Shown one piece after another: positions 1-64,000 of a stretch of 64,000 bases of DNA. Numbering within the stretch: the stretch's first letter is position 1; each line of letters begins with the position of its first letter. The position numbers were made by a program, and so were the translations under genes. Below the pieces are notes generated by a model. It made no database searches. It saw only the letters and a program-made list of their open reading frames with translations, and was not told where the DNA came from. Origin of the DNA: Amycolatopsis sp. GM8 (GTDB taxonomy: Bacteria > Actinomycetota > Actinomycetes > Mycobacteriales > Pseudonocardiaceae); the NCBI RefSeq assembly GCF_021653975.1, contig NZ_JAJKFK010000003.1:1-64000 (forward strand). The letters are read 5' to 3'.

Positions 1-769
1 CCACATGATGGGTATACGCCGCCTGGGTCAAATAGCCGCCGGAGGTGTGCAGAATCCCCTTCGGCTTCCCCGTCGTACCGGAGGTGTAGAGGATGAACAA
101 CGGATGCTCCGCATCAAACGCCTCCGGAACATGCGTGGGGGACTGGGTGTCGACCAGGTCGTGCCACCACACATCCCGACCCTCGACCATCGGGATATCC
201 GCCGCCCCGGTACGGCGCACCACAATCACCTTCTCCGCCGACTCGGCCCCCTCCAAAGCCTCATCGACGTTGGCCTTCATCGGGGCGGCCTTCCCCCGCC
301 GATACTGCCCATCCGAGGTGATCACCACCCTCGCCTGCGCGTCATCCACCCGCGACCGCAACGCCGTCGGCGAAAACCCCCCAAACACCACCGAATGCAA
401 CGCACCGATCCGGGCACACGCCAACATCGCCACAATCGCCTCCGGAATCATCTGCAACTGGATCGCCACCCGATCCCGCGCCCCCACCCCCAACGACAAC
501 AGGGCATTCGCCGCCCGGCACACCTCATCCCGCAACTGGGCATAGGTGATATCCCGGGTATCACCCGGTTCACCCACCCAATGGATCGCGACCTGACCCC
601 CGAACCCCGCCTCCACATGCCGATCCACACAGTTATAGGCCACATTCAGCTTCCCGCCCACGAACCACCTCGCGAACGGCGCCCCCGACCAATCCAACAC
701 CCGAGACCACCGCGTATCCCACGACAACCGCTCCGCCTGCACAGCCCAGAACGCCTCACGATCCGTCAT
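1..769 (-). CDS. acs: Acetyl-CoA synthetase (N-terminal part, runs off the window)
   Basis: The reverse strand encodes the N-terminal 256 residues of an AMP-forming acyl-CoA synthetase that would turn acetate (or propionate) plus CoA and ATP into acyl-CoA. Visible are the ACS N-terminal stretch ([13 protein letters not shown]), the core motif VVFGGFSP and the AMP-binding P-loop [15 protein letters not shown] near the window edge. An in-frame TGA lies five codons upstream of the ATG at 769, so this is the only ATG start; the protein begins about 45 residues later than E. coli Acs. It is divergent from the GAF regulator and near aldehyde dehydrogenase genes, which fits assimilation of acetate made from ethanol. 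Acetate versus propionate preference cannot be told from this part. Confidence 0.88.
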
Positions 770-793
770 GGCCGGGAAGCTTCGTCACCCCGC

Positions 794-811
794 GTTGGCA
801 AGAGGTTGGCA
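794..811. promoter_or_regulatory. Direct repeat GTTGGCA-N4-GTTGGCA, candidate regulator site
   Basis: Two exact 7-base copies of GTTGGCA lie 11 bases apart (794-800 and 805-811), about one helical turn, in the divergent region between acs and the GAF regulator. A related pair on the other strand (CCCAAC twice, also 11 apart) lies just before the aldehyde dehydrogenase gene at 2100-2116. Inferred to be binding half-sites for the adjacent GAF regulator. Confidence 0.4.
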
Positions 812-826
812 CCTGTCCGGTCAGGT
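808..826. promoter_or_regulatory. Partial copy of a palindromic operator shared with mno
   Basis: The sequence GGCACCTGTCC followed by GGTCAGG has inverted arms ACCTG-N6-CAGGT. It matches the palindromes at 4110-4131 (before mno) and 12526-12548 (between the second iron alcohol dehydrogenase and the exchanger), but is about three bases shorter in the centre. Candidate site for the MnoR-like response regulator; the shortened centre makes it the weakest copy. Confidence 0.4.
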
Positions 827-871
827 AGGTGCGTGCGCGCCGCGCGTCCGGCACTATGAAGGGCGCCAGGT

Positions 872-2098
872 ATGAGCGACGACGAGGTCACGAAGATGGC
901 AGAGGGTAGCGCACTCCACCAGCGCCGGGCGGCACTCGAACGAGAATGGTCCCGCTGGGTGCCCGTTCGAGCGCGCCCGGAAAGCCTGGCGCTGCGCAGC
1001 GAAGTGGCCGAATCGTGGGTCCGCTCGGTGTCCCTTGTGGACCCCGCCCGCAACAGCGCCCCCGCCGCGGACGACGAAGTGCGCCCGCGCTGGATCGACT
1101 CGCCACTGCGCGCCCCGGTCACCGCGCTGGCCGACGAGCTCCGCAGCATCGCCGACGACGCCGGGTTCGTCGCGGCCGTCACCGACGAGTCCGGCACGAT
1201 CTTGTGGACCTGCGGCGGACGAGTCATGCGGCGTAAGGCCGAACAGGTGAACTTCGCGCCTGGCGGACGCTGGGACGAGCCGGACATGGGCACCAACGCC
1301 CTCTCGCTCGCACTGCGCACAGGCCGCCCGGCCAGTGTTTTCTCCGCCGAACACCTGGTCGCCGCCCTCCACGGCTGGGTCTGCTACTGCGCCCCGATCC
1401 GCGACGCACACGGCCGCCCGCTCGGCGTGCTGGACCTGTCGACCACCTGGGACCGATCGCATCCGCTGGCCATGTCCACGGTGCGCACGCTGGTCACGGC
1501 CATCGAGTCCCGGTTGCCCGCGACCGCGCCGGGCGAGGGCATCGAACTGGCCTGTCTCGGCCCCGGCCGCGCGACGCTGGAGGGGGCGCGCCTGCGCCTG
1601 TCCCCCAAGCACTTGGAGATGCTCACTCTGCTGGCTCTCGAACCTGCCGGGTTCTCGCCGGACGCGCTCCGCGAAGCGCTCTACGGCGACCAGTCCGTCA
1701 CCACCACGACCCTGCGCGCGGAGGCCTCCCACCTGCGCCGGACATTGCGCGGCGCGCTGTCCAGCAGGCGCTACACGCTGACCGCGCCGATCATCTGTGA
1801 CGCGACCGTCGTCCTGGACGCACTCAAGGCCGGCGACACCGCCACCGCCGTGCACCGGTACACCGCCGCTCTGCTGCCCGCTTCGGAGGCGCCGGGGATC
1901 GCCCGGTGGCGGGACCATCTGGAGGTCGCCGTGCGCGAGGCCGTGCTCTCCTCCACCCGCCCTGATCTGGCGCTCCTGCACGGCGAGCGGCATCCGTTCG
2001 ACCTTGAAGTGCACGAACACGCCTACCGCCTGCTCTCCCCCGGCGACGGCCGCCGCGGCATCGCGGCCGCTCGGCTGCGTGCGGCGTTGAGCGACTGA
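872..2098 (+). CDS. GAF-domain transcriptional regulator of alcohol/aldehyde oxidation genes
   Basis: A 408-residue regulator. Residues about 100-215 form a GAF sensor domain (GTNALSLALRTGRPASVF; CAPIRDAHGRPLGVLDLS) of the type seen at the N-terminus of AcoR-like activators. Residues about 220-330 look like a winged-helix DNA-binding domain (ARLRLSPKHLEMLTLLAL; TLRAEASHLRRTL) rather than a sigma-54 AAA domain, which is absent. The C-terminal 70 residues are not recognised. It lies 77 bases upstream of an aldehyde dehydrogenase gene in the same direction and opposite acs, so it most likely controls both. The effector is unknown. The ATG at 872 has only a weak ribosome binding site. Direct repeats on both sides of the gene are candidate targets. 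Confidence 0.75.
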   Translation: MSDDEVTKMAEGSALHQRRAALEREWSRWVPVRARPESLALRSEVAESWVRSVSLVDPARNSAPAADDEVRPRWIDSPLRAPVTALADELRSIADDAGFVAAVTDESGTILWTCGGRVMRRKAEQVNFAPGGRWDEPDMGTNALSLALRTGRPASVFSAEHLVAALHGWVCYCAPIRDAHGRPLGVLDLSTTWDRSHPLAMSTVRTLVTAIESRLPATAPGEGIELACLGPGRATLEGARLRLSPKHLEMLTLLALEPAGFSPDALREALYGDQSVTTTTLRAEASHLRRTLRGALSSRRYTLTAPIICDATVVLDALKAGDTATAVHRYTAALLPASEAPGIARWRDHLEVAVREAVLSSTRPDLALLHGERHPFDLEVHEHAYRLLSPGDGRRGIAAARLRAALSD

Positions 2099-2099
2099 T

Positions 2100-2116
2100 C
2101 CCAACGTTTTCCCAAC
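2100..2116. promoter_or_regulatory. Direct repeat CCCAAC-N5-CCCAAC before the aldehyde dehydrogenase
   Basis: CCCAAC occurs at 2100-2105 and again at 2111-2116, an 11-base period, starting two bases after the stop codon of the GAF regulator. Read on the other strand it is GTTGGG twice, resembling the GTTGGCA pair at 794-811 with the same period. Candidate regulator site for aldehyde dehydrogenase expression. Confidence 0.4.
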
Positions 2117-2175
2117 CTCGCGCAGGCACGGTGGCACCCATCACACCGAGGTGATCGAGTGAATGGAGTGCTTCC

Positions 2176-3692
<1,517 letters not shown>

Positions 3693-3693
<1 letters not shown>

Positions 3694-4052
3694 TGTCCCA
3701 ACGGGTCTCGATGACAGGGGCCGCCGTGGCGCTGCTGCGACGGCTGGTCGAGCAGCACGGGCCCGTGATGTTCCACCAGTCCGGCGGATGCTGCGACGGC
3801 AGTGCCCCGATGTGCTATCCCGACGGCGAGTTCCGGGTCGGCGACTCCGACGTCCTGCTCGGGCAGGTCGGGGACGGCACACCGTTCTGGATGAGCGCGG
3901 ACCAGTACGCCTACTGGCGGCACACCCACCTCACGGTCGATGTGGTCGCCGGGCGAGGGAGCGGGTTTTCCTTGGAAGCGCCCGAAGGCGTGCGTTTCCT
4001 GATCCGCTCCCGGCTGCTGACCGACGACGAACTCGCCGCGCTGGACAACTGA
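3693..4052 (+). CDS. DUF779 protein, partner of aldehyde dehydrogenase
   Basis: A 119-residue protein of the DUF779 family, which is commonly encoded directly after acetaldehyde dehydrogenase genes; no biochemical role is known to me. The start ATG shares its first base with the upstream stop codon. A cysteine-rich motif SGGCCDGSAPMCY (Cys33, Cys34, Cys41) and several His/Asp residues suggest metal or thiol chemistry (inference). No membrane segment or signal peptide is visible. It is followed by a strong terminator, so the aldehyde dehydrogenase plus DUF779 form a two-gene operon. Possible roles are a maturation or protection factor for the dehydrogenase. Confidence 0.85.
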
Positions 4053-4061
4053 ACACCGGCC

Positions 4062-4100
4062 AAAAGGGCCCGGACACGCATCGCGTGTCCGGGCCCTTTT
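4062..4100 (+). terminator. Strong intrinsic terminator after DUF779
   Basis: A perfect 18-bp stem (arms 4062-4079 and 4083-4100) with a three-base ATC loop. The left arm begins AAAA and the right arm ends TTTT, so it can end transcription in either direction. It separates the aldehyde dehydrogenase operon from mno. Confidence 0.92.
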
Positions 4101-4109
4101 CGTAGATAC

Positions 4110-4131
4110 GGCACCTGTCCGATCGGTCAGG
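4110..4131. promoter_or_regulatory. Palindromic operator candidate upstream of mno
   Basis: CCTGTCCGATCGGTCAGG (4114-4131) is an almost perfect 18-base palindrome, preceded by GGCA. The same word with two or three changes lies at 12526-12548 before the second iron alcohol dehydrogenase, and a shortened copy at 808-826. It is about 105 bases upstream of the mno start, a sensible distance for an activator. Inferred target of the two-component regulator encoded at 9115-9762. Confidence 0.6.
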
Positions 4132-4234
4132 GCGATACCCGGCCGGTTGTGCGTTTCGCGGCGCGCGGTACCACGGATAGCGTCGATGTGCGCGTCACCA
4201 CAGTCGCCGTCGCGCAGGAAGGACACATGCGGTC

Positions 4235-5527
4235 ATGCAGGTCGACGAGTTACTGAAGCCGTTCCCCATCAAGGAGTTCCACCCGTTCCCGCGGGCACTG
4301 CTCGGCCCTGGCGCGCACGAGATGATCGGGCCGGAGGCGCTCAAACTGGGCTTCAAGAAGACCCTGGTGATGACGAGTGGCCTGCGTGGCTCCGACATCG
4401 TCCACAAGATCACCGAGTCGATGAAGTACCACGGGCTCGACGTCGTGCTCTACGACAAGGTCGAGTCCAATCCCAAGGACTACAACGTGATGGACGCCGT
4501 CCAGCTGTACCAGGAGAACTCCTGTGACAGCTTCGTGTCCATCGGTGGCGGGTCGTCCCACGACGCGTGCAAGGGCGCGCGGATCTCGGTCGCGCACGAT
4601 GGCCGCAACGTCAACGACTTCGAGGGTTTCAACAAGTCCGAGAACCCGCGCAACCCGCCCCACATCGCGGTGTCCACCACGGCCGGCACGGGTTCGGAGA
4701 CGTCCTGGGCCTACGTCATCACCGACACCACCACCGATCCGGACAACCCCCACAAGTACGTGGCCTTCGACGACGCCTCGGTGGCCACCCTGGCGGTCGA
4801 CGACCCGGTGCTCTACTACGACTGCCCGGTCGACTACACCGCCCAATGCGGTTTCGACGTGCTCGCGCACGCCTCCGAGCCGTACGTGTCCCGGCTGAAC
4901 TTCGAGCCTTCGCTGGGCAACGCGCTGCGGGCCATCAAGCTCACCGCGGAGAACCTGCGTCAGGCCACGTGGAACCCGCAGGAGCTGTCCGGCCGCGAGG
5001 GCATGATGTACGCGCAGTACATCGCCGCTCAGGCGTTCAACTCCGGCGGGCTCGGCATCATCCACTCGATCTCACACGCGGTCAGCGCCTTCTACGACAC
5101 GCATCACGGCCTGAACAACGCGATCGCCCTGCCTCGCGTGTGGGCGTTCAACATGCCGGTGGCGTACCGGCGGTTCGCCGACATCGCCGAGGTCATGGGC
5201 GTGGACACACACGGCCTGACGGACGTGCAGGCCGCCGACGCCGCACTCAACGCCGCGATCCGGTTGCTGCGCGATGTGGGTATCCCGGAGAGGTTCACCG
5301 ACGTCACGCAGTCCAGCTATTCGAAGAACCGGCTCGGCACGGGCCCGACGAAGTACTACGAGAACGCCGCCGTGATCAAGGGCGACGACGAGGACGTCGA
5401 CCGCATCACCCGGCACGTGCTCGGCGACGCCTGCACTCCCGGCAATGCCAAGGAATGCACGTTCGAGACCGTGCGCCCCGTGGTCGACCACTGCCTCAAC
5501 GGCGACCTCGACGACCTGATCAGCTGA
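4235..5527 (+). CDS. mno: NDMA-dependent methanol/alcohol dehydrogenase (nicotinoprotein)
   Basis: A 430-residue iron-containing (type III) alcohol dehydrogenase that I recognise as the Mno/Mdo/ThcE family of actinomycetes, which keeps its NAD(H) tightly bound, is assayed with the artificial acceptor NDMA, and in mycobacteria needs mycofactocin. The nucleotide-binding motif GGGSSHDACK begins near residue 104. Metal ligands of the family are in place: Asp208 and His212 (GFDVLAHASE), His277 (GIIHSISH) and His291 (DTHHGLNNA). Likely substrates are methanol, ethanol and other primary alcohols. It stands alone between two hairpins, with a palindromic operator candidate upstream. Maturation genes (MoxR, VWA) and a probable MftM follow. 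The mycofactocin biosynthesis genes themselves (mftA-F) are not in this window. Confidence 0.93.
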   Translation: MQVDELLKPFPIKEFHPFPRALLGPGAHEMIGPEALKLGFKKTLVMTSGLRGSDIVHKITESMKYHGLDVVLYDKVESNPKDYNVMDAVQLYQENSCDSFVSIGGGSSHDACKGARISVAHDGRNVNDFEGFNKSENPRNPPHIAVSTTAGTGSETSWAYVITDTTTDPDNPHKYVAFDDASVATLAVDDPVLYYDCPVDYTAQCGFDVLAHASEPYVSRLNFEPSLGNALRAIKLTAENLRQATWNPQELSGREGMMYAQYIAAQAFNSGGLGIIHSISHAVSAFYDTHHGLNNAIALPRVWAFNMPVAYRRFADIAEVMGVDTHGLTDVQAADAALNAAIRLLRDVGIPERFTDVTQSSYSKNRLGTGPTKYYENAAVIKGDDEDVDRITRHVLGDACTPGNAKECTFETVRPVVDHCLNGDLDDLIS

Positions 5528-5532
5528 TTGCC

Positions 5533-5564
5533 ACCGGGGGCGGGCCGCGTGGCCCGCCCCCGGT
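5533..5564 (+). terminator. GC hairpin after mno, terminator or attenuator
   Basis: A 14-bp perfect stem (5533-5546 with 5551-5564) closed by GCGT begins five bases after the mno stop codon; only a short T-run (TTT) overlaps and follows it. It lies 19 bases before the MoxR gene, so partial readthrough could give high mno and lower moxR transcript levels. Confidence 0.75.
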
Positions 5565-5583
5565 TTAGGGAAGGGAGAGCCGG

Positions 5584-6603
5584 GTGTTCGACTCCGTCGA
5601 GGAAGCCGGGAAAGCGCTTGCCGCGCAAGGCTATCTGACCGACCAGCGGCTGGCGACGATGGTGTTCCTGGTGACCCGGCTGGAAAAGCCGGTGCTGTTG
5701 GAGGGACCGGCCGGCGTCGGCAAGACGGAACTGGCGAAGTCGCTCGCTGCCGCCACCGGCCGCAGGTTGCTGCGCCTGCAGTGTTACGAAGGCCAGGACG
5801 AGGCCAGCGCACTCTACGAGTGGGACTACGGCAAACAGCTGCTGTACACCCAGATCCTGCGCGAAAAGATCGGCCAGCTGGTGGCGGACGCGCCGGATCT
5901 GCACGACGCGGTGGACCGGATCGGCGCACAGGAAAGCGTTTTCTTCTCCGAACGGTTCCTCGCCGCCCGGCCGCTATTGGAGGCCGTGCGCTCAGAGGAA
6001 CCCGTGGTGCTGCTGATCGACGAGATCGACCGCGCCGACGAGGCACTGGAGGCGGTCCTGCTCGAAATGCTGGGCGAGTACCAGATCTCGGTGCCCGAGA
6101 TCGGAACCTTCGTCGCCCGCAACCGCCCGTACGTGATCTTGACGTCGAACAACACGCGCGATCTGGCGGCCGCCTTGAAACGCCGGTGCCTGCACCTTTT
6201 CCTCGACTACCCGTCTGCAGAGCGCGAGCTGGATATCGTGCGTAGCAAGGACACCGGGTTGACCGAGGCGCTGGCGCGGCAGCTGGTGGAGATCGTGCGG
6301 GGCCTGCGCGAGCTGGAACTGCGCAAGGCGCCCAGCATCTCCGAGACGATCGACTGGGCACGCACGCTCGCGGTGCTCGGGGTGGACGAGCTGACGGCGC
6401 CGGTGCTGTCGGATACGGTGTCGGTGGTCGTCAAGTACGACAAGGACGTGCGCAAGGCGCTGGACGCGCTGCCGCGGCTGGTGGACCCGAATGCCGAGGT
6501 GCCCGAGACGCTCCACGGGCATGGCCACGGACACGGACATACGCACGAGGCGCCGAAGGTGAGCGCCGACCGGGGCAGCCGCTCGTTCGGCCGCCGGTCC
6601 TAG
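5584..6603 (+). CDS. MoxR-family AAA+ ATPase with His-rich tail
   Basis: A 339-residue MoxR-type AAA+ ATPase. Walker A is GPAGVGKT (residues 41-48), Walker B LLIDEID (143-149), sensor 1 LTSNN and an arginine-finger region KRRCLHLFLDYPS follow. MoxR proteins work with VWA proteins as chaperones that insert metals or mature dehydrogenases; the family is named after methanol dehydrogenase maturation. The tail (about 311-324) is a run of His-Gly pairs ending HTHE, a likely metal-binding strip. The start is GTG at 5584 after a GAAGGGAG ribosome binding site. The next gene begins two bases after its stop and encodes the VWA partner with a matching His-rich stretch. Probably matures the iron/zinc-type alcohol dehydrogenase Mno (inference). 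Confidence 0.88.
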   Translation: MFDSVEEAGKALAAQGYLTDQRLATMVFLVTRLEKPVLLEGPAGVGKTELAKSLAAATGRRLLRLQCYEGQDEASALYEWDYGKQLLYTQILREKIGQLVADAPDLHDAVDRIGAQESVFFSERFLAARPLLEAVRSEEPVVLLIDEIDRADEALEAVLLEMLGEYQISVPEIGTFVARNRPYVILTSNNTRDLAAALKRRCLHLFLDYPSAERELDIVRSKDTGLTEALARQLVEIVRGLRELELRKAPSISETIDWARTLAVLGVDELTAPVLSDTVSVVVKYDKDVRKALDALPRLVDPNAEVPETLHGHGHGHGHTHEAPKVSADRGSRSFGRRS

Positions 6604-6605
6604 CG

Positions 6606-8102
6606 ATGGAAGCGAGTCTGCACCGGTTCGTCCGGCTGCTGCGGTTGCGTGACGTCCGGATCTCGGTGCCCGAAACCGTGGATGCCCTGCGATGCGCGGC
6701 GGAGCCGGGAATTCTCGCCGACCGGAGGGTGCTCAAGGAGGCGCTCCGGCTCGCGCTGGTCAAGGACCACCGCGACGACGCGGCGTTCGACGAGATCTTC
6801 GACGCTTTCTTCGCGCTGGTACGCGTCGGCCCGGCTGAACACGGCCACGGTCACGGGCACACGCACGACGATCTGTCCGACGAAGGCGCGCTGGAAAGTT
6901 TCACGCTGTCCGAGGAACCGAGCGAAACCCCGCAACAGGGCCACGAACACGGCAAGCCGAGCGACATCCGGGACTACTTCGATCCGGCAGACCTGGCACA
7001 GCAATACAATCTGCACCAGGAGGCGAACAAGATCGACCTCGCCTCGATGACGGACGAGATCATGTTTTCCAAGGACAACACCGTGTCCGGTGACGCGGGC
7101 TACCGGGTGCAGCTGGACACCGACCGGCTGCACGGCGCGGGCGTGCCGGGCCGGTTGTCGCGAGACACCGGCACGAAAGTCGACGCGGAGCTGACCGTCG
7201 CTGAGCAGGACACGCTACTCGGCTGGCTGGACCAGGCTGACGACGAGGACGATGCCGCGACACTGCGCCACCGGTTGGCCGGGGTACTGGAAAACCTGCC
7301 GGAAGCGCTCAAGCGGCACCTGGAAGCGTTGCTGGAGCTGGAGAACAAGGTCGTCGAGTCGCGTGAGCGTCGAGTGTCCGAAGTGGACTCCACCGGGGAG
7401 AACGAACGCGCGGAACTGGAGGAGTCGTTGCGGCGGCTGGCCTCGTCCCTGCGAGGCGCGCTGACCCATCGCAGGCGGATCGCCAGCGCGGGTCGCGTCG
7501 ATCCCGGCCGGACCATGCGCCGCAACCTGCGTTTCGACGGCATCCCGTTCAGCCCGGTCACGGTGAAACGGGCCGAGGACCGGCCGCGACTGGTGGTGCT
7601 CGCCGACGTGAGCCTGTCGGTGCGGGCGACGGCGCGGTTCACCCTGCATCTGGTGCACGGGCTGCAGAACCTGTTCGCACAGGTCCGTTCCTTCGCGTTC
7701 GTGGACGGGATCGCCGAGACCACCGAACTGTTCGCCGAGTACCCGGTCGATCGCGCGCTCGGCCTGATCTTCGGTGGCGACGTGCTCGACGTCGACGCGA
7801 ACTCCAACTACGGCGCGGCGTTCGGCGAGTTCCTCGCTGAGCACTCGTCGGCGGTCACGCGCCGCACCACGGTGCTGGTGCTCGGAGACGGTCGCGGCAA
7901 CGGCAACGACCCGAACCTCACCGCGTTCGCGGAAATCTCCCGGCGGGCGCGGGAGACGATCTGGCTCACCCCGGAGCCGCGTTACTCGTGGGGCCTCGGC
8001 GGCTGCGACCTATCCGCCTACGCCGAGTATTGCGGCAAGGTTCGCATCGTCCGCGATCTGTCCGGTTTGGACAGAGCCGCCCTCGACCTGGTGGCGCGAT
8101 GA
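6606..8102 (+). CDS. VWA (CoxE-like) protein, MoxR partner with His-rich stretch
   Basis: A 498-residue protein with a C-terminal von Willebrand factor A domain of the CoxE type. The metal-ion-dependent adhesion motif DVSLS begins at residue 334 and the later Asp is in LGDGRGNGND. Residues about 77-88 carry EHGHGHGHTHDD, echoing the tail of the upstream MoxR protein. The middle part (200-290) is acidic and probably helical. MoxR/VWA pairs act in metal-centre insertion or complex assembly in the cytoplasm. Genes are two bases apart and the downstream methyltransferase overlaps by ATGA, so all three are one operon. A role in loading metal into the alcohol dehydrogenases of this locus is inferred from position. 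Confidence 0.85.
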   Translation: MEASLHRFVRLLRLRDVRISVPETVDALRCAAEPGILADRRVLKEALRLALVKDHRDDAAFDEIFDAFFALVRVGPAEHGHGHGHTHDDLSDEGALESFTLSEEPSETPQQGHEHGKPSDIRDYFDPADLAQQYNLHQEANKIDLASMTDEIMFSKDNTVSGDAGYRVQLDTDRLHGAGVPGRLSRDTGTKVDAELTVAEQDTLLGWLDQADDEDDAATLRHRLAGVLENLPEALKRHLEALLELENKVVESRERRVSEVDSTGENERAELEESLRRLASSLRGALTHRRRIASAGRVDPGRTMRRNLRFDGIPFSPVTVKRAEDRPRLVVLADVSLSVRATARFTLHLVHGLQNLFAQVRSFAFVDGIAETTELFAEYPVDRALGLIFGGDVLDVDANSNYGAAFGEFLAEHSSAVTRRTTVLVLGDGRGNGNDPNLTAFAEISRRARETIWLTPEPRYSWGLGGCDLSAYAEYCGKVRIVRDLSGLDRAALDLVAR

Positions 8103-8959
8103 CCGCCACCCTGGACCCGCTCGACGAGTACCTCGACGATCGGGTGCGCGTAGTGCGCGCCGAGGACGACGGCCGGCCCGCGGTCGTCCGCACCGCGCAT
8201 TTCCGGTTGCACCGCGCCGGACGGCGGATCGAGATCAGCCACTGCCTGCGGCCCGACCAGCTGGACAACGGCCTCACCGGGTTGCTGATGGACGAGTTGT
8301 TCAACCCCGGCTGGCTGTGCGGGCCGGACATTTTCGAGCGAGTGTTCACCGGCGTCGTGCGCAGCACCCTGCCCGATCCGCGATTGGCCTGGACCATGTT
8401 CTACCGCAACACGCTCGCGCACCTCGCTGATCCGCGTGGCGCGCCGCCGCTGATCGCGGAGATGGCGCCCGTGTACGCGCGGGTGCTGCGGCTGGTGCGG
8501 CCGGGAAGCGTGCTGGATCTGGGTTCCTGCTTCGGTTTCCTGCCGTTGCTGCTGGCCGCGCGGCCCCGGATGACGGTGACCGCGTCGGACATCGTCGGGG
8601 GCGCGATGCGCTTGCTCGGCACCGTCGCCGCGGCCCGGGGAACGGCGTTGCGGACCCTGGTCTGCGACGCCACCCGCGTGCCCCTGCCGGACTCCGTTGT
8701 GGACACCGTGACCGTGGTCCACCTGCTCGAACACCTCGATCCCGCACGGGGCCACGCGGTCCTCACGGAAGCGATGCGCCTCGCCCGGTCCAAAGTGGTC
8801 GTCGCCGTGCCGTTCGAGGACGTGCCGAGCGCCGACTACGGCCACGTGCGCCGATTCGACCTGGCAACCCTGACCCGCCTCGGCGAGGAAACCGGCTGGC
8901 GCCACCGCGTCTCCACCTTCCACGGCGGCTGGCTAATCCTCGACCGGCGGCCGGCCTGA
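8099..8959 (+). CDS. mftM: SAM-dependent methyltransferase, probable mycofactocin methyltransferase
   Basis: A 286-residue class I methyltransferase. The SAM-binding motif VLDLGSCFGF lies at about 138-147, followed by an acidic-loop region (VTASDIVGG), motif VCDATRVPLPDS and VTVVHLLEHLD. The ATG overlaps the VWA stop as ATGA. Its place next to mno and the two-component pair matches the position of the mycobacterial methyltransferase MftM, which methylates the oligoglucose chain of mycofactocin (from memory of the mycobacterial locus). The assignment therefore rests on family plus gene order; sequence search against MftM would decide. Alternatively it could modify another small molecule of the alcohol pathway. 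Confidence 0.7.
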   Translation: MTATLDPLDEYLDDRVRVVRAEDDGRPAVVRTAHFRLHRAGRRIEISHCLRPDQLDNGLTGLLMDELFNPGWLCGPDIFERVFTGVVRSTLPDPRLAWTMFYRNTLAHLADPRGAPPLIAEMAPVYARVLRLVRPGSVLDLGSCFGFLPLLLAARPRMTVTASDIVGGAMRLLGTVAAARGTALRTLVCDATRVPLPDSVVDTVTVVHLLEHLDPARGHAVLTEAMRLARSKVVVAVPFEDVPSADYGHVRRFDLATLTRLGEETGWRHRVSTFHGGWLILDRRPA

Positions 8960-9114
8960 CGTCGGCGCGATCGCGCGGACCTGTTACGTGCCCACTGGCG
9001 CGGGCGGCCAGCTCGTCGCCGCGGTGTGGGCGGCCGCGCTCGGGCACGGTCGCCGCCGTGTTCGGTGTGTCCACCGGATTCTGGGCGATCCCGGAGCCAG
9101 GGCCCACCAGGTAC

Positions 9115-9762
9115 TCAGATCAGGCCCATCTTGCTGGCCTCGTAGACCGCCTCGGCGCGGCTGGAGGCGCCGATCTTGCGCATGATGTTGCGGACGTGGA
9201 ACTTCACCGTCGTCTCCGAGATGTAGAGCCGCGCACCGATATCGCGGTTGCTGAGGCCGCGGGCCAGCAGTTCCAGCACATTCTGCTCGCGGGCGGTCAG
9301 CACCGGCTCCTCCGGCGCGGTGCGGATCGAGCGCACCATCGCCGACATCGACCGCGAGTCGAACGCGCTCTCGCCTCGTGCCACGGCCCGGATCGAGGAC
9401 ACCAGGCCGGTCGTGTCCACATCCTTGATCACATACCCGCGCGCGCCCCGGTGGATCGCCTCCACAACCAGCGCGTCGTCGAGGAACGTGGTCAGCACGA
9501 GCACCCCGACGTCCGGATAACGCGCGGTCAGCTCCGCGCACACGTCGAGGCCCTCGGTGTCGGAACCGGTGGACAGCTTCAGATCGAGCAGCACGATATC
9601 CGGCCGGGTCCGTTCCACCACCGCACGCGCCTCCGCCGCGGTCGCCGCCTCGCCGGTCACCGTGATGTCATGCTCACGCTCCAAAATGGACTTGAGGCCC
9701 TGGCGGACGATCGCGTGGTCGTCCACCAGCACGATCCGCAACGTGCGCGCGTCCGTGATCAC
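9115..9762 (-). CDS. mnoR: LuxR/NarL-type response regulator of alcohol metabolism
   Basis: A 215-residue response regulator. The receiver domain has the acidic pair VLVDDH, the phospho-acceptor Asp60 in VLLDLK and the conserved Lys in YVIKD; the C-terminal LuxR helix-turn-helix is LTAREQNVLELLARGLSN onward (about 152-195). The GTG at 9762 overlaps the kinase stop as GTGA, after GGAGGGG; the GTG one codon earlier is possible. Together with the kinase it corresponds to the pair that activates methanol/propanediol genes in mycobacteria (MnoSR), judged from order: mno, ATPase, VWA, methyltransferase, regulator, kinase, iron alcohol dehydrogenase. Likely binds the palindrome found at 4110-4131 and 12526-12548. 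Confidence 0.82.
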   Translation of the reverse strand: MITDARTLRIVLVDDHAIVRQGLKSILEREHDITVTGEAATAAEARAVVERTRPDIVLLDLKLSTGSDTEGLDVCAELTARYPDVGVLVLTTFLDDALVVEAIHRGARGYVIKDVDTTGLVSSIRAVARGESAFDSRSMSAMVRSIRTAPEEPVLTAREQNVLELLARGLSNRDIGARLYISETTVKFHVRNIMRKIGASSRAEAVYEASKMGLI

Positions 9763-11096
9763 CACGCCCCTCCCCGGTCCGGCAGCGGAAGCGGAATCGT
9801 CAGCAGCAACTGGATTCCGCCGATCCGGGACCGCCGGATCGACAGCGTCCCGCCCAGTTCCTCGGCGCGCGCCCGCATGTTCGCCAGCCCGCGGTGCGCG
9901 CCCGCGAGGTCCGTCGCCGAGGACAGCCGCAGCATCCGGCGCAGCGCCACCGGATCCCCGTCGCCATCGTCGCAAATGGACAGCCGGATCGACTCGGCGC
10001 GGTAGTCGAGCCTGATCCGGGCGCGCGCGGCGGTCGTGTGCAGCACCGTGTTGAACAGCGCCTCGCCGGTGATCCGCAACAGCGAATGCTCGGCCTCGCC
10101 AGGCAGCGGCACCGGCTCGCCGTGCACGGAAACGCTCACCTGCAGCGCCGTCGGCAGGTGCACTGTGGACAGTCGTTCGAGCAGCACCGGCAGCGAACCC
10201 GAGGGCTCGGCATCCGAATGGTGCAGCGCGTAGATCGCCGCACGCAGGCGTTCCACCGCGTGCCGCGTCAACTCCTTGGCCTCGACGAGCTTGCCGGCCA
10301 CCGCGCCATCCGACTCGGCCAGTTCCGCGCGGCAGATCTCGATCATCATGCCCGCCGAGAGCACATCCTGCGTGACGCTGTCGTGCAGTTCGCGCGCGAT
10401 CCGGTGCCGCTCGTCGTCCAGCGCCTGCCGCTGCATCGCCTCGAACAGCCTGCGCTGCGTCTCCTGCAGTTCGGCGTTGCGCGCGGCCAGGTCGCGGGCC
10501 TGCTGTTCGGCCGCCTCCGACAGCTGCTCGGTGCGGCCGCGCAGCCGCATCGTGGCGTGCACGAGGAACGAGTTGTGCAACGCGACCGCGGCCTGGTTCG
10601 CGAGCACCCGGAGAACCGCGAGGTCCGTGTCGGCCACGTCCATTCCCGGCGCGGGCCGCGCGGCGATCCCGCCGACCGGTTCGCAGTCCAGTGTCATCGG
10701 CACCCGCACGCCGGTCTCGGCCGGTTCGCCGGCCTCCCATGGTCTCGACCGCAACACGCGCAGGTGCGCGAGGGCGTCCGCGGGGAACAGCCGCTCGTCG
10801 TCGACGAGGGTGTCCCCCGCCAGCAACAGAAACCGCGGCCTGGCCGCACGCAGCGCGCCATCGGCGACCGCGAACAGCAGCCAGTCGGCCTGGACGTGTT
10901 CGGCCGCCGCCCGCACGACCGCCTCGACCAGCGCTCGCGGCCCCTCCCCCGTGCGCACGAGCGCCCGCGAGATCCGGTCCAGTGCCTCGACCGCGCGTTC
11001 CAGCCGGGCTGCGGTCCGCACGAATTCCGGATAGAAGGACCGCTTTCCCGAGCGCACGCCCGTCAGCGCACCCAGATCGTTGTCCGTCGCCGTCAC
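9759..11096 (-). CDS. mnoS: GAF sensor histidine kinase of alcohol metabolism
   Basis: A 445-residue cytoplasmic histidine kinase with no membrane segment. A GAF domain spans about 50-178, a coiled coil about 180-228, and the HisKA_3 dimerisation motif DERHRIARELHDS places the phosphorylated His at 238. The HATPase domain follows (GEALFNTVLHTTAARARIR; DDGDGDP; HRGLANMRARAEELGG); its N-box Asn is present. The GTG start at 11096 directly follows the TAG of the iron alcohol dehydrogenase, with no spacing, so kinase translation is coupled to it. Being soluble, it should sense an intracellular signal such as an alcohol, aldehyde or redox cofactor state. Overlaps the response regulator by four bases. 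Confidence 0.85.
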   Translation of the reverse strand: MTATDNDLGALTGVRSGKRSFYPEFVRTAARLERAVEALDRISRALVRTGEGPRALVEAVVRAAAEHVQADWLLFAVADGALRAARPRFLLLAGDTLVDDERLFPADALAHLRVLRSRPWEAGEPAETGVRVPMTLDCEPVGGIAARPAPGMDVADTDLAVLRVLANQAAVALHNSFLVHATMRLRGRTEQLSEAAEQQARDLAARNAELQETQRRLFEAMQRQALDDERHRIARELHDSVTQDVLSAGMMIEICRAELAESDGAVAGKLVEAKELTRHAVERLRAAIYALHHSDAEPSGSLPVLLERLSTVHLPTALQVSVSVHGEPVPLPGEAEHSLLRITGEALFNTVLHTTAARARIRLDYRAESIRLSICDDGDGDPVALRRMLRLSSATDLAGAHRGLANMRARAEELGGTLSIRRSRIGGIQLLLTIPLPLPDRGGAW

Positions 11097-12449
11097 CTAC
11101 AACGCCTGGCGGAACAGGGCCGCGACATCCGCCGCGCTCGCCTCCCGCGGGTTGGTCGCCAGGCACGCGTCCTGCAAGGTCGTGCGGGCCAGCGTGCCGA
11201 TGTCGGCCTCGGTGACACCGAGCGCGGAAAGGCCACGCGGCACGCCGACCGTGTCGGCCAGCTGACGCACCCGGCAGGCGAACGCCTCGGCCACCTCGGC
11301 CGCGGGCCGGCCCGTCACGTCGACGCCGGTCGCCGCGGCGAGCGGGACGAACCGCTCGGGATCGGTGGCCGCGTTGAACCGGATCGCGTGCGGCAGCAAC
11401 ACACCGTTCAGCACGCCGTGCGGTGCGTCGAGGAGTCCACCGACCTGGTGGCTCATCGCGTGCGTGATGCCCAGGATCGCGTTGGTGAAAGCCATCCCGG
11501 CCTCCAGCGCGCCCTGCGCCATCGCGATCCGCGGTTCCGCCGCCTTCGGATGGACCATCGTGCCCAGCAGGTTGCGGGTGATCAGCGTGGCCGCGTGCAG
11601 GGCGTGCTGGTCGGTCAGCGGGTTGTGCGCGCGGGAGACGAACGACTCGACCGCGTGGGTCAGCGCGTCGAGGCCGGTGGCGGCGTTCAGCTCGTCCGGC
11701 ATCGTGATGAGCAGGCGCGGATCGATGATCGAGATGTCCGGCACCAGCGTGCGGCTGATGATCGTGATCTTCGTGTGCTGGGTGGTATCCGTGATGACCG
11801 CGAACTGCGACACGTCCGCGCCGGTGCCGGACGTGGACGGCGCCATCACCAGCGGCGGGATGGGCTGCACGACGCGGTCCACCCCGGCGTAGCCGAGGAT
11901 CGTGCCGCCGTTGCCGGACAGGATCGCGACCCCCTTCGCCGCGTCGATGCAGGATCCGCCGCCCACCGCGATGATCACGTCCGCGCCGGCCGCCGCGTAC
12001 TGCTGGTAGGCGGCCTCGATCTCGTGGTCCTTGGGATTCGGGGTCACGCCGGAGAAGACGACCGGCCGCAGCCCGGCCAGCTGCAGGTGACTGTCCGCCT
12101 CGTCGACCCAGCCCGCCTCGATCAGACCGGGATCGCTGACCAGGAACGGCCTGCGGGCACCCACCCGCAGCGCGGCGTGCCCCAGCTCGGCCAGCGAACC
12201 CGGGCCGAACACCACCTCCGGTACATGGAACTTGGCCAGTCCGGCCGGCTCGGTCCCGGTCTTCGCGATACCCGGCCCGGTCAGCGTTTCACCTTGGTCG
12301 AGGACACGGCCCGGCACGGCACCCTCCCGCGGTTCGCGGTCCCCGCGGCGATGCGGCGACCGTGTCCACGGTACGTCAGGACGGTCGTCGACGAGAACCC
12401 CGCCGGGCACGGCGCCGGGCAGTTTCGGCAGGTCGGACAGTCGTGGCAT
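11097..12449 (-). CDS. Iron-containing alcohol dehydrogenase, 1,3-propanediol dehydrogenase type
   Basis: A 450-residue type III alcohol dehydrogenase. NAD-binding motif GGGSCIDAAKG and metal-ligand motifs LDALTHAVESF, GITHAMSHQVGG and DAPHGVLNG are present. The first 65 or so residues are an extra, proline- and arginine-rich segment before the usual start of the fold (PEVVFGPGS). The start ATG at 12449 follows a GAGGAG site seven bases upstream; longer readings enter the promoter palindrome. The stop TAG abuts the kinase start, making alcohol dehydrogenase, kinase and regulator one operon, so the regulators and a target are co-transcribed. Propanediol specificity is suggested by the parallel mycobacterial locus, not by sequence alone. 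Confidence 0.87.
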   Translation of the reverse strand: MPRLSDLPKLPGAVPGGVLVDDRPDVPWTRSPHRRGDREPREGAVPGRVLDQGETLTGPGIAKTGTEPAGLAKFHVPEVVFGPGSLAELGHAALRVGARRPFLVSDPGLIEAGWVDEADSHLQLAGLRPVVFSGVTPNPKDHEIEAAYQQYAAAGADVIIAVGGGSCIDAAKGVAILSGNGGTILGYAGVDRVVQPIPPLVMAPSTSGTGADVSQFAVITDTTQHTKITIISRTLVPDISIIDPRLLITMPDELNAATGLDALTHAVESFVSRAHNPLTDQHALHAATLITRNLLGTMVHPKAAEPRIAMAQGALEAGMAFTNAILGITHAMSHQVGGLLDAPHGVLNGVLLPHAIRFNAATDPERFVPLAAATGVDVTGRPAAEVAEAFACRVRQLADTVGVPRGLSALGVTEADIGTLARTTLQDACLATNPREASAADVAALFRQAL

Positions 12450-12525
12450 CGGGCGCTCCTCGTCGTGCGACCGCCTCGACGCTACCGCCATGGTGACGGC
12501 CCGCCTACCGTCCGCCTGGCCCACC

Positions 12526-12548
12526 GGCACCTACCCGATCGGAGAGGT
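12526..12548. promoter_or_regulatory. Palindromic operator candidate, second full copy
   Basis: ACCTACCCGATCGGAGAGGT (12529-12548) preceded by GGC matches the mno upstream palindrome at 4110-4131 in the core CCGATCGG and in both outer arms (GGCACCT and AGG). It lies between divergent genes, 77 bases from the iron alcohol dehydrogenase start and 115 from the exchanger start, so it could control both. Confidence 0.6.
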
Positions 12549-12662
12549 CCCCGGCCGCGGCCGGGTGGCCGAACCGGAACAGCCGTGAGACGATCGAATA
12601 CCGGGGGCAGCGAACTCAGCACGGACCTTTTTCGGCCATTCTCGGAAAGAGAAGTCAGTGCC

Positions 12663-13718
12663 ATGTCGATACTGATTTTCATCGCTGGTGCGGTACTGCT
12701 GATCTACAGCGCGCAGAAGCTGATCATCTATCTCGTCGGCGCCGCCGCCGGCCTGCGAATCTCGATATTCCTGCTCGCGATCGTCTTCACCGGAATCGAA
12801 TTCGACGACGTCGCGCTCGGTGTCGCACTGAACATGGAGGATCTCAGCGACGTCGCCCTCGGCACCGTTTTCGGGACGGCGATCTCGATGATCGGCATAG
12901 TGCTCGCGCTCGCCGCGATCATTTCTCCGACGAAAGTGAACGTCCCGCGCCCGTACATCGCGCTGTTCGCCGCCGCGCCGCTCGTGCTGATCCCCTTCGT
13001 CGTCTTCGGGCCGCTCACCCCGCTCTACGGCGCGCTGCTCGTAATCCTGTTCGTGCTGTTCGTCGGTTACGTGGCCAAGCGAGAGCTCAAACGGAGCACC
13101 CCGGTCTTCCGCAATGCGGAGATACTCGAAAAACTGGAGGTCGGTGGAGGTTCCGGCGGAACCGGGAGCCACAGCGTCCCCGACCCGCCCACCGACCGGC
13201 CACCATTCGTCGTCACGATGCCGTTCACCAAAGGACGCCCGATTCCGGGCTGGGCCTCGATCGGACTCGCTGTCGTCGCGCTCGCCGGTCTCGTCGCCGG
13301 CGCCGCCATCATGACGTTCGGCACGAAAGGCGCGCTGGAGGATTACCACATTCAGGGAGCATTGTTCGGCGCCACCATCGTCACCCTCGTGCTCTCCCTC
13401 GAGGACATAATCCTGACCGTCGAACCCACCCGGAAAGGCGCGCCGGAAATCGGAGTCGGGAACGTCATCGGCAGCGTCGTGTTCGGCGTTACCGCGAAGC
13501 TCGGCATCATCCTGCTCGCAGGCGGCAGCATCGTCATCGGCGAAGACGTGCTGTCCTGGCACCTCCCGGTTCTCGTCGGCATGACCGGCCTCGCGGCGTA
13601 CATGCTCTACACCCGCCGGCTGCGGCGCTGGCACGGGTTCGTACTGCTCGCGCTCTACATCGCCTACTGGGTCCTCAGCTTCGCCGTCTTCGGGGGCGCA
13701 CCGGTCGAAACGGACTGA
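12663..13718 (+). CDS. Sodium/calcium exchanger-family membrane protein (divergent)
   Basis: A 351-residue integral membrane protein with about ten hydrophobic segments in two halves around a soluble loop (about 140-195). Each half has a repeat like the CaCA alpha repeat: FTGIEFDDVALGVALN... ALGTVFGTAISMIGI in the first and VTLVLSLEDIILTVEP... GVGNVIGSVVFGVTAKLGI in the second. The usual GTSxPE signatures are replaced by GIEFDD and VLSLED, so the ion specificity is uncertain. CaCA proteins exchange Ca2+ or other cations for Na+ or H+. Neighbouring PQQ alcohol dehydrogenase needs Ca2+ or a lanthanide, so a cation-handling role for it is an attractive inference. The ATG at 12663 was chosen because upstream sequence reads through the promoter region. 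Confidence 0.7.
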   Translation: MSILIFIAGAVLLIYSAQKLIIYLVGAAAGLRISIFLLAIVFTGIEFDDVALGVALNMEDLSDVALGTVFGTAISMIGIVLALAAIISPTKVNVPRPYIALFAAAPLVLIPFVVFGPLTPLYGALLVILFVLFVGYVAKRELKRSTPVFRNAEILEKLEVGGGSGGTGSHSVPDPPTDRPPFVVTMPFTKGRPIPGWASIGLAVVALAGLVAGAAIMTFGTKGALEDYHIQGALFGATIVTLVLSLEDIILTVEPTRKGAPEIGVGNVIGSVVFGVTAKLGIILLAGGSIVIGEDVLSWHLPVLVGMTGLAAYMLYTRRLRRWHGFVLLALYIAYWVLSFAVFGGAPVETD

Positions 13719-14797
13719 GCCCGGTGCGGGCGAGGGATCAGCGGACGATCGCCGGTCCGCGAGTCCGCGTTGGCGGCCTCGACCGCCTGGCTGACCAGGC
13801 TGTGGTCGGGCGACAGGTGACAAACCGGATCCGTGCGGGCGGCGTCGCCGGTCAGCTGGAACGCCTGGCAGCGGCACCCGCCGAAGTCCAGCTCTCGGCG
13901 GTCACAGCTCCGGCAGGGTTCCGGCATCCAGTCCGTGCCCCGGAACGCGGTCATCACCGGGGCCTCGGCCCAGATCCGGTCGAGCGGGTCCTCGCGCACG
14001 CTGGCCCGCGGCAACGGCAGGGACTGGGCGGCCGGACAGGGCAGGACGTCGCCATTCGGCGTCACGGTCAGTTGCCGGGCGGCCCAGCCGCCCATACAGG
14101 GCTTCGGGTACCGGCTGTAGTAGTCGGGGAGGACGTAGATGATCTCCATGCGGTCCCGCAGCCGGTTCCGGGCGGCCCGCACGACGACCTCGGCCGCGTC
14201 GAGCTGAGCCCGGCTCGGGAGCAGCGCGGCACGGTTGCGCCACGCCCAGCCGTAGTACTGGGTGTTGGCCAGCTCCACCCGGTCGGCCCCGACCTGCTCG
14301 GCCAGCGCGAGCACGTCGGCGACGCGGTCGATGTTCTGCCGGTGCAGCACCACGTTCACGGTGAGCGGCCAGCCCAGCGCCTTCACCACGCGCATGGCCT
14401 CGATCTTGCGGTGGAACGACGGGGTCCCGGCGATCCGGTCGGACAGGGCGGGCTCGTCGGCCTGGATGCTGACCTGCACGTGATCCAGCCCGGCTGCCCG
14501 CAGTTGCTCGGCTTTCGCACGGGACAGCCCGAACGCGCTGGTGACGAGGTTGGTGTAAAGGCCGAGATCGTGCGCCTGCGCCACGATCTCGGCGAGGTCG
14601 CGGCGCGCCAGCGGTTCCCCACCGGACAGGTGGCATTGCAGCACCCCGAGATCGCGGGCCTCGCGCAGCACCCGCCGCCACTCGCCGGTGTCCAGCTCGT
14701 CGGCGTAGTCCCCCAGGTTCAGCGGGTTCGAGCAGTACGGGCAGGCCAGCGGGCAGCGGTAGGTGAGCTCGGCCAGCAACCCGAAGGGGCTATCCAT
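13664..14797 (-). CDS. pqqE: PQQ biosynthesis radical SAM enzyme PqqE
   Basis: A 377-residue radical SAM/SPASM enzyme that makes the Glu-Tyr carbon-carbon link in PqqA, the first PQQ step, in complex with PqqD. The SAM cluster motif CPLACPYC is at residues 15-22; the GGEP motif and the SPASM cysteines (CMGGW, CPAAQ, CRSCDRRELDFGGCRC, DPVCH) are all there. The ATG at 14797 lies inside pqqD, overlapping its end by eight bases. The last 18 codons run tail-to-tail over the end of the exchanger gene (55-base overlap), so the C-terminal tail is likely dispensable. Last gene of the PQQ operon. Confidence 0.95.
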   Translation of the reverse strand: MDSPFGLLAELTYRCPLACPYCSNPLNLGDYADELDTGEWRRVLREARDLGVLQCHLSGGEPLARRDLAEIVAQAHDLGLYTNLVTSAFGLSRAKAEQLRAAGLDHVQVSIQADEPALSDRIAGTPSFHRKIEAMRVVKALGWPLTVNVVLHRQNIDRVADVLALAEQVGADRVELANTQYYGWAWRNRAALLPSRAQLDAAEVVVRAARNRLRDRMEIIYVLPDYYSRYPKPCMGGWAARQLTVTPNGDVLPCPAAQSLPLPRASVREDPLDRIWAEAPVMTAFRGTDWMPEPCRSCDRRELDFGGCRCQAFQLTGDAARTDPVCHLSPDHSLVSQAVEAANADSRTGDRPLIPRPHRAQSVSTGAPPKTAKLRTQ

Positions 14798-15083
14798 CGG
14801 TGATCTCCACGCAGCGCCGGGCCACGAGCCCGGTCAGGAACCGCCGCACTTCGTCATCGGGGACGTCCCGGTAGCGCCTGCGCAGCTCGGTCTCGATCTC
14901 GGCCACGGTGCGCCGCCCGTCGCACAGTTCGAGGATGGCCGCGCCGCTGCCGCGCAGCACCACCACCGTCTCGGGGTGCAGCAGGATGTGCCGCTGCCGC
15001 GCCTCGCTGAACGTCAGGCGGACATGCCGCGCCAGCCGGGGACGGTCTGATGTGGACACTTCACGCCGGGTCTTCGAGTCCAT
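14790..15083 (-). CDS. pqqD: PQQ peptide chaperone PqqD
   Basis: A 97-residue RiPP recognition protein that binds PqqA and presents it to PqqE. Family features seen: RHVRLTFSEARQRHILLHPE near the start, LNxxxxxIL-type segment GAAILELCDGRRTVAEIETEL, and the C-terminal helix DEVRRFLTGLVARRCVEI. The ATG at 15083 has GGAG eight bases upstream; a GTG at 15092 overlapping the pqqC stop lacks room for a site. Only five bases separate it from pqqC and it overlaps pqqE by eight, so expression is coupled. Confidence 0.93.
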   Translation of the reverse strand: MDSKTRREVSTSDRPRLARHVRLTFSEARQRHILLHPETVVVLRGSGAAILELCDGRRTVAEIETELRRRYRDVPDDEVRRFLTGLVARRCVEITDG

Positions 15084-15088
15084 TGTGG

Positions 15089-15775
15089 TCACTCCGGGTA
15101 GGCCTGGTCGATGGCGTCCATCAGGCTCCACAGGACATCGCACTTGAACGACAACGCGTCAACGGCGCGGGCCTGGGACTCGGCGGAGAGGCAGTGCGCG
15201 GTGACCACTTCGAGTGCGTGCTCGCAGTCGCGGGGAGCCTGCTCGAGGCGGGCGCGGAAGTAGGCGAGGCCCTCGGGGTCGATCCACGGATACCACCGCT
15301 CGAAGGCGGCCAGCCGCCGGGCCATCAGGTCAGGGGCGAACAGTTCGGTGAGCGACGACGCCACCGCCTCCACCCACGGCCGGGTCCGGGCGAAGTTCAC
15401 ATAGGCATCCACAGCGAACCGGACGCCGGGGACCAGATGCCGGTGATCCCGGACCTCCTCGCGGGTCAGGCCGGTGGCCTCGCCCAGACGCAACCACGCC
15501 TCGATGCCGCCCTCGCCCGCGACGGCGCCGTCGTGGTCGGCGATCCGGCGGATCCAGCGGCGGCGGACCTCGACGTCGGGACAGTTGGAGAGGATCGCCG
15601 CGTCCTTGCGGGGAATGTTCTCCTGATAATAGAAGCGATTGGCCACCCAGCCCCGGATCTGTCCCGGACCGAGCCGGCCCGCGTTCATCCGGACGTGAAA
15701 CGGGTGCGCGTCGTGGTAGCGCCGCGAGTGGGCGCGCAACGCCTCGACGAAGTCGTCTGTGACCGTCGTTGTCAC
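15089..15775 (-). CDS. pqqC: Pyrroloquinoline-quinone synthase PqqC
   Basis: A 228-residue cofactor-free oxidase that performs the last ring closure and oxidation to give PQQ. Typical sequence: [37 protein letters not shown], the RIADHDG loop, and [16 protein letters not shown]. Length matches the family (about 230-250). The GTG start at 15775 is three bases after the pqqB stop, with its ribosome binding site (GGAGGTGTAA) inside the end of pqqB. Operon position pqqB-C-D-E is canonical. Confidence 0.95.
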
Positions 15776-15778
15776 GGC

Positions 15779-16666
15779 TTACACCTCCACCTCGAGACCG
15801 TCCATGGCCACCTCCATGCCGCTGTCCTCGACGGCGCGCCGCTCGGGCGTGCCGCCGAGGAGGATCGGGTTGGTGTTGTTCATGTGCACGAAAATCGTCC
15901 GGCGCACGGCCAGCGACGGGAGCTGGGCCAGGCTGCCGTCCGGGCCGTCGATCGGGAGGTGGCCCATGTCCCGAGACGTCTTCCCGGCCAGGCCGAGCCG
16001 GATGAGTTCGTCGTCGTGCCAACAGGTTCCGTCGATCAACAGGCAGCCGCAGCCCTCGATCTCCGCCCGCACCGGCGGCGTCAGCTCCTGCACCGCCGGT
16101 AAGTACACCAGCGTCCCGCCAGCTTTGTCGGTCAGCCGGTAGCCGACGACACGACCGTGGTCCGGCCCCGACCCGAACCGGGCGCGTTTGGTGGTGGGCA
16201 CGTCGAACGCCCGGCAGGACAGCCCTTCTGCCAAGGACATCTCCGCGCCGGGGTCCACAGCCCGCCACTCGACCGGGCAGTAGCGCTCCAATGTGCGGAG
16301 CAACCCCGAGCCGTCGGACAGCGTTTTGTGCGCCGCGGGCGTGGCGTAGACCGTCAAGGCGCGGGCCTCGCGCAGCAACAGCAGGCCCAGCGTGTGGTCC
16401 AACTCGGCGTCGGTGAGCAGGATCGCCTCCACCGGCGTGGTCCGGTCACCGTCGCGCGGGTGCAGGCCGGGGAAGGCCTCGATCTGGGTGCGGACGTCGG
16501 GCGAAGCGTTGAGCAGGAACCACCGGTGCCGGTCGGCACTGACGGCGATCGACGACTGCGTGCGCGCCAGGCCATCGCCGGCGCGGACCGCGGTGCACAC
16601 CGGGCAGCCGCAATTCCACTGCGGCGAGCCGCCCCCCGCCGCCGAACCCAGCACACGCACCAACAT
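15779..16666 (-). CDS. pqqB: PQQ biosynthesis metallo-hydrolase-like protein PqqB
   Basis: A 295-residue metallo-beta-lactamase-fold protein of the PqqB family, implicated in hydroxylation of the released Glu-Tyr dipeptide. It opens with the characteristic VLGSAAGGGSPQWNCGCPVC and contains LLTDAELDHTLGLLLLRE and FVHMNNTNPIL, all diagnostic of PqqB. The ATG at 16666 follows GGAGGG by nine bases; longer in-frame readings cross the pqqA gene and hairpin. A 14-bp hairpin sits between pqqA and pqqB. Confidence 0.95.
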   Translation of the reverse strand: MLVRVLGSAAGGGSPQWNCGCPVCTAVRAGDGLARTQSSIAVSADRHRWFLLNASPDVRTQIEAFPGLHPRDGDRTTPVEAILLTDAELDHTLGLLLLREARALTVYATPAAHKTLSDGSGLLRTLERYCPVEWRAVDPGAEMSLAEGLSCRAFDVPTTKRARFGSGPDHGRVVGYRLTDKAGGTLVYLPAVQELTPPVRAEIEGCGCLLIDGTCWHDDELIRLGLAGKTSRDMGHLPIDGPDGSLAQLPSLAVRRTIFVHMNNTNPILLGGTPERRAVEDSGMEVAMDGLEVEV

Positions 16667-16701
16667 CGTCGCGTTCCCTCCGTCGTCGCTCTGGGCCGTC
16701 G

Positions 16702-16733
16702 GAGGGCGCCGGACCCGAAGGTCTGGCGCCCTC
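16702..16733 (-). terminator. Hairpin between pqqA and pqqB, likely attenuator
   Basis: Arms 16702-16715 and 16720-16733 pair over 14 bp with one G-T wobble; on the transcribed strand the loop is TTCG, a very stable tetraloop. There is no T-run after it in the operon direction. Such a structure after pqqA would protect or terminate part of the transcript and give much more precursor peptide than enzyme. Confidence 0.65.
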
Positions 16734-16743
16734 TTCCCGCCGG

Positions 16744-16839
16744 CTAGTCCTCCAACTGAGCGACGTACATGGTCACCTCGGGTGCGACTCCGATCTCGTC
16801 GAACTCGGGCGTCTCCCACACAGCGAGCTCGGACTCCAT
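16744..16839 (-). CDS. pqqA: PQQ precursor peptide PqqA
   Basis: A 31-codon gene encoding the ribosomally made precursor of PQQ. The conserved core APEVTMYVAQ gives the Glu21 and Tyr25 pair (spacing E-x3-Y) that PqqE links; the leader MESELAVWETPEFDEIGV is acidic. The ATG at 16839 is preceded by an excellent ribosome binding site (GAGAGGAGGT, six bases away), as expected for a highly expressed peptide. It lies 43 bases after the PQQ dehydrogenase stop and before pqqB, in the same operon. The gene is short and easily missed by automatic annotation. Confidence 0.95.
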   Translation of the reverse strand: MESELAVWETPEFDEIGVAPEVTMYVAQLED

Positions 16840-16882
16840 GGATTCACCTCCTCTCAGGCCGAATTGCCGCCGAGCGCGATGC

Positions 16883-18577
16883 CTATTCCGGCAGGGCGAA
16901 GACGATCAGGGCGCTGCCGTGCCCCGCGCCGAGCATGCCGGGCAGGAATCCCTCGGCCCAGCCGCCCCAGCCCACCGGTACGGCGATGTACTGCCGCCCG
17001 TCGACCATGTAGGTGGTCGGGCTGCTGTGGTGGCCGCTGCCGCACTGGAACTGCCACAGCAGTTCCCCGGTACGAGCGTCGAGGGCGTTGAGCTCGCCGG
17101 AGGCTTCACCGGCGAACACCAGGTCGCCACCGGTGGCGAGCGTCGACGCGCACATCGGGAGTTCGTTGCGCCAGCGCCACTTCTCCTCGCCGGCGCCGTC
17201 GAACGCGCTGATGGACCCCGCCATGTCGCCGATGTCCACGGCTACGCCCGCGCCCCAATAAGGGATGCTTTCCTTGAACTCCCGGCGCCGCCGGGTGGCC
17301 GTGGCGCCGGTGTCCTGGACCGGGACGTAGAAGAGCCCTGTCTTGGGGCTGTAGGACGCGTGGGTCCATTCCTTGGCACCGGCCGGACCGGGGTAGAAGT
17401 GGACCGGCTCGCCCTCCTTCTCCGGGTACACCTTCGGTGTCACCTGGCCGTCCCTCGTGATCGCCCCCCAGGTGATGCGGTCCACGAAGGGAGTGATCTG
17501 GACCAGCGCGCCGTTCGTGCGATCGAGAACGAAGAAGTAGCCGTTCTTGTCGAAGTGCCCGAGCAGCTTGCGCCCGTCCTTCTCGAACAGGATGCATTCG
17601 GCGATGCTGTCGTAGTCCCACAGATCGTGCGGGGTGCACTGGTAGTGCCAGCGGATCTGCCCGCTGTCCACGTCGACGGCGACGACGCTGTCGGTGTAGA
17701 GGTTGTCGCCCTCCCGGACCTCGCCGTCGAAGTCGGGTGCCGGGTTACCGGTGCCCACATACAGCAGGTTCGTCTCCGGGTCGAACGTGCTGGTGACCCA
17801 GCAGTTCGCGCCGCCCCGCGCCCAGGCGTCGCCGTTGGCGGGCCAGGTTTCCGAGCCCGGCTCACCGGGCTTCGGCACCATGTAGCAACGCCACTGGTGC
17901 TCGCCGGTCTCGACGTCGAACGCGTCGAGGTGGCCGCGCACACCGAACTCGCCGCCAGAACTGCCGACGATGACCATGTTCTTCACGACCAGCGGGGCCA
18001 CCGTGGCGCTCTCGCCGGCCCGCACGTCGCCGTAGGTCTTGGTCCAGACCGGCTTGCCGGTGGTCGCGTCGAGCGCGAGCACCCGGGCGTTCGCGGTCAC
18101 GAAGAAGACCTTCCCCTGCGCGACGGCCACCCCGCGGTTGACGTTCCCGCAGCACAGGGACACGTCGAAGGGAACCGCGTGCTTGTACCGCCAGATCTCC
18201 ACGCCGGTCTTCGCGTCGAGCGCCCACACCCAGCCGTCCCAGCCGGAGAGGAACATGATCCCGTCGACGACGATCGGGGCGGCCTCGAACGAGTAGGTCG
18301 ACGCGCCCGCGATCAGGCCGGTCGTGCCGGCCTGGAAGATCCATGCCGGGCCGAGGCGTTTGACGTTCCCGGTGTTGATCTGGTCCAGCGTGCTGTAGCG
18401 CTGCCCGTCGTAGGCGCCGTAGTAGGTGAGCCAGTTCTGCGGCTCCTGGCGGGCGTTGAGGATGCGCTCGTAGTTGACGCCGGCCGTCACCGGCGGCGCG
18501 ACTTCCCCGCCCGCGACCTTGCCGCTCAGGTTTCCCTGGTCGACGGCTTCGCCGGCGTCCACGTACTCGACGGTCAT
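16883..18577 (-). CDS. PQQ-dependent alcohol dehydrogenase, lanthanide-type, no signal peptide
   Basis: A 564-residue eight-bladed quinoprotein alcohol dehydrogenase. Tryptophan-docking repeats are visible (GWVWALDAKTGVEIW, RVLALDATTGKPVW, VVAVDVDSGQIRWHYQ, ELNALDARTGELLW). The vicinal cysteines Cys142-Cys143 (LCCGN) that pack on PQQ are present. TPHDLWDYDS gives catalytic Asp321 and a second Asp323 two residues on, the pattern that marks lanthanide-binding XoxF/ExaF-type enzymes rather than Ca2+ MxaF. Odd: the N-terminus (MTVEYVDAGEAVDQ) is polar with an in-frame TAG just upstream, so no Sec or Tat signal is encoded. No cytochrome c gene is nearby. It sits 12 bases after the cupredoxin-like gene and just before pqqA. 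Confidence 0.92.
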   Translation of the reverse strand: MTVEYVDAGEAVDQGNLSGKVAGGEVAPPVTAGVNYERILNARQEPQNWLTYYGAYDGQRYSTLDQINTGNVKRLGPAWIFQAGTTGLIAGASTYSFEAAPIVVDGIMFLSGWDGWVWALDAKTGVEIWRYKHAVPFDVSLCCGNVNRGVAVAQGKVFFVTANARVLALDATTGKPVWTKTYGDVRAGESATVAPLVVKNMVIVGSSGGEFGVRGHLDAFDVETGEHQWRCYMVPKPGEPGSETWPANGDAWARGGANCWVTSTFDPETNLLYVGTGNPAPDFDGEVREGDNLYTDSVVAVDVDSGQIRWHYQCTPHDLWDYDSIAECILFEKDGRKLLGHFDKNGYFFVLDRTNGALVQITPFVDRITWGAITRDGQVTPKVYPEKEGEPVHFYPGPAGAKEWTHASYSPKTGLFYVPVQDTGATATRRRREFKESIPYWGAGVAVDIGDMAGSISAFDGAGEEKWRWRNELPMCASTLATGGDLVFAGEASGELNALDARTGELLWQFQCGSGHHSSPTTYMVDGRQYIAVPVGWGGWAEGFLPGMLGAGHGSALIVFALPE

Positions 18578-18589
18578 TTCGTCTCCTCT

Positions 18590-19051
18590 CTACGGCCGCG
18601 GCTGCGCGGGACGGTCGAGGCGGGCTTCCGGCGGCGCGTCCCCGAGCACCACGATGGCCCCGGTCAGTCCCCGGCCCTCGTCGTTGCCCGTGGGCGAGCC
18701 GAACCAGTAGTAGCCGGGCCCGTCGAGGTTGAGCTTCGCCCGCCCCCGCGAATGGTTGACCAGCCAGATGAACTTTCGATCGCCATTGCTCGGCAGAAGT
18801 GCGCAGTGCGTGTTCCGGTCGTCATTGACGAGTTCGAGTTCGATATCCCCGCCATGCGGCATGACCAGAATGGAGGGATCGAAAACCAGCTCGTCCGGGT
18901 TGATCCGAATCGTGGCCTGCATGCGACCACCCGACCCCTCGGTGGCCTGCGCGATGTTCCCGGTTCCCAGCACGCTGCCCAGCGCTGCTTTGTTCTGTGC
19001 GTCCAACCCGAGGCTGTGGAGCAGATCGGATCGATCCTTCATCGTCGTCAT
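18590..19051 (-). CDS. Cupredoxin-like protein lacking copper ligands
   Basis: A 153-residue protein. Residues about 45-140 resemble a cupredoxin beta sandwich (ATIRINPDELVFDPSILVMPHGGDIELELVNDD... then YYWFGSPTGNDEGRGLTGAIVVLG). In true cupredoxins the last segment carries Cys, His and Met copper ligands; here the aligned positions are Gly/Ser, Asn and Leu, so a type 1 copper site is not expected. There is no signal peptide; the first 40 residues are helical-looking (RSDLLHSLGLDAQNKAALGSVLG). ATG at 19051 was chosen because GAGGAGGT precedes it. It is the first gene of the PQQ operon, 12 bases before the dehydrogenase, so it is probably a structural or electron-transfer-interface partner (inference). 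Confidence 0.7.
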   Translation of the reverse strand: MTTMKDRSDLLHSLGLDAQNKAALGSVLGTGNIAQATEGSGGRMQATIRINPDELVFDPSILVMPHGGDIELELVNDDRNTHCALLPSNGDRKFIWLVNHSRGRAKLNLDGPGYYWFGSPTGNDEGRGLTGAIVVLGDAPPEARLDRPAQPRP

Positions 19052-19204
19052 CGGGCCGTACCTCCTCACCCCTGATCAGGTAAAGCACTCCGAATATGAC
19101 CCGGCCTTTTTCCGCGCCGGTGTCCGGCCCGCGGAATGGTCGTCGAATGGCACGCTACGCCGCTCGCGGATGCCCGGCGACGCTTGCCGTTCAGCCTCGA
19201 ACAA

Positions 19205-21373
19205 CTACCGTTCGGACCCGGTGGCCCGCCGCTGGAGGTCGTACCGATCGAGGTTCATGACCTTGTCCCACGCGGCCACGAAGTCCCGCACGAACATCTC
19301 CCGCGCGTCGTCGCTCGCGTAGACCTCCGCGACGGCACGCAGCTCGGAGTTCCAGCCGAAGGCGAGATCGACCCGGCTACCGGTCCATCTGACTTCCCCG
19401 GTGGCGCGGTCGCGGCCCACGAAGATCTCCGGGTTCTCGGCCGCCGGCCGCCATTCGATGCTCATGTCGAGCAGGGTGACGAAGAAGTCGTTGGTCAGCA
19501 CACCGGGCCGGGAGGTGAAGACACCCAGCGGCGAGTGCCGGTGGTTGGCGCCGAGGACGCGCAGGCCACCCACCAGGACGGTCATCTCGGGCGCGGTCAG
19601 GTTCAGCAGGTTCGCCCGGTCGACCAGCAGGTGTTCGGGCGGCAGCCGGAGCGTTTTCCCTTGGTAGTTGCGGAATCCGTCCGCGGCCGGCTCCAGCGCG
19701 GCGAATGACTCGACATCGGTCCACTCCTGCGTCGCGTCCGTGCGGCCCGGGGTGAACGGGACGTGGATGTCGTGACCGGCGTTCCTCGCGGCCTGCTCCA
19801 CGGCCGCGCACCCGGCGAGCACGATCAGGTCGGCCAGCGAGATCTTCGTCCGCCCCGGGGAGCTGTTGAAGGTCTCCCGGATCTCTTCGAGGGCGCGCAG
19901 CACCGGCCTCAGCGTGCCGGGGTCGTTGACCTCCCAGCCGCGCTGCGGTTCGAGCCGGAGGCGCGCCCCGTTCGCCCCGCCCCGCTTGTCGCTGATGCGG
20001 AACGTCGAGGCCGACGCCCATGCGGTCGTCACGAGCTGGGCGAGCGGCAGTCCGGAGGCGAGGATCCGCTGCTCGAGCGTGGCGATCTCGGCCGTCTGGA
20101 CGAGATCGTGGTCGACGGCGGGGACCGGGTCCTGCCAGAGCAGCCTCTCCCGGGGGACCAGCGGTCCGCGGTAGCGCTGGATCGGGCCCAGGTCCAGATG
20201 CGTCAGCTTGAACCAGGCGCGGGCGAAGGCGTCCGCCAGCTGGTCCGGGTGCTCCAGGAAGCGCCGCGCGATCGGCGCGTAGACCGGGTCGAGTCGCAGT
20301 GCGAGGTCCGTGGTGAGAATCGTCGGCGCGTGCGTCTTCGACGGGTCATGGGCGTCCGGCACGGTGCCGGCTCCTCCCCCACCTCGGGGGATCCACTGCC
20401 ACAGCCCGCCCGGGCTCAGCTCCAGATCCCACTCGTGGCCGAACAGGGTCTCGAAGAAACTGTTGTCCCACCTCGTCGGAGTGGGCGTCCAGGTCCCCTC
20501 CAGCCCGCTGGAGATGGCGTCCGCGCCCTTGCCGCGACCGTAGCCGCTCTTCCAGCCCAGGCCCTGCTGCTCGATGCCGGCGCCTTCGGGTTCGGGGCCC
20601 AGGTAGGTGTCCGGGTCGGCCGCGCCGTGGGTCTTGCCGAACGTGTGCCCGCCCGCGATCAGCGCGACGGTCTCCTCGTCGTTCATCGCCATCCGCCGGA
20701 ACGTCTCGCGGATGTCCCGGGCCGCGGTGAGCGGGTCCGGGACGGTGTTCGGGCCCTCAGGGTTGACGTAGATGAGGCCCATCTGGACCGCGGCCAGCGG
20801 GTTCGCCAGCTCCCGGACGCCGGTGTGCCGCTCGTCGCCGAGCCAGACGTGCTCCGGGCCCCAGTAGACGTCGTCGTCGGACTCCCACACGTCGACCCGG
20901 CCGCCACCGAAGCCGAACGTCGTGAACCCCATCGTCTCCAGTGCGCGGTTACCCGCGAACACCATCAGGTCGGCCCACGAAATCTTGCGGCCGTACTTCT
21001 TCTTCACCGGCCACAGCAGCCGCCGCGCCTTGTCCAGATTGCGGTTGTCCGGCCAGCTGTTCTGCGGCGCGAAGCGCTGCATGCCGGTAGCCGCGCCACC
21101 CCGGCCGTCCTCGATCCGGTACGTCCCCGCGCAGTGCCACACCATCCGGAGCACGAGCGGCCCGTAGTGGCCGAAATCGGCCGGCCACCACTCCTTCGAC
21201 GTGGTCAGCACCTCGTCGATGTCCCTGGCCAGCGCGTCGAGATCCACGGTGTCGAACTCGGCCGCGTAGTCGAAGTCCGCTCCCATCGGGTCGGCCGCGG
21301 GGGAATGCTTGCGCAGCACCGACAAGCCGAGCCGGTTCGGCCACCAGTCGCGGTTGCGCGGACTCTCAGACAT
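19205..21373 (-). CDS. katG: Catalase-peroxidase KatG
   Basis: A 722-residue bifunctional heme catalase-peroxidase that removes hydrogen peroxide. The distal triad Arg76-Trp79-His80 ([11 protein letters not shown]), proximal His243 ([10 protein letters not shown]) and the Trp79-Tyr202-Met228 residues that form the KatG adduct are all present; the degenerate second domain follows. ATG at 21373 has GGAGGG six bases upstream. A GAF-LytTR regulator gene lies 34 bases upstream in the same direction, suggesting co-transcription. The PQQ operon begins 153 bases further on; peroxide from quinoprotein or flavin oxidation nearby could explain the pairing (inference). Confidence 0.96.
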
Positions 21374-21407
21374 TGCGATCCCTCCAAGGAACAGCGTGTG
21401 CTGGACC

Positions 21408-22799
21408 TCAGATGTCCAGCGCGCGGCGCACGGCCGGCGCGTTCCGCCGGGACACCGGCACCGTTTCGTTCGCGTGGCCGTCCATGATCAGCAGCAGCTC
21501 TCCCTTGAGGCCACGCTCGATCTCCCGGATGCGGCTGAGGTTGACCACATACCGGCGGTGCACTCGCAGGAAGCCGGCATCGGCCAGCTCACTGTCGAGC
21601 TTGTCCAGGCTGGGGGCGGCGGCTCGCAGCCGGCCCTGAGCCGTGGACAGCCACACGTCGTTCCCCTCCGACTCGGCGAAGGAAACCTCGGGTAACCGCA
21701 GCAGCACCATCCGGTTGTCGCGGATGGCGACCAGCCGGCGCGGCTCCCGGGTGGGCGCCGGATCCGCCGCCCGGGGCAGCTGCGTCCCGTCGGACGCGCC
21801 GAAGGCGACCAGGCTGCCGATCAGGTGCCCGGACGAGAAGACCGGCCGGATGCTGATCGGCGTCGGCTCGTCGGCGAGATGGGTGAAGATCTGGGTCGAG
21901 CCGACCCAGTCCGGGTTGTGGGCCGCCTGCTTACCGGCGTACCGGGCGACCCCGATCAGTTCCGGCAGCCCCGGGTTCCAGCGCAGCGTGGAGTCGATCG
22001 CCGGGGTGGAGGGCGGGACGCCCATCAGCACGCTCGCCGTGTCGTCGGCGATCACCACCTTGCCCGCGGTGTCCATCGCGGCCAGCGGCGTGCCGGAGCG
22101 CGCCCTGGCCTGCGTGTAGGCCGCGACCAGCTCGGCGCCGCTGTCGCGGGCGCGGCGCTTCAGCGTGCGCTGGGTCTGGGCGACCGCGTTCGTCAGCCAC
22201 CCGCCCGCGGACGCGGGCAGCTGCTTGCGCCAGCACGACAGGTTCAGGACCGCGATCGGCTCCCCCGTCACCACATCGCGCACCGCGATGCCCGCGCAGA
22301 CCCAGTTGTGGAACGCCTGGCACCAGTGCTCCGCGCCGCTGATCAGGACCGGGCCGTGCGCTTCGAGCGCCGTGCCCATCGCGTTCGTCCCGGCCGCGCA
22401 CTCGGACCAGCAGAACCAGGGCGCGAGATTGGCGTCGACGGCTCTGGCGAGCGTCGCCTGGTCACCCCACTCGGCCAGGATCCGGCCGGTGGCGTCGGCG
22501 ACGGTGACGACGCCACCGAGGTTGCCCACCTCATGGGCCACGAACGCGGCACGGAAACCCAGCTCGGCGAACACGACATCGTGATCGGGCACATGGTCGG
22601 GCTCCGCGACGGCCACCGGGGCCTCGGTCAGGTGCGGGTCGACCTGGTATCGCTCGCGGCAGCGGTGCCACGAGATCGCGACGAGGGGCCGGACGCCCGG
22701 CACCTGATCCTCGCCCTGCACGAACCGTTCCCACGCCGCGAACACCGTGCCGCTTCCGGGGCTCGCCGCCATGGGCTCGAACCGATGTGCGTTCTTCAT
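21408..22799 (-). CDS. GAF-LytTR transcriptional regulator
   Basis: A 463-residue regulator. The N-terminal 200 residues resemble the sensor part of AcoR-type activators ([64 protein letters not shown], a GAF domain). A second PAS/GAF-like segment follows (about 230-330). The C-terminal 100 residues are a LytTR DNA-binding domain ([32 protein letters not shown]). AcoR sensor plus LytTR is an unusual replacement of the sigma-54 module. ATG at 22799 has no strong free ribosome binding site; a 7-bp inverted repeat abuts the start codon. It precedes katG by 34 bases and may control katG or the PQQ operon. Confidence 0.78.
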
Positions 22800-22831
22800 C
22801 GTTGGGGAACCGCCTTTGGTCCATCCCAACG
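22800..22831 (-). promoter_or_regulatory. Inverted repeat abutting the GAF-LytTR start codon
   Basis: CGTTGGG (22800-22806) and CCCAACG (22825-22831) are perfect inverted arms with an 18-base spacer that contains the only purine-rich stretch (AAAGGCGG on the transcribed strand) before the ATG at 22799. It could fold in the mRNA and cover the ribosome binding site, or be a protein-binding dyad; its GTTGG halves resemble the repeats at 794-811 and 2100-2116. Confidence 0.4.
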
Positions 22832-22972
22832 CACGAGGACGAGCGCGTGGTCCGCGCGGGGTCCGGGCCTGGCCTATGGCGGACTGGGCACTGCTTCGCG
22901 CGTCTGCCTTGATTCGTCTATAGCTCACACCTTACGTATCCTCGCGGGGCCGCGCACGTGGCTTGCCGACTC

Positions 22973-23776
22973 TCAGACGGCGCCGAGGACCGTGCCGCCG
23001 TCCGCCTGGATCACCGCACCCGTCACGAAGCTCGACAGGTCGGTGGTCAGGAACTCGACGACGTTCGCCAGTTCCTCGGGAGTTCCGTGCCGCCGCAACG
23101 CGTTCTGGTGAGCCGTGCCGGGAGCGTTGGCGGAGAGCTGGAGCAGGCGACCGGTGTCGGTGTACCCCGGAGCCAGGCAGTTCGCGCGGATCCCGTACTC
23201 GCCGACATCCTGGGCGAGATACCGGGTGTACATGGCGATGGCCGCCTTCGCCGTACCGTAATGCGCGTAGCTGCCCGCCGGATCGGCCTGGCCACCCGAT
23301 CCCGAGCTGATCGTGACGATCTTGCCCGCCCGGGCCTGTTTCATGTACGGCGCGACCGCGTTCACCGAGAAGATCGTGCCGTACAGATTGCGTTCGATCA
23401 CCAGCTCGAGATCCTTCGTCGGAAGGTCCGACGCGCGCGTGGCCATCGGCGTACTCGATCCGCCGCCCGCGTTGGCGACGAGGATGTCGATCCGCCCCCA
23501 GGCCTCGAAGACGGCCCTGGCCATCGCTTCCTGGGCCGCGCGATCGGCCACGTCGAACTCGAAACCGAGGGCCCGGCGGCCGAGGTTCTCGATCTCCTCG
23601 ACCGTCGAGCCGGCGGTCATCAGGTCGGCCTCGGCCTGGAACTCCTTGAAGGAGGTCAAGCTCTTGTCCACCACCGCGACGTCCGCGCCGAGTGAAGCCA
23701 GCCGCAGCGCGTACACCCTGCCGAGCCCGCGTCCCGCTCCGGTGACGATCGCGGTCTTGCCGTCCAGCCTTCCCAT
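22973..23776 (-). CDS. Short-chain dehydrogenase/reductase
   Basis: A 267-residue SDR. Cofactor motif TGAGRGLG near residue 12, NAG motif VANAGGGSS, catalytic Ser/Tyr/Lys in SSGSGG and YAHYGTAK, and C-terminal AVIQADGGTVLG. Between the second strand (VAVVDKS) and the DVAD motif there is a longer insert (LTSFKEFQAEADLMTAGSTVEEIENLGRR) than in classical SDRs; mycofactocin-coupled SDRs also have an insert in this place, so it may hold its NAD(H) tightly (inference). ATG at 23776 follows GGAG. It is the last gene of the leftward operon, 17 bases after the binding protein. Substrate unknown; probably an alcohol or ketone intermediate of the operon pathway. Confidence 0.85.
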   Translation of the reverse strand: MGRLDGKTAIVTGAGRGLGRVYALRLASLGADVAVVDKSLTSFKEFQAEADLMTAGSTVEEIENLGRRALGFEFDVADRAAQEAMARAVFEAWGRIDILVANAGGGSSTPMATRASDLPTKDLELVIERNLYGTIFSVNAVAPYMKQARAGKIVTISSGSGGQADPAGSYAHYGTAKAAIAMYTRYLAQDVGEYGIRANCLAPGYTDTGRLLQLSANAPGTAHQNALRRHGTPEELANVVEFLTTDLSSFVTGAVIQADGGTVLGAV

Positions 23777-23793
23777 GATGCTCCGCTTCTCGA

Positions 23794-25122
23794 TCAGCTG
23801 TACTTGCGGTAGGTGATCTGGCCGGTCAGGTCGATCAGCGTCATCTCCTTGAACTTCCGGCCGGCCGCGCCACCGGGGTCGTAGCCCATGACGTACTCCT
23901 TGACCATCCCGTACGGGTTGTGCGGCCAGTCCATGGACCAAGTGATCCCTTCATGCATCAGACTCGGGCCGGTGTAGGTCAAATGTCGCGTCGCGTCGAT
24001 CAGCGCCGTTCGCGTGGGCGTCTTCATCGCCTTGAAGGTCAGGTCGAGCAACTGCCCCGAGGTCCACCCGTAGGTGCCGAAGGCCGGGTTCAGCGCGGCC
24101 GCCCCGGGCTGCTTCTTGTACCACTCCAGGAAAGTCTGGAGCCCCTGGTCGCGCGCGACCGCGTCCGGGTCGTTCGGGTTCTTCGCCCAGATCGAGAAGA
24201 AGACGTTCTGCGCCGCGGCCGGGCTGAGCTGGTCGAGGTAGCTCGACTGGAACCCCGTGAGGTACTTCGTCTCCGGCTTCCAGTTCGACTGGGCGATCGA
24301 CTCGAGCGCCTGTAACTGATACGTGCCGGCGCCCGCGAACATGACGAAGTCCGTGGCGCCCGAGCCGGCGATCGTGGTGATCTGCGCCGAGACGGCCGAG
24401 TCGCTCGGGCTGAACGTCTGCTCGGCGGCGAGGGTCGCGCCGGTCGTCTTCAGCTGATCCTTGAACGCGGCGAGGAGCAGTTTCCCGAAGTCGTCGTTCT
24501 GATAGAGCACGGCGATCTTCGCGTTCGGGTTCTTGCCCACGATGAACTTCACGGACGCCATGGCGTCCTCCGAACTCGGCGGGCCGACCGGGGCCAGCGT
24601 CCACGGATAGGCCGGGTTGCCCAGTTCGTCGTTCGAGGTGTTGGAGTACACGTTGGGCGTGCAGGCCTCCGCGTTCACCTCGCGGGCGGCGAGGTTCGTC
24701 GGCGTGCCGTACATGCTGGCGATGGCGAACACCTTGTCCCCGTTGACCAGCTTGTCCACATTGGACCGGGCACGGGCCGGCTCGTAACCGTCGTCGAGCG
24801 CGGTGAGTTCGACCTTGCGCCGTTTGCCGTCACCGAACTCGAATCCACCCTCCGAGTTCTTCATGGCGACATATGCCGCGAACCCGAGCGGGATCGGACT
24901 GGCCGCGGAACCCGAGAAGGCGGCCGACTGCCCGATCTTGACGGTGTCGTCGGTGATGCCCATGGTGTCGAAGCCCTGCGGGCAGTTGCCGGTGTCGATG
25001 ATGCCGGAGGCGCTGCCGCCGGTGGACCCGCCCACGGCGGCCCCACTGCAGCCGGACAGCAGCCCCGCGCTCGCGACGACGGCGACCGCCGTCACGGTCC
25101 ACCGCCTGGTGCGTGGAATCAT
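23794..25122 (-). CDS. ABC transporter substrate-binding lipoprotein, branched-chain amino acid type
   Basis: A 442-residue extracellular binding protein of the LivJ/Peripla_BP_6 family. It has a lipoprotein signal: basic start MIPRTRRW, hydrophobic core TAVAVVASAG and lipobox LLSGC with Cys at about 25. The mature part contains IKIGQSAAFSGSAAS-like VKIGQSAAFSG and AVLYQNDDFGK, typical of the family. It works with LivHMGF encoded further upstream in the same direction, separated by the patatin gene. Proteins of this family carry many ligands besides amino acids (aromatic acids, amides, urea), so the substrate is likely the compound broken down by the neighbouring enzymes. Confidence 0.9.
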   Translation of the reverse strand: MIPRTRRWTVTAVAVVASAGLLSGCSGAAVGGSTGGSASGIIDTGNCPQGFDTMGITDDTVKIGQSAAFSGSAASPIPLGFAAYVAMKNSEGGFEFGDGKRRKVELTALDDGYEPARARSNVDKLVNGDKVFAIASMYGTPTNLAAREVNAEACTPNVYSNTSNDELGNPAYPWTLAPVGPPSSEDAMASVKFIVGKNPNAKIAVLYQNDDFGKLLLAAFKDQLKTTGATLAAEQTFSPSDSAVSAQITTIAGSGATDFVMFAGAGTYQLQALESIAQSNWKPETKYLTGFQSSYLDQLSPAAAQNVFFSIWAKNPNDPDAVARDQGLQTFLEWYKKQPGAAALNPAFGTYGWTSGQLLDLTFKAMKTPTRTALIDATRHLTYTGPSLMHEGITWSMDWPHNPYGMVKEYVMGYDPGGAAGRKFKEMTLIDLTGQITYRKYS

Positions 25123-25170
25123 TGTTCGTCCTCCTCGTTGAGGTGAAGGTAGGTATTCGGCAGGCTTCGG

Positions 25171-26001
25171 TCAGGACCAGAAAGCACGCACTTCGTCCGC
25201 GATCCGCACGCCCTGCTCGTACCCGGTCGCCGCCAGCGCGGACCGCAGGTCGGGGTTCATCGGGTTGCCACCGCGGGCCTTCGTCGAGGCCTCGTCGGGC
25301 TCGATCTTGTAGACGTCGGTCGTACCCGAGATGTCTCGCACATCCGGCTGGTCCGGCAGGTGCATGAACCTGATCTCCAGGACCTTGGCGTAGCCCTCCG
25401 CCTTGTCGACGTTCGTGTTCGAACGCAGGCCGCCGTCGTAGTACCGCTTGCCGTCGATGGTGACGGCCGGCCAGACATGGGGAACCGAGCAGCTGGCGGC
25501 GACCGCGTCGACCAGGCTCACGCCCGAGAACTTGTCCCAGACCTTGAACTCGCCCGTGTCGGCCTGGATCACCGTCACGCCGATCAGCTTTTCCGGCCAT
25601 TCATGGATGGGCAGGCGGGACTCGATGATGACGCGCCGTTCCGGCTCTGGCACGCGATCGTATTCGAGCGCCCAGGAACCCACGATCTTGCGGCACTCGA
25701 CCGCGTCCGCCGTGTTCTCGACGACGTCCTTCCACTCCTTGAGCAGATGGGGTACGTCCACGTCGGTGATGGGCGGCTCATAAGCCCCGGTCCCGTCGAC
25801 CTGGTCCTGATACAGCTTCTCCATCGGCGTGGTCTGGGACTGCACCGCGACCACCGCTCCCGCCGACGTACCCAGAATGTAGTCGGCGTCCGTCACCACC
25901 ACGCCCTGGCTTTCGAGCCCGGCGAGCAGGCCGGTCTCCCACGCGATCCCGAGCACTCCCCCACCGGGAAGCACAAGAGCCTTGTCTTTTTTGTCGCTCA
26001 C
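25171..26001 (-). CDS. Patatin-like phospholipase/acyl hydrolase
   Basis: A 276-residue patatin-domain serine hydrolase. The oxyanion motif GGGVLG is near residue 13, the nucleophile elbow GTSAGAV near 43, and the catalytic Asp is in YYDGGLRSN, so the Ser-Asp dyad is complete. No signal peptide or membrane segment is seen, so it acts in the cytoplasm or at the inner face of the membrane. GTG at 26001 was chosen because GGAAGG precedes it by nine bases; an upstream start at 26031 is possible. It sits between livM and the binding-protein gene of an importer operon, an unusual place for a lipase, suggesting an ester substrate or product in this pathway. Confidence 0.87.
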   Translation of the reverse strand: MSDKKDKALVLPGGGVLGIAWETGLLAGLESQGVVVTDADYILGTSAGAVVAVQSQTTPMEKLYQDQVDGTGAYEPPITDVDVPHLLKEWKDVVENTADAVECRKIVGSWALEYDRVPEPERRVIIESRLPIHEWPEKLIGVTVIQADTGEFKVWDKFSGVSLVDAVAASCSVPHVWPAVTIDGKRYYDGGLRSNTNVDKAEGYAKVLEIRFMHLPDQPDVRDISGTTDVYKIEPDEASTKARGGNPMNPDLRSALAATGYEQGVRIADEVRAFWS

Positions 26002-26058
26002 TTCGGAGTTCCTTCCGCTTGACGAAATCACCCGGGAAAAAGAATTGCCGGAGAGGTT

Positions 26059-27117
26059 CTACCGGGAGCTCGACTGCCCGGTGAGAGATGCTTTCTGGTC
26101 GATATTCGTCGGCGCCACAGGCGGCTCGCTCCTGGTGCGACGACGTCGTATCCGCTTCGGGATGTCCTGCAGGAGTCCCGCCGCCCCGCGGGGAAGGAAC
26201 AGCAGAACAAGGATGAGGATGACGCCGTAGACGAACGGGGTGAGCGTCGGATCGAACCCGATGGTCGGCACGAAGTCGCGGACATAGACCAGGAAGAGCC
26301 CGCCCACCACGGAACCGATCACGATGTTCCCCGTGCCCCCACCGATGATCATCCCGAGCACGAGGCTGATCGAAAGCAGCGGCGTGAAATCGGCCGGCGC
26401 CACGTACCGGTTCACCATCGCGAACATCCAGCCGGAAATGCCCGCGATCGCGGCGGTCCACGCATACATCGCGACCTTGGTGAGATTCGTGTTGATTCCC
26501 AATGTCCGCGAAGCGATCTCCTGATCCCGGACGGCGACGAACGCTCGTCCGGTGCGGCTCGTGACGAGCGTCCACCCGAGAACGAAGACGATGACCGCGA
26601 CGACGACGACCGTCCAATACGCGGAGACCGCGCGGTTGAAACCGAACACGCTCGGGATCGGCTGTGTGGCGGCCAACCCCTGTGCCCCACCGGAAAAGTC
26701 CGAGAACTTGAGGACGAACTGCGGGAAAACGATCGCTATCCCGAGCGAGATCAAGGCGAGCGGTTTCATGCCCTTGATTCTCAGCGCGGGCAGACCCGCG
26801 ACACCCCCGATGACGCCGGTGATGAGTGCCGCGGGCAGAACCGCCAGGAACCAGGACATCCCGGCATTGGTCAGCAGGATCGCGGTGTACGCACCGATCC
26901 CGAGATACGCGCCCTGGCCAAGGGAGAACTGGCCGAGACGTCCGGTGAGCAGCGCGAGGGACATCACCGCGACGGCGTCACTGGCCACCTGGCCGAACAT
27001 GCCGAGGTTCACGCTGCTGGTGAGCCAGGGCGCGGCGAGCAGGAGAACCACGGCCGCCCCGGCGATCCACCCGCCGAAGGATCGCCTGCGCCATAAGGGT
27101 TTCGCCGGCGCGTTCAT
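26059..27117 (-). CDS. livM: Branched-chain-type ABC transporter permease LivM
   Basis: A 352-residue permease with about nine membrane helices. The family motif GxxAYLGIGAYTAILL appears as GQGAYLGIGAYTAILL, and the EAA-type loop near AVRDQEIASRTLGINTNLTKVAMY is intact. The C-terminus is a charged cytoplasmic tail rich in arginine. ATG at 27117 overlaps the livH stop as ATGA. Forms the translocation channel with LivH, driven by LivG and LivF. Confidence 0.93.
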   Translation of the reverse strand: MNAPAKPLWRRRSFGGWIAGAAVVLLLAAPWLTSSVNLGMFGQVASDAVAVMSLALLTGRLGQFSLGQGAYLGIGAYTAILLTNAGMSWFLAVLPAALITGVIGGVAGLPALRIKGMKPLALISLGIAIVFPQFVLKFSDFSGGAQGLAATQPIPSVFGFNRAVSAYWTVVVVAVIVFVLGWTLVTSRTGRAFVAVRDQEIASRTLGINTNLTKVAMYAWTAAIAGISGWMFAMVNRYVAPADFTPLLSISLVLGMIIGGGTGNIVIGSVVGGLFLVYVRDFVPTIGFDPTLTPFVYGVILILVLLFLPRGAAGLLQDIPKRIRRRRTRSEPPVAPTNIDQKASLTGQSSSR

Positions 27118-28019
27118 ACCCGTTCCACCTTCACTTTGCCGAAGAGGCCCTGTGGGCGCACCAGCAGGACGATGAGGATGAGGAGCAGGGCGGCGGCGAG
27201 CGCGAGCTCGGAGCCGAAGAGATAGCCGCCCGCGAGGTGCTGGGTGAGACCGACCAGGATGCCGCCGACGATCGCGCCGGGCACACTGTCGAGGCCGCCG
27301 AGGATGGCCGCGGCGAACGCATACAGCAGCACCGATTGCATCATGAACGGGCTCAGGAACAGTTTGGGTGCGAGCATCGCGCCGGCCACCCCGCCGACCG
27401 CGCTGGCCAGCCCCCAGCCGAGCATCAGGGTGCGTTTGACGTTGATACCGCTCAGCTGCGCCGAGACCGCGTTGTTCGTCGTGGCCCGCATCGCCAGACC
27501 GAATCGCGTCCGGGTGAACAGCAGGCGCAGCAACAGGCTCAGGGACGTGAAGACGACGATCAGGCCGATGGTCGACCACGTCAGGTTCGCGCCGCCGAGG
27601 GGAATCCCGCCCGCACTGAAGACCGACTCCATCGCGACGGGCTGAACGCTGAAGATGTAGGCGGCGAGCGCGCTCAGCCCGAGATACATGCCCATCGTGA
27701 CCATCGCCTGGTCGATGTACGGGCGTTTCTCGAACGGACGCATGATGAACCGTTCGCAGACCACGCCGATGACGAATCCGATTCCCAGCCCGAGGAAAAT
27801 GCCGACCGCCATGCGCAATTGCGGGTCGCCGATGAATCCGAGGAAACGGTCCGGTCGCGTGATCCACCAGACGATGAAGGTGGCGAACATCGCCATCTCG
27901 CCCTGGGCGAAGTTGACGAGTCCCGTCACGCGGTAGATGAGAACGAGGGCGAGCGCGATCGCGCCGTAGATCATCCCGTCGCCGACTCCGTCGATGATGC
28001 GCTGAAGCAGCAGTTCCAT
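27114..28019 (-). CDS. livH: Branched-chain-type ABC transporter permease LivH
   Basis: A 301-residue permease with about eight membrane helices. The N-terminal signature GDGMIYGAIALALVLIYRVTGLVNFAQGEMAM is typical of LivH. It lies two bases after livF and overlaps livM by four bases. The substrate is set by the binding protein and is not known. Confidence 0.93.
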   Translation of the reverse strand: MELLLQRIIDGVGDGMIYGAIALALVLIYRVTGLVNFAQGEMAMFATFIVWWITRPDRFLGFIGDPQLRMAVGIFLGLGIGFVIGVVCERFIMRPFEKRPYIDQAMVTMGMYLGLSALAAYIFSVQPVAMESVFSAGGIPLGGANLTWSTIGLIVVFTSLSLLLRLLFTRTRFGLAMRATTNNAVSAQLSGINVKRTLMLGWGLASAVGGVAGAMLAPKLFLSPFMMQSVLLYAFAAAILGGLDSVPGAIVGGILVGLTQHLAGGYLFGSELALAAALLLILIVLLVRPQGLFGKVKVERV

Positions 28020-28021
28020 GT

Positions 28022-28735
28022 CTAGACTCCCAAGTAGGCCGCGCGGACACCGTCGTCGGAGGCCAATTCATCGGCGTCGCCCTCGATCACGAGCTGGCCC
28101 GTCGAGATGACGTAGGCCCGGTCCGCGATCGCGAGGGCACGCTTCGCGTTCTGCTCCACGACGAGCAGCGCGGTGCCCGTCTCCTGATTGATCTTCCGCA
28201 GTTCCGCGAAGAGCTCGGCGGTGATCAGCGGGGCGAGGCCCATGGAGGGTTCGTCGAGCAGGACGAGCTTCGGCTTGCCCATCAGCGCGCGAGCCACGGC
28301 GAGCATCTGCTGCTCGCCACCGCTCAGGCTCCCTGCCGCCTGATCGCGGCGTTCCCGCAGGCGCGGGAAGACGTCGAACCAGCGCTCGATGGACTCGGCG
28401 ACCTCCGCGCGTGGACGGGTGTATCCGCCCACGCGCAGGTTGTCGATGACGCTGAGGTCGGTGAGGGTGCCGCGGCCTTCCGGAACATGCGCGATGCCCA
28501 GGCCCGCGCGTTTGTCCGTCGAGGTCCGGCGGGTGAAGGCGGTCCCGTCGAACGTGATGTCGCCCTGGGCCGGGATGATGCCGGAAACCGCTTTCATCAT
28601 CGTCGTCTTGCCGGCACCGTTGGCCCCGAGGATCACGACGATCTCGCCGGGATCGACGTGGAAGGAGATCCCGTGGATGACGCGGATCGAGCCGTAGCCG
28701 GCACGCATGTTCGTGACGTCGAGGATGGCGGCCAT
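28022..28735 (-). CDS. livF: Branched-chain-type ABC transporter ATPase LivF
   Basis: A 237-residue ATP-binding subunit. Walker A GANGAGKTT, signature SLSGGEQQ, Walker B LVLLDEPSMGLAP and switch His region LLVVEQN match LivF (the Q-loop/EQN form). ATG at 28735 shares a base with the livG stop (TGATG). An upstream in-frame extension is only the antisense-like tail of livG and is not part of the protein. Confidence 0.94.
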   Translation of the reverse strand: MAAILDVTNMRAGYGSIRVIHGISFHVDPGEIVVILGANGAGKTTMMKAVSGIIPAQGDITFDGTAFTRRTSTDKRAGLGIAHVPEGRGTLTDLSVIDNLRVGGYTRPRAEVAESIERWFDVFPRLRERRDQAAGSLSGGEQQMLAVARALMGKPKLVLLDEPSMGLAPLITAELFAELRKINQETGTALLVVEQNAKRALAIADRAYVISTGQLVIEGDADELASDDGVRAAYLGV

Positions 28736-29553
28736 CAGTCGTCCTCTCCGAGGTAAGCGGCGACGACCACCGGATCGCGGACGACCTCGGCGGGCCGCCC
28801 GTCGGCGATGAGGGCGCCGGCGCTCATCACGACACAGCGATCGGCGAACGAGGTGACCAGGCCCATGTGGTGCTCGACGAGGAGCATCGTGAGCTCGAAC
28901 TCGTCCCGCACGCCCCGGAGCAGCGCCCCGAGCTCGTGCACCTCGTCCTGCGTCAGCCCGCCGGCCGGTTCGTCGACCAGCAGTAGCGAAGGCTTCGACA
29001 TCATCGCCCGGGCGATCTCGACGCGCTTCTGCCATCCGTAGGACAGGCTCGAAACTTCCTCGCCGGCAAGGTGGGCGAGCCCGATCCGCTCCAGAAGCTC
29101 GTGCGCGTCGGTCCGTAACCGCCGTTCCGCCTTGACCTCACCGCGCAGCCGGAGGACTCCGCCGAGCACGGTCAGCGGGCCGCGGTAGCGAAGATGGCCG
29201 CCGAGAAGGACGTTGTCCAGCACGGTCATGGCAGGCACGACGGCCAGGTTCTGGAACGTGCGGCCGACGCCCAGTGCGGCGATCTGATGAGGAGCCCTGC
29301 CGAGTATCTCTTCACCCCGGTAGCGCACGCTGCCGTGGCTCGGCTTGTACACACCGCTGATGACATTGAACAGCGAACTCTTGCCCGCGCCGTTCGGGCC
29401 GATCACCGCGCACAGTTCGCCCTTCGTGACGCTGAAGGTGAGCGCATTGAGGGCGACGATCCCGCCGAACGAGAGATGGACGTCGTCCACGACGAAGACG
29501 GCGTTCTCCACGGTCGCCTCGATCTTCGGCCGGGCAGGCACCACCATGGACAT
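28735..29553 (-). CDS. livG: Branched-chain-type ABC transporter ATPase LivG
   Basis: A 272-residue ATP-binding subunit. Walker A GPNGAGKSS, the LivG-typical GVGRTFQNLAVVPAMTVLDNVLLG, signature LSYGWQKRVEIARA (a Tyr-Gly-Trp variant of the usual LSGGQ), Walker B LLLVDEPAGGL and LLVEHHM. The variant signature motif is common in LivG. ATG at 29553 has GGGAGG six bases upstream and shares a base with the EthD-like gene stop. Confidence 0.93.
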   Translation of the reverse strand: MSMVVPARPKIEATVENAVFVVDDVHLSFGGIVALNALTFSVTKGELCAVIGPNGAGKSSLFNVISGVYKPSHGSVRYRGEEILGRAPHQIAALGVGRTFQNLAVVPAMTVLDNVLLGGHLRYRGPLTVLGGVLRLRGEVKAERRLRTDAHELLERIGLAHLAGEEVSSLSYGWQKRVEIARAMMSKPSLLLVDEPAGGLTQDEVHELGALLRGVRDEFELTMLLVEHHMGLVTSFADRCVVMSAGALIADGRPAEVVRDPVVVAAYLGEDD

Positions 29554-29933
29554 CACGCACCTCCCCTCAATTGGCTCAGGTCGCTCTCCACCTCGTCGAC
29601 GATGTGGGAGTACATCTCCGTGCGGTCGAACAGCCGCGCCTCGTCCGCCGCGACGAGGGTGCGGAACTCCGATTCCTGCGCGCTCTGGAACTGGGACTCG
29701 AAGAGTTCGCGATCACTGATCCACAACTCCATGATCACGTCGAATCCCGACGAGTGGACGGTGCCGGTGGTCGGGTCCGCGATCGGCGTCAGGTACCGGC
29801 GCACATAGCGTTTGATTCCCGGGTTCTTCATGAGCCCGTCGAAAATCCTGATGTGGTGGTTCTCGTAGTAGTCCCGGAACTCCGCTGTGGACATCCCGGC
29901 TCGCTTCTTGAACAGGCAGACCACTTTGATCAC
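29553..29933 (-). CDS. EthD-domain protein
   Basis: A 126-residue small alpha+beta-barrel protein of the EthD/dimeric ferredoxin-like kind: MIKVVCLFKKRAGMSTAEFRDYYENHHIRIF carries the family pattern of a K-R...F..Y.....H segment. EthD proteins are found in degradation operons (ethyl tert-butyl ether, polyketide and steroid-like rings); biochemical roles vary. GTG at 29933 overlaps the SnoaL-like gene stop by four bases, and the stop overlaps livG by one, so it is co-translated with both. Confidence 0.82.
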   Translation of the reverse strand: MIKVVCLFKKRAGMSTAEFRDYYENHHIRIFDGLMKNPGIKRYVRRYLTPIADPTTGTVHSSGFDVIMELWISDRELFESQFQSAQESEFRTLVAADEARLFDRTEMYSHIVDEVESDLSQLRGGA

Positions 29934-30400
29934 TGCCGCACCCCCTCGGTCGCGCCGACGACTTCGTTGAGCCGCAACGGGTCCAGGTAGAAGACGGTGA
30001 AGTCACGGATGAGCCCGGCATCGAACGTGATGAACTGGGCCAGTCGTGCGTGCGCGGTCTGGCCGGTGGCCCGCGAGGTGAGCGCCACCCGCATGCTGAT
30101 GGCCACCCCGTCCTCGCGGCTGAAGTAGGTCACGTCGGTGATGACCATTGAGGACCAGGTTTCGGAGAGGACGGCGAAGAATCGCTCGACTCCGTCGATC
30201 CCCGCCCAGTCACCGGGAAACGGCACGGAGGGGCCCATGTGCATGACGGCCTGGGGATGCAGGCAGGCGGCCATCTCGTCGAACGACGCGCCACCGCGGG
30301 CGCCTCCGGCCGCGATGTAGCGCATCTCGGCGTCGTAGAACTTGTCGAGCACCGCGGTGGGGGCTACGCGTTCGGTTCCGGGAGCGGGGCCTGGGCGCAT
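29930..30400 (-). CDS. SnoaL-like (NTF2-fold) protein
   Basis: A 156-residue NTF2-fold protein. Features: VLDKFYDAEMRYIAAGG, CLHPQAVMHMGPSVPFPGDWAGIDGVERFFAVL and GLIRDFTVFYLDP. It is clearly paralogous to the gene at 38548-38997 (long shared stretches such as VPFPGDW and RDxTVFYLDP). NTF2-fold members include isomerases, hydrolases and cyclases; no function is assigned. ATG at 30400 follows GGAGG by five bases. First gene of the SnoaL-EthD-liv transcript; a palindrome matching the IclR-gene operator lies 86 bases upstream. Confidence 0.8.
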   Translation of the reverse strand: MRPGPAPGTERVAPTAVLDKFYDAEMRYIAAGGARGGASFDEMAACLHPQAVMHMGPSVPFPGDWAGIDGVERFFAVLSETWSSMVITDVTYFSREDGVAISMRVALTSRATGQTAHARLAQFITFDAGLIRDFTVFYLDPLRLNEVVGATEGVRQ

Positions 30401-30485
30401 GGAATCCTCCGGGCTAATCACTTCGTCGTGAGCAGTTCTGCGATCCGGTCGATGCTAAGCAATCGGCAACGGGAAGACATCAAGG

Positions 30486-30504
30486 CTTCCCGCATAGAGG
30501 AAAG
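30486..30504. promoter_or_regulatory. Palindrome matching the IclR/hyuA operator
   Basis: CTTCCCGCATAGAGGAAAG is read on the other strand as CTTTCCTCTATGCGGGAAG. It shares TTTCCTC-N4-CGG with the palindrome at 38430-38448, with the same 19-base length. It lies in the 163-base gap (30401-30563) before the SnoaL-EthD-liv genes, suggesting a second promoter under the same regulator. Confidence 0.5.
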
Positions 30505-30563
30505 GCACCGCGTTGTTTTCGCGTTCTGCGCGAGACGCACTCACCGCCGGTGTCAGCCTCACC

Positions 30564-31424
30564 TCAGCCTGTGACCTGCGGGATCGCGGCTGCCAGCAGG
30601 TCGATGATCCGGCCGGGCTCGGGAATTCCGCTCGCGATCACATAGGCCACGGTGAACCCGAGCTTCCCCATTTCGGCCGCCTGGCGCACAATTTCGTCCG
30701 TCGTCGTCTCCGGTCCTATCGGGATCAGAGTCGTCTTCTCGATCTCGTCGTAGTCCCGCCCGGCCGCCTCACAATGTGCGCGCAGCACGTCCAGCTTGCG
30801 TGCGGGATCCGCGGCGATGCTGATGTTGCACGCGTCCGCGTACGTCGCCACGAGCCGCAGTGTCCGGCGCTCCCCGCTGCCCCCGATCATGAGGTACGGG
30901 CGTGGCCGGGCGAGGCTGCGCGGAGCGCTCAGCGTCCGTCCGAGGTGGTAGTACGTGCCCTCGTAGGGCTCCTCGGAGTCCGACCACAGCTGCAAGCAGA
31001 TCTGGATGGCCTCCTCCAGCCGGCCGAACCGCTCGGGGACGCCGGGGAAGGGGAAGCCGAGTCCCCGGGACTCCTGTTCGTTCCACGCGGCGCCAATGCC
31101 GAGCCCCACCCGCCCTCCGGAAAGGACGTCCAGTGTGGAGACCTGCTTCGCGAGCAGCGCCGGCTCGCGGAAGACGACAGCCGTGACGAGCGAGTGGAGC
31201 CGCACTTTCTCGGTGTGGGCGACGAGGAAGCCGAGGGTCGCGTACGCCTCGAGCATCTCGTTCTCCTCGGGGCCGACGCCCCGGATCTGCCAGAAGTGAT
31301 CCATGACGGTGATCCGGGTGAGCCCGGCGGCCTCCGCGTCACGGGCATGCCGGGCAAGGCGCGGCCCGAGTTCCGCCGGACCGCCGAGCCACGTGAAGTC
31401 CCCGATGTGCAGACCGAGTTCCAT
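30564..31424 (-). CDS. LLM-class (F420-dependent type) oxidoreductase
   Basis: A 286-residue TIM-barrel protein of the luciferase-like monooxygenase/F420 oxidoreductase superfamily: MELGLHIGDFTW, ITVMDHFWQIRG, VSTLDVLSGGRVGLGIGAAWNEQESRGLG and PYLMIGGSGERRTLRLVATYADACNI are typical of actinobacterial F420-dependent members. Whether F420 or FMN is used cannot be told from sequence inspection. ATG at 31424 has AGAGG upstream; an ATG at 31457 overlapping the aldehyde dehydrogenase stop (ATGA) is the alternative. It follows an aldehyde dehydrogenase in the hyu operon and probably catalyses a redox step on the same substrate. Confidence 0.85.
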   Translation of the reverse strand: MELGLHIGDFTWLGGPAELGPRLARHARDAEAAGLTRITVMDHFWQIRGVGPEENEMLEAYATLGFLVAHTEKVRLHSLVTAVVFREPALLAKQVSTLDVLSGGRVGLGIGAAWNEQESRGLGFPFPGVPERFGRLEEAIQICLQLWSDSEEPYEGTYYHLGRTLSAPRSLARPRPYLMIGGSGERRTLRLVATYADACNISIAADPARKLDVLRAHCEAAGRDYDEIEKTTLIPIGPETTTDEIVRQAAEMGKLGFTVAYVIASGIPEPGRIIDLLAAAIPQVTG

Positions 31425-31453
31425 TTTCTCTTGCCTCTCGCGAATGGCCTCGG

Positions 31454-32908
31454 TCATGCGAAGCTGACGTGGACGTTCTTGACCTGTGTGTACGCGAGGA
31501 GTTCCTCGATGTCCTCCTCGCGGCCGAGACCGCTGTCCTTGAAGCCCCCGAACGGCGTCCCCGGCGTATGCCGTGACACGTCGTTGACCCAGACGTATCC
31601 CGCTTCCACATCGCGCGCGAAGCGCAGTCCCGTGGCCAGCTCGCGGGTGAACACGCCGGCGGTGAGGCCGTAGCGGACGCTGTTGGCGATCGCGACGGCC
31701 TCTTCGTAGGTCTCGAACGGCATCGCGGCGAGCACCGGGCCGAAGATCTCCTCCTGGGCGAGCCGGGAATCCGGCCGGACGTCGGCGAACAGGGCCGGCC
31801 GGAGGTAGTTGCCCCCGGCGAATTCTCCCTCTGTCAGCGTGGTTCCCCCGACGAGGAGTTCGGCGTTCTCGTCGCGGCCCAGCTGAATGTAGCGACGCAC
31901 CTTCTCCAGCTGGCGAGTGTTCACAATGGCGCCGGTCTCGGTTTCGGGGTCGTCGGGCACGCCCGAGCGCAGACCGTCCATTGTGGTCGCGAGCTTGTCG
32001 AGTAGCGGGCGATAGACGTCCCGGTGCACGAGAAGCCGCGACGTCGAGCCACAGGACTGCCCCTGCCAGGTGAAGTTCATGCCGCGGACCGCGGCGTCCA
32101 CAGCGACGTCGAGATCGGCGTCGGGAAAGATGACGAGGGGGTTCTTGCCGCCGAGTTCGAGCGACACCGTCTTGACCGCGACGCTCGCCGCTCGCGCCAG
32201 GATCGCCCGGCCCGTTTCGGCCGCGCCGATGAACGCGAGCCGGCGGATGTCCGGGTGGGTGACCAGCGCGTCACCGGTGGTGGCGCCTTCACCGGTCACG
32301 ACATTGACGACCCCGGCCGGGAAGATCTCACTGGCGAGCTCGGCGAGCCGGAGCGCGGAGAGGCTGGTGTGTTCGCTCGGCTTCACGATCACCGTGTTGC
32401 CCGCGGCGAGTGGTGCGGCGATCTTGGACGCCGCGAACATCAGCGGGTGGTTGAACGGGATGATCCGCGCCACGACGCCGTACGGCTCACGTGTGGTGAA
32501 GTCGAGCCGGTCGAACGAGGTCGGGATGGTCTCTCCCCGCGTGTGCAGAACCAAGCCGGCGTAGTACCTCAGCTGGGCGCACGCGACAGCCGCGTCGTTG
32601 CGCATCTCGCGAATAGGGCTGCCGTTGTCCGCGACGTCGAGCAGGGCGAACTCCTCGGCGCTGGCCTCGATCGCGGCCGCGAGCTTGATCAGCGCGCTCG
32701 CCCGCTGCGGCGGCTCGAGCCGCCGCCACAGGGGGTAGGCGTCCTTGGCGGCGGAGACGGCGTCATTGACGTCCTCGGCCGTGGCGTGCGGGATCTTGGC
32801 GATCACCGTGCCGTTCGCCGGGTTGACCGCGTCGATGGCCGCGCCATCGGACGCGAGCCGGAACCGGCCCCCGATGAGCATCGGGCGGGTTTCGATGGTG
32901 TCTGTCAC
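31454..32908 (-). CDS. Aldehyde dehydrogenase
   Basis: A 484-residue aldehyde dehydrogenase. PFNHP substitutes for the usual PWNFP, the base Glu is in LELGGKNP, and the nucleophile Cys is in WQGQSCGSTSR. The C-terminal TPFGGFKDSGLGRE is intact. The GTG at 32908 has GGAG five bases upstream; GTG at 32914 is too close to it. It follows an iron alcohol dehydrogenase by 12 bases, so an alcohol-to-acid conversion within the operon is likely. Substrate unknown. Confidence 0.9.
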   Translation of the reverse strand: MTDTIETRPMLIGGRFRLASDGAAIDAVNPANGTVIAKIPHATAEDVNDAVSAAKDAYPLWRRLEPPQRASALIKLAAAIEASAEEFALLDVADNGSPIREMRNDAAVACAQLRYYAGLVLHTRGETIPTSFDRLDFTTREPYGVVARIIPFNHPLMFAASKIAAPLAAGNTVIVKPSEHTSLSALRLAELASEIFPAGVVNVVTGEGATTGDALVTHPDIRRLAFIGAAETGRAILARAASVAVKTVSLELGGKNPLVIFPDADLDVAVDAAVRGMNFTWQGQSCGSTSRLLVHRDVYRPLLDKLATTMDGLRSGVPDDPETETGAIVNTRQLEKVRRYIQLGRDENAELLVGGTTLTEGEFAGGNYLRPALFADVRPDSRLAQEEIFGPVLAAMPFETYEEAVAIANSVRYGLTAGVFTRELATGLRFARDVEAGYVWVNDVSRHTPGTPFGGFKDSGLGREEDIEELLAYTQVKNVHVSFA

Positions 32909-32920
32909 GATCACTCCAGG

Positions 32921-34027
32921 TCAGCTACGGCGAATGCCGAGATCGGATGGCACGCCCGCGGCGGTCAGGATCCCGATGAGGTCCTCATCGGTCGCCGCCA
33001 GCGCGTTGTTCGCCCGGAACGGATGCCCCTCACTGGCAGCGACCATGGCGGCGCCGTGGTCGCGATCGAGATCGCCGGGCTGGAAGCGCCCGGCGAAGCC
33101 GATCTCCGTGAAAAGCGCCTCGACCGCGTCGAGATAGGGCAGGTGCCGGGCGTTCATCACCGCCCGGTTGAACATCCCGACGTGCAGCAGCAGCGCACCG
33201 TTCTGGTAGCCGTGCTGCAGGTGCACCGACGGCGCGCAGTCGAGCGCGTGAATGAGCCCGAGGCCCGTGTTGCCGCACGCGAGATTGGCGGCACAGCTCG
33301 CCTCGAGCAACCGCTGCAGGACTTCCGGGTCCCTCTTTTTCAGGGCACGCGGGAGATCCTCCAGGATCGTTTCCACGGCGAACTCGGCCAATGAGTCGGT
33401 GAAGAACGTCCGCCCGCGGGTCCACAATGCCTCCATCGCATGCGACAGCGCGTCGAGTGCCGCGTACAGCAGCGGCTTGTCGGGCAGCCCCACAACCAGA
33501 TTCCCGTCCAGCAGCGCCACAGTGGGCTCGCAGCCGGGCCCGCGGATGACGATTTCGCGCGTGCGGCCACGCTGGTGCAGGACCAGCGCGTTCGACACCT
33601 CGCTTCCGCTGCCGGCCGTTGTGGGGATGGCGATCGTCGGCGCGGGAAGCCGCGGCACCCGGCCGGTTCCCTCGTAACAGAGGAGGGGCCCGGGGTTGGT
33701 CAGCCGGATCGCCACCGCCTTCGCGGCGCACAGCGCGCTGCCGCCACCGACCGCGACCACGGCGCCGGCGTTGTACTCGAGCGCCTCGGCGGCCAACCGC
33801 TCGGCGTCGTCCAGGCTGGGGTCCGGATCGACGAGGATGGTCGGCGCCGCCCGCAACTGCTCGGCGGCGTCGAAGACCAGGTCCAGCGTGCCGGTGGTCG
33901 ACAGCCCCCGGTCCGCGACGACCACGACGCGTTCCGGCCCGAACGCGGCGATCTCGTCGGCAAGCGTGGCCACGGACCCGACGCCGGTCACGATGCGTGT
34001 CCCGACGCGGAAAGTCCGACCGGTCAT
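32921..34027 (-). CDS. Iron-containing alcohol dehydrogenase
   Basis: A 368-residue type III alcohol dehydrogenase, shorter than the two at 4235 and 11097. Nucleotide motif VGGGSALCAAKAV, and metal-ligand motifs ALLDGNL, DALSHAMEAL, LGLIHALDCAP and LQHGYQNG give Asp and three His. Related branches include maleylacetate reductase and hydroxyacid-oxoacid transhydrogenase, so the substrate could be a hydroxy- or keto-acid rather than a simple alcohol. ATG at 34027 overlaps the hyuB stop as ATGA, tying it to the carboxylase/hydrolase pair. Confidence 0.87.
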   Translation of the reverse strand: MTGRTFRVGTRIVTGVGSVATLADEIAAFGPERVVVVADRGLSTTGTLDLVFDAAEQLRAAPTILVDPDPSLDDAERLAAEALEYNAGAVVAVGGGSALCAAKAVAIRLTNPGPLLCYEGTGRVPRLPAPTIAIPTTAGSGSEVSNALVLHQRGRTREIVIRGPGCEPTVALLDGNLVVGLPDKPLLYAALDALSHAMEALWTRGRTFFTDSLAEFAVETILEDLPRALKKRDPEVLQRLLEASCAANLACGNTGLGLIHALDCAPSVHLQHGYQNGALLLHVGMFNRAVMNARHLPYLDAVEALFTEIGFAGRFQPGDLDRDHGAAMVAASEGHPFRANNALAATDEDLIGILTAAGVPSDLGIRRS

Positions 34028-36183
34028 CGCAGCTCGACAGTCGTCAGGTCCGGCGCGCCGATCCGGGCGACCTCGCACCCGAGGAGGGTCCCGCACGACG
34101 GGCACACGAACTCACGGAGTTCGAGCTCGGCATGCAGCCGGACATACGGCCCGTGCGCTTCGGGTTCGACCGTGCGCCGCACCGCTCGCGCCGTCCAGTC
34201 GAAGCCAGGCCCGAACGAATGGCGGCACCGGCATACGACATCGCCGTCATCGCTCAGCAAGAGCGACGGGGTCAGCGTCCGGGTCCCCGGAACGGGTTCG
34301 TCGGACGCCGTCGCGGCCGGCACTCGCCCAATGCGCGCTGCCCGGATCGCGGAGCGCCGTGCGGTGGTCGCCGATGCGTCGATCGCACCGGAGCGGTCCA
34401 CGACCACCCCGTAGACGTCCTCCGCGTGCCCGACGCTGACATAGCCGTCGACGACGTCGGCCGCCACGTCCTTCGGGTCCCGGTCGATCGGGTCGCCGAA
34501 CCCGCCTCCGCCCTGGAAGCTGTAGGCGAGCACGTCCCCGCGGTTCAAGGTGAAGAAGCCCGGCTTCGCGCCCAGGGACACCCGCTCCCCCTGCCACCCG
34601 TCATGCTCGGCGAACGTGGTGACCCTGCCGACCGGGGACAGCCCGTCGACCCTCTTCAGGACCTCGTTGCGGTTGCAGGAACCTTCGTAACCCCCGAACA
34701 GCCCGACGCTGTTGGGCACCTCGACGCCGTGGCCGACGATCATGGTCTCCAGGCTGTCCACGTCGTGCGGGGTGAACGCCAGACCCACCGTCGCGCCGCC
34801 CCGCTGGCGCCCCGGTCCCCCGGAGTCCGCGATGAGCGCGCGATAGAGGTACAGCACCGGGCCGGTCGCCTCGTGGCTCTCCACATTGGTGATCGCCGGC
34901 CGGGGCACGCAGAAGTCGCCGGAGGCGTTCAGTCCGTCGTGATCGTGGTACGCCCCGCCGCCCCCCGCGGTCGAATCGAGGAAGAAGTTGCCATATGGCT
35001 GGCCGTCCCGATTGCTGCCCGAGAGCACCAGCGCGGTCATCGAACCCTTCGTCACCGCGGTCGCGTCGGATGCCGATTCCGCCGACACGACGGCGAGCCG
35101 GGACAGGGCCGCGACGCTGACATTGGTGACCACCCAGATCGACCCGATCGTCGCCGAGGACACCGGCGCGGGCCAATTGGCGTTGACGACGCTTCCCTTC
35201 GGGGCGCGGATGGTCAACGGGCGCAGCAGCCCCTCGTTCCAGCGCAGGCCCGACCCGAGGATGGGCAGCACAGCGGTGAAGACGCCGCCGACCAGACCGG
35301 AATAGGTGGCGTTGATGAATCCGGGCGCCTGCGGCGAAGTGCCCGCGAAGTCGAAGATCAGCTCATCGCCCGACTTGGTGAGCGCGAGGTGGTACTCGTA
35401 CAGCCGGTTCTCGTGACCGTCGTGCTCGAGGTAGTCGATGGCGCGGAAGGTGCCGTCGGGCAGGGTCCGGAGCCGGTCGCGCAGCTGCTCTTCGGAGTGG
35501 TCGATCTCCATTTCCATGACTCGCAGGACCCGGTCGACCCCGTAGCGGTCGCACAACTCGACGAGCCGGCGGCCCGCGACCGTGTTCGCGGCGATCATCG
35601 CCTTGAGGTCGAGCCCGACCGCCATCGGCAGCCGGGTCATGCCCATGATCATCTGCCAGAGGTCCTCGCGGATCAGACCGCCCTCGACGAGCTTCACGCC
35701 CGGCAGCAGCATCGCCTCCTGCTGGATGTCCCGCGCCTTGATCGACCAGCTGCCGAAGTTCATGCCGCCGATGTCGAGCTGGTGCGCGCAACATCCCACC
35801 CAGGCGACGTGGACCCCCTCGTGGAAAACGGGAGCCACCACGGAGACGTCGGGCTGGTGCAGGGCACCCCGATAGGGGTCGTTGAGGACGAACATGTCGC
35901 CCTCGCGAATCCCCGGGTTTTCGGAGAAGTCCTTGACGATGTTCCGGACCACACTGGCCATCGAGCCGGAGTGGAACAACACCTGCGGGCCCATCGTCAC
36001 GATCGAGCCGTCGGCCAGATAGGTGCCGACATTGAAGTCTGTGGCGTCGGTGACGACGGGCGATCCGGAAACCGCCTGCAGCGTGATCGCCTGCTCTTCG
36101 GTGATAGCGGACAGTCGGTGGCGGACGACCTCGAACGTGATCGGGTCGATCTCCACGCTGCTTCCGGCAGCATTCGTCTGCAT
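34024..36183 (-). CDS. Hydantoinase B/oxoprolinase-family subunit fused to acetone-carboxylase-gamma-like domain
   Basis: A 719-residue protein. Residues 1 to about 540 match the HyuB/acetone carboxylase alpha-type family (DPITFEVVRHRLSAITEEQ; NDPYRGALHQPDVSVVAPVF; HQLDIGGMNFGSW; FAGTSPQAPGFINATYS; DSTAGGGGAYHDHDG). The last ~120 residues are different: DGDVVCRCRHSFGP and LREFVCPSCGTLLGCEVAR resemble the zinc-binding gamma subunit of acetone carboxylase. With HyuA this family either hydrolyses cyclic amides with ATP or carboxylates ketones such as acetone and acetophenone; the gamma-like domain favours carboxylation (inference). Seven bases separate it from hyuA. Confidence 0.85.
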   Translation of the reverse strand: MQTNAAGSSVEIDPITFEVVRHRLSAITEEQAITLQAVSGSPVVTDATDFNVGTYLADGSIVTMGPQVLFHSGSMASVVRNIVKDFSENPGIREGDMFVLNDPYRGALHQPDVSVVAPVFHEGVHVAWVGCCAHQLDIGGMNFGSWSIKARDIQQEAMLLPGVKLVEGGLIREDLWQMIMGMTRLPMAVGLDLKAMIAANTVAGRRLVELCDRYGVDRVLRVMEMEIDHSEEQLRDRLRTLPDGTFRAIDYLEHDGHENRLYEYHLALTKSGDELIFDFAGTSPQAPGFINATYSGLVGGVFTAVLPILGSGLRWNEGLLRPLTIRAPKGSVVNANWPAPVSSATIGSIWVVTNVSVAALSRLAVVSAESASDATAVTKGSMTALVLSGSNRDGQPYGNFFLDSTAGGGGAYHDHDGLNASGDFCVPRPAITNVESHEATGPVLYLYRALIADSGGPGRQRGGATVGLAFTPHDVDSLETMIVGHGVEVPNSVGLFGGYEGSCNRNEVLKRVDGLSPVGRVTTFAEHDGWQGERVSLGAKPGFFTLNRGDVLAYSFQGGGGFGDPIDRDPKDVAADVVDGYVSVGHAEDVYGVVVDRSGAIDASATTARRSAIRAARIGRVPAATASDEPVPGTRTLTPSLLLSDDGDVVCRCRHSFGPGFDWTARAVRRTVEPEAHGPYVRLHAELELREFVCPSCGTLLGCEVARIGAPDLTTVELR

Positions 36184-36190
36184 GGGAACC

Positions 36191-38320
36191 TCACATCGCC
36201 AGGGTGATCAGGAGATTGCCGACGGCGTCGATCGAGACCCATTGGTTCGCGTCGACGTAGACCGTCGTTGTCGGGTGCTCGACGACGGCCGGGCCGGGGA
36301 TGCGGTCGCCGGTGCGCAGTGCCGGCCAGGGCACGATCGTCGCCTTGAGCCAGCCGCCGCTGACGACGTCGTAGACCGGCCGGGTCGCCCGCTCGACTTC
36401 GGCGTGATACTCGGGCGCGTGCACCGCGAAGGCAGGGCTCGGGGTGTGACCGACGGCCTCCACCCGGAAGGTCGTGAGCTCGATGCCCGCCTCGCGGAAC
36501 GCCGCCCCACGGCCGTAGGTCTGCTCATAGGTCTCTTCGAAATCCCCGATGAGCGTCTGCGTGGCGGCATCGTCGAACGGGCCGTCGCCGATCGGGATGA
36601 TCAGCTCGTGCGTCTGGCTCCGGTAGCGGACGTCGGCACTTCGCTGGATGACCATCTGATCGTCCGGCACGCCGTTCTCGCTCAGCTTGGACCGGCAGCC
36701 ACGCTCGAGTTCCGCGAAGACCGCGGCGATGTGAGCGCTGTCGAGGTCGAGCCACGGCTCCGCGTTGCCCGGAGTGGTCCGGACCAACTGAGAGATCTCG
36801 GCGGAATGGTGGATGTCCGAAGCGAGCGCCCCGTAGGCCGAGTGCGCCATCGAGGTCGCCGGCACCAGAATCTGCCGGACGCCCAGCTCCGCCCCGAACC
36901 CGGCGCAGTGCATCGGACCGGCGCCACCATAGGCGTAGAGCACGAAATCGCGGGGATCCATGCCCCGCCCGACGGTGAGCTCGCGCAGGGTGTCCGCCAT
37001 CTTCGCGTCGACGATCCGGCGGATGCCGGCGGCCGCCTCGAAGGTGCTCAAACCGAGCGGTTCGGCGATCTGCTCGCGGATCGCGGCCTCGGCCGCCTCG
37101 GGGTCGAGGCTCATCCGGCCGCCGAGGAACGTCGTGGGGTCGATGATGCCCAGCACCAGGTCGGCATCGGTGACCGTGACACGGGTGCCCCCGCGGCGAT
37201 AGGCGACCGGACCGGGGAAGGCACCGGCGCTCTCCGGCCCGACCAGCAGCTTCCCGCCGGCGACCTGGGCGATGGATCCGCCTCCGGCGCCGATCGCGGT
37301 GATGTCGACCATCGGGGCCGACACGTGGTACTTGCCGACCTCGGTCACCCCCGAGATCACCGGGCGACCGTCGACGATCAGCCCCACATCGAAGCTCGTT
37401 CCGCCCATGTCGGTGGTGATGACGTTGGCGTGCCCCAGTTCGGACGCGAGATACCGCGAGCCGATCACACCGCCCGTCGGCCCGCTGGCGAGCAGGAGAA
37501 CGGCACGTGACGCGGCATCGCGGGCGCTCATCACACCGCCGATGCTGTTGAGCACGCTGAACCGGCCCCGCAGCCCGCGCGCCTGGAGACTACTTTCCAG
37601 CCGCTCCAGATATTTCGCCACGGTCGGCCCGAGGTAGCTGTTCAGCACGGTCGTCGCCGTGCGCTCGTATTCGCCGAGCACCGGGCTGACCTCGCTGGAA
37701 AGACTGATGTAGGCGCCATCGCCCGCGATGTCGCGGATGATCTCGCGAACGCGTCGCTCGTGCTCGGGATGCCGGAACGACCACAGGAAGCACACGGCGA
37801 AGGACTTGGCGCCGTTGTGGCCGAGTTGCTCGACGGCGGCACGGACGGCCGGCTCATCGAGGGGGACGAGGACGTTCCCCGCCTGGTCGACCCGCTCCGG
37901 CACCTCGGCGATCAACTGCCGCGGGGTGATCGGCAGGGGGTAGCTCCTGCTCTTGAACTGGCTGAGGGTCTCGGTGGGCATCCCGGCGGTGAAGCCCATC
38001 AGGCGCTGGATGATCAGCGTGTCCCCGAACCCCTGGGTGGTGATCAGCCCGGTCGCGGTGCCGTTCCGCTCGATCAGCGCGTTCGTCGCCTGCGTCGTGC
38101 CGTGGCCGAAGCTCTCGACCTTGCCGAGCATCTCCTCGACGGTCTCGCCCCGGTCCGCGGCGACGAGTTCGAGCGCGGTGAAGACGCCCTCCTCTAGGGC
38201 ATGGGGTGTGGTCGGCGCCTTGTTCGTGTGGATGCGCCCGGCGGCATCCATCACGACCAGGTCGGTGAAGGTGCCGCCGGTGTCGACGCCGACATACAGC
38301 TGCTCGCTGGCTGGGTCCAT
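36191..38320 (-). CDS. Hydantoinase A/oxoprolinase-family ATPase subunit
   Basis: A 709-residue HyuA-family protein: YVGVDTGGTFTDLVVMD (N-terminal phosphate-binding motif), FGHGTTQATNALIERNG, SSEVSPVLGEYERTATTVLNSYLGP, SGPTGGVIGSRYLA, TTDMGGTSFDVGLI and YGGAGPMHCAGFGAELGV are all canonical for ASKHA-fold HyuA/acetone carboxylase beta-type subunits that use ATP to activate the substrate. ATG at 38320 follows GGGAG by six bases. It is the first gene of the leftward operon and lies opposite a SnoaL paralogue and IclR regulator. Confidence 0.9.
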   Translation of the reverse strand: MDPASEQLYVGVDTGGTFTDLVVMDAAGRIHTNKAPTTPHALEEGVFTALELVAADRGETVEEMLGKVESFGHGTTQATNALIERNGTATGLITTQGFGDTLIIQRLMGFTAGMPTETLSQFKSRSYPLPITPRQLIAEVPERVDQAGNVLVPLDEPAVRAAVEQLGHNGAKSFAVCFLWSFRHPEHERRVREIIRDIAGDGAYISLSSEVSPVLGEYERTATTVLNSYLGPTVAKYLERLESSLQARGLRGRFSVLNSIGGVMSARDAASRAVLLLASGPTGGVIGSRYLASELGHANVITTDMGGTSFDVGLIVDGRPVISGVTEVGKYHVSAPMVDITAIGAGGGSIAQVAGGKLLVGPESAGAFPGPVAYRRGGTRVTVTDADLVLGIIDPTTFLGGRMSLDPEAAEAAIREQIAEPLGLSTFEAAAGIRRIVDAKMADTLRELTVGRGMDPRDFVLYAYGGAGPMHCAGFGAELGVRQILVPATSMAHSAYGALASDIHHSAEISQLVRTTPGNAEPWLDLDSAHIAAVFAELERGCRSKLSENGVPDDQMVIQRSADVRYRSQTHELIIPIGDGPFDDAATQTLIGDFEETYEQTYGRGAAFREAGIELTTFRVEAVGHTPSPAFAVHAPEYHAEVERATRPVYDVVSGGWLKATIVPWPALRTGDRIPGPAVVEHPTTTVYVDANQWVSIDAVGNLLITLAM

Positions 38321-38429
38321 ACTGCGCTCCCTGATGCGGGTCACTTGTGTGCGTCGCTGTCGCGCGCGACCGTGTGGTGGAGGGTCCGAGATCGCAGCTA
38401 ACCGCAGCCATTCCGGGGTGTCGATATTC

Positions 38430-38448
38430 TTTTCCGTTATGAGGAAAA
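38430..38448. promoter_or_regulatory. IclR-type palindromic operator candidate
   Basis: TTTTCCGTTATGAGGAAAA is a palindrome with perfect 6-base arms and a 7-base centre, between divergent hyuA (starts 38320) and the SnoaL-IclR pair (starts 38548). A related site is at 30486-30504. IclR regulators typically bind such AT-ended palindromes in divergent regions. The rest of 38321-38547 holds no gene I can support. Confidence 0.6.
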
Positions 38449-38547
38449 TGGCCTGCCGGTGGCCGGAAGGGCGTGGTTACACTCCGATCGACCGCCTTGC
38501 TGTGGCCCGGGCGACGATGCCCGGGCGGAGGAACGAGGGAAGATGCC

Positions 38548-38997
38548 ATGAGCCATCACGAAGATCGCTCCGACGGTCAGCGATTCAGGGCCACCCTCGA
38601 CAGTTTCTTCGCGGCCGAGACCCGGTACGTGGCAGCCGGCGGCGCCGAGGTGGGCGCCGATTTCGGAGAGATGGCGGCGCACCTGCATCCCGAGGTCGTC
38701 ATGCATCAGGGGCCGCGGGTCCCCTTTCCCGGTGACTGGGTCGGCGTCCACGGGATCGAGCGCTTCTTCGCCGCCTTCTCACAGACCTTCCGGTCGATCG
38801 ATCTGCGTGAGATCCGGTATTTCACGGGCGACGAGGGCCTGGCGATCCGCCTGCGGTTGCGGGCGATCGCCCGGGCGACGGGCCGCCAGGTGGACTCGCG
38901 GGTCGGGCACCTCATCCTCTTCGACGACGGACTGATCCGCGATTGGACGGTCTTCTACCTCGATCCGGTGGCGGTCACGAAGGCGACCCGTTCATGA
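38548..38997 (+). CDS. SnoaL-like (NTF2-fold) protein, paralogue of the one at 29930-30400
   Basis: A 149-residue NTF2-fold protein. Compared with the leftward paralogue it keeps FFAAETRYVAAGGAEVGADFGEMAAHLHPEVVMHQGPRVPFPGDW and GLIRDWTVFYLDP, roughly half the residues matching by eye. ATG at 38548 follows GAGGGA. Its stop overlaps the IclR start as ATGA. Two copies flanking one pathway suggest hetero-oligomer partners or steps on two related intermediates. Confidence 0.8.
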   Translation: MSHHEDRSDGQRFRATLDSFFAAETRYVAAGGAEVGADFGEMAAHLHPEVVMHQGPRVPFPGDWVGVHGIERFFAAFSQTFRSIDLREIRYFTGDEGLAIRLRLRAIARATGRQVDSRVGHLILFDDGLIRDWTVFYLDPVAVTKATRS

Positions 38998-39767
38998 CCG
39001 GCCGGGCTGATATCTCGCGCGAAAGCGGCCCGCCGATGACGTCGGTCGACAACGCGCTGAGGATCGTCATGATGCTGGGCCAGCATTCATCGGTGCGGGT
39101 GTCCGATGTGGCCAGTCAACTCGGCATCTCCGTATCGACCGCGCACCGGCTGCTCTCCGCGCTCGTCTACCGGAAATTCGCGGAGAAGGACCCCACAACC
39201 CATGCCTACTCGGGCGGGACGGCCGGGCGAGCCTGCTTCGGCGGGCTCGGCGACGCCGACGTACTCGCGGTAACCCGTCCGTATCTCGAGCGCCTGAGCC
39301 GTGAACTGCGCGAGACCACGCAACTTCTGGTGCTGCAGGGCAAGAATGTCAAGTTCATCGCGGCGGCCGAGTGTACGCAGGCATTGCGAACCACCTCCCG
39401 CGTCGGATTGTCGATGCCCGCGCATTGCTCTTCCGGCGGAAAGGTGCTTCTGGCGGACCTGGAACCGGCTGAGTTCCGGGCGCTCCACCGCGATTCGCAT
39501 CTGCCGTCGCGGACGCAGCACTCGATCACGAACCTGACCGAACTGGAAGCCGAACTGACCAAGGTTCGGCGGGCGGGCTACGCCATGTCCCTCGGTGAGG
39601 GTGAGCCCGATGTCGCGGCCGTCGCCGTCGCGATCCGGAACTCCTCCGGCCGTGCGCTGGCCGCGATGGCTGCCTCCGGACCGCGTTCCAGGATGCCGCG
39701 AAAGCACATGATCGTCATCTCCGAAAGTCTCGCGTGGGCGGCGCGACAGATCGCCGGAGCACTCTGA
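38994..39767 (+). CDS. IclR-family transcriptional regulator
   Basis: A 257-residue IclR regulator. The winged helix is at the N-terminus (NALRIVMMLGQHSSVRVSDVASQLGISVSTAHRLLSALVYRKFAEKD), followed by the IclR effector domain (TTQLLVLQGKNVKFIAAAECTQALR; SMPAHCSSGGKVLLA; YAMSLGEGEPDVAAVAVAIRN). It probably represses or activates the divergent hyuA operon and the SnoaL-EthD-liv operon through the TTTCC-type palindromes. Effector unknown, likely the pathway substrate. Confidence 0.9.
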   Translation: MTGRADISRESGPPMTSVDNALRIVMMLGQHSSVRVSDVASQLGISVSTAHRLLSALVYRKFAEKDPTTHAYSGGTAGRACFGGLGDADVLAVTRPYLERLSRELRETTQLLVLQGKNVKFIAAAECTQALRTTSRVGLSMPAHCSSGGKVLLADLEPAEFRALHRDSHLPSRTQHSITNLTELEAELTKVRRAGYAMSLGEGEPDVAAVAVAIRNSSGRALAAMAASGPRSRMPRKHMIVISESLAWAARQIAGAL

Positions 39768-39949
39768 CTACAGCGAAGCCGATCCAGGCGTCTTTGGTTG
39801 CGGAGTTGGCCGAGGCCATCGATTTCCGCGGTGACGGTTTCTCCGCCGAGGAGGTAGCGTTTCGGGTCGCGGGTGTGGCCGACCCCGCCGGGGGTTCCGC
39901 ACAATGGTCAACCACTCCCGGGTGCGCCGCACGGGCTGGCCGATGACCA

Positions 39950-40140
39950 CCGCCAACTCGACCTCCCCCGGCATCAAATACTGGATCACCGCCCACAACG
40001 TCGGCGTCGCGAACGGCCGCCCACCCAGACTCGGGTTCGCAAGCGCGATCGCCCGCCGCTCACCCCCACGCCCCCCGGCACCAGATCACGGCCTGCGCCG
40101 CCAAGCCACGCAACCGTTGCCACCGCCACAGAACGCCAGA
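39950..40140 (-). pseudogene. Remnant of a gentisate 1,2-dioxygenase-like cupin
   Basis: The reverse strand encodes an in-frame segment ERRAIALANPSLGGRPF followed by ATPTLWAVIQYLMPGEV, very like the region before the cupin motif in gentisate/hydroxynaphthoate dioxygenases. Upstream, in other frames, LWRWQRLRGLAAQA and GRDLVPGGV look like the adjoining family segment (W-R-W...L..AG.LVP), so frameshifts have broken it. The expected following HRH motif is missing: sequence after PGEV is unrelated. No start codon or full frame survives. The rest of 39768-40164 shows nothing else I can support. Borders are approximate. Confidence 0.6.
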
Positions 40141-40164
40141 TTCTGTAGAACAGAAACGCCCAAG

Positions 40165-40950
40165 TTACGTCTTGGGCATCCACCGGACTGCCCGCCGTTC
40201 CAGGGTCGCCAGCAGCAGGTCGACGGACACCGCGAGTGCCGCCGCGACCAACAGCACCGCGATGATCTGGTCCGATCTGAACGACACCTGGCCATGCGAG
40301 ATCAGGGAACCCAGGCCGGACTCCGCGCCCAGTAGCTCCGATCCAATCGTTGCCTGCAGCGCGTAACCGACGGTCACCCGCGCACTGCTCGTCACCCACA
40401 GCGACACGGCCGGGAAGAACACGTGCCGCAGCAGGTCGAAGGCATTCGCGCCGTGCACACGCATGTTCTGGACGAGCAGGCCGTCCACTTCGCGAACGCC
40501 GGCCGCCACGTTGAGGGCCACGAAGACGACCATCACCGCGACCACGAGCAAAACCTTGGGCTCGTAGCCGAATCCGTACCACACCACGAAGATCGGCAGG
40601 AGCAAAATACGCGGAACCGCGTTCGCGAAAACGATGATCGGTCCAATGATATCGTTCAGCCTTTTCGACAGACCGATCGCGATACCCAAGGCAAGACCTG
40701 CCAGTTCCCCGAGAACCCAGCCGATCGCCAGTACCACGACAGTGCTCTCCAAGGCACGCCACAGGTCGCCGCTCGCCGACAGCGAGCCCAGTGAATGCCA
40801 CACGTCGCTCGGCGACGAGAAAAAGTTCGCGTTGACCCATTCCTGGTCGGCGGCGACTTGCCACAGGGCCACCACGACAACGACCAATGCCGTCCGCGCG
40901 AGCAGTAGCGCCCAGCCACTTCCGACACGATTGAGACGAGTGGTGCTCAT
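40165..40950 (-). CDS. ABC transporter permease, nitrate/sulfonate/taurine type
   Basis: A 261-residue permease with about six membrane helices of the SsuC/TauC family. The cytoplasmic EAA-like loop is MRVHGANAFDLLRHVFFPAVSLWVTSSARVTVGYAL. ATG at 40950 has GGAGG five bases upstream and overlaps the preceding permease gene as ATGA; the ATG at 40962 is less likely. The operon has two different permeases, suggesting a heterodimeric channel. Confidence 0.88.
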   Translation of the reverse strand: MSTTRLNRVGSGWALLLARTALVVVVVALWQVAADQEWVNANFFSSPSDVWHSLGSLSASGDLWRALESTVVVLAIGWVLGELAGLALGIAIGLSKRLNDIIGPIIVFANAVPRILLLPIFVVWYGFGYEPKVLLVVAVMVVFVALNVAAGVREVDGLLVQNMRVHGANAFDLLRHVFFPAVSLWVTSSARVTVGYALQATIGSELLGAESGLGSLISHGQVSFRSDQIIAVLLVAAALAVSVDLLLATLERRAVRWMPKT

Positions 40951-41711
40951 GCGGGCCTCCATTCCTTAGCACGCCGCTCGACGAGAACAAGGCCCGCGTC
41001 GACGCACACCGCGACGACGGCGATGATCATCAGAGCGCCGATGACGGTCGCCGCGTCCAAGCTCTCCTGTCCACTCTGGACGATGTGACCCATACCTTCG
41101 TTGGAGCTGAGATATTCGACGAACACGGCCGCGGCGAGTGACCATGACCAGCTGAGCCGGAGACTGGTGATGAGCCAGCCCACGATCGCCGGGACGTACA
41201 CCTCCCGGACCGTCCACCACCGGCTCGCACCCAGGATCTGCACGTGATCCAGATAGCGCCGGTTGATGGAACGCAGGCCGTTGAACACCGCGAAGAAGCT
41301 GATGAAGACCACGAGACTCGACACGAAGTACGCCTTGCACGCGACGGTGGTGCCGAAGGCCAGGACGAACAACGGCGCCATGGCGATCTTCGGAACGGCA
41401 TTCGCGGCCGCCACGAACGGCATCACCAGCCGGGCGAGCACATCAACCCCGGCGATCAGCACGGCCAGGGACACCCCGACCACAGTGCCGAGCAGGTATC
41501 CCAGAAGCGCCTCCTGCAGCGTGGTCCACAGGTCGGACCAGCCGTCCGTGTACGTGCCACTGGACCAATCACCGATCCAGCGGAATACCTCGGCCGGAGT
41601 GCCGATCGTCAGTTTGTTGGCGACGTTGGCCTGACCGGCGTACTGCCATACCACGAAAAACGCCACAACCAGCACCAACGTGGCTGAACGATTCAGCCAT
41701 CTTTTCCGCAT
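40947..41711 (-). CDS. ABC transporter permease, nitrate/sulfonate/taurine type
   Basis: A 254-residue permease with about six membrane helices. The family loop HVQILGASRWWTVREVYVPAIVGWLITSLRLSWSWSLAAAVFVEYL is present, and VPKIAMAPLFVLAFGTT is typical. It lies 29 bases after the ATPase gene and overlaps the next permease by four bases. Substrate set by the binding protein at 44165-45274. Confidence 0.9.
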   Translation of the reverse strand: MRKRWLNRSATLVLVVAFFVVWQYAGQANVANKLTIGTPAEVFRWIGDWSSGTYTDGWSDLWTTLQEALLGYLLGTVVGVSLAVLIAGVDVLARLVMPFVAAANAVPKIAMAPLFVLAFGTTVACKAYFVSSLVVFISFFAVFNGLRSINRRYLDHVQILGASRWWTVREVYVPAIVGWLITSLRLSWSWSLAAAVFVEYLSSNEGMGHIVQSGQESLDAATVIGALMIIAVVAVCVDAGLVLVERRAKEWRPA

Positions 41712-41740
41712 TCGTCCGTCCCTCTTTCGACTTCATCGTC

Positions 41741-42589
41741 TCAGTTGCCGACGGCATCCGGAATCCGTAGCTTGTTCGCCGCAAGAACCTCGCCTTCGAG
41801 GTCTTTCCAGATAGCACGGTAGAGTTCCGTGAACTCTTCCGTCATTTTCACCTCGAGCAGATCCCGCGGCCGGGGCAGGTCGATCTTGTAGTCGCCGAGA
41901 AGCCGGCCGGGACTCGCGGTCAGCACCAGAATCCGATCGGACATGCCGATCGCTTCTTCGAGATCGTGGGTGACGAACAGTACGGTGTTCTTCCCCGCCT
42001 CGTCCCACACGTGCAGCAGATCGTTCTCCATCAATGTCCGCGTCTGGATGTCGAGGGCGCTGAAAGGCTCGTCCATGAGCAAGATGTCCGGCTCATAGAC
42101 CAACGTCGAGGCGACGGCGACCCGCTTGCGCATACCACCGGACAGTTGATGCGGATACCGGTCCGCGAAATCCAGCAAACCGACCCGGGCCAGCCATTCA
42201 CGAGCCCGTTCGCGCGATTCGGATTTCGGCCGGCCGCGGAACCTCAGGCTCAGCTCGACATTCTGCAGTGCGGTCCGCCACGGAAGGAGCGCGTCCTGCT
42301 GGAAGATGAACCCGACATCACTGCGGATCCCCGTGACCACCTCTCCCCCGATTCTCACCTGCCCATCGGAGGCGGGGCGCAGGCCGGAGATCGCCGAGAG
42401 CATGGTCGATTTCCCGCAGCCGGTCGGCCCCACGACCGAGACGAACTGGCCGGCGGGGATCTCCAGCGAAATGTCCTGCATGGCAACGAACTCAGTGGTG
42501 TCGTTCGTGGATGACGGGTAGCGCTGCGTCACGCGATCAAGTTCCAGCGAACGGCCGGCACCGTTGCCGGCGTCACTTCTTGGCGTCAT
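41741..42589 (-). CDS. ABC transporter ATPase, nitrate/sulfonate/taurine type
   Basis: A 282-residue ATP-binding subunit of the SsuB/TauB/NrtD class. Walker A GPTGCGKST, FIFQQDALLPWRTALQNVEL (family-typical), signature LSGGMRKRVAVA, Walker B ILLMDEPFSALD and switch VTHDLEEAI. ATG at 42589 has GGAG upstream and overlaps the cupin gene stop as ATGA. An in-frame upstream extension belongs to the cupin gene read in another frame and is not included. Confidence 0.92.
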   Translation of the reverse strand: MTPRSDAGNGAGRSLELDRVTQRYPSSTNDTTEFVAMQDISLEIPAGQFVSVVGPTGCGKSTMLSAISGLRPASDGQVRIGGEVVTGIRSDVGFIFQQDALLPWRTALQNVELSLRFRGRPKSESRERAREWLARVGLLDFADRYPHQLSGGMRKRVAVASTLVYEPDILLMDEPFSALDIQTRTLMENDLLHVWDEAGKNTVLFVTHDLEEAIGMSDRILVLTASPGRLLGDYKIDLPRPRDLLEVKMTEEFTELYRAIWKDLEGEVLAANKLRIPDAVGN

Positions 42590-43089
42590 GCGCCATCTCC
42601 TGTCCGGTTGACGGGAGGCAGGGTTTCGACGGCCGCGACGTCGATGCCGTGCCGTGCCGCGTCGATCTGAAAGAGCCCGTTCGACGGCCGTACCGCCGCG
42701 ATCTCGCTCTCGCCGTGGAGCCGCGTGCAACGCAGCCCGAGTTGTTCACCGAGTTCCTGATTGTCGAGCATCTCGGCCGGCGGCGGCGGGCTCGCCGCCT
42801 CCATGGTCAGGCAGGGCACGCTGCCGCGGTTCCACGACCAATGGATCGCGTTACGGGGAACCCGGTGGAAGTCACCCGCCTTCAGGTGATAGGGCTGCTC
42901 GCCCACGAAGGTCCACATCTCACCCTCGACGATGTAGCTGATCTGCTCGTAGTCGTGTGCGTGCGGCCGCGTGTGATACCCGGGATCCCGGCGGATGACG
43001 TAGAGCGCGCATTCATTTCCGACGGCCATCCGAAAACTCGTCCCGTCGGGCCGGACATCGTTCTGAGAGTTGTTCCAATATGTCGGCAT
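42586..43089 (-). CDS. Cupin-domain protein
   Basis: A 167-residue single-domain cupin. Motif 1 GYHTRPHAHDYEQISYIVEGE supplies two His and a Glu, motif 2 GDFHRVPRNAIHWSWN the third His, so a divalent metal site is expected. Members act as dioxygenases, isomerases or sensors. ATG at 43089 follows GGAAG. It lies inside an ABC importer operon between an esterase and the ATPase gene, so it probably acts on the imported compound or its hydrolysis product (inference). Confidence 0.82.
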   Translation of the reverse strand: MPTYWNNSQNDVRPDGTSFRMAVGNECALYVIRRDPGYHTRPHAHDYEQISYIVEGEMWTFVGEQPYHLKAGDFHRVPRNAIHWSWNRGSVPCLTMEAASPPPPAEMLDNQELGEQLGLRCTRLHGESEIAAVRPSNGLFQIDAARHGIDVAAVETLPPVNRTGDGA

Positions 43090-43131
43090 TTCCACTCTTC
43101 CTACCGTGCTCAGAAGCTGATATCGAAGCCA

Positions 43132-44112
43132 CTATCCGTTCAACGCGCGCGAAAGCACCGCGACCTCCTCGGCCAGCTCGCGTTGCGACACTTCCGCGGC
43201 GGCGATAATGGAGGAGGCGTGGAACGTGGCCGGGTACAGATGCAACTCGACGACAACGTCCGCTTCCAGCAGCTTCTGCGCGTACCTGATGCCTTCGTCG
43301 CGCAGCGGATCGAACTGCATCACCGAGATGTAGGCCGGGGGCAGTCCCGCGAAGTTCGTTTCCCGCGCCGGTGCCGCGTAAGCGGGAACATCAGCGGATC
43401 CCGGTTCGGCGAGGTCGCCCAGGTAGTACTTCCAGCTGAGGATGGCCTTCGTCCGGTTCCATCGGGGTGTGTCGACGAACCGTCTCATACTCGGCGTGTC
43501 CAACCGGTCGTCGAGTTCGGGGACGCTGAGGAACTGGTAGCAGATCCCGGGCCCGCCGCGGTCTCGCGCCAGCAGCGTCAGCGCCGCCGCGAGCCCACCA
43601 CCGGCCGACCGGCCGTGGAGCGCGACCCGGTCGGCATCCGCGCCGATCTCACCGGCGTGCTCGGCGAGCCAGCAAAGGCCCGCGTAGCAGTCCTCCAATG
43701 AGGTCGGGTACGGATTTTCCGGCGCCAGGCGGTAGGCGGCGGTCGCCACGATCGCACCCACCTCTTTGGCCAATTCGACGTCCCTGCCGTGCTCGGCGTC
43801 GATGTTGCCGCAGCAGAATCCGCCGCCGTGCAGGTTGTAGATCACCGGCATCGGCCAGTGGGCGTCGATCGGCGTCGTCAGCCGGAGTTTCATGGTGCTG
43901 CCACCGTTGTCCACCGGGATCTCGACATCGCGAACGGATACGCCGGTCGTGTCGACAGGCGGCATGACAGCCATGATTTTGGCTTCCATTATCCGCGCGG
44001 CGGGTATGTCGTTGAAGTCCAGCTCAGCGATGTAGCTCAATCCTGCCGCGAGTTCCGCGTCGAGCTTGTAGCTCATCGCGGCGGCGAGATCACCGTCGAA
44101 GCGCCGGTTCAT
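43132..44112 (-). CDS. Alpha/beta hydrolase, hormone-sensitive lipase family
   Basis: A 326-residue esterase. The oxyanion motif HGGGF and nucleophile elbow HGRSAGGG are the hallmarks of the HSL family; the acid is likely in MQFDPLRDEG and the catalytic His in ATFHASSI. No signal peptide is seen, so it is cytoplasmic. It lies 52 bases after the binding-protein gene within the importer operon. It likely cleaves an ester bond in the imported substrate. Confidence 0.87.
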   Translation of the reverse strand: MNRRFDGDLAAAMSYKLDAELAAGLSYIAELDFNDIPAARIMEAKIMAVMPPVDTTGVSVRDVEIPVDNGGSTMKLRLTTPIDAHWPMPVIYNLHGGGFCCGNIDAEHGRDVELAKEVGAIVATAAYRLAPENPYPTSLEDCYAGLCWLAEHAGEIGADADRVALHGRSAGGGLAAALTLLARDRGGPGICYQFLSVPELDDRLDTPSMRRFVDTPRWNRTKAILSWKYYLGDLAEPGSADVPAYAAPARETNFAGLPPAYISVMQFDPLRDEGIRYAQKLLEADVVVELHLYPATFHASSIIAAAEVSQRELAEEVAVLSRALNG

Positions 44113-44164
44113 CCAAATCCCTTCTGATCAGTAGTCGGACAAGCCTCGACAGTCGATCCGCAGG

Positions 44165-45274
44165 CTACTTGTCCGCGAGCGAAGGAGGCACCTGAACCTT
44201 CAGATCCAGATACGCCTGCCGCACGAACTTGTTGTCGAACGTCTTTTCCGGAACCGATTTGACGTCCGCGCCCACCGCGTTCCCGAGCGCGATCGAGGTT
44301 TCGACCTGCGACGGTTCGGCGCCACCCGTGTTCGAGTCGATTCCAGGGGCGAAGAGACCCCACCCGGCGGCGAACTCTTCCGCACTGGTCTTCTCCGTGA
44401 AACTCTTGGGAAGCGCGGCGTAGATCTGGGCCGGGTCGGCCTCATGTTGCTGCTGGAACAGCACGGCGCGCAGCTGGGCGTCGACGATCGCCTGGGTCAA
44501 TTCCGGATAGCGCGAGGTGAACTTGTCGGATGCCCACGTGACCAGTCCGGGTACCAATCCGCCGAAGATGCGCTGTTGATTCGCCGGCGAAAGCGGATTC
44601 TGGACGAGGTAGCCCACTCCTTGGGCGATGGCCGCGGCCGCGGAGTTCGTGTCCATCGCGGCGATATCGCATCGGCCGACCTGCATCGTCGGCAGCAGCG
44701 CGCCGGTGTTGCCGACGGAAATGGCCGACTGCTTGGACCAGTCCAGGCCGGCATCCTTGGCGACGTACCGGGAGGTGAGGTCACTGTTGCTGCCGAGGGT
44801 GGTGAAGCACCAGTGGCTTCCGTTGTAGGCACTCACGTTCGTGCCGCGACTGTCCTTGTACTTCGTGGCGCCGATCATGATCGTCGCGGTACCCGTGTAG
44901 TGGGTGAAGATGCTGGAGACGTCCTGGCCCTTGGAGGCCGGCGGAAGCAGCCCGGCGATACTGCCCTGATAGAAGTCGATACTGTTGCCGAAGAAGGCGG
45001 ACTGGCCGATCGTGTTGGTGGCCTGCACTTCCAGATCGATCTTGGTGTGGAACTTGTCCTCGACCTCGCGATAGTAGCCGAGTCCCTGCGCCAGCATCGT
45101 CGTCATCTGGTTGAGGATGAAGCCCTGGGACAGGCCTACGCGGACCGTGCCAGGAGCCGTTCCACTACCAGAACTCGCACACCCGCTGACAGTCAATGCC
45201 ACGAGCGCGACACACGCTGTCGCGGCTCGCCGGGCCGATCGGATACCCGGCCTCCGTCCAAATTTTCGCATCAT
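44165..45274 (-). CDS. ABC transporter substrate-binding lipoprotein, NMT1/SsuA-like
   Basis: A 369-residue binding protein. The N-terminus has a basic region (MMRKFGRRPGIRSARR), hydrophobic core ATACVALVALTV and lipobox SGC, giving a lipid-anchored Cys near 32. The mature part begins TVRVGLSQGFILNQMTTMLAQGLGYY, the style of NMT1/taurine/sulfonate binding proteins. ATG at 45274 was chosen; longer readings would place the signal peptide internally. First gene of the importer operon; 376 bases separate it from the divergent cysteine-dioxygenase-like gene. Confidence 0.88.
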   Translation of the reverse strand: MMRKFGRRPGIRSARRAATACVALVALTVSGCASSGSGTAPGTVRVGLSQGFILNQMTTMLAQGLGYYREVEDKFHTKIDLEVQATNTIGQSAFFGNSIDFYQGSIAGLLPPASKGQDVSSIFTHYTGTATIMIGATKYKDSRGTNVSAYNGSHWCFTTLGSNSDLTSRYVAKDAGLDWSKQSAISVGNTGALLPTMQVGRCDIAAMDTNSAAAAIAQGVGYLVQNPLSPANQQRIFGGLVPGLVTWASDKFTSRYPELTQAIVDAQLRAVLFQQQHEADPAQIYAALPKSFTEKTSAEEFAAGWGLFAPGIDSNTGGAEPSQVETSIALGNAVGADVKSVPEKTFDNKFVRQAYLDLKVQVPPSLADK

Positions 45275-45650
45275 CGGTTCTCTCACTCCACACTTCTGAC
45301 GTCGTTGGCATGCGGTGTTGTCGGCCGGCAGGCCTGAAGAGAATGACCGGTCGCAGATCTTCGCGCGGCCCGCAGTAAGAATTGCATCAGGTGGCCGATG
45401 GTGAGTACCCGACGCATGTCGGTGATCCGGGGATCGCAGACCGACGACTGTGCGGACCGCCGGACACCAGCGCCGTGGCACGCACGGTCGTCGCCGTTGA
45501 CGCGGCAGATCGACGACGATCGTCGGGTGCTGCCCGGCAGGCCGGCGAGGCACGATGGACGACATGAGCCGATGGCCGCCCGGCGCGTCGCCGGGCGGAT
45601 CGAGGTAATCCGGCAGCGCACATACGGTACGACTACAAGGGAGTTTCGTG
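45275..45650. other. Divergent intergenic region with one hairpin
   Basis: No gene is supportable in this 376-base stretch between divergent genes. It holds a 9-bp perfect inverted repeat (45576-45584 with 45590-45598, loop GCGTC) about 50 bases before the cupin start at 45651, and presumably the promoters of both flanking genes. Confidence 0.5.
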
Positions 45651-46217
45651 ATGTATGACGATGTGGTGCTCGCGCTGGTCGACGTCGCCAAGAAGCACGG
45701 TGGATACGGCGATGCCGTGGCCGAGGCCATGCAAACGTGCATGACAGCGCTTCGCCCCATCCTGGCCGACGAGGACCCGGCGCTGGTGACCTACTTCCGG
45801 AAAAGCGCGCACACGGAAGGGTCCCGTGTCCTGTACTACGACGGGTCGCTCGGGGTTGTCTTCAATACCGTGAAGAGCGGGACGATCATTCCCATTCACA
45901 ATCACGGCCTCCCCGAGGTGGTCGGTGTGTACAGCGGCAGCATTCTGTACCGGACCTACAACCGGCTGGACAACGGCGACATCCCCAATGTGGCGCAGCT
46001 GTCACTTCGGGAGGAGCGGCTGATGACCGACGGCGACGTGAGTGTCCTTCCCGAACCGCCCCACGATATCCACGGCCTGCGCGCACTCAAGGACACCACG
46101 GTCATGAACATCATTCCGGGCGCTCTCCAGCCGATCCGCCAGTACTACTATCCGTCCGAATCGGTCTACATCGAACTTCCCGCGGGCACGAAGCCTGCTG
46201 ACGGCGGCGGTTGGTAG
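45651..46217 (+). CDS. Cupin protein of the cysteine dioxygenase-like family
   Basis: A 188-residue cupin. GTIIPIHNHGLPEVVGVYSGSI provides a His-x-His pair in the first cupin motif and PPHDIHGLRALKD the later His, a layout shared with cysteine/3-mercaptopropionate dioxygenases and related proteins that bind Fe(II) with three His. ATG at 45651 follows GGGAG by seven bases; GTG at 45648 is also possible. It is divergent from a sulfonate/taurine-type importer, which would fit oxidation of a thiol or organosulfur compound, but this is only inference. Ends 20 bases from the convergent PucR gene. Confidence 0.75.
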   Translation: MYDDVVLALVDVAKKHGGYGDAVAEAMQTCMTALRPILADEDPALVTYFRKSAHTEGSRVLYYDGSLGVVFNTVKSGTIIPIHNHGLPEVVGVYSGSILYRTYNRLDNGDIPNVAQLSLREERLMTDGDVSVLPEPPHDIHGLRALKDTTVMNIIPGALQPIRQYYYPSESVYIELPAGTKPADGGGW

Positions 46218-46237
46218 GCGGTTTCGATCGGCGCCCG

Positions 46238-47359
46238 CTAGAAATTGCAGAGGTGCTCGGCGTAGAGCGCCGTGAGCGCCGAAAGGCGTCCGAGGGGTGT
46301 GTGCAGGTCCCAGTTCACCTTGGCGCCGATGCGCGTCAGGTGACTGGCGACCGTGCTGTGATGCAGGTGCAGCTCGGCCGAGGCCTGGCGCAGTGAGCCC
46401 GTCCGGCAGAACGCCTGCAACACCCCCAACTGGTCAGCCCCACTCGGTTTGGCCCGCAACTCGGCGATGGCCCGCACTCCCGGGTCCTCGCACAGCACGG
46501 CTGTCGGGATCCGGGCGAGCAGGCTCAGCGATCCGAGACGTTCGTACGACACGACGACGTCCGCCCGCGTCGCGCCGGCGAATCGCAAGGCTGTCTTGGC
46601 TTCTTCCCACGACAGGTGAGCCTGGGTCGCCGGCCGCGGCGTGCCGGTTCCCGCACGCAGATCCGGTTCCAGCCCGGATTCGGCCGGTGTCCTGCGGGTG
46701 ATGTGCTCGGTCAAACTGTTTTCCACTGTGTCGTACGTCACGACCTGTTGCACGACCACGGCGGCGAGCCCGTCCTGGCTCGTCACGTGCACGCGGTCCG
46801 CCGGCCAGCACTGTTCGGCGAGATCACGCGCCCAGACCGACGGATCGCGCTTCGTGCAGTGCCGTACGGCGACGACAATGACCGGGCGACCGACGCGCAG
46901 ACCGAGGGCACGCGCAGCCGCCGCGCGCGCGTCCTCGGAGCGCGTCGAGTCCAGCAGCAATCGCGTCGCGTCGACCTCTTCACGGTCGCCAGCACGAGGA
47001 GACGGGCCGGAACTCAAGGCTCCGGCCACCAGCGCCAGCCGCTCGAGGACGAGCTCGTCGAACGGCTCGGGGGCGCCCACACGCTCGAGCCAGACGACTC
47101 CGTGGTCGCCGAGCTCGAGCTCGGCGGAAGGACACGGCGGAAAGTTGATCTGCCGGCTTTCGGCCGCACTGGGCGCCAATCGGATGACGGTCCCGTTGCT
47201 TCTGCGCCATCCCACGACGCATTGCGCGAGACCGGCGGTCGCTTGCACCAATGCGCGCGGGCTGGCTCTGCGTTCCAGCAGCATGTCGAAGAAGGCGATC
47301 ACCCGCATCGCCGACGCTGCCCCATCCGTTTCCGAGAGCCGAAGGAGCAGTGCCTGCAT
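46238..47359 (-). CDS. PucR-family transcriptional regulator
   Basis: A 373-residue regulator. The C-terminal PucR helix-turn-helix is clear (LGVLQAFCRTGSLRQASAELHLHHSTVASHLTRIGAKVNWDL). The central part resembles the GGDEF-like domain of CdaR/PucR regulators; the N-terminal 120 residues are not recognised. The ATG at 47359 has no ribosome binding site, but TACAAT lies seven bases upstream, so translation probably starts on a leaderless mRNA. Family members control purine, amino acid or organic acid catabolism. Likely targets are the neighbouring cupin or the leftward operon upstream (inference). Confidence 0.82.
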   Translation of the reverse strand: MQALLLRLSETDGAASAMRVIAFFDMLLERRASPRALVQATAGLAQCVVGWRRSNGTVIRLAPSAAESRQINFPPCPSAELELGDHGVVWLERVGAPEPFDELVLERLALVAGALSSGPSPRAGDREEVDATRLLLDSTRSEDARAAAARALGLRVGRPVIVVAVRHCTKRDPSVWARDLAEQCWPADRVHVTSQDGLAAVVVQQVVTYDTVENSLTEHITRRTPAESGLEPDLRAGTGTPRPATQAHLSWEEAKTALRFAGATRADVVVSYERLGSLSLLARIPTAVLCEDPGVRAIAELRAKPSGADQLGVLQAFCRTGSLRQASAELHLHHSTVASHLTRIGAKVNWDLHTPLGRLSALTALYAEHLCNF

Positions 47360-47365
47360 CCGATC

Positions 47366-47371
47366 ATTGTA
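47366..47371 (-). promoter_or_regulatory. -10 element for a leaderless PucR transcript
   Basis: On the transcribed strand TACAAT is followed by six bases (GATCGG) and the ATG at 47359. A start of transcription at the A of the ATG fits the usual -10 spacing, explaining the missing ribosome binding site. No clear -35 is visible. Confidence 0.5.
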
Positions 47372-47475
47372 TGCGATCTGACGCCACGATGGCAGTTCCG
47401 AACCGACAGTGACGGGTTCCGCCGACTGCGACTACGCCACGTGATCGTGCTTTATCGGAACAGTGTCCTATGTGG

Positions 47476-48477
47476 TCACGTCCGTGGCAGCCCGAGGTAT
47501 TCGAGGGCGTTGTGCACCAACACGTCTCGGCGGGACCCCGCGGGCAAGGCACCGGACGCCAGCGCCTCGTCGACGGTGCGCACCTGCCCGGCGAGCTGAT
47601 CGGCCACGTAGGGGGTGTCGCTGCCGAGCAGCACCCTGTTCGCGCCGAGCCGGTGCACGAGCAGGCGCAGGTGTTCCGGGTCGAACACCAGCGTGTCCGC
47701 GTAGAGCCGGCGGACAAGCGCCTCCCAGCTCGCGGGACGGCCCTCGCCGGCGAACTCCGCACCCATCCGCAACCGCGGATAGGTCCACGGAAAGGCGCCA
47801 CAGCCGTGTGCGAGGGCGACACGCAGCCGGGGATGGCGTTCCAGGACACCACCGAGGACGAGCGCCGACGCCGCGATGGCGGTGTCCGCGAGCATCCCTA
47901 TGCCCAGTTCCACCAGCCGGCCGGCCCGGCGCAGAACCCCCCGGCCTTGGGCGATCGGGTGCACGAAGACACCCAATCCGGCGTCCTCACAAGCCGCCCA
48001 CAGGGGCTTCAGCTCAGGCGCGTCCAGATCGAATTCTCCCTGCCGGGTACCGATTTCGATGCCGCGCAGACCCATCTCCCGGCACCGGCTCACCTCACCG
48101 GCCGGGTCGGCCCCGGACACACACCCGAGCCCCAGCAGCCGGCCGCCCGACGACGCACAGGCGGCTCCGATCGAGTCATTGACGGCACGCGCGTACGCGG
48201 GATCCGCGGACCAGGCGTGCACCATGATCACCGGCGGCGGTGAGAGGACCTGGTGCGATACCCCTGCCCCGTCCATCTCACGCAGGCGCGCCGCGAGGTC
48301 GTACATTGTGGACGGAAAAGGCTGGAGGACGGTGTCTCCCCGGACGATCCGGCCGTCTCCCGACTCGTCCAGGACGATACGAGGAGCGCCCGGCAGCTCG
48401 GGCATCTCCGTCGCGAGATAGTGGGCGTGCACGTCCACCGCCGTGACCGGGGCCCCGGCGATACTTGGTTCCGTCAT
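47476..48477 (-). CDS. Amidohydrolase-2 family protein (ACMSD/decarboxylase-like)
   Basis: A 333-residue TIM-barrel metalloenzyme. The metal motif HAH is in VDVHAHYLATEMPELPG, His in VFVHPIAQ, His in LAHGCGAFPW and the catalytic Asp in LLGSDTPY, as in 2-amino-3-carboxymuconate-6-semialdehyde decarboxylase and resorcylate decarboxylases. Decarboxylation of an aromatic or muconate-like acid is the likely reaction; hydrolysis is possible. ATG at 48477 follows GGAGG by eight bases; a TTG six bases earlier is too close to that site. Last gene of a five-gene leftward operon, 15 bases after the FAH-family gene. Confidence 0.85.
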   Translation of the reverse strand: MTEPSIAGAPVTAVDVHAHYLATEMPELPGAPRIVLDESGDGRIVRGDTVLQPFPSTMYDLAARLREMDGAGVSHQVLSPPPVIMVHAWSADPAYARAVNDSIGAACASSGGRLLGLGCVSGADPAGEVSRCREMGLRGIEIGTRQGEFDLDAPELKPLWAACEDAGLGVFVHPIAQGRGVLRRAGRLVELGIGMLADTAIAASALVLGGVLERHPRLRVALAHGCGAFPWTYPRLRMGAEFAGEGRPASWEALVRRLYADTLVFDPEHLRLLVHRLGANRVLLGSDTPYVADQLAGQVRTVDEALASGALPAGSRRDVLVHNALEYLGLPRT

Positions 48478-48492
48478 GGGCAATGCCTCCTC

Positions 48493-49431
48493 TCAGCCGG
48501 CGAGACCGGCGGGCGAACCCGGGTAGGCGACGATCCTCGACGTAATGCTGCCGAGCTGGTCGACCGAGACCGTGACGGTGTCACCGGGCCGCAGTGGCGG
48601 ATGGGCGTCCAAACCCTTGTTGCCCCACAGCTCGGCGAGGCTGCCGCCGCCGCAGGTCCCCGAGCCGAGGACGTCGCCGGGACGCACTTCGGTGCCGCGG
48701 CTCGCGTACTCGATCATCTGCGCATAAGAGAAATGCATCGCGTTCCAGCGGTCGGTGCCGAGGACTTCGCCGTTGATCGCGGCTGTCATCTCCAGATCGA
48801 AGGCGGTGCCCGAGCGGTACGGCGCCAGCTCGTCCGGGGTGACGAGCATCGGCCCGAGAGTCAGCGCCGTGTCCTTTCCCTTGGCCGGCCCGAGCCGGAC
48901 CTCCATCTCGGCGAACTGCAGATCGCGCGCGCTCCAGTCGTTGAGCACGCAGTACCCGGCGATGTGGCGCTCCGCGTCGTCGGCGGCGATATCGCGGCCG
49001 CCGCGCCCGATCACCGCGGCGACCTCCAGTTCGAGATCGAACAGGGAGCTGCCGGGCGGCACCGGGACGTCGTCATGTGGGCCGATGACCGCGTAGGGAT
49101 TGGTGAAGTAGAACGTCGGCGCGGCATACCACCGCTGCGGGACCACGACGTCCGGGCCGGCGAGTTTGACCGCACCCGCGACGTGCTGCTCGAACGTCAT
49201 GAAGTCCCGGACGGTGGGCGGGTCGGGAATCGGGGCTCGCAGCCGGACGCCGTCGAGGGACACCACATCGTGCGGGTCACGAAGGGCCTGCTCGCCGGCC
49301 TCGTGCAGGCGTTCGCCGTCATCGCCGAGCAGCGCGCGCAGGGTCAGTCCCGGTGGCAGCGCGTGGATCTGGTCACCGCTGAGCACGCCGAGCCGATCGG
49401 ACGGACCGTCGGTGTAGGTCACGAAACGCAT
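48493..49431 (-). CDS. Fumarylacetoacetate hydrolase-family protein
   Basis: A 312-residue FAH-fold enzyme. Metal ligands are visible as LFDLELEVAAVIG (Glu-x-Glu) and VLNDWSARDLQ (Asp), with the family motif GKDTALTLGPMLV and GSGTCGGGS. Such enzymes cleave carbon-carbon bonds of acylpyruvates or hydrate/decarboxylate ring-cleavage products. ATG at 49431 has GAGGAG upstream. Together with an amidohydrolase, a cupin and a decarboxylase-like protein it suggests the lower part of an aromatic or heterocycle pathway. Confidence 0.87.
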   Translation of the reverse strand: MRFVTYTDGPSDRLGVLSGDQIHALPPGLTLRALLGDDGERLHEAGEQALRDPHDVVSLDGVRLRAPIPDPPTVRDFMTFEQHVAGAVKLAGPDVVVPQRWYAAPTFYFTNPYAVIGPHDDVPVPPGSSLFDLELEVAAVIGRGGRDIAADDAERHIAGYCVLNDWSARDLQFAEMEVRLGPAKGKDTALTLGPMLVTPDELAPYRSGTAFDLEMTAAINGEVLGTDRWNAMHFSYAQMIEYASRGTEVRPGDVLGSGTCGGGSLAELWGNKGLDAHPPLRPGDTVTVSVDQLGSITSRIVAYPGSPAGLAG

Positions 49432-49459
49432 GGTTCATCTCTCCTCAGGGAAACGAAAG

Positions 49460-50830
49460 TCATCCGGCGACCGCCGGGTCACTGGCCCCCGCGGGATCGC
49501 CGCTCGTGGCGATACCCGGCTGGGAGCCACGGCCGAGATACAAGGGAATGCGCGAAACGGCAAGGGCCGCACCAAGAGTCAAGGCGCAAGCGACGAGCAC
49601 GACGTACATCGGCGCGGCAAGACCGAGGCTCGACACCAGCTCCACCAGTATCACCGTAATGAAGCCGCCGAGGAGGGCGACAACGAGGTTGTAGCACACC
49701 GAATAGCCGGTCTGCCGGATTTCGGTCGGGAAGATCGCCGACACAAGACCGGGGACAGCGCACACGATTCCCCCGGCCGCGAGCGCGGCGGGCAGCTGAA
49801 TCCAGATGACGAGACCGGATCCCTTGGGCAGCGATGGTAGGACGGCGAGCAGAAGAAGCGTGGTCAACGCCGTCGATATCGCCGCCAGGAGCAATTCCCG
49901 GCGCCACCCGTACTTATCGGCGATCAGGCCCCAGATGGGCATCGACACCATCGCGCCCGCGATCGCGATGAGACTCGCGATCAGCGCCGTCGTCGCCGGC
50001 AGATGGAGCGATGCCTGGAGATAGGTGGGCCAGAACGTGAAGTACGTTCCGTTCGTGAGCGTCAGGGCGACGACGATCAAAGCGGCGAACAACGCGGGCC
50101 TGCGATGGTTGCGCACCACCTCGCCCACCGGTGAGGAGGGCCGGCGATGCTCGTCCGCGACTTGTTGTTTGAACAGCGGGGTTTCGTCGAGTTTGCGGCG
50201 AAGATAGGCGGTCACCAGTCCCAGCACACCACCGACGACAAAGGGAAGCCGCCACGCCAGCGACGGCATACCCGGTACCAGATGCGTTGCGACCAGACCG
50301 GACAGGAACGCCGCGGCGGCGCCGAGCAGGAACCCGCTGTATGCGGTCATCTGCTGGAAGGCGCCGGCCCTCGCCACACCGTCACGACGTGCGTGCTCGG
50401 TGACGAAGACAGCGGCCGCGGGAAGTTCGCCACCCACGGCGCACCCCTGGGCGACCCGCGTGAGGATGAGCAGAGCCGGCGCCGGCCAGCCCACTTGCTC
50501 GTAGGTGGGCAGCAACCCGATGGCCAGGGTGGCCGCCGACATCAGGATGACGGTCAGGATGAACATCCGCTTCCGGCCCACCCGGTCCGCGACCCGGGCG
50601 ATGAGGATTCCCGCGATCGGCCTGATCGCCAGGCCGATCGAATAGACCCCGAGGGTCTGGACGAGCCTGAGGGTGTCCGAGGTGCCGGCCGGGAAAAAGG
50701 CTTTTCCGATCAGCGTCGCCACGTACAGGTAAGCGACGAAATCGTAGTATTCGAGCGCCGCGCCGAGTGAGCCCAAGCGGATGTTCCGTTTGGCGAGCCG
50801 AGCCGACTCGGCCGAAGATGATTGCGTCAT
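49460..50830 (-). CDS. MFS transporter, metabolite:H+ symporter (MHS) type
   Basis: A 456-residue protein with 12 predicted membrane helices. MHS-family marks: LGAALEYYDFVAYLYVATLIGKAFFP near the start, the loop motif GxxxDRxGRK as ARVADRVGRKRMF, and RVAQGCAVGGELPAAAVFVTEHA. Members import organic acids, betaine or aromatic acids with protons. ATG at 50830 follows AAGGAAG. It is in the middle of the five-gene operon and should import its substrate. Confidence 0.9.
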   Translation of the reverse strand: MTQSSSAESARLAKRNIRLGSLGAALEYYDFVAYLYVATLIGKAFFPAGTSDTLRLVQTLGVYSIGLAIRPIAGILIARVADRVGRKRMFILTVILMSAATLAIGLLPTYEQVGWPAPALLILTRVAQGCAVGGELPAAAVFVTEHARRDGVARAGAFQQMTAYSGFLLGAAAAFLSGLVATHLVPGMPSLAWRLPFVVGGVLGLVTAYLRRKLDETPLFKQQVADEHRRPSSPVGEVVRNHRRPALFAALIVVALTLTNGTYFTFWPTYLQASLHLPATTALIASLIAIAGAMVSMPIWGLIADKYGWRRELLLAAISTALTTLLLLAVLPSLPKGSGLVIWIQLPAALAAGGIVCAVPGLVSAIFPTEIRQTGYSVCYNLVVALLGGFITVILVELVSSLGLAAPMYVVLVACALTLGAALAVSRIPLYLGRGSQPGIATSGDPAGASDPAVAG

Positions 50831-50855
50831 TGCAACAACTTCCTTCAACGTGAAT

Positions 50856-51371
50856 TCACTGGGGCATCGGGCGCAGCTGTCCGTCGAAGACGGAAAGATC
50901 CTCGTGGAGGACATCGTCACCGACCCGCGCGGGCGGCGCGTCCATGAGGACGAACAGGATCCGCACCGGCTCCTCCCCGCGAGCGACCCAGGAATGCATG
51001 GTGCCCCGCTGGACCACGACGTCGCCCGGGGTGAGACGTTCCACGACCTCCCCGCTGTCCAGAACCATCTCGAGCTCACCGGAGATCACTACGGCGACGT
51101 CCTGGGTCTCCGTGCGGTGCATGTTGGTCCCCGCCGCTTCCCCGGGAATCATTTCCGCCACCCGGAAAAGAACGCGCGTGCCCCACGGGCCGGGATCACT
51201 GTTGCCGAGCGGTTCCCCGTCGTTGCTCGGTGGGAACTGATTGGTGCACCAAGCCACCTTCGCCTCGTAGCCGGGCAGCCGCGGTTCCGAGTCGACGAGG
51301 TCGTCCGACCTGACGACAGCCTTGCCCGCGGAGTCATGCCCCGTCACGACGCGCCTGAACTTGAACGCCAT
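50856..51371 (-). CDS. Cupin-domain protein
   Basis: A 171-residue cupin. Motif 1 (GTNMHRTETQDVAVVISGELEMVLD) has a single His and a Glu, motif 2 (GDVVVQRGTMHSWVARG) a His, so metal binding is less certain than in the cupins at 42586 and 45651. The N-terminal 80 residues (KFRRVVTGHDSAGKAVVRSDD) occur in a family annotated as cupins of unknown function in catabolic operons. ATG at 51371 follows AAGG by about eight bases. It lies between the MFS transporter and an amidohydrolase. Confidence 0.78.
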   Translation of the reverse strand: MAFKFRRVVTGHDSAGKAVVRSDDLVDSEPRLPGYEAKVAWCTNQFPPSNDGEPLGNSDPGPWGTRVLFRVAEMIPGEAAGTNMHRTETQDVAVVISGELEMVLDSGEVVERLTPGDVVVQRGTMHSWVARGEEPVRILFVLMDAPPARVGDDVLHEDLSVFDGQLRPMPQ

Positions 51372-51407
51372 CAACACACCTTTCCTGGGTGAGATTTCAC
51401 CGCGCCG

Positions 51408-52835
51408 TCAGTCGTCGAAGTCGGTTGCCTGGTGTGGCCAGTCGACGGCGCTCAGCAGATAGTCGTGAGACTCCTGCACCACGTTTCGAATATTTTCGAG
51501 ATCGACACCGAGCAATTGACCGTCCCATTTGACCAGACGGCCATTGACCAGAACCGCGTCCACGCACCCGATATCCGCCCCCTGGACGACCGAGCACAGG
51601 ATGTTGTTGCGCGGGAAGAGCTGAGTCCTTCCGACATCGAGAAGGACGATATCGGCCTTCTTCCCCGGAGTCAGCGAACCCGCGACGGCACCCACACCGC
51701 AGTTGTCCGCCCCCTGCTGGGTGGCGGACAGGATGATTTCCCGCAGCGACGCCGACTGCGCGCCGTCCCGGTGCTCGTCCACGCGTTGCAACAGATACAG
51801 CGCCCGCATCTCACTGAACATGTCGATCCCGTACGTCATCGGGTTGTCGTTGCTGATCCCCGGGCGCAGACCCGACTCCACCCACTCGTTGTACGGAATC
51901 CGGCCGTAGCGGAACTGCGATTCGATTCGGGGGCAGACATTGACCTGCGAGCCGTTGCCGACGATCAGCTTCCGTTGTTCGGGAGACACGAAGTTGCCAT
52001 GGTTGATCGCCTCTCGCCCGTCGAAAGAGCCATCCTCGTACAGTTGCTCGAGAGGCTGGCGGCCGATTCCACTGTCGAACGAGAACCAGAGATCGAGTTC
52101 CTTCCGGACCGGTATGAGCTCGGTGAGATCGTCACTACCGGGCGCGTACAGGCGCATCGAGCACAACTGGTCGTCACTGGAGAAATACTGATCGCGCAAC
52201 CGGTACACGTCGGCCGGGAACGTCCCGGCCCACTTGCCGGACGTAGGACGCCCGACGGCGTGGACACCGCGCAGGCCGGCATCGAACAGGGCCGCCACGC
52301 CGGCGTCGGAATGTTCCGGGGAGCGGGCATTGTGCATGTTGTCGACGACAGTGGTGATGCCGCCGTTGAGGGCGTTCAGCAACGAGATGAGCGTCCCGGC
52401 GTAGATGTCCTCGGGCCGGCAGGCCGGGCCGAACAGCCGATGTGCCGCATACATGTAGCTGCGGCTCGACATGGGAGCCCCACCGACCGGGTCCTCGGTG
52501 GTCTGTGGCACGTTTTCCGGGATGATCCGCCCCAGTACGCCTTCCCAGCAGTGGATGTGCGGATCGCAGAACCCGGGCATCACGATGCGGTCCCGCGCGT
52601 CGATGACGGTGGCCGCTGGAGCGGAGATGGCTTCGCCGACCTCGGCGACGTGGTCACCGATGATCAGGACGTCGCCCACGGCGAAATCGCCCACCGCCGG
52701 GTCCATCGACAGGATGGTGCCGCCTTTGAGCAGGATCTGCTGATCGCCGTCCACGGCCGGACCGGACGAAGCATGCCGGTCGACGAGTGCCCGCAGGCGG
52801 CCGCTCATAGCTGAATCGTCGGAGCCACTACCCAT
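51408..52835 (-). CDS. Amidohydrolase, TrzN/AtzB/guanine-deaminase-like
   Basis: A 475-residue cyclic-amidohydrolase-superfamily enzyme. Metal motif HIH is in MPGFCDPHIHCWEG, a further His in REAINHGNFVSPEQ and Asp in GISNDNPMTYGIDMF; the end SLTPGKKADIVLLDVG is the usual composite domain. The His expected in the usual HxxE-type motif is replaced by a segment INHGNF, so the reaction could be deamination, dechlorination or ring opening. The ATG at 52835 was chosen on the AAGGAA site. First gene of the operon, opposite a LysR regulator. Confidence 0.85.
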   Translation of the reverse strand: MGSGSDDSAMSGRLRALVDRHASSGPAVDGDQQILLKGGTILSMDPAVGDFAVGDVLIIGDHVAEVGEAISAPAATVIDARDRIVMPGFCDPHIHCWEGVLGRIIPENVPQTTEDPVGGAPMSSRSYMYAAHRLFGPACRPEDIYAGTLISLLNALNGGITTVVDNMHNARSPEHSDAGVAALFDAGLRGVHAVGRPTSGKWAGTFPADVYRLRDQYFSSDDQLCSMRLYAPGSDDLTELIPVRKELDLWFSFDSGIGRQPLEQLYEDGSFDGREAINHGNFVSPEQRKLIVGNGSQVNVCPRIESQFRYGRIPYNEWVESGLRPGISNDNPMTYGIDMFSEMRALYLLQRVDEHRDGAQSASLREIILSATQQGADNCGVGAVAGSLTPGKKADIVLLDVGRTQLFPRNNILCSVVQGADIGCVDAVLVNGRLVKWDGQLLGVDLENIRNVVQESHDYLLSAVDWPHQATDFDD

Positions 52836-52966
52836 GAAGTTCGATTCCTTTCGCGCGACGCTGCATGATGAGGAATGAAGTTGAGTTTCGCCGCCACTCG
52901 AACCAGCAACCGAACTGAGGTTAGCACCATGCGCAGGCCGCCCCAAATGCCCATTCGCGATACCGG

Positions 52967-52985
52967 CTATTCCGCACAGGAATAG
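52967..52985. promoter_or_regulatory. LysR-type operator, perfect palindrome
   Basis: CTATTCCGCACAGGAATAG has perfect 7-base arms around GCACA and fits the T-N11-A LysR box. It lies between the divergent amidohydrolase operon (starts 52835) and the LysR gene (starts 53045), and just upstream of a TATAAT for the LysR gene. Confidence 0.7.
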
Positions 52986-52992
52986 ACAGTGG

Positions 52993-52998
52993 TATAAT
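52993..52998 (+). promoter_or_regulatory. Consensus -10 hexamer TATAAT before the LysR gene
   Basis: An exact TATAAT lies 46 bases before the LysR start codon. Its -35 would fall inside the palindrome at 52967-52985, so LysR binding should block its own promoter, the usual autoregulation. Confidence 0.6.
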
Positions 52999-53044
52999 TT
53001 CTCGAACCGAATCGGGTGAATACGGCCCGGAATGGAGCGGCGTC

Positions 53045-53941
53045 ATGGAGATCCGGCAGCTCCAGTATTTCGTCGCGATCGTCCGCGAGGGCGGCTTCAG
53101 TCAGGCGGCACGCAAACTGCACATCGGTCAGCCCGCCCTGAGCAAGCAGATTCGAGCGCTCGAACACGAACTGGGCGTCGAGCTTCTGGTGCGAGTCCCG
53201 GAAGGCATCCGCCCCACCGAGGCGGGCCAGCGCCTCGACGAGATGTCCCATTTCCTGCTGAACTATGTCGACGACATCGGGCCGGCTGTCCGCAAAGCCG
53301 CCTCCGAACTGCTCGGAACCGTCACGATCGGCCTCTCCCCGTCGCTCGTGCCCGCACTGGCCGAGTACCTGAGCGCGCGGTTCGCGGCCGAGCACCCCAA
53401 GCTCCGGATCGAGATCGTGGAAGCACTGCCGATGTTCCTGAGTGAATGGCTGGACCTGGGCCGGCTGGACGTCGGAATATTCACCCGCTCACCGCAGACC
53501 GGCGAAAAACCGCGCCTGAACGTCGTCGATATCGCATTGGATGAAATGCTGCTCGTCGCGGCCAAGGGTGCGCTGCCGAGCGACCTGGGCGATGCCGTCG
53601 AAGCGAATGACATCCGTTCTTTCCGGCTCGCGCTGACCCCTGGATTTCGTTATCTCGTGCAGCACCGGCTGGGCCTGGACGAGACCTCGCATTCGCTCGG
53701 ACTCGAGATCGACTCGATACACGCGATAAGGGATTTGGCCGTGCGAGGCGAGTATTTGTCGGTACTGCCGTTTACCTTCATCCGCGACGACCTGTCGGCC
53801 GGTCTGCTCGACGCCGTCGCCTTCACACCTCGGCTGAACCGGCACCTCGTCGCGGCTACCCGCGCCGGGCGCCGTCCCGCCGCCGCGGTCACCGCGATCG
53901 TCGACGTGGCCCGGGCCCGGCTCGCCGAGCTGGCACACTGA
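53045..53941 (+). CDS. LysR-family transcriptional regulator
   Basis: A 298-residue LysR regulator. The N-terminal helix-turn-helix is classical (MEIRQLQYFVAIVREGGFSQAARKLHIGQPALSKQIRALEHELGVELLVR). The co-inducer domain starts at about 90 (LGTVTIGLSPSLVPALAEYLSARFAAEHPKLRIEIVEA). It is divergent from the five-gene catabolic operon and most likely activates it. A perfect inverted repeat and consensus -10 precede it. Confidence 0.93.
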   Translation: MEIRQLQYFVAIVREGGFSQAARKLHIGQPALSKQIRALEHELGVELLVRVPEGIRPTEAGQRLDEMSHFLLNYVDDIGPAVRKAASELLGTVTIGLSPSLVPALAEYLSARFAAEHPKLRIEIVEALPMFLSEWLDLGRLDVGIFTRSPQTGEKPRLNVVDIALDEMLLVAAKGALPSDLGDAVEANDIRSFRLALTPGFRYLVQHRLGLDETSHSLGLEIDSIHAIRDLAVRGEYLSVLPFTFIRDDLSAGLLDAVAFTPRLNRHLVAATRAGRRPAAAVTAIVDVARARLAELAH

Positions 53942-54091
53942 CGACGGCCCGTCCTCGACAGACCGCTTTCGGGCCGGTAGCGTCGTCGCGGTCGCCGCCG
54001 CGCGCAATCTCCTCCACCGAATGAGCCATGCGCTGCCCTCCCGCGCTCTCGTCGCGGGCACCCGGCAAGCCGAATCAACGAGGAGACGGTC

Positions 54092-55696
54092 ATGGGACAC
54101 ACCTATTGGGAAATGGCACCGAAATCGACGGTGCCGACGACGAGCGGACCCGTTCGCGGCTTGGTCCTGGACGGCATGCACCGCTTCCTGGGCATCCCGT
54201 ACGCGGCAGCCCCCGTCGGCGCCCACCGGTGGCGTCCACCGGCTCCGCAGGAGGGCTGGCGGCTGCCGCGCGACGCGTTCGCCTATGGAAGTGTCTGCGC
54301 CCAGAACAACATTTCGTATCCAGGGTTCGGGTTCTCGAGCAATACCGAGGACTGCCTGTACCTCAACGTCTACGCTCCCGAAGGGGTCGATGCGGGTGCG
54401 AAACTTCCCGTCATGGTGTGGATCCCCGGCGGTGGGCTCTTCATCGGCGGAAGCAACGACCACGATCCGTCGGCCCTGGTCAAGGACGGCCGGGTGGTCT
54501 TCGTCTCGTTCAACTACCGGATCAACGTCTTCGGCTTCTTCTCCCACCCGGCCATCAATGCCGAGGACCACGAGATCGGCAACTACGGCATCATGGACCA
54601 GCAGGCGGCTCTGCGATGGGTCCGGGACAACATCGCCGGTTTCGGTGGAGACCCGGCCAATGTGACGATCTTCGGTCAGTCCGCGGGCGCCATCAGCGTG
54701 TGGTGTCATCTGATGTCGCCCGCCTCAGCGGGACTCTTCCACAAGGCGATCGTCCAAAGTGGAGGTGCTTCACCGCTGGTGGCGACGCGAGGGACCCGCG
54801 ACTTCGAGCAGACGGGACTCGACCTCGCCCGGGACGCCGGCGCGACTCGCCACACGAGCGAGGAACTGCGCGCGCTGCAGACCTCCGACCTGCTGGCGGC
54901 GAATCTGCTGCCCGAGGGCACCTTCGGCGCCGGCAAGTACGAGATCGGCCACACCGTCGATGGCAGTGTGCTCCCCGAACCGATGGCCGATCTGTTCACC
55001 AGTGGGAGGTTCCATCAGGTACCCGTGATCAACGGGACGACCAGAACGGAATTCCACTGGTTCCAGGGAATGCTCGAACTCAGCACGGGGCAACCCGTTC
55101 CGGCGGAGTCGTACGGCCCCATCTTGTCGCAGGCGCTCACCACCCTGCCCGACATGCTGCTCGGGCGCTCCGTCAGCCCGGATCGGTTCGAGGATGTGGC
55201 CAAGACCTACCGTCCGGAGGACTACGGTTCCGCGAGCGAAGCCATGTCCGCCGCGATCGGCGACTGCGGTGTCATCAGCCTGGGGAACCAGCGGGTCAAC
55301 CGGGTCCTTCGCCGGTTCGTCGAGGACGTCTACTCCTACGAGTTCGACGCCCCGCACACGGCGACCCCGTGGCCGCCGGTGTCCTTTCCCTACGGTTCGG
55401 CCCACACCAAGGATCTCCAATACCTGTTCCCCGGATTCCGGGGTGCGAGTGGAGCTCCCGTTCCCCTGGAGGGCGAGGATCTTCGACTGGCCTCGACCAT
55501 GGTCCACTACTGGTCCACGTTCGCGCGTCACGGAACCCCGAATTCGCCGGCGTCGCAGTACCCGGCCTGGAATCGCTATGACGCGGTGCGCGACAACGCG
55601 ATGCTGTTGACCGTCCCGGAATCCCGGGAGATCGAGAACTTCGGCGACCGGCACCACGCCACGTTCTGGGACGATGTCTCGGGTGCGGCCGGGTGA
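54092..55696 (+). CDS. Type B carboxylesterase
   Basis: A 534-residue carboxylesterase/cholinesterase-family enzyme. FLGIPYAAAPVGAHRWRPP and EDCLYLNVYAPEG are family signatures; the nucleophile Ser is in the elbow FGQSAGAIS and the oxyanion glycines in WIPGGGLFIGG. The catalytic His is probably in GSAHTKDLQYLF and the acid in an intermediate Glu/Asp. No signal peptide is present, so the enzyme is cytoplasmic. ATG at 54092 follows GAGGAG. It is monocistronic between the LysR gene and a convergent M19 peptidase. Confidence 0.93.
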   Translation: MGHTYWEMAPKSTVPTTSGPVRGLVLDGMHRFLGIPYAAAPVGAHRWRPPAPQEGWRLPRDAFAYGSVCAQNNISYPGFGFSSNTEDCLYLNVYAPEGVDAGAKLPVMVWIPGGGLFIGGSNDHDPSALVKDGRVVFVSFNYRINVFGFFSHPAINAEDHEIGNYGIMDQQAALRWVRDNIAGFGGDPANVTIFGQSAGAISVWCHLMSPASAGLFHKAIVQSGGASPLVATRGTRDFEQTGLDLARDAGATRHTSEELRALQTSDLLAANLLPEGTFGAGKYEIGHTVDGSVLPEPMADLFTSGRFHQVPVINGTTRTEFHWFQGMLELSTGQPVPAESYGPILSQALTTLPDMLLGRSVSPDRFEDVAKTYRPEDYGSASEAMSAAIGDCGVISLGNQRVNRVLRRFVEDVYSYEFDAPHTATPWPPVSFPYGSAHTKDLQYLFPGFRGASGAPVPLEGEDLRLASTMVHYWSTFARHGTPNSPASQYPAWNRYDAVRDNAMLLTVPESREIENFGDRHHATFWDDVSGAAG

Positions 55697-55709
55697 GTCG
55701 CGCAGTCGA

Positions 55710-56693
55710 TCAGTGCCACACGTTCTGGGCCACGCGAAGGAAGTTCTCACCGAGGATCCCCCGGATGGCTTCGGGCGGATACTCGCGATCCACCAATGCG
55801 GCGGCGATGGCCGGCAGTCGCTCGGGCTCGATGAACTCGATGCGATCCCATCGCGCGTAGCTCGCCGGGAACAAGTCGGGGTTCCGGGCCAGCTCCTCGT
55901 TGAGATCATCGGCATCGAAACAGAAGTCGAGGCCGAGTCCCACATGCTCCCAGCCGACGAGATCGACGGCGTGATCGAGGTGGCGCATGAGCGCTTCGGT
56001 GCTCGCATCGTTCGCGCCCAGGAAGACCCCAACGCCGTTGATCCCGATGACGCCACCGGTCTCGGCGCAGGCCTTGATCTGGTCGTCCCACACATTGCGC
56101 TGGTCGTCATGGACCGCCCGCGTCGCGGAATGGGAAAGCACCACGGGCGCCGTCGAGGCGGCGAAGATGTCCATCGACGTGCGATAGGAACAGTGAGTCG
56201 CGTCGACCACCATGCCCACCCGGTTCATCTCCGCCACGACTTCCCGGCCGAATTCCGTCAGACCACCGTCAGGGTCGTCGTAACAGCCCGAACCAGCGGC
56301 ATTTCGCTGGTTGTAGGTGAGCAGCATGGTGCGGACGCCGAGGTCGTAGTAGGTCTGCACGGTGTCGACGCGGCCACCCAGCGGACGCGTGTCCTCCAGG
56401 TCGAACGCGACCGCGAGACGCCCGGTCGCCTGCGCCGTCAGCACATCTTCGGCCGAGTTGACCATGAGGTACCGATCAGGGTTCGTGAGCACGTGCCGGC
56501 GGAACGCGGACAGCACTCGGATCGTGTCGGCGATATCGTGCGGCGCGTAACCGACGTTCACCGACACGAATGACGCCCCCGCCTCGGCGTAACGCCACAG
56601 CTCGTCGACGTCGGTGTCCGGGTCCAGCGGAAGGCAGCAATGCTGTTCCCACACCAGCATCTCGGTCTGCTGGGTATCGAGTTCAACGCTCAT
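55710..56693 (-). CDS. Membrane dipeptidase-family (M19) protein
   Basis: A 327-residue M19/renal-dipeptidase-like TIM-barrel protein. Seen: VVDATHCSYRTSMDIFAASTAPVVLSHS, GVIGINGVGVFLG, HVGLGLDFCFD and the terminal GILGENFLRVAQNVW. The first metal motif His-x-Asp (as in DGHNDL) is replaced by EQHCCLPLD, with Cys at the Asp position, so zinc ligation differs from the classical family. No signal peptide or lipobox is present despite the family name. Likely a hydrolase of dipeptides or related amides. It ends 13 bases from the convergent carboxylesterase. Confidence 0.85.
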   Translation of the reverse strand: MSVELDTQQTEMLVWEQHCCLPLDPDTDVDELWRYAEAGASFVSVNVGYAPHDIADTIRVLSAFRRHVLTNPDRYLMVNSAEDVLTAQATGRLAVAFDLEDTRPLGGRVDTVQTYYDLGVRTMLLTYNQRNAAGSGCYDDPDGGLTEFGREVVAEMNRVGMVVDATHCSYRTSMDIFAASTAPVVLSHSATRAVHDDQRNVWDDQIKACAETGGVIGINGVGVFLGANDASTEALMRHLDHAVDLVGWEHVGLGLDFCFDADDLNEELARNPDLFPASYARWDRIEFIEPERLPAIAAALVDREYPPEAIRGILGENFLRVAQNVWH

Positions 56694-56850
56694 CGTCGCG
56701 TGCTCCTACTCTCGGCGAGAAGACGGTATCCAACGGCACGACCGGGCTGCGAGCATCAACCGTCGAACGAACGCCACACCCGTCGCGACGATAGTCGCTT
56801 GCGGCCATACACCCAGGCGACCGCATCGGGAAGTCGCTTCGGCGTCCCCA

Positions 56851-58071
56851 TCAAAGCTCGGCCATCGCGGACATCGGGGCTTCGATCGCGTCGGCGACGA
56901 AACGGAGGAAACCGCCGGCGGTGCCGCCGTCACAGACACGGTGGTCGAACACCAGCGACAGCTGCACGATCCGGCGCGGCACGATCTCACCGGCCACCAC
57001 CCACGGACGCGGGATGATCCGGCCCATGCCGAGGATCGCGACCTCCGGATGGTTGATGATCGCCGCGCTGCCATCGACCCCGAGCACGCCATAGTTGTTG
57101 AGCGTGAACGAACCCGAGCTCAGCTCGGAGGCGCTCGCGGTGGCTTCGCGGGCGGCGGTCGTCAGACGCCGGATCTCGGCGTCGAGCCCGCGCATGCCGA
57201 GCCGGTGCGCGTCCCGCACAGCCGGGACGACGAGACCCCGATCAGTCTGCGCGGCGATGCCCAGATTGACACCGTCGAACTGGGTGATCTCGGCGCGCTC
57301 GGTGTCCACACGGGAATTCAGCTCCGGGAACCGGGCCAGCCCCGCCACCACGAAACGCGCCACCATCGCGAGGATTCCCGGCGCGGCATCGTTGAGCTGC
57401 TCGCGCAGTTCGAGCAGCGCCGTGGCATCGACATCCACCCATGTGGTCGCCTCGGGGATCTCCGAACGGCTGCGGGTCAGGGTGTCGGAGACCGCCTTGC
57501 GCAGGCCCGTCAACGGAACGCGGGTACGGATCGGCAGGCCGGTGCGGCGATCCGTACCGGCCGGTTCCGGGGACTCGGTCGCGGCCTCGACATCCCGGCG
57601 CGTGATCAGGCCATGCGCGCCCGTCCCGGTCAGTGTCTCGAGATCGACGCCCTGGCGCTGGGCCAATTGCCGCACGATGGGCGACTGCACCGCGGGCCGG
57701 TCCCCTTCGCGCGCCGCAGACCGTTGGGCCGCTCCACGGCGTCGGCGCCGGGAAGGAGCGTCCGCCGAGGTGCCGTAGCCGATCAGGACGTTGCCGGACC
57801 CGGCACGTTCCTCCTCGACATAGGCCGCCGGGGCGGTTTCGATCGAGATCAGGGGCTCCCCGACATTGAGGGTGCTGCCCTCGTCGCCGTGCAGCCGGGT
57901 CACGACACCGCCGAACGGAGACGGCACCTCGACCGCGGCCTTGGCGGTCTCGACCTCCGCGACCGGCGCGTCCACGTTCACCACATCGCCGACTTTCACC
58001 AGCCAGCGCAACAAGTTCGCTTCCGTCAGTCCCTCGCCCAGGTCCGGCAAGGTGAAAACCTGCGCGCTCAC
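56851..58071 (-). CDS. bkdC: Branched-chain 2-oxoacid dehydrogenase E2, dihydrolipoyl acyltransferase
   Basis: A 406-residue E2 subunit that transfers the acyl group from lipoyl to CoA. One lipoyl domain (residues 1-80, Lys44 in VETAKAAVEVPSP), an arginine-rich linker (about 105-125), the peripheral-subunit-binding domain (SPIVRQLAQRQGVDLETLTGTGAHGLITRRDVE) and the catalytic domain with the DHRVCDGG motif. GTG at 58071 overlaps the E1-beta stop as GTGA. Downstream partner E3 (lipoamide dehydrogenase) is not in the window. The single lipoyl domain is usual for actinobacterial Bkd. Confidence 0.92.
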   Translation of the reverse strand: MSAQVFTLPDLGEGLTEANLLRWLVKVGDVVNVDAPVAEVETAKAAVEVPSPFGGVVTRLHGDEGSTLNVGEPLISIETAPAAYVEEERAGSGNVLIGYGTSADAPSRRRRRGAAQRSAAREGDRPAVQSPIVRQLAQRQGVDLETLTGTGAHGLITRRDVEAATESPEPAGTDRRTGLPIRTRVPLTGLRKAVSDTLTRSRSEIPEATTWVDVDATALLELREQLNDAAPGILAMVARFVVAGLARFPELNSRVDTERAEITQFDGVNLGIAAQTDRGLVVPAVRDAHRLGMRGLDAEIRRLTTAAREATASASELSSGSFTLNNYGVLGVDGSAAIINHPEVAILGMGRIIPRPWVVAGEIVPRRIVQLSLVFDHRVCDGGTAGGFLRFVADAIEAPMSAMAEL

Positions 58072-59057
58072 GCGACGTCTCCCCACTGCAGCGTGTCGAC
58101 CGCGTCGAGAATCCGGTCCACGCCCGGCAGGAAATGCTTCTCGAGTTTCGGCGGCGGATAGGGCACGTCGAACCCGGTCACCCGCCGCACCGGCGCCTCG
58201 AGGTGGTGGAAGCAGCGCTCCCCCACACGCGCCGCGATTTCCGACGCGACCGAGGCGAAACCGGGTGCTTCGGCGACCACGACCGCGCGGCCGGTCCGGC
58301 GCACCGCGGCGCACACGGTCTCGTCGTCGAACGGCACGATCGACCGCAGGTCGATCACTCCCAGGTCGCGGCCCTCGGTTTTCGCCTGCTCGGCCGCGGC
58401 GAGCGCCACGGCGACCGACGGGCCGTAGGCGATCAGCGTCGCGTCCCGGCCCTCCCGGGCGACGGCCGCGCGACCGATCGGCGGTACACCGGCGGCGACA
58501 TCGACCTCCTCCTTGGCGAAGTAGTGCTTCTTCGGCTCCAGGAACACCACCGGGTCCGGGCTTTCGATCGCCGCGCGGAGAAGCCCGTAGGCGTCCGCGT
58601 TCGTGGCCGGCGTGACCACGGTCAACCCCGGCGTGTGGGCGTAGTAGGCCTCCGAGGAGTCACAATGGTGCTCCACACCGCCGATCCCGCCGGCGTAGGG
58701 GATCCGGATGACCATCGGCAGCCGGATCCGGCCACGGGTGCGGTTGCCCAGCTTCGCGACATGGCTGGTGATCTGCTCGAACGCCGGGTAGGCGAACGCG
58801 TCGAACTGCATCTCCACCACCGGGCGCATCCCGTTCATCGCCATCCCGACCGCCATGCCCACGATCCCGGACTCGGCCAGCGGTGTGTCGAAGCAGCGGC
58901 CCTCGCCGAAGTCGCGGTGCAGCCCGTCGGTCACCCGGAACACCCCGCCCAGCGGGCCGACGTCCTCACCGAACACCACCACCGACTCGTCCGCCGTCAT
59001 GGCGTCCCGGAGCGCGGTGTTGATCGCCTGCGCCATCGTCATCTTGGGCACGGACAT
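58068..59057 (-). CDS. bkdB: Branched-chain 2-oxoacid dehydrogenase E1 beta
   Basis: A 329-residue transketolase-like beta subunit. MTMAQAINTALRDAMTADESVVVFGEDVG, FDTPLAESGIVGMAVGMAMNGMRPVVEMQF, SSEAYYAHTPGLTVVTPA and the C-terminal VRRVTGFDVPYPP are all typical. The GIGGVEHHCDSSEAYYAH segment is the branched-chain style. ATG at 59057 shares a base with the E1-alpha stop. Works as an alpha2-beta2 heterotetramer with the next entry. Confidence 0.93.
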   Translation of the reverse strand: MSVPKMTMAQAINTALRDAMTADESVVVFGEDVGPLGGVFRVTDGLHRDFGEGRCFDTPLAESGIVGMAVGMAMNGMRPVVEMQFDAFAYPAFEQITSHVAKLGNRTRGRIRLPMVIRIPYAGGIGGVEHHCDSSEAYYAHTPGLTVVTPATNADAYGLLRAAIESPDPVVFLEPKKHYFAKEEVDVAAGVPPIGRAAVAREGRDATLIAYGPSVAVALAAAEQAKTEGRDLGVIDLRSIVPFDDETVCAAVRRTGRAVVVAEAPGFASVASEIAARVGERCFHHLEAPVRRVTGFDVPYPPPKLEKHFLPGVDRILDAVDTLQWGDVA

Positions 59058-60133
59058 CAGGCCTCCTCGAATTCGAGCTCGGCACGGAGCGCTTCGCGCT
59101 GCTCGGCCAGCTGCGAGGTGGGCACCGAGAGGACGTGCGCGAACAGCTCGTCCGGGTCGACCGCCGCCTCTTCGCCCAGCCGCGCCCGGACGCCGGCGGC
59201 CATGTCCTCCGCGGCGGCGGTGATCTCCTGCTCGCCTGCCCCGTCGAGCACACCCGCCTCGGTCAGGTACGTCCGCACCCGAACGAGCGGATCACGTTGT
59301 ACCCACCCCGCGACCTCGTCTTCCGTGCGGTAGCGGCTGGCGTCGTCGGCGTTGGTGTGGGCCTCCATGCGGTAGGTGTCCGCCTCGACCAGCGTCGGGC
59401 CCTCCCCCGCGCGGGCCCGCGCCACCGCGTCACCGAGCACGCGCTGCAGCGCCACCAGGTCGTTGCCGTCAACGCGAATCCCCGGCATTCCGTAGCCGAT
59501 CGCCTTGGCCGCAAGGGAAGGCGCCACCGACTGGCGGGCCAGCGGCACCGAGATCGCGTACTTGTTGTTCTGCACGAAGAAAACCACGGGCGCGCGGAAG
59601 ACCGCGGCGAAGTTGCAGGCCTCGTGGAAATCGCCCTCGCTGGTCGCGCCGTCGCCACAGAGCGCCATCACGACGGTGTCCTCGCCTTTGAGCCGGGCCG
59701 CGTGGCCGACGCCGACCGCGTGCGGGAGCTGGGTGGCCAGCGGGGTGGCCTGGGGCGCGACCTTGTGGGCGACCGGGTCGTACCCGCAATGCCAGTCGCC
59801 GCGCAGCATGGTCAGCACCTCGACCGGATCCACCCCGCGCGCCGCGATCGCGGCGGTGTCGCGGTAGGTCGGGAAGAGCCAGTCGTGCTCGCCGAGCACC
59901 GACGCGCAGGCCACCTGGCACGCTTCCTGCCCGCGCGAGGACGGGTACACCGCCAGCCTGCCCTGGCGGACCAGCGCCCCGGCCTGCTCGTTCAGCCGGC
60001 GCGCGAACACCAGGCGCCGGTACCCCTCGCTCAGAGCCGCGGTATCGGGCTTCTTCGCGCCACGGACCAGCGCACCGGACTCGTCGAGTACCCGGGTCAC
60101 GGTGATAGCCGCCTCGAACGGGTCGGCACCCAT
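59057..60133 (-). CDS. bkdA: Branched-chain 2-oxoacid dehydrogenase E1 alpha
   Basis: A 358-residue thiamine-diphosphate-dependent alpha subunit. The TPP motif is GDGATSEGDFHEACNFAAVFRAPVVFFVQNN; EADTYRMEAHTNADDASRYR carries the phosphorylation-loop-like segment. ATG at 60133 was chosen because GGAGG precedes it by five bases; the GTG at 60157 would need leaderless initiation. The three genes E1-alpha, E1-beta, E2 overlap and form one operon, divergent from the Lrp-type regulator. Products are branched-chain acyl-CoAs for degradation or as fatty-acid and polyketide primers. Confidence 0.92.
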   Translation of the reverse strand: MGADPFEAAITVTRVLDESGALVRGAKKPDTAALSEGYRRLVFARRLNEQAGALVRQGRLAVYPSSRGQEACQVACASVLGEHDWLFPTYRDTAAIAARGVDPVEVLTMLRGDWHCGYDPVAHKVAPQATPLATQLPHAVGVGHAARLKGEDTVVMALCGDGATSEGDFHEACNFAAVFRAPVVFFVQNNKYAISVPLARQSVAPSLAAKAIGYGMPGIRVDGNDLVALQRVLGDAVARARAGEGPTLVEADTYRMEAHTNADDASRYRTEDEVAGWVQRDPLVRVRTYLTEAGVLDGAGEQEITAAAEDMAAGVRARLGEEAAVDPDELFAHVLSVPTSQLAEQREALRAELEFEEA

Positions 60134-60172
60134 CTGCACCTCCACGGACAGGGTCACTAGGCCCGAATGCTG

Positions 60173-60203
60173 CCAAGAACGCTGACCAATCAGCTATCGT
60201 TGG
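60173..60203. promoter_or_regulatory. Dyad between bkdA and bkdR, candidate operator
   Basis: GCTGA-CCAA-TCAGC (60181-60194) is a perfect 5-base inverted repeat, flanked by an outer CCAA (60173-60176) and TTGG (60200-60203). It is in the middle of the divergent region between the bkd operon and the Lrp/AsnC gene and is the obvious candidate for BkdR binding. Confidence 0.55.
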
Positions 60204-60252
60204 AATGAATTGCGAGATTTCTGGCTCTCATTCGACCCATGGAGCAAGCCGA

Positions 60253-60678
60253 GTGGACGAGATCGACCGGCGGATCATCGCCGAGCTCGAGACAGATGGC
60301 AGGCTGTCCGGCCGCGCGCTCGCTGAACGCGTGAAGATCTCGCGCGCCAACGCCTATGCGCGCATCGAACGACTGGTCGCCGACGGGGTGATCACCGGGT
60401 TCACCGCGCGCGTCGACCCCACCAAGATCGGGCTGACCACGTCGGCATACGTGTCGATGACCGTGCGCCAGCACAGCTGGCGGGACCTCCAGAAACGACT
60501 CCGCGCGATTCCCGAGGTCCGGCACATGGCACTCATGGGCGGCGAGTACGACGTGATGCTGCTCGTGCGAGCAGCCGGAAACGACGCACTGCGCAAAGTG
60601 GTATTGGAGCAGCTGCAGGCAATCCCCGGCGTCTTGTCGACCCGGACCTCCCTCATCTTCGAAGACGCCGACAACTGA
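60253..60678 (+). CDS. bkdR: Lrp/AsnC-family regulator of branched-chain oxoacid genes
   Basis: A 141-residue Lrp/AsnC regulator. Helix-turn-helix: EIDRRIIAELETDGRLSGRALAERVKISRANAYARIERLVADGVITGFTARVDP; effector-binding RAM domain follows (HMALMGGEYDVMLLVRAAGNDAL). GTG at 60253 has GGAG eight bases upstream; a longer start at 60205 is less likely. Divergent from the bkd operon, with its 3' end nine bases from the convergent amino acid dehydrogenase gene, so it probably senses branched-chain amino or oxo acids. Confidence 0.88.
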   Translation: MDEIDRRIIAELETDGRLSGRALAERVKISRANAYARIERLVADGVITGFTARVDPTKIGLTTSAYVSMTVRQHSWRDLQKRLRAIPEVRHMALMGGEYDVMLLVRAAGNDALRKVVLEQLQAIPGVLSTRTSLIFEDADN

Positions 60679-60687
60679 CCGGCGAAG

Positions 60688-61761
60688 TCACGCCAGGGCC
60701 GCGGCGAGATTGGCTTCCGCGATCTGCCGCGCCGCTGCACCGGTTGTGATGTCTTGTGCCCGGGCGCTCTTGAAGATCCGCTCCACCGTCTCACCGATCT
60801 CCAGCACCCGCACGCGCACCTCGTACGCGGACCACCTCAGGACCTCGCGTCCGACGAGGTGGATCGCCCCACCCGCATTGGCGACGAAGTCGGGGGCGTA
60901 GCAGATGCCACGCCGCCGCAGCACCTCGGCGGCTTCGTCACCGGCGAGGACGTTGTTCGCCGCGCCCGCGATCGCGGCACACGGCACGGTTTCGGCGACC
61001 CGCGTGGTGATCAGCCCGCCGGTCGCACACGGCACGAGCACGTCGCACTCGGTCGTGGTCACCTCATCGACCGGCACCCGCTGCGCACCCTGTGCCTCGA
61101 ATGGCGCGCACCGGTCGTGGGAGATGTCCGCCACCAAGAGCCGGGCCCCTGCCTCACGAGCGAACTCGGCCACCTGTGCCCCGACCGCACCGAGCCCCGG
61201 GATGAGCACCCGCCGTCCGGACAGGTCCGCGACACCGGCCTCCCGAGCCGCCGCTTGCACCGCGGCGAAAACACCCACCGCCGTATTCCCGGCGCTCGAA
61301 CCGGGGCCACCGGCCTCGATCGAACGGCCGAAAACGTAATCCGTGCTCCGGCGAAGGATATCCATGTCGCCGGAGTTGGTGCCGATATCGGGACCCGTCC
61401 AGTACGAACCCTTCAACAGCCGGAGGTTCGCGGCATGCACCTGAAGGATGCGCCGCCACGTCGCGGAGTCCAGCTCGGCGCGCGGTGCCGGTAGCGCGAT
61501 GACCGATTTTCCGCCGCCCATCGGCAATCCGGCGACGGCCATCTTGTACGTCATGGCACCGGCGAGACGCCGGGCGTCAGCCACCGCATCGGCCACGTCC
61601 GAGTACACCATCGCGCGGGTGCCGCCGGTCGCCGGACCGAGCCGGGTCGAGTGCACCGCGATGACGAAATGTGCGCCGGTCTCCTCATCGTGCCGGACCG
61701 CTGTCAACTCGCCGGCCCAGTCCTCGACAACAATGTCGTTGTTCATGAACCCTTGCGCCAT
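60688..61761 (-). CDS. vdh: Valine/leucine/phenylalanine dehydrogenase
   Basis: A 357-residue Glu/Leu/Phe/Val dehydrogenase-family enzyme that deaminates branched-chain amino acids to 2-oxoacids with NAD+. The catalytic Lys is in AGLPMGGGKSVI, a second Lys in GAMTYKMAVAG, the Asp in GPDIGTNSGDMDIL, and the Rossmann motif is PGLGAVGAQVAEFA. ATG at 61761 (MAQGF) was chosen; MNNDIVV at 61746 is possible. Its product feeds the neighbouring Bkd complex. Valine versus leucine preference is not resolved here. A 7-bp palindrome lies 107 bases upstream. Confidence 0.9.
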   Translation of the reverse strand: MAQGFMNNDIVVEDWAGELTAVRHDEETGAHFVIAVHSTRLGPATGGTRAMVYSDVADAVADARRLAGAMTYKMAVAGLPMGGGKSVIALPAPRAELDSATWRRILQVHAANLRLLKGSYWTGPDIGTNSGDMDILRRSTDYVFGRSIEAGGPGSSAGNTAVGVFAAVQAAAREAGVADLSGRRVLIPGLGAVGAQVAEFAREAGARLLVADISHDRCAPFEAQGAQRVPVDEVTTTECDVLVPCATGGLITTRVAETVPCAAIAGAANNVLAGDEAAEVLRRRGICYAPDFVANAGGAIHLVGREVLRWSAYEVRVRVLEIGETVERIFKSARAQDITTGAAARQIAEANLAAALA

Positions 61762-61867
61762 GCCGGCAAACCTAATGGCGCGACCGGCCGGCCCGGCATC
61801 GACAACGGTCGCGGCCTTACCGCGGGCCGGTGAACGTTCGTCGCGGGTCACGGCGTCGACGCGACAC

Positions 61868-61883
61868 CGCAACATCTGTTGCG
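61868..61883. promoter_or_regulatory. Palindrome CGCAACA-TC-TGTTGCG, candidate operator
   Basis: A perfect 7-base inverted repeat with a 2-base centre in the 218-base divergent gap between the amino acid dehydrogenase (starts 61761) and the prolyl oligopeptidase (starts 61980). Protein unknown; it shares no obvious sequence with the dyad at 60173-60203. Confidence 0.45.
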
Positions 61884-61979
61884 CGAATCAGGCGCTCTTC
61901 GCATCACCGGTCGCTCGCTATCGGGGTGGCGCCGAGGCAGAGTGGCGACACGCTCCAACGGCGGGGAAAGGCGGAAACG

Positions 61980-64000
61980 ATGACCGGTGAGCAGCTGAAC
62001 TACCCAGCGGCTAGAACCGTCGACGCACAGGACACCGTCATGGGTGTCAGCTTCCCCGATCCCTATCGATGGCTCGAAGACGAATCCGGCGAAACACAAG
62101 CGTGGCAGCAGGCGCAGAACACCCTCACGGACACGTTCGTCGGGGAATGGCCACACCTGGCCGCGCTCCACGCCACGGTCGGCGAGTGCGTCGCGGACGG
62201 CACCGGCTCGGCCAACTGGATGGTCGAACCCGGGCCGCGATTCGCCGGCGGCCGCTGGTTCCGCCTCGACCGGATTCCCGAGCCGGACTACCCCGAACGT
62301 GCCGTCCTCGTGGTCGCCGACACCCCGGCCGGTCCCGGCCGGGTGCTCTACGACCCCAACCACGACGGAGCCCGGCAGATCTCGTGGCTCGCCCCCTCCC
62401 CGGACGGCAAGGTCGTCGCCTTCGGCGTCTGCGAGGACGGCACCGAATTCGGTGAGATCTGGTTGGCAGACACGGAAACCTGCGAACGACTGCCCGACCG
62501 GATACCCCATCCGGTACTGGGCCCCCTGGTCACCCCGCAGTGGCTCCCGGACAGCTCCGGGTTCTTCTACACGGCAGGCGACATGGCCTCGGAGGCGTTC
62601 ACCTTCCGTGCGTTCTTTCATGCTTTGGGCGGCGAGCCCGCCACCGAACCCGAGCCGGTCGACATCATCCACGCACCGACCGTCCAGGTGGCCGCGGACG
62701 GCAGGCACGCCGTCGTGACCGCCGTCTACCCGCTCCCCCAGTATGTGTGCGACCTGCCGGAACGAGAGTGGCGGCCGTTCGTCCGGGGGCTCGACTCGAC
62801 GGTCCTGGGCACCATCGACGGTGATCGCTACGTCGCGATCACCAACCACGACGCGCCGCGGGGACGGATCGTCGCGATCCCGTTCGACGGGCCGGCTCCT
62901 TCGGACCCGGCGACCTGGCGGGAACTGGTTCCGGAATCCGATCGCGTGCTCAGCCAGATCCGGCTGATCGGCGGCCGGCTGGTGGTGACCGGATCGATCG
63001 ACACCGAAGCGCGCGCCTGGGTCTTCGACCGTGACGGGCGGGAACTGGAGGAGGTGCCGCTTCCCGGCCGGGGCGCGCTGCCGCTCGAGATATCCCCGAC
63101 CGCCGCCGTGGCGCCCGACGGCCACCCCGACGAGTTCGTGTTCGTGTTCTCCACCCCCACCTCGTCGCCCGGGCTGTACCGCTATCGCCTGGGCTCGGGG
63201 CAGGTGGACACCCTGCGAGCGCCGCGCGTGCGCCTGCCAGGCGCGACGGTCTCACTCCGCTGGGCGGAGTCCGCGGACGGGACCATAGTGCCCTATCACC
63301 TCGTCCTGCCCGGCGGTGCGGACGGAACCCGGCCGCTCCCGACGCTCATCAGCGCGTACGGCGGCGGCGGTGCCGCCTGGCCGGCACAGTTCCCCGGCCC
63401 GGTCGCGGCATTCGTCGCGGCCGGCGGCGCGCTCGTCATTTCCCACCAGCGCGGCGGGAACGACCTCGGTTCCGACTGGGGCAACGCCGGGCGCGTCAAG
63501 AACAAGCAGAACAGCTTCGACGACGTCTACGCGATCGCCGAACACCTCGTCGCGACCGGCGTGACGACATCCGAGCGGCTCGCGGTCACCGGCTGGAGCA
63601 ACGGCGGGATCATGGCCGGGGCGGCGTTCACCCAGCGCCCGGACCTGTGGGCGGCGGTGGTTCCCCAATGCCCGATCCTCGACATCATCGGAAGCAACCG
63701 TCATCCCTACGGCCGGTTCGCCATCAACGCGGAATACGGCGACCTCGACGATCCGGACGACATCGCCCGCCTCGCCGGGATGTCGGCGTATCAGCTCGTC
63801 AAGGACGACGTGCGCTACCCGGCACTCTATGTCCACGCCGGCAATGACGACCTAGCGTGCCCGCCCGGACAGATGCGCAAGTTCATCGCGCGAATGCAGG
63901 CCACCGCCGGAGCGACGGAACCGGTATTGCTGCGCGTCTGGGATCGTGCCGGGCACGGCATGTCCGCCAGCAGGTCCGAAGGCATCACCCACACCACTCA
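61980..64000 (+). CDS. Prolyl oligopeptidase (S9A), C-terminus cut by the window
   Basis: At least 673 residues of a cytosolic serine peptidase that cleaves short peptides after proline. N-terminal VSFPDPYRWLEDESGETQAW is diagnostic; the beta-propeller spans about 75-400 and the alpha/beta-hydrolase domain follows. The nucleophile Ser is in TGWSNGGIMAGA, the Asp in YVHAGNDDLACPPGQ and the His in WDRAGHGMSA, so the triad is complete inside the window and only a few residues should be missing. ATG at 61980 was chosen; AAAGG is upstream. It fits a peptide and amino acid breakdown role next to vdh and bkd. Confidence 0.93.
   Translation, partial: MTGEQLNYPAARTVDAQDTVMGVSFPDPYRWLEDESGETQAWQQAQNTLTDTFVGEWPHLAALHATVGECVADGTGSANWMVEPGPRFAGGRWFRLDRIPEPDYPERAVLVVADTPAGPGRVLYDPNHDGARQISWLAPSPDGKVVAFGVCEDGTEFGEIWLADTETCERLPDRIPHPVLGPLVTPQWLPDSSGFFYTAGDMASEAFTFRAFFHALGGEPATEPEPVDIIHAPTVQVAADGRHAVVTAVYPLPQYVCDLPEREWRPFVRGLDSTVLGTIDGDRYVAITNHDAPRGRIVAIPFDGPAPSDPATWRELVPESDRVLSQIRLIGGRLVVTGSIDTEARAWVFDRDGRELEEVPLPGRGALPLEISPTAAVAPDGHPDEFVFVFSTPTSSPGLYRYRLGSGQVDTLRAPRVRLPGATVSLRWAESADGTIVPYHLVLPGGADGTRPLPTLISAYGGGGAAWPAQFPGPVAAFVAAGGALVISHQRGGNDLGSDWGNAGRVKNKQNSFDDVYAIAEHLVATGVTTSERLAVTGWSNGGIMAGAAFTQRPDLWAAVVPQCPILDIIGSNRHPYGRFAINAEYGDLDDPDDIARLAGMSAYQLVKDDVRYPALYVHAGNDDLACPPGQMRKFIARMQATAGATEPVLLRVWDRAGHGMSASRSEGITHTT

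Follow-up and report, generated by a model that had tools for sequence, protein, structure and literature searches.

A leaderless PedH-like quinoprotein dehydrogenase and its copper-less cupredoxin-like partner in actinomycetes: a candidate cytosolic system

A PedH-like PQQ-dependent alcohol dehydrogenase (DH) and a cupredoxin-like protein (cup), both leaderless by hydropathy, are encoded side by side ahead of the PQQ biosynthesis genes in the 64,000-nucleotide stretch of Amycolatopsis sp. GM8 DNA analysed here (the window), and the pair recurs across actinomycetes. A dehydrogenase set that has no export signal and usually comes with a copper-less partner, KatG and a metal transporter suggests intracellular work, and we favour, with guarded confidence, a cytosolic two-protein quinoprotein dehydrogenase that has its own Ca/lanthanide handling and peroxide defence.

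The dehydrogenase, its partner and their locus

DH (564 aa; 16883..18577, minus strand) and cup (153 aa; 18590..19051, minus strand) lie exactly where an initial annotation had placed them. In the window cup comes first and DH follows after 12 nt, directly succeeded by pqqABCDE on the same minus strand: pqqA for a 31-aa precursor peptide (16744..16839; TIGR02107, 30.7 bits against a cut-off of 20), pqqB (15779..16669; TIGR02108, 375 bits), pqqC (15089..15775; TIGR02111, 323 bits), pqqD (14790..15083; TIGR03859, 77.7 bits) and pqqE (13664..14797; TIGR02109, 520 bits). A 351-aa cation transporter of the Na/Ca-exchanger family (12663..13718, plus strand; PF01699, 91.5 bits) is convergent with pqqE and overlaps its end. 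Upstream of cup and DH, and in the same direction, are the genes for the catalase-peroxidase KatG (19205..21373, minus strand; TIGR00198, 1120 bits) and a GAF-LytTR regulator (21408..22928, minus strand; PF04397, 63 bits).

By its sequence, DH is a PedH-like PQQ alcohol dehydrogenase. It passes the TIGR03075 profile (625.7 bits, cut-off 480), matches PF01011, and has as its closest PDB entry, by sequence (385.6 bits) and by fold (TM 0.83, 39% identity, in a model whose loops are in several cases of low confidence), the lanthanide-dependent PedH of Pseudomonas putida (6zcv), with which it shares the lanthanide-position Asp and the vicinal Cys pair. Its match to XoxF is weaker (309.8 vs 385.6 bits); XoxF methanol dehydrogenases, like DH, combine the lanthanide-type Asp with a PQQ propeller. 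For alignments and leader counts we used complete proteins with a near-complete match; the 112 loci, of which L001 and L002 are the window itself, supplied 111 cup and 76 DH, and identical proteins were tallied once. Cys142-Cys143 (codons 18149..18154, minus strand), Glu210, Asn278, Asp321, Asp323 and Arg367 are invariant in all 76 distinct DH rows, the window included. Glu210, Asn278, Asp321 and Arg367 we take to be the active-site residues of methanol dehydrogenase. Asp323 stands two residues past the catalytic Asp321 (codons 17609..17617 for both, minus strand), as in lanthanide-type enzymes, and corresponds in the alignment to the Asp that PedH has in HD-x-WD(F/Y)D. The lanthanide-type signature and the retained vicinal pair, both claimed in the initial annotation, hold in all of these rows. 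The role of this Asp is treated in the accessible part of PMC5487730. We infer, with slightly more confidence than doubt, that a lanthanide is the working metal of DH.

The partner is a full-scoring member of the named family MSMEG_3727 (TIGR04339, PF23509) and adjoins the PQQ dehydrogenase. The family names of the two proteins and their position before pqqABCDE were absent from the initial annotation. A cupredoxin fold is predicted for cup by a structure model (five were made, of which one was good) and a fold search; the match came from the fold search only, a sequence search against the PDB having no significant hit, with E at best 0.22 and 1.4. Strand topology puts His82 in the place of the first copper His; this residue is kept in 91/91 distinct rows, and the adjoining Cys83 in 88/91 (codons 18803..18808, minus strand). 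The C-terminal copper loop, residues 111-131, has no Cys, His or Met in 83 of the 91 rows, and each of the other eight has a single Cys, at 114 in seven and at 118 in locus L060, a position that the copper Cys would probably take. The earlier claim that cup has lost its copper ligands is thus right for the C-terminal Cys, His and Met but not for the first His: the full blue-copper set (two His, Cys, Met) is absent and His82 is kept. To judge from these residues, cup cannot form the usual blue-copper site. Asp77, Asp78, Asn80, His82, Asn123, Asp124 and Glu125, all invariant, lie in two loops that flank the cupredoxin copper pole.

The pair was found well beyond the window, in other actinomycetes, where the initial annotation had proposed to look for it. 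DH adjoins cup in 77 of 80 named actinobacterial cup loci, the other three ending before DH, and the cup stop and DH start are at most 30 nt apart in 72/75 loci; pqqE follows in 62 of the 72 loci with room for it and is out of reach in ten. Across 390 genomes of Pseudonocardiaceae, which are related to one another, cup is present in 134 of the 135 with a full-scoring DH, and the reverse count is likewise 134/135. The one genome with DH and no cup (G583) has a DH frame that starts like a leader and whose end is overlapped by a reading frame with CxxCH; in the one with cup and no DH (G658), the copies run into contig ends. We consider it likely that DH and cup form a fixed complex. In Mycobacterium smegmatis, MSMEG_3727, which gives the cup family its name, goes with MSMEG_3726 as the DH. 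MSMEG_3726 is described as the lone PQQ alcohol dehydrogenase and as part of the PQQ cassette (PMC3023750), and MSMEG_3721 to MSMEG_3727 are listed in PMC6529628; the available portions of these two papers do not mention leaders, partner function, KatG or a transporter. No description of the set of leaderless DH, partner, KatG and transporter was found in the open-access papers searched.

Export leaders and cytochrome c

Neither protein has a recognisable signal peptide, as the initial annotation had stated. Leaders were sought with a hydropathy rule (best 12-residue mean within the first 40 aa, threshold 2.0), and this mean never reached 2.0 in the window proteins or their relatives, with maxima of 1.47 among 75 distinct DH and 1.64 among 90 distinct cup; by this measure leaderless N-termini are conserved across many actinomycete genera. 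Applied to ten exported controls, the rule recovered seven, the three misses scoring 1.71, 1.43 and 0.52. The annotated starts of two of those three look wrong. Two adjacent Arg within the first 30 aa occur in 0/75 DH and 2/90 cup, and no lipobox was present in either set. Nor, as had been noted before, is a leader hidden upstream of the DH start, where the in-frame codons GAA GAC GGA AGA are preceded by TAG and leave room for at most four extra residues. Above the cup start the frame runs for eight codons up to a TGA, and a start at the GTG among these would lengthen cup by six residues.

Cytochrome c genes were likewise missing from the vicinity, which agrees with the initial annotation. No CxxCH motif occurs in the 49 window genes predicted by our own codon-GC rule, which is not a gene finder and misses some genes (pqqA and the transporter among them), and one occurs among 943 genes (at least 90 aa) predicted in this way across 81 loci, in a protein that begins like a flavoprotein. 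A XoxG-like cytochrome was not found near DH among the predicted genes of the 81 loci, and we rejected a linked cytochrome c as acceptor on the strength of these scans. The three proteobacterial PedH-type relatives that we fetched, in contrast, all have a leader or leader-like start and an adjoining pedF gene for cytochrome c-550, and DH here has neither. Leader-bearing homologues next to a cytochrome c gene were what the initial annotation had named as grounds to drop its reading; the check for them did not refute that reading within this DH family.

KatG, the regulator and the cation transporter

KatG is encoded in 62 of the 80 named loci, on the far side of DH in five of these; it is missing from 17, including 12 of the 66 with long flanks, and gives only a partial match (45%) in L070. 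None of 58 KatG proteins has a leader by hydropathy, and two adjacent Arg occur in the first 30 aa of seven. No substitute peroxide scavenger was seen among nine flank proteins of five KatG-less loci and one from a KatG-bearing locus. PqqC itself makes H2O2, and KatG therefore need not report on DH. A regulator related to the GAF-LytTR protein is present in 67/80 loci and likely controls the set.

For the slot beside pqqE we used the 62 loci (61 genome loci and the plasmid record L114) in which this gene is complete and the sequence extends 700 bases or more past it; a Na/Ca-exchanger or MntP-like transporter fills the slot in 49 of these and neither type does in 13. A transporter of either type is present in 126/136 cup genomes, both being missing from ten, vs 0/254 genomes without cup, at thresholds (1e-60 and 1e-25) that were fixed before both searches and after the slot beside pqqE had been seen; given the kinship of the genomes, Fisher values for this contrast are not to be taken as real probabilities. 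Against a cup list of up to 150 places, 56 of 92 exchanger places and 40 of 63 MntP-like places are within 10 kb of a listed cup, and 32 exchanger and 19 MntP-like of the remaining places are on contigs without a listed cup. These links of transporter and KatG to the DH set go beyond the initial annotation and look functional. The transporter probably serves the metal of DH, in Ca/lanthanide handling, a view we hold with moderate confidence. Transporters of the MntP and exchanger types usually export ions, so that transport here may go either way. There is a parallel in the NRAMP transporters that accompany XoxF3 according to an excerpt of PMC10875860.

A possible mechanism and its alternatives

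In the cytosolic system that we favour, PQQ would be made by PqqABCDE in the same compartment as DH, and the leaderless DH would bind it together with a Ca or lanthanide ion and take two electrons from an alcohol. As a fixed subunit bound at DH, cup might help to load metal or PQQ or, alternatively, cover the site at which cytochrome c docks in the relatives, and the transporter beside pqqE would set the cytosolic metal level. Because no cytochrome c is encoded, oxygen would take up the electrons of reduced PQQ, either directly or through a soluble carrier able to react with it, and the H2O2 formed would be removed by KatG. The parts of this scheme differ in strength: a cytosolic location of DH is highly probable, and the oxygen/H2O2 route is a tentative suggestion, somewhat below an even chance. 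The earlier proposal of a cytosolic quinoprotein with a new acceptor stands in part: a cytosolic enzyme with a dedicated partner is the best reading, on the evidence of leaders, of co-occurrence and of the contrast with the proteobacterial relatives, with location, complex, metal, direction of transport and acceptor deduced. A bolder and rather unlikely version is a wholly intracellular Gram-positive lanthanide quinoprotein system, in which the transporter would import lanthanide or Ca, cup would hand the ion to DH from a hard-metal site, and KatG would be the safeguard as oxygen reoxidises PQQ; the site in cup may consist of its seven invariant loop residues, replacing the copper site.

The vicinal disulfide normally forms outside the cytosol, and conservation of Cys142-Cys143 could therefore argue for export. 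Together with the close kinship of DH to exported enzymes (39% identity to PedH), it is what speaks for DH and cup being exported folded by an unrecognised route (Tat hitchhiking, type VII secretion or another non-classical one) and working outside the membrane. We consider this improbable in view of the counts of paired Arg, the missing lipoboxes, the leaderless KatG, the recurring membrane cation transporter and the cytosolic synthesis of PQQ, which is established; moreover, no secretion family is among the top 25 of 146 families in the flanks (106 of 148 flank proteins listed, 19 loci). A less remote alternative, though still an unlikely one, keeps DH in the cytosol and has it oxidised at the inner membrane face by a quinone or a respiratory subunit encoded elsewhere, with cup as docking adapter and KatG and the transporter merely co-regulated. 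The operon shows no acceptor gene and the fold of cup is one used in electron-transfer proteins, which both speak for this, but cup lacks the copper ligand set and no link was found between the pair and a respiratory subunit.

Mycofactocin, the other peptide-derived redox cofactor, is very unlikely to take the electrons of DH, even though its alcohol-oxidation genes are 5 to 11 kb off in the window (NDMA-dependent methanol dehydrogenase, 4235-5527; ExaC-type aldehyde dehydrogenase, 2176-3693; MftM, 7988-8959) and its maturase occurs in 18/20 cup genomes vs 5/20 others. This association may stem from shared alcohol metabolism, and the two cup genomes without the maturase, one of them the single-contig G605, mean that mycofactocin cannot be the general acceptor, a role for which we rejected it. 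That DH is a structural or regulatory propeller no longer using PQQ is less credible still and was also rejected: the "empty quinoprotein" subfamily TIGR04528 scores 430 bits on DH, below its cut-off of 650, whereas TIGR03075 passes, every PQQ or metal residue checked is invariant, and pqq genes follow DH in most loci, the ten of 72 without a nearby pqqE notwithstanding.

A possible counterpart is a Streptomyces quinoprotein dehydrogenase with a biosynthetic role, reported from lankacidin biosynthesis in Streptomyces rochei (Yamauchi 2018). Two genes, orf23 and orf24, are said to be involved there. PQQ alcohol dehydrogenases, the lanthanide enzymes especially, are described as extracytoplasmic; the accessible part of PMC10875860 takes XoxF as periplasmic and calls its absence from the Gram-positive MAGs of that study unsurprising. 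If DH is cytosolic, an enzyme inside the cell would have to be supplied with a lanthanide or Ca, PQQ would act in the compartment of its synthesis, and the electrons would go to an acceptor that is not periplasmic cytochrome c. The system may also be relevant to an early account of PQQ production by an actinomycete when methanol was present (Hazeu 1983, cited in the available part of PMC5606694), and the co-occurring transporter is a candidate for how actinomycetes, Streptomyces and Amycolatopsis among them, handle lanthanides.

Gene order and the leaderless pair

On the minus strand of the window, the order of transcription is a GAF-LytTR regulator (22928-21408), KatG (21373-19205), a copper-less cupredoxin-like protein of the MSMEG_3727 family (Cup; 19051-18590), a PQQ dehydrogenase (DH; 18577-16883), pqqA (16839-16744) and then pqqB, pqqC, pqqD and pqqE, which ends at 13664. 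A Na/Ca-exchanger family transporter on the plus strand (12663-13718) faces the pqq genes, its 3' end overlapping the end of pqqE. A search of the window's genome found no further DH copy. DH scored 625.7 bits against TIGR03075 and, with phmmer against the PDB, matched PedH best, then quinohaemoprotein alcohol dehydrogenases, ExaA, XoxF and MxaF, among others; PedH was likewise the closest structural match of the predicted DH model (mean pLDDT 77, pTM 0.85, weak loops).

The reading frame is closed by a stop 5 codons upstream of the DH start and 9 upstream of that of Cup; for DH, the initial annotation had excluded a hidden leader on the strength of such stops. Among the matches listed, most DH relatives begin with MTVEYVDAGEAIDQG or a near-identical sequence, and the Cup N-terminus is likewise conserved. 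Cup or DH N-termini from L010, L024 and L027, which belong to the window's genus, are identical to those of the named Amycolatopsis records L056, L090 and L070, which makes Amycolatopsis the probable genus. No 12-residue stretch with a mean hydropathy of at least 2.0, a limit reached by 7 of 10 exported control proteins, was present in the first 40 residues of 75 distinct DH or 90 distinct Cup sequences. Lipoboxes were absent from both sets (0/75 and 0/90), and two adjacent Arg occurred in 0/75 DH and 2/90 Cup. KatG gave 0/58 by the hydropathy rule, with two adjacent Arg in 7/58. Given the upstream stops, the conserved N-termini and the hydropathy results, the absent leader is a family trait and not a gene truncation.

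Cys142, Cys143, Glu210, Asn278, Asp321, Asp323 and Arg367 each occur in 76/76 DH rows, so that the vicinal Cys pair is retained throughout, as is the lanthanide-type Asp, Asp323. According to the part of PMC5487730 available, lanthanide-dependent PedH carries Asp at this position, where PedE has Ser. Six more Cys (231, 259, 314, 328, 476 and 512) are each conserved in 79-95% of the 76 rows, which would be unusual in an exported protein and fits a cytosolic one. The vicinal disulfide was reportedly linked by Mennenga in 2009 to electron transfer to cytochrome c-550. That the Cys pair is conserved is hard to explain for a protein in a reducing cytosol; speculatively, it may cycle, or the reaction itself may keep it oxidised.

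The absence of an encoded cytochrome c held up: CxxCH occurred in one of 943 predicted genes (at least 90 aa, 81 loci), and that one opens like a pyridine-nucleotide flavoprotein. In contrast, in 3/3 annotated proteobacterial records of PedH-type relatives, taken from the best-ranked matches, DH has as neighbours pedF, for cytochrome c-550, and a gene for a substrate-binding protein. Homologues with a leader and a cytochrome neighbour had been named as evidence against a cytosolic system; within this family, looking for them left the cytosolic reading standing. One of 390 genomes of the window's family, G583, has DH without Cup, a frame opening with a leader-like stretch, and a CxxCH-bearing reading frame overlapping the DH end.

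Distribution of the gene set

Scanning 84,980 species genomes for Cup relatives yielded 93; the 80 retained all bear the names of actinobacterial taxa in their titles (Streptomyces, Pseudonocardia, Amycolatopsis, Saccharopolyspora, Kineosporia, Geodermatophilus, Prauserella, Mycobacterium, Micromonospora and others). The pair, which the initial annotation proposed to seek in other actinomycetes, was present in 77/80 loci, the contig stopping just past cup in the remaining three. With at least 5.8 kb from the cup start, DH was found in 72/72 loci and pqqE in 62/72, the ten lacking it including those of Saccharopolyspora; L077, L079, L080, L081 and L094 from this genus have Cup, DH, KatG and the regulator, with pqq genes not in reach. 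The pqq genes run in the opposite direction in L070 and L090 and lie farther away in L111. DH starts 10 to 30 nt past the cup stop in 72/75 loci (otherwise 92, 93 and 167).

Among the 390 family genomes, 135 have Cup above its cut-off (136 at E 0.001) and 135 have DH, with 134 shared. Besides G583, the exception is G658, where the cup copies sit at contig base 64 and DH is cut; G612 has only weak matches to both. Since Cup occurred in only 2/394 genomes of a class-level sample, the window's own among these, the PQQ set is patchy in its class.

KatG was found in 62/80 loci, L070 adding a partial 45% match; counting L070, it lies upstream in 58 and downstream in five, and is present in 54/66 loci with long flanks. 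The five downstream genes lie beyond DH on its far side, four of them past pqqE, so the KatG link outlasted a rearrangement. KatG is missing from 12 long-flank loci (L091, L098, L102-L107, L110-L113), which come from Geodermatophilus, Micromonospora, Gandjariella, Amycolatopsis taiwanensis (second copy), MAGs and others. In 67/80 loci there is a regulator gene, which stands in line in 56 and is divergent and farther off in 11. A second katG-like gene (contig C18 of genome G000, 104709-106844) is 74% identical, with one in-frame TGA.

Alcohol oxidation and mycofactocin

The region of the PQQ set also encodes NDMA-dependent methanol dehydrogenase, ExaC-type aldehyde dehydrogenase, MadB-like and MadS-type proteins and MftM, these mycofactocin-linked alcohol oxidation genes, MadS kinase among them, lying at 2176-8959 and 9759-11096; two peptide-derived redox cofactor systems are thus adjoining. 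Next to the kinase, an iron-containing alcohol dehydrogenase (11097-12440) is closest to the regulator ErcA, at 458 bits, below the cut-off of 550, an arrangement known from Pseudomonas ethanol regulation. At 30564-34105, an F420-dependent luciferase-like oxidoreductase, an aldehyde dehydrogenase and a second iron-type alcohol dehydrogenase stand in a row. Mycofactocin maturase, present in the window's genome, was found in 18/20 genomes with Cup vs 5/20 without (40 genomes chosen across genera), and is associated with Cup, not required.

In the portions available, MSMEG_3726 is indicated as the sole PQQ alcohol dehydrogenase of M. smegmatis, in a cassette common with PQQ synthesis (PMC3023750), and PMC6529628 mentions MSMEG_3721 to MSMEG_3727 and finds that, in the conditions used, growth on ethanol requires mycofactocin, a warning that the PQQ set could be silent in that species or act on other substrates. 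The part of PMC5606694 available cites actinomycete PQQ synthesis with methanol, as well as genes for PQQ methanol dehydrogenase of Pseudonocardia found in a desert metagenome, and describes amplicons resembling xoxF5 that were obtained from an actinobacterial isolate; PQQ enzymes as such are therefore not new for actinobacteria. The part of PMC8879981 available showed nothing about PQQ in Nocardia sp. 239. The open-access literature searched yielded no treatment of the absent leader, the Cup role, KatG or the transporter.

Transporters beside pqqE and a proposed mechanism

The slot next to pqqE was counted in 62 loci (L034-L114) with complete pqqE and 700 bases beyond, families being assigned by Pfam on a sample of loci and tblastn matches for others. 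It holds an MntP-like protein (PF02659) in 36/62, a Na/Ca exchanger (PF01699) in 13/62 and neither in 13/62, although L100 and L110 of the latter carry an MntP-like gene elsewhere in the locus. Against NCBIfam equivalogs, the exchanger type scored 86.8 bits, below 179.65 for the calcium/sodium antiporter, and the MntP-like type at best 58.2, below 214 for MntP. Across the 390 family genomes, at thresholds set here after the slot had been seen (1e-60 and 1e-25), 80 have the exchanger type and 55 the MntP type, one or both occurring in 126/136 genomes with Cup vs 0/254 without. As two families fill one slot, in either orientation, and go unseen without the enzyme, we argue for a shared task, the control of the enzyme's required ion.

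Beyond the directly established gene set, absent leaders, residues, predicted fold and co-occurrence, we propose a mechanism that is least secure in its acceptor and its metal. Electrons would pass to oxygen or a soluble carrier, with KatG removing H2O2; H2O2 also arises from PqqC, and KatG could answer that instead. In the proposed mechanism, the transporter would manage Ca or Ln, Cup would be a subunit of DH, and PQQ would be used in the cytosol, its site of synthesis.
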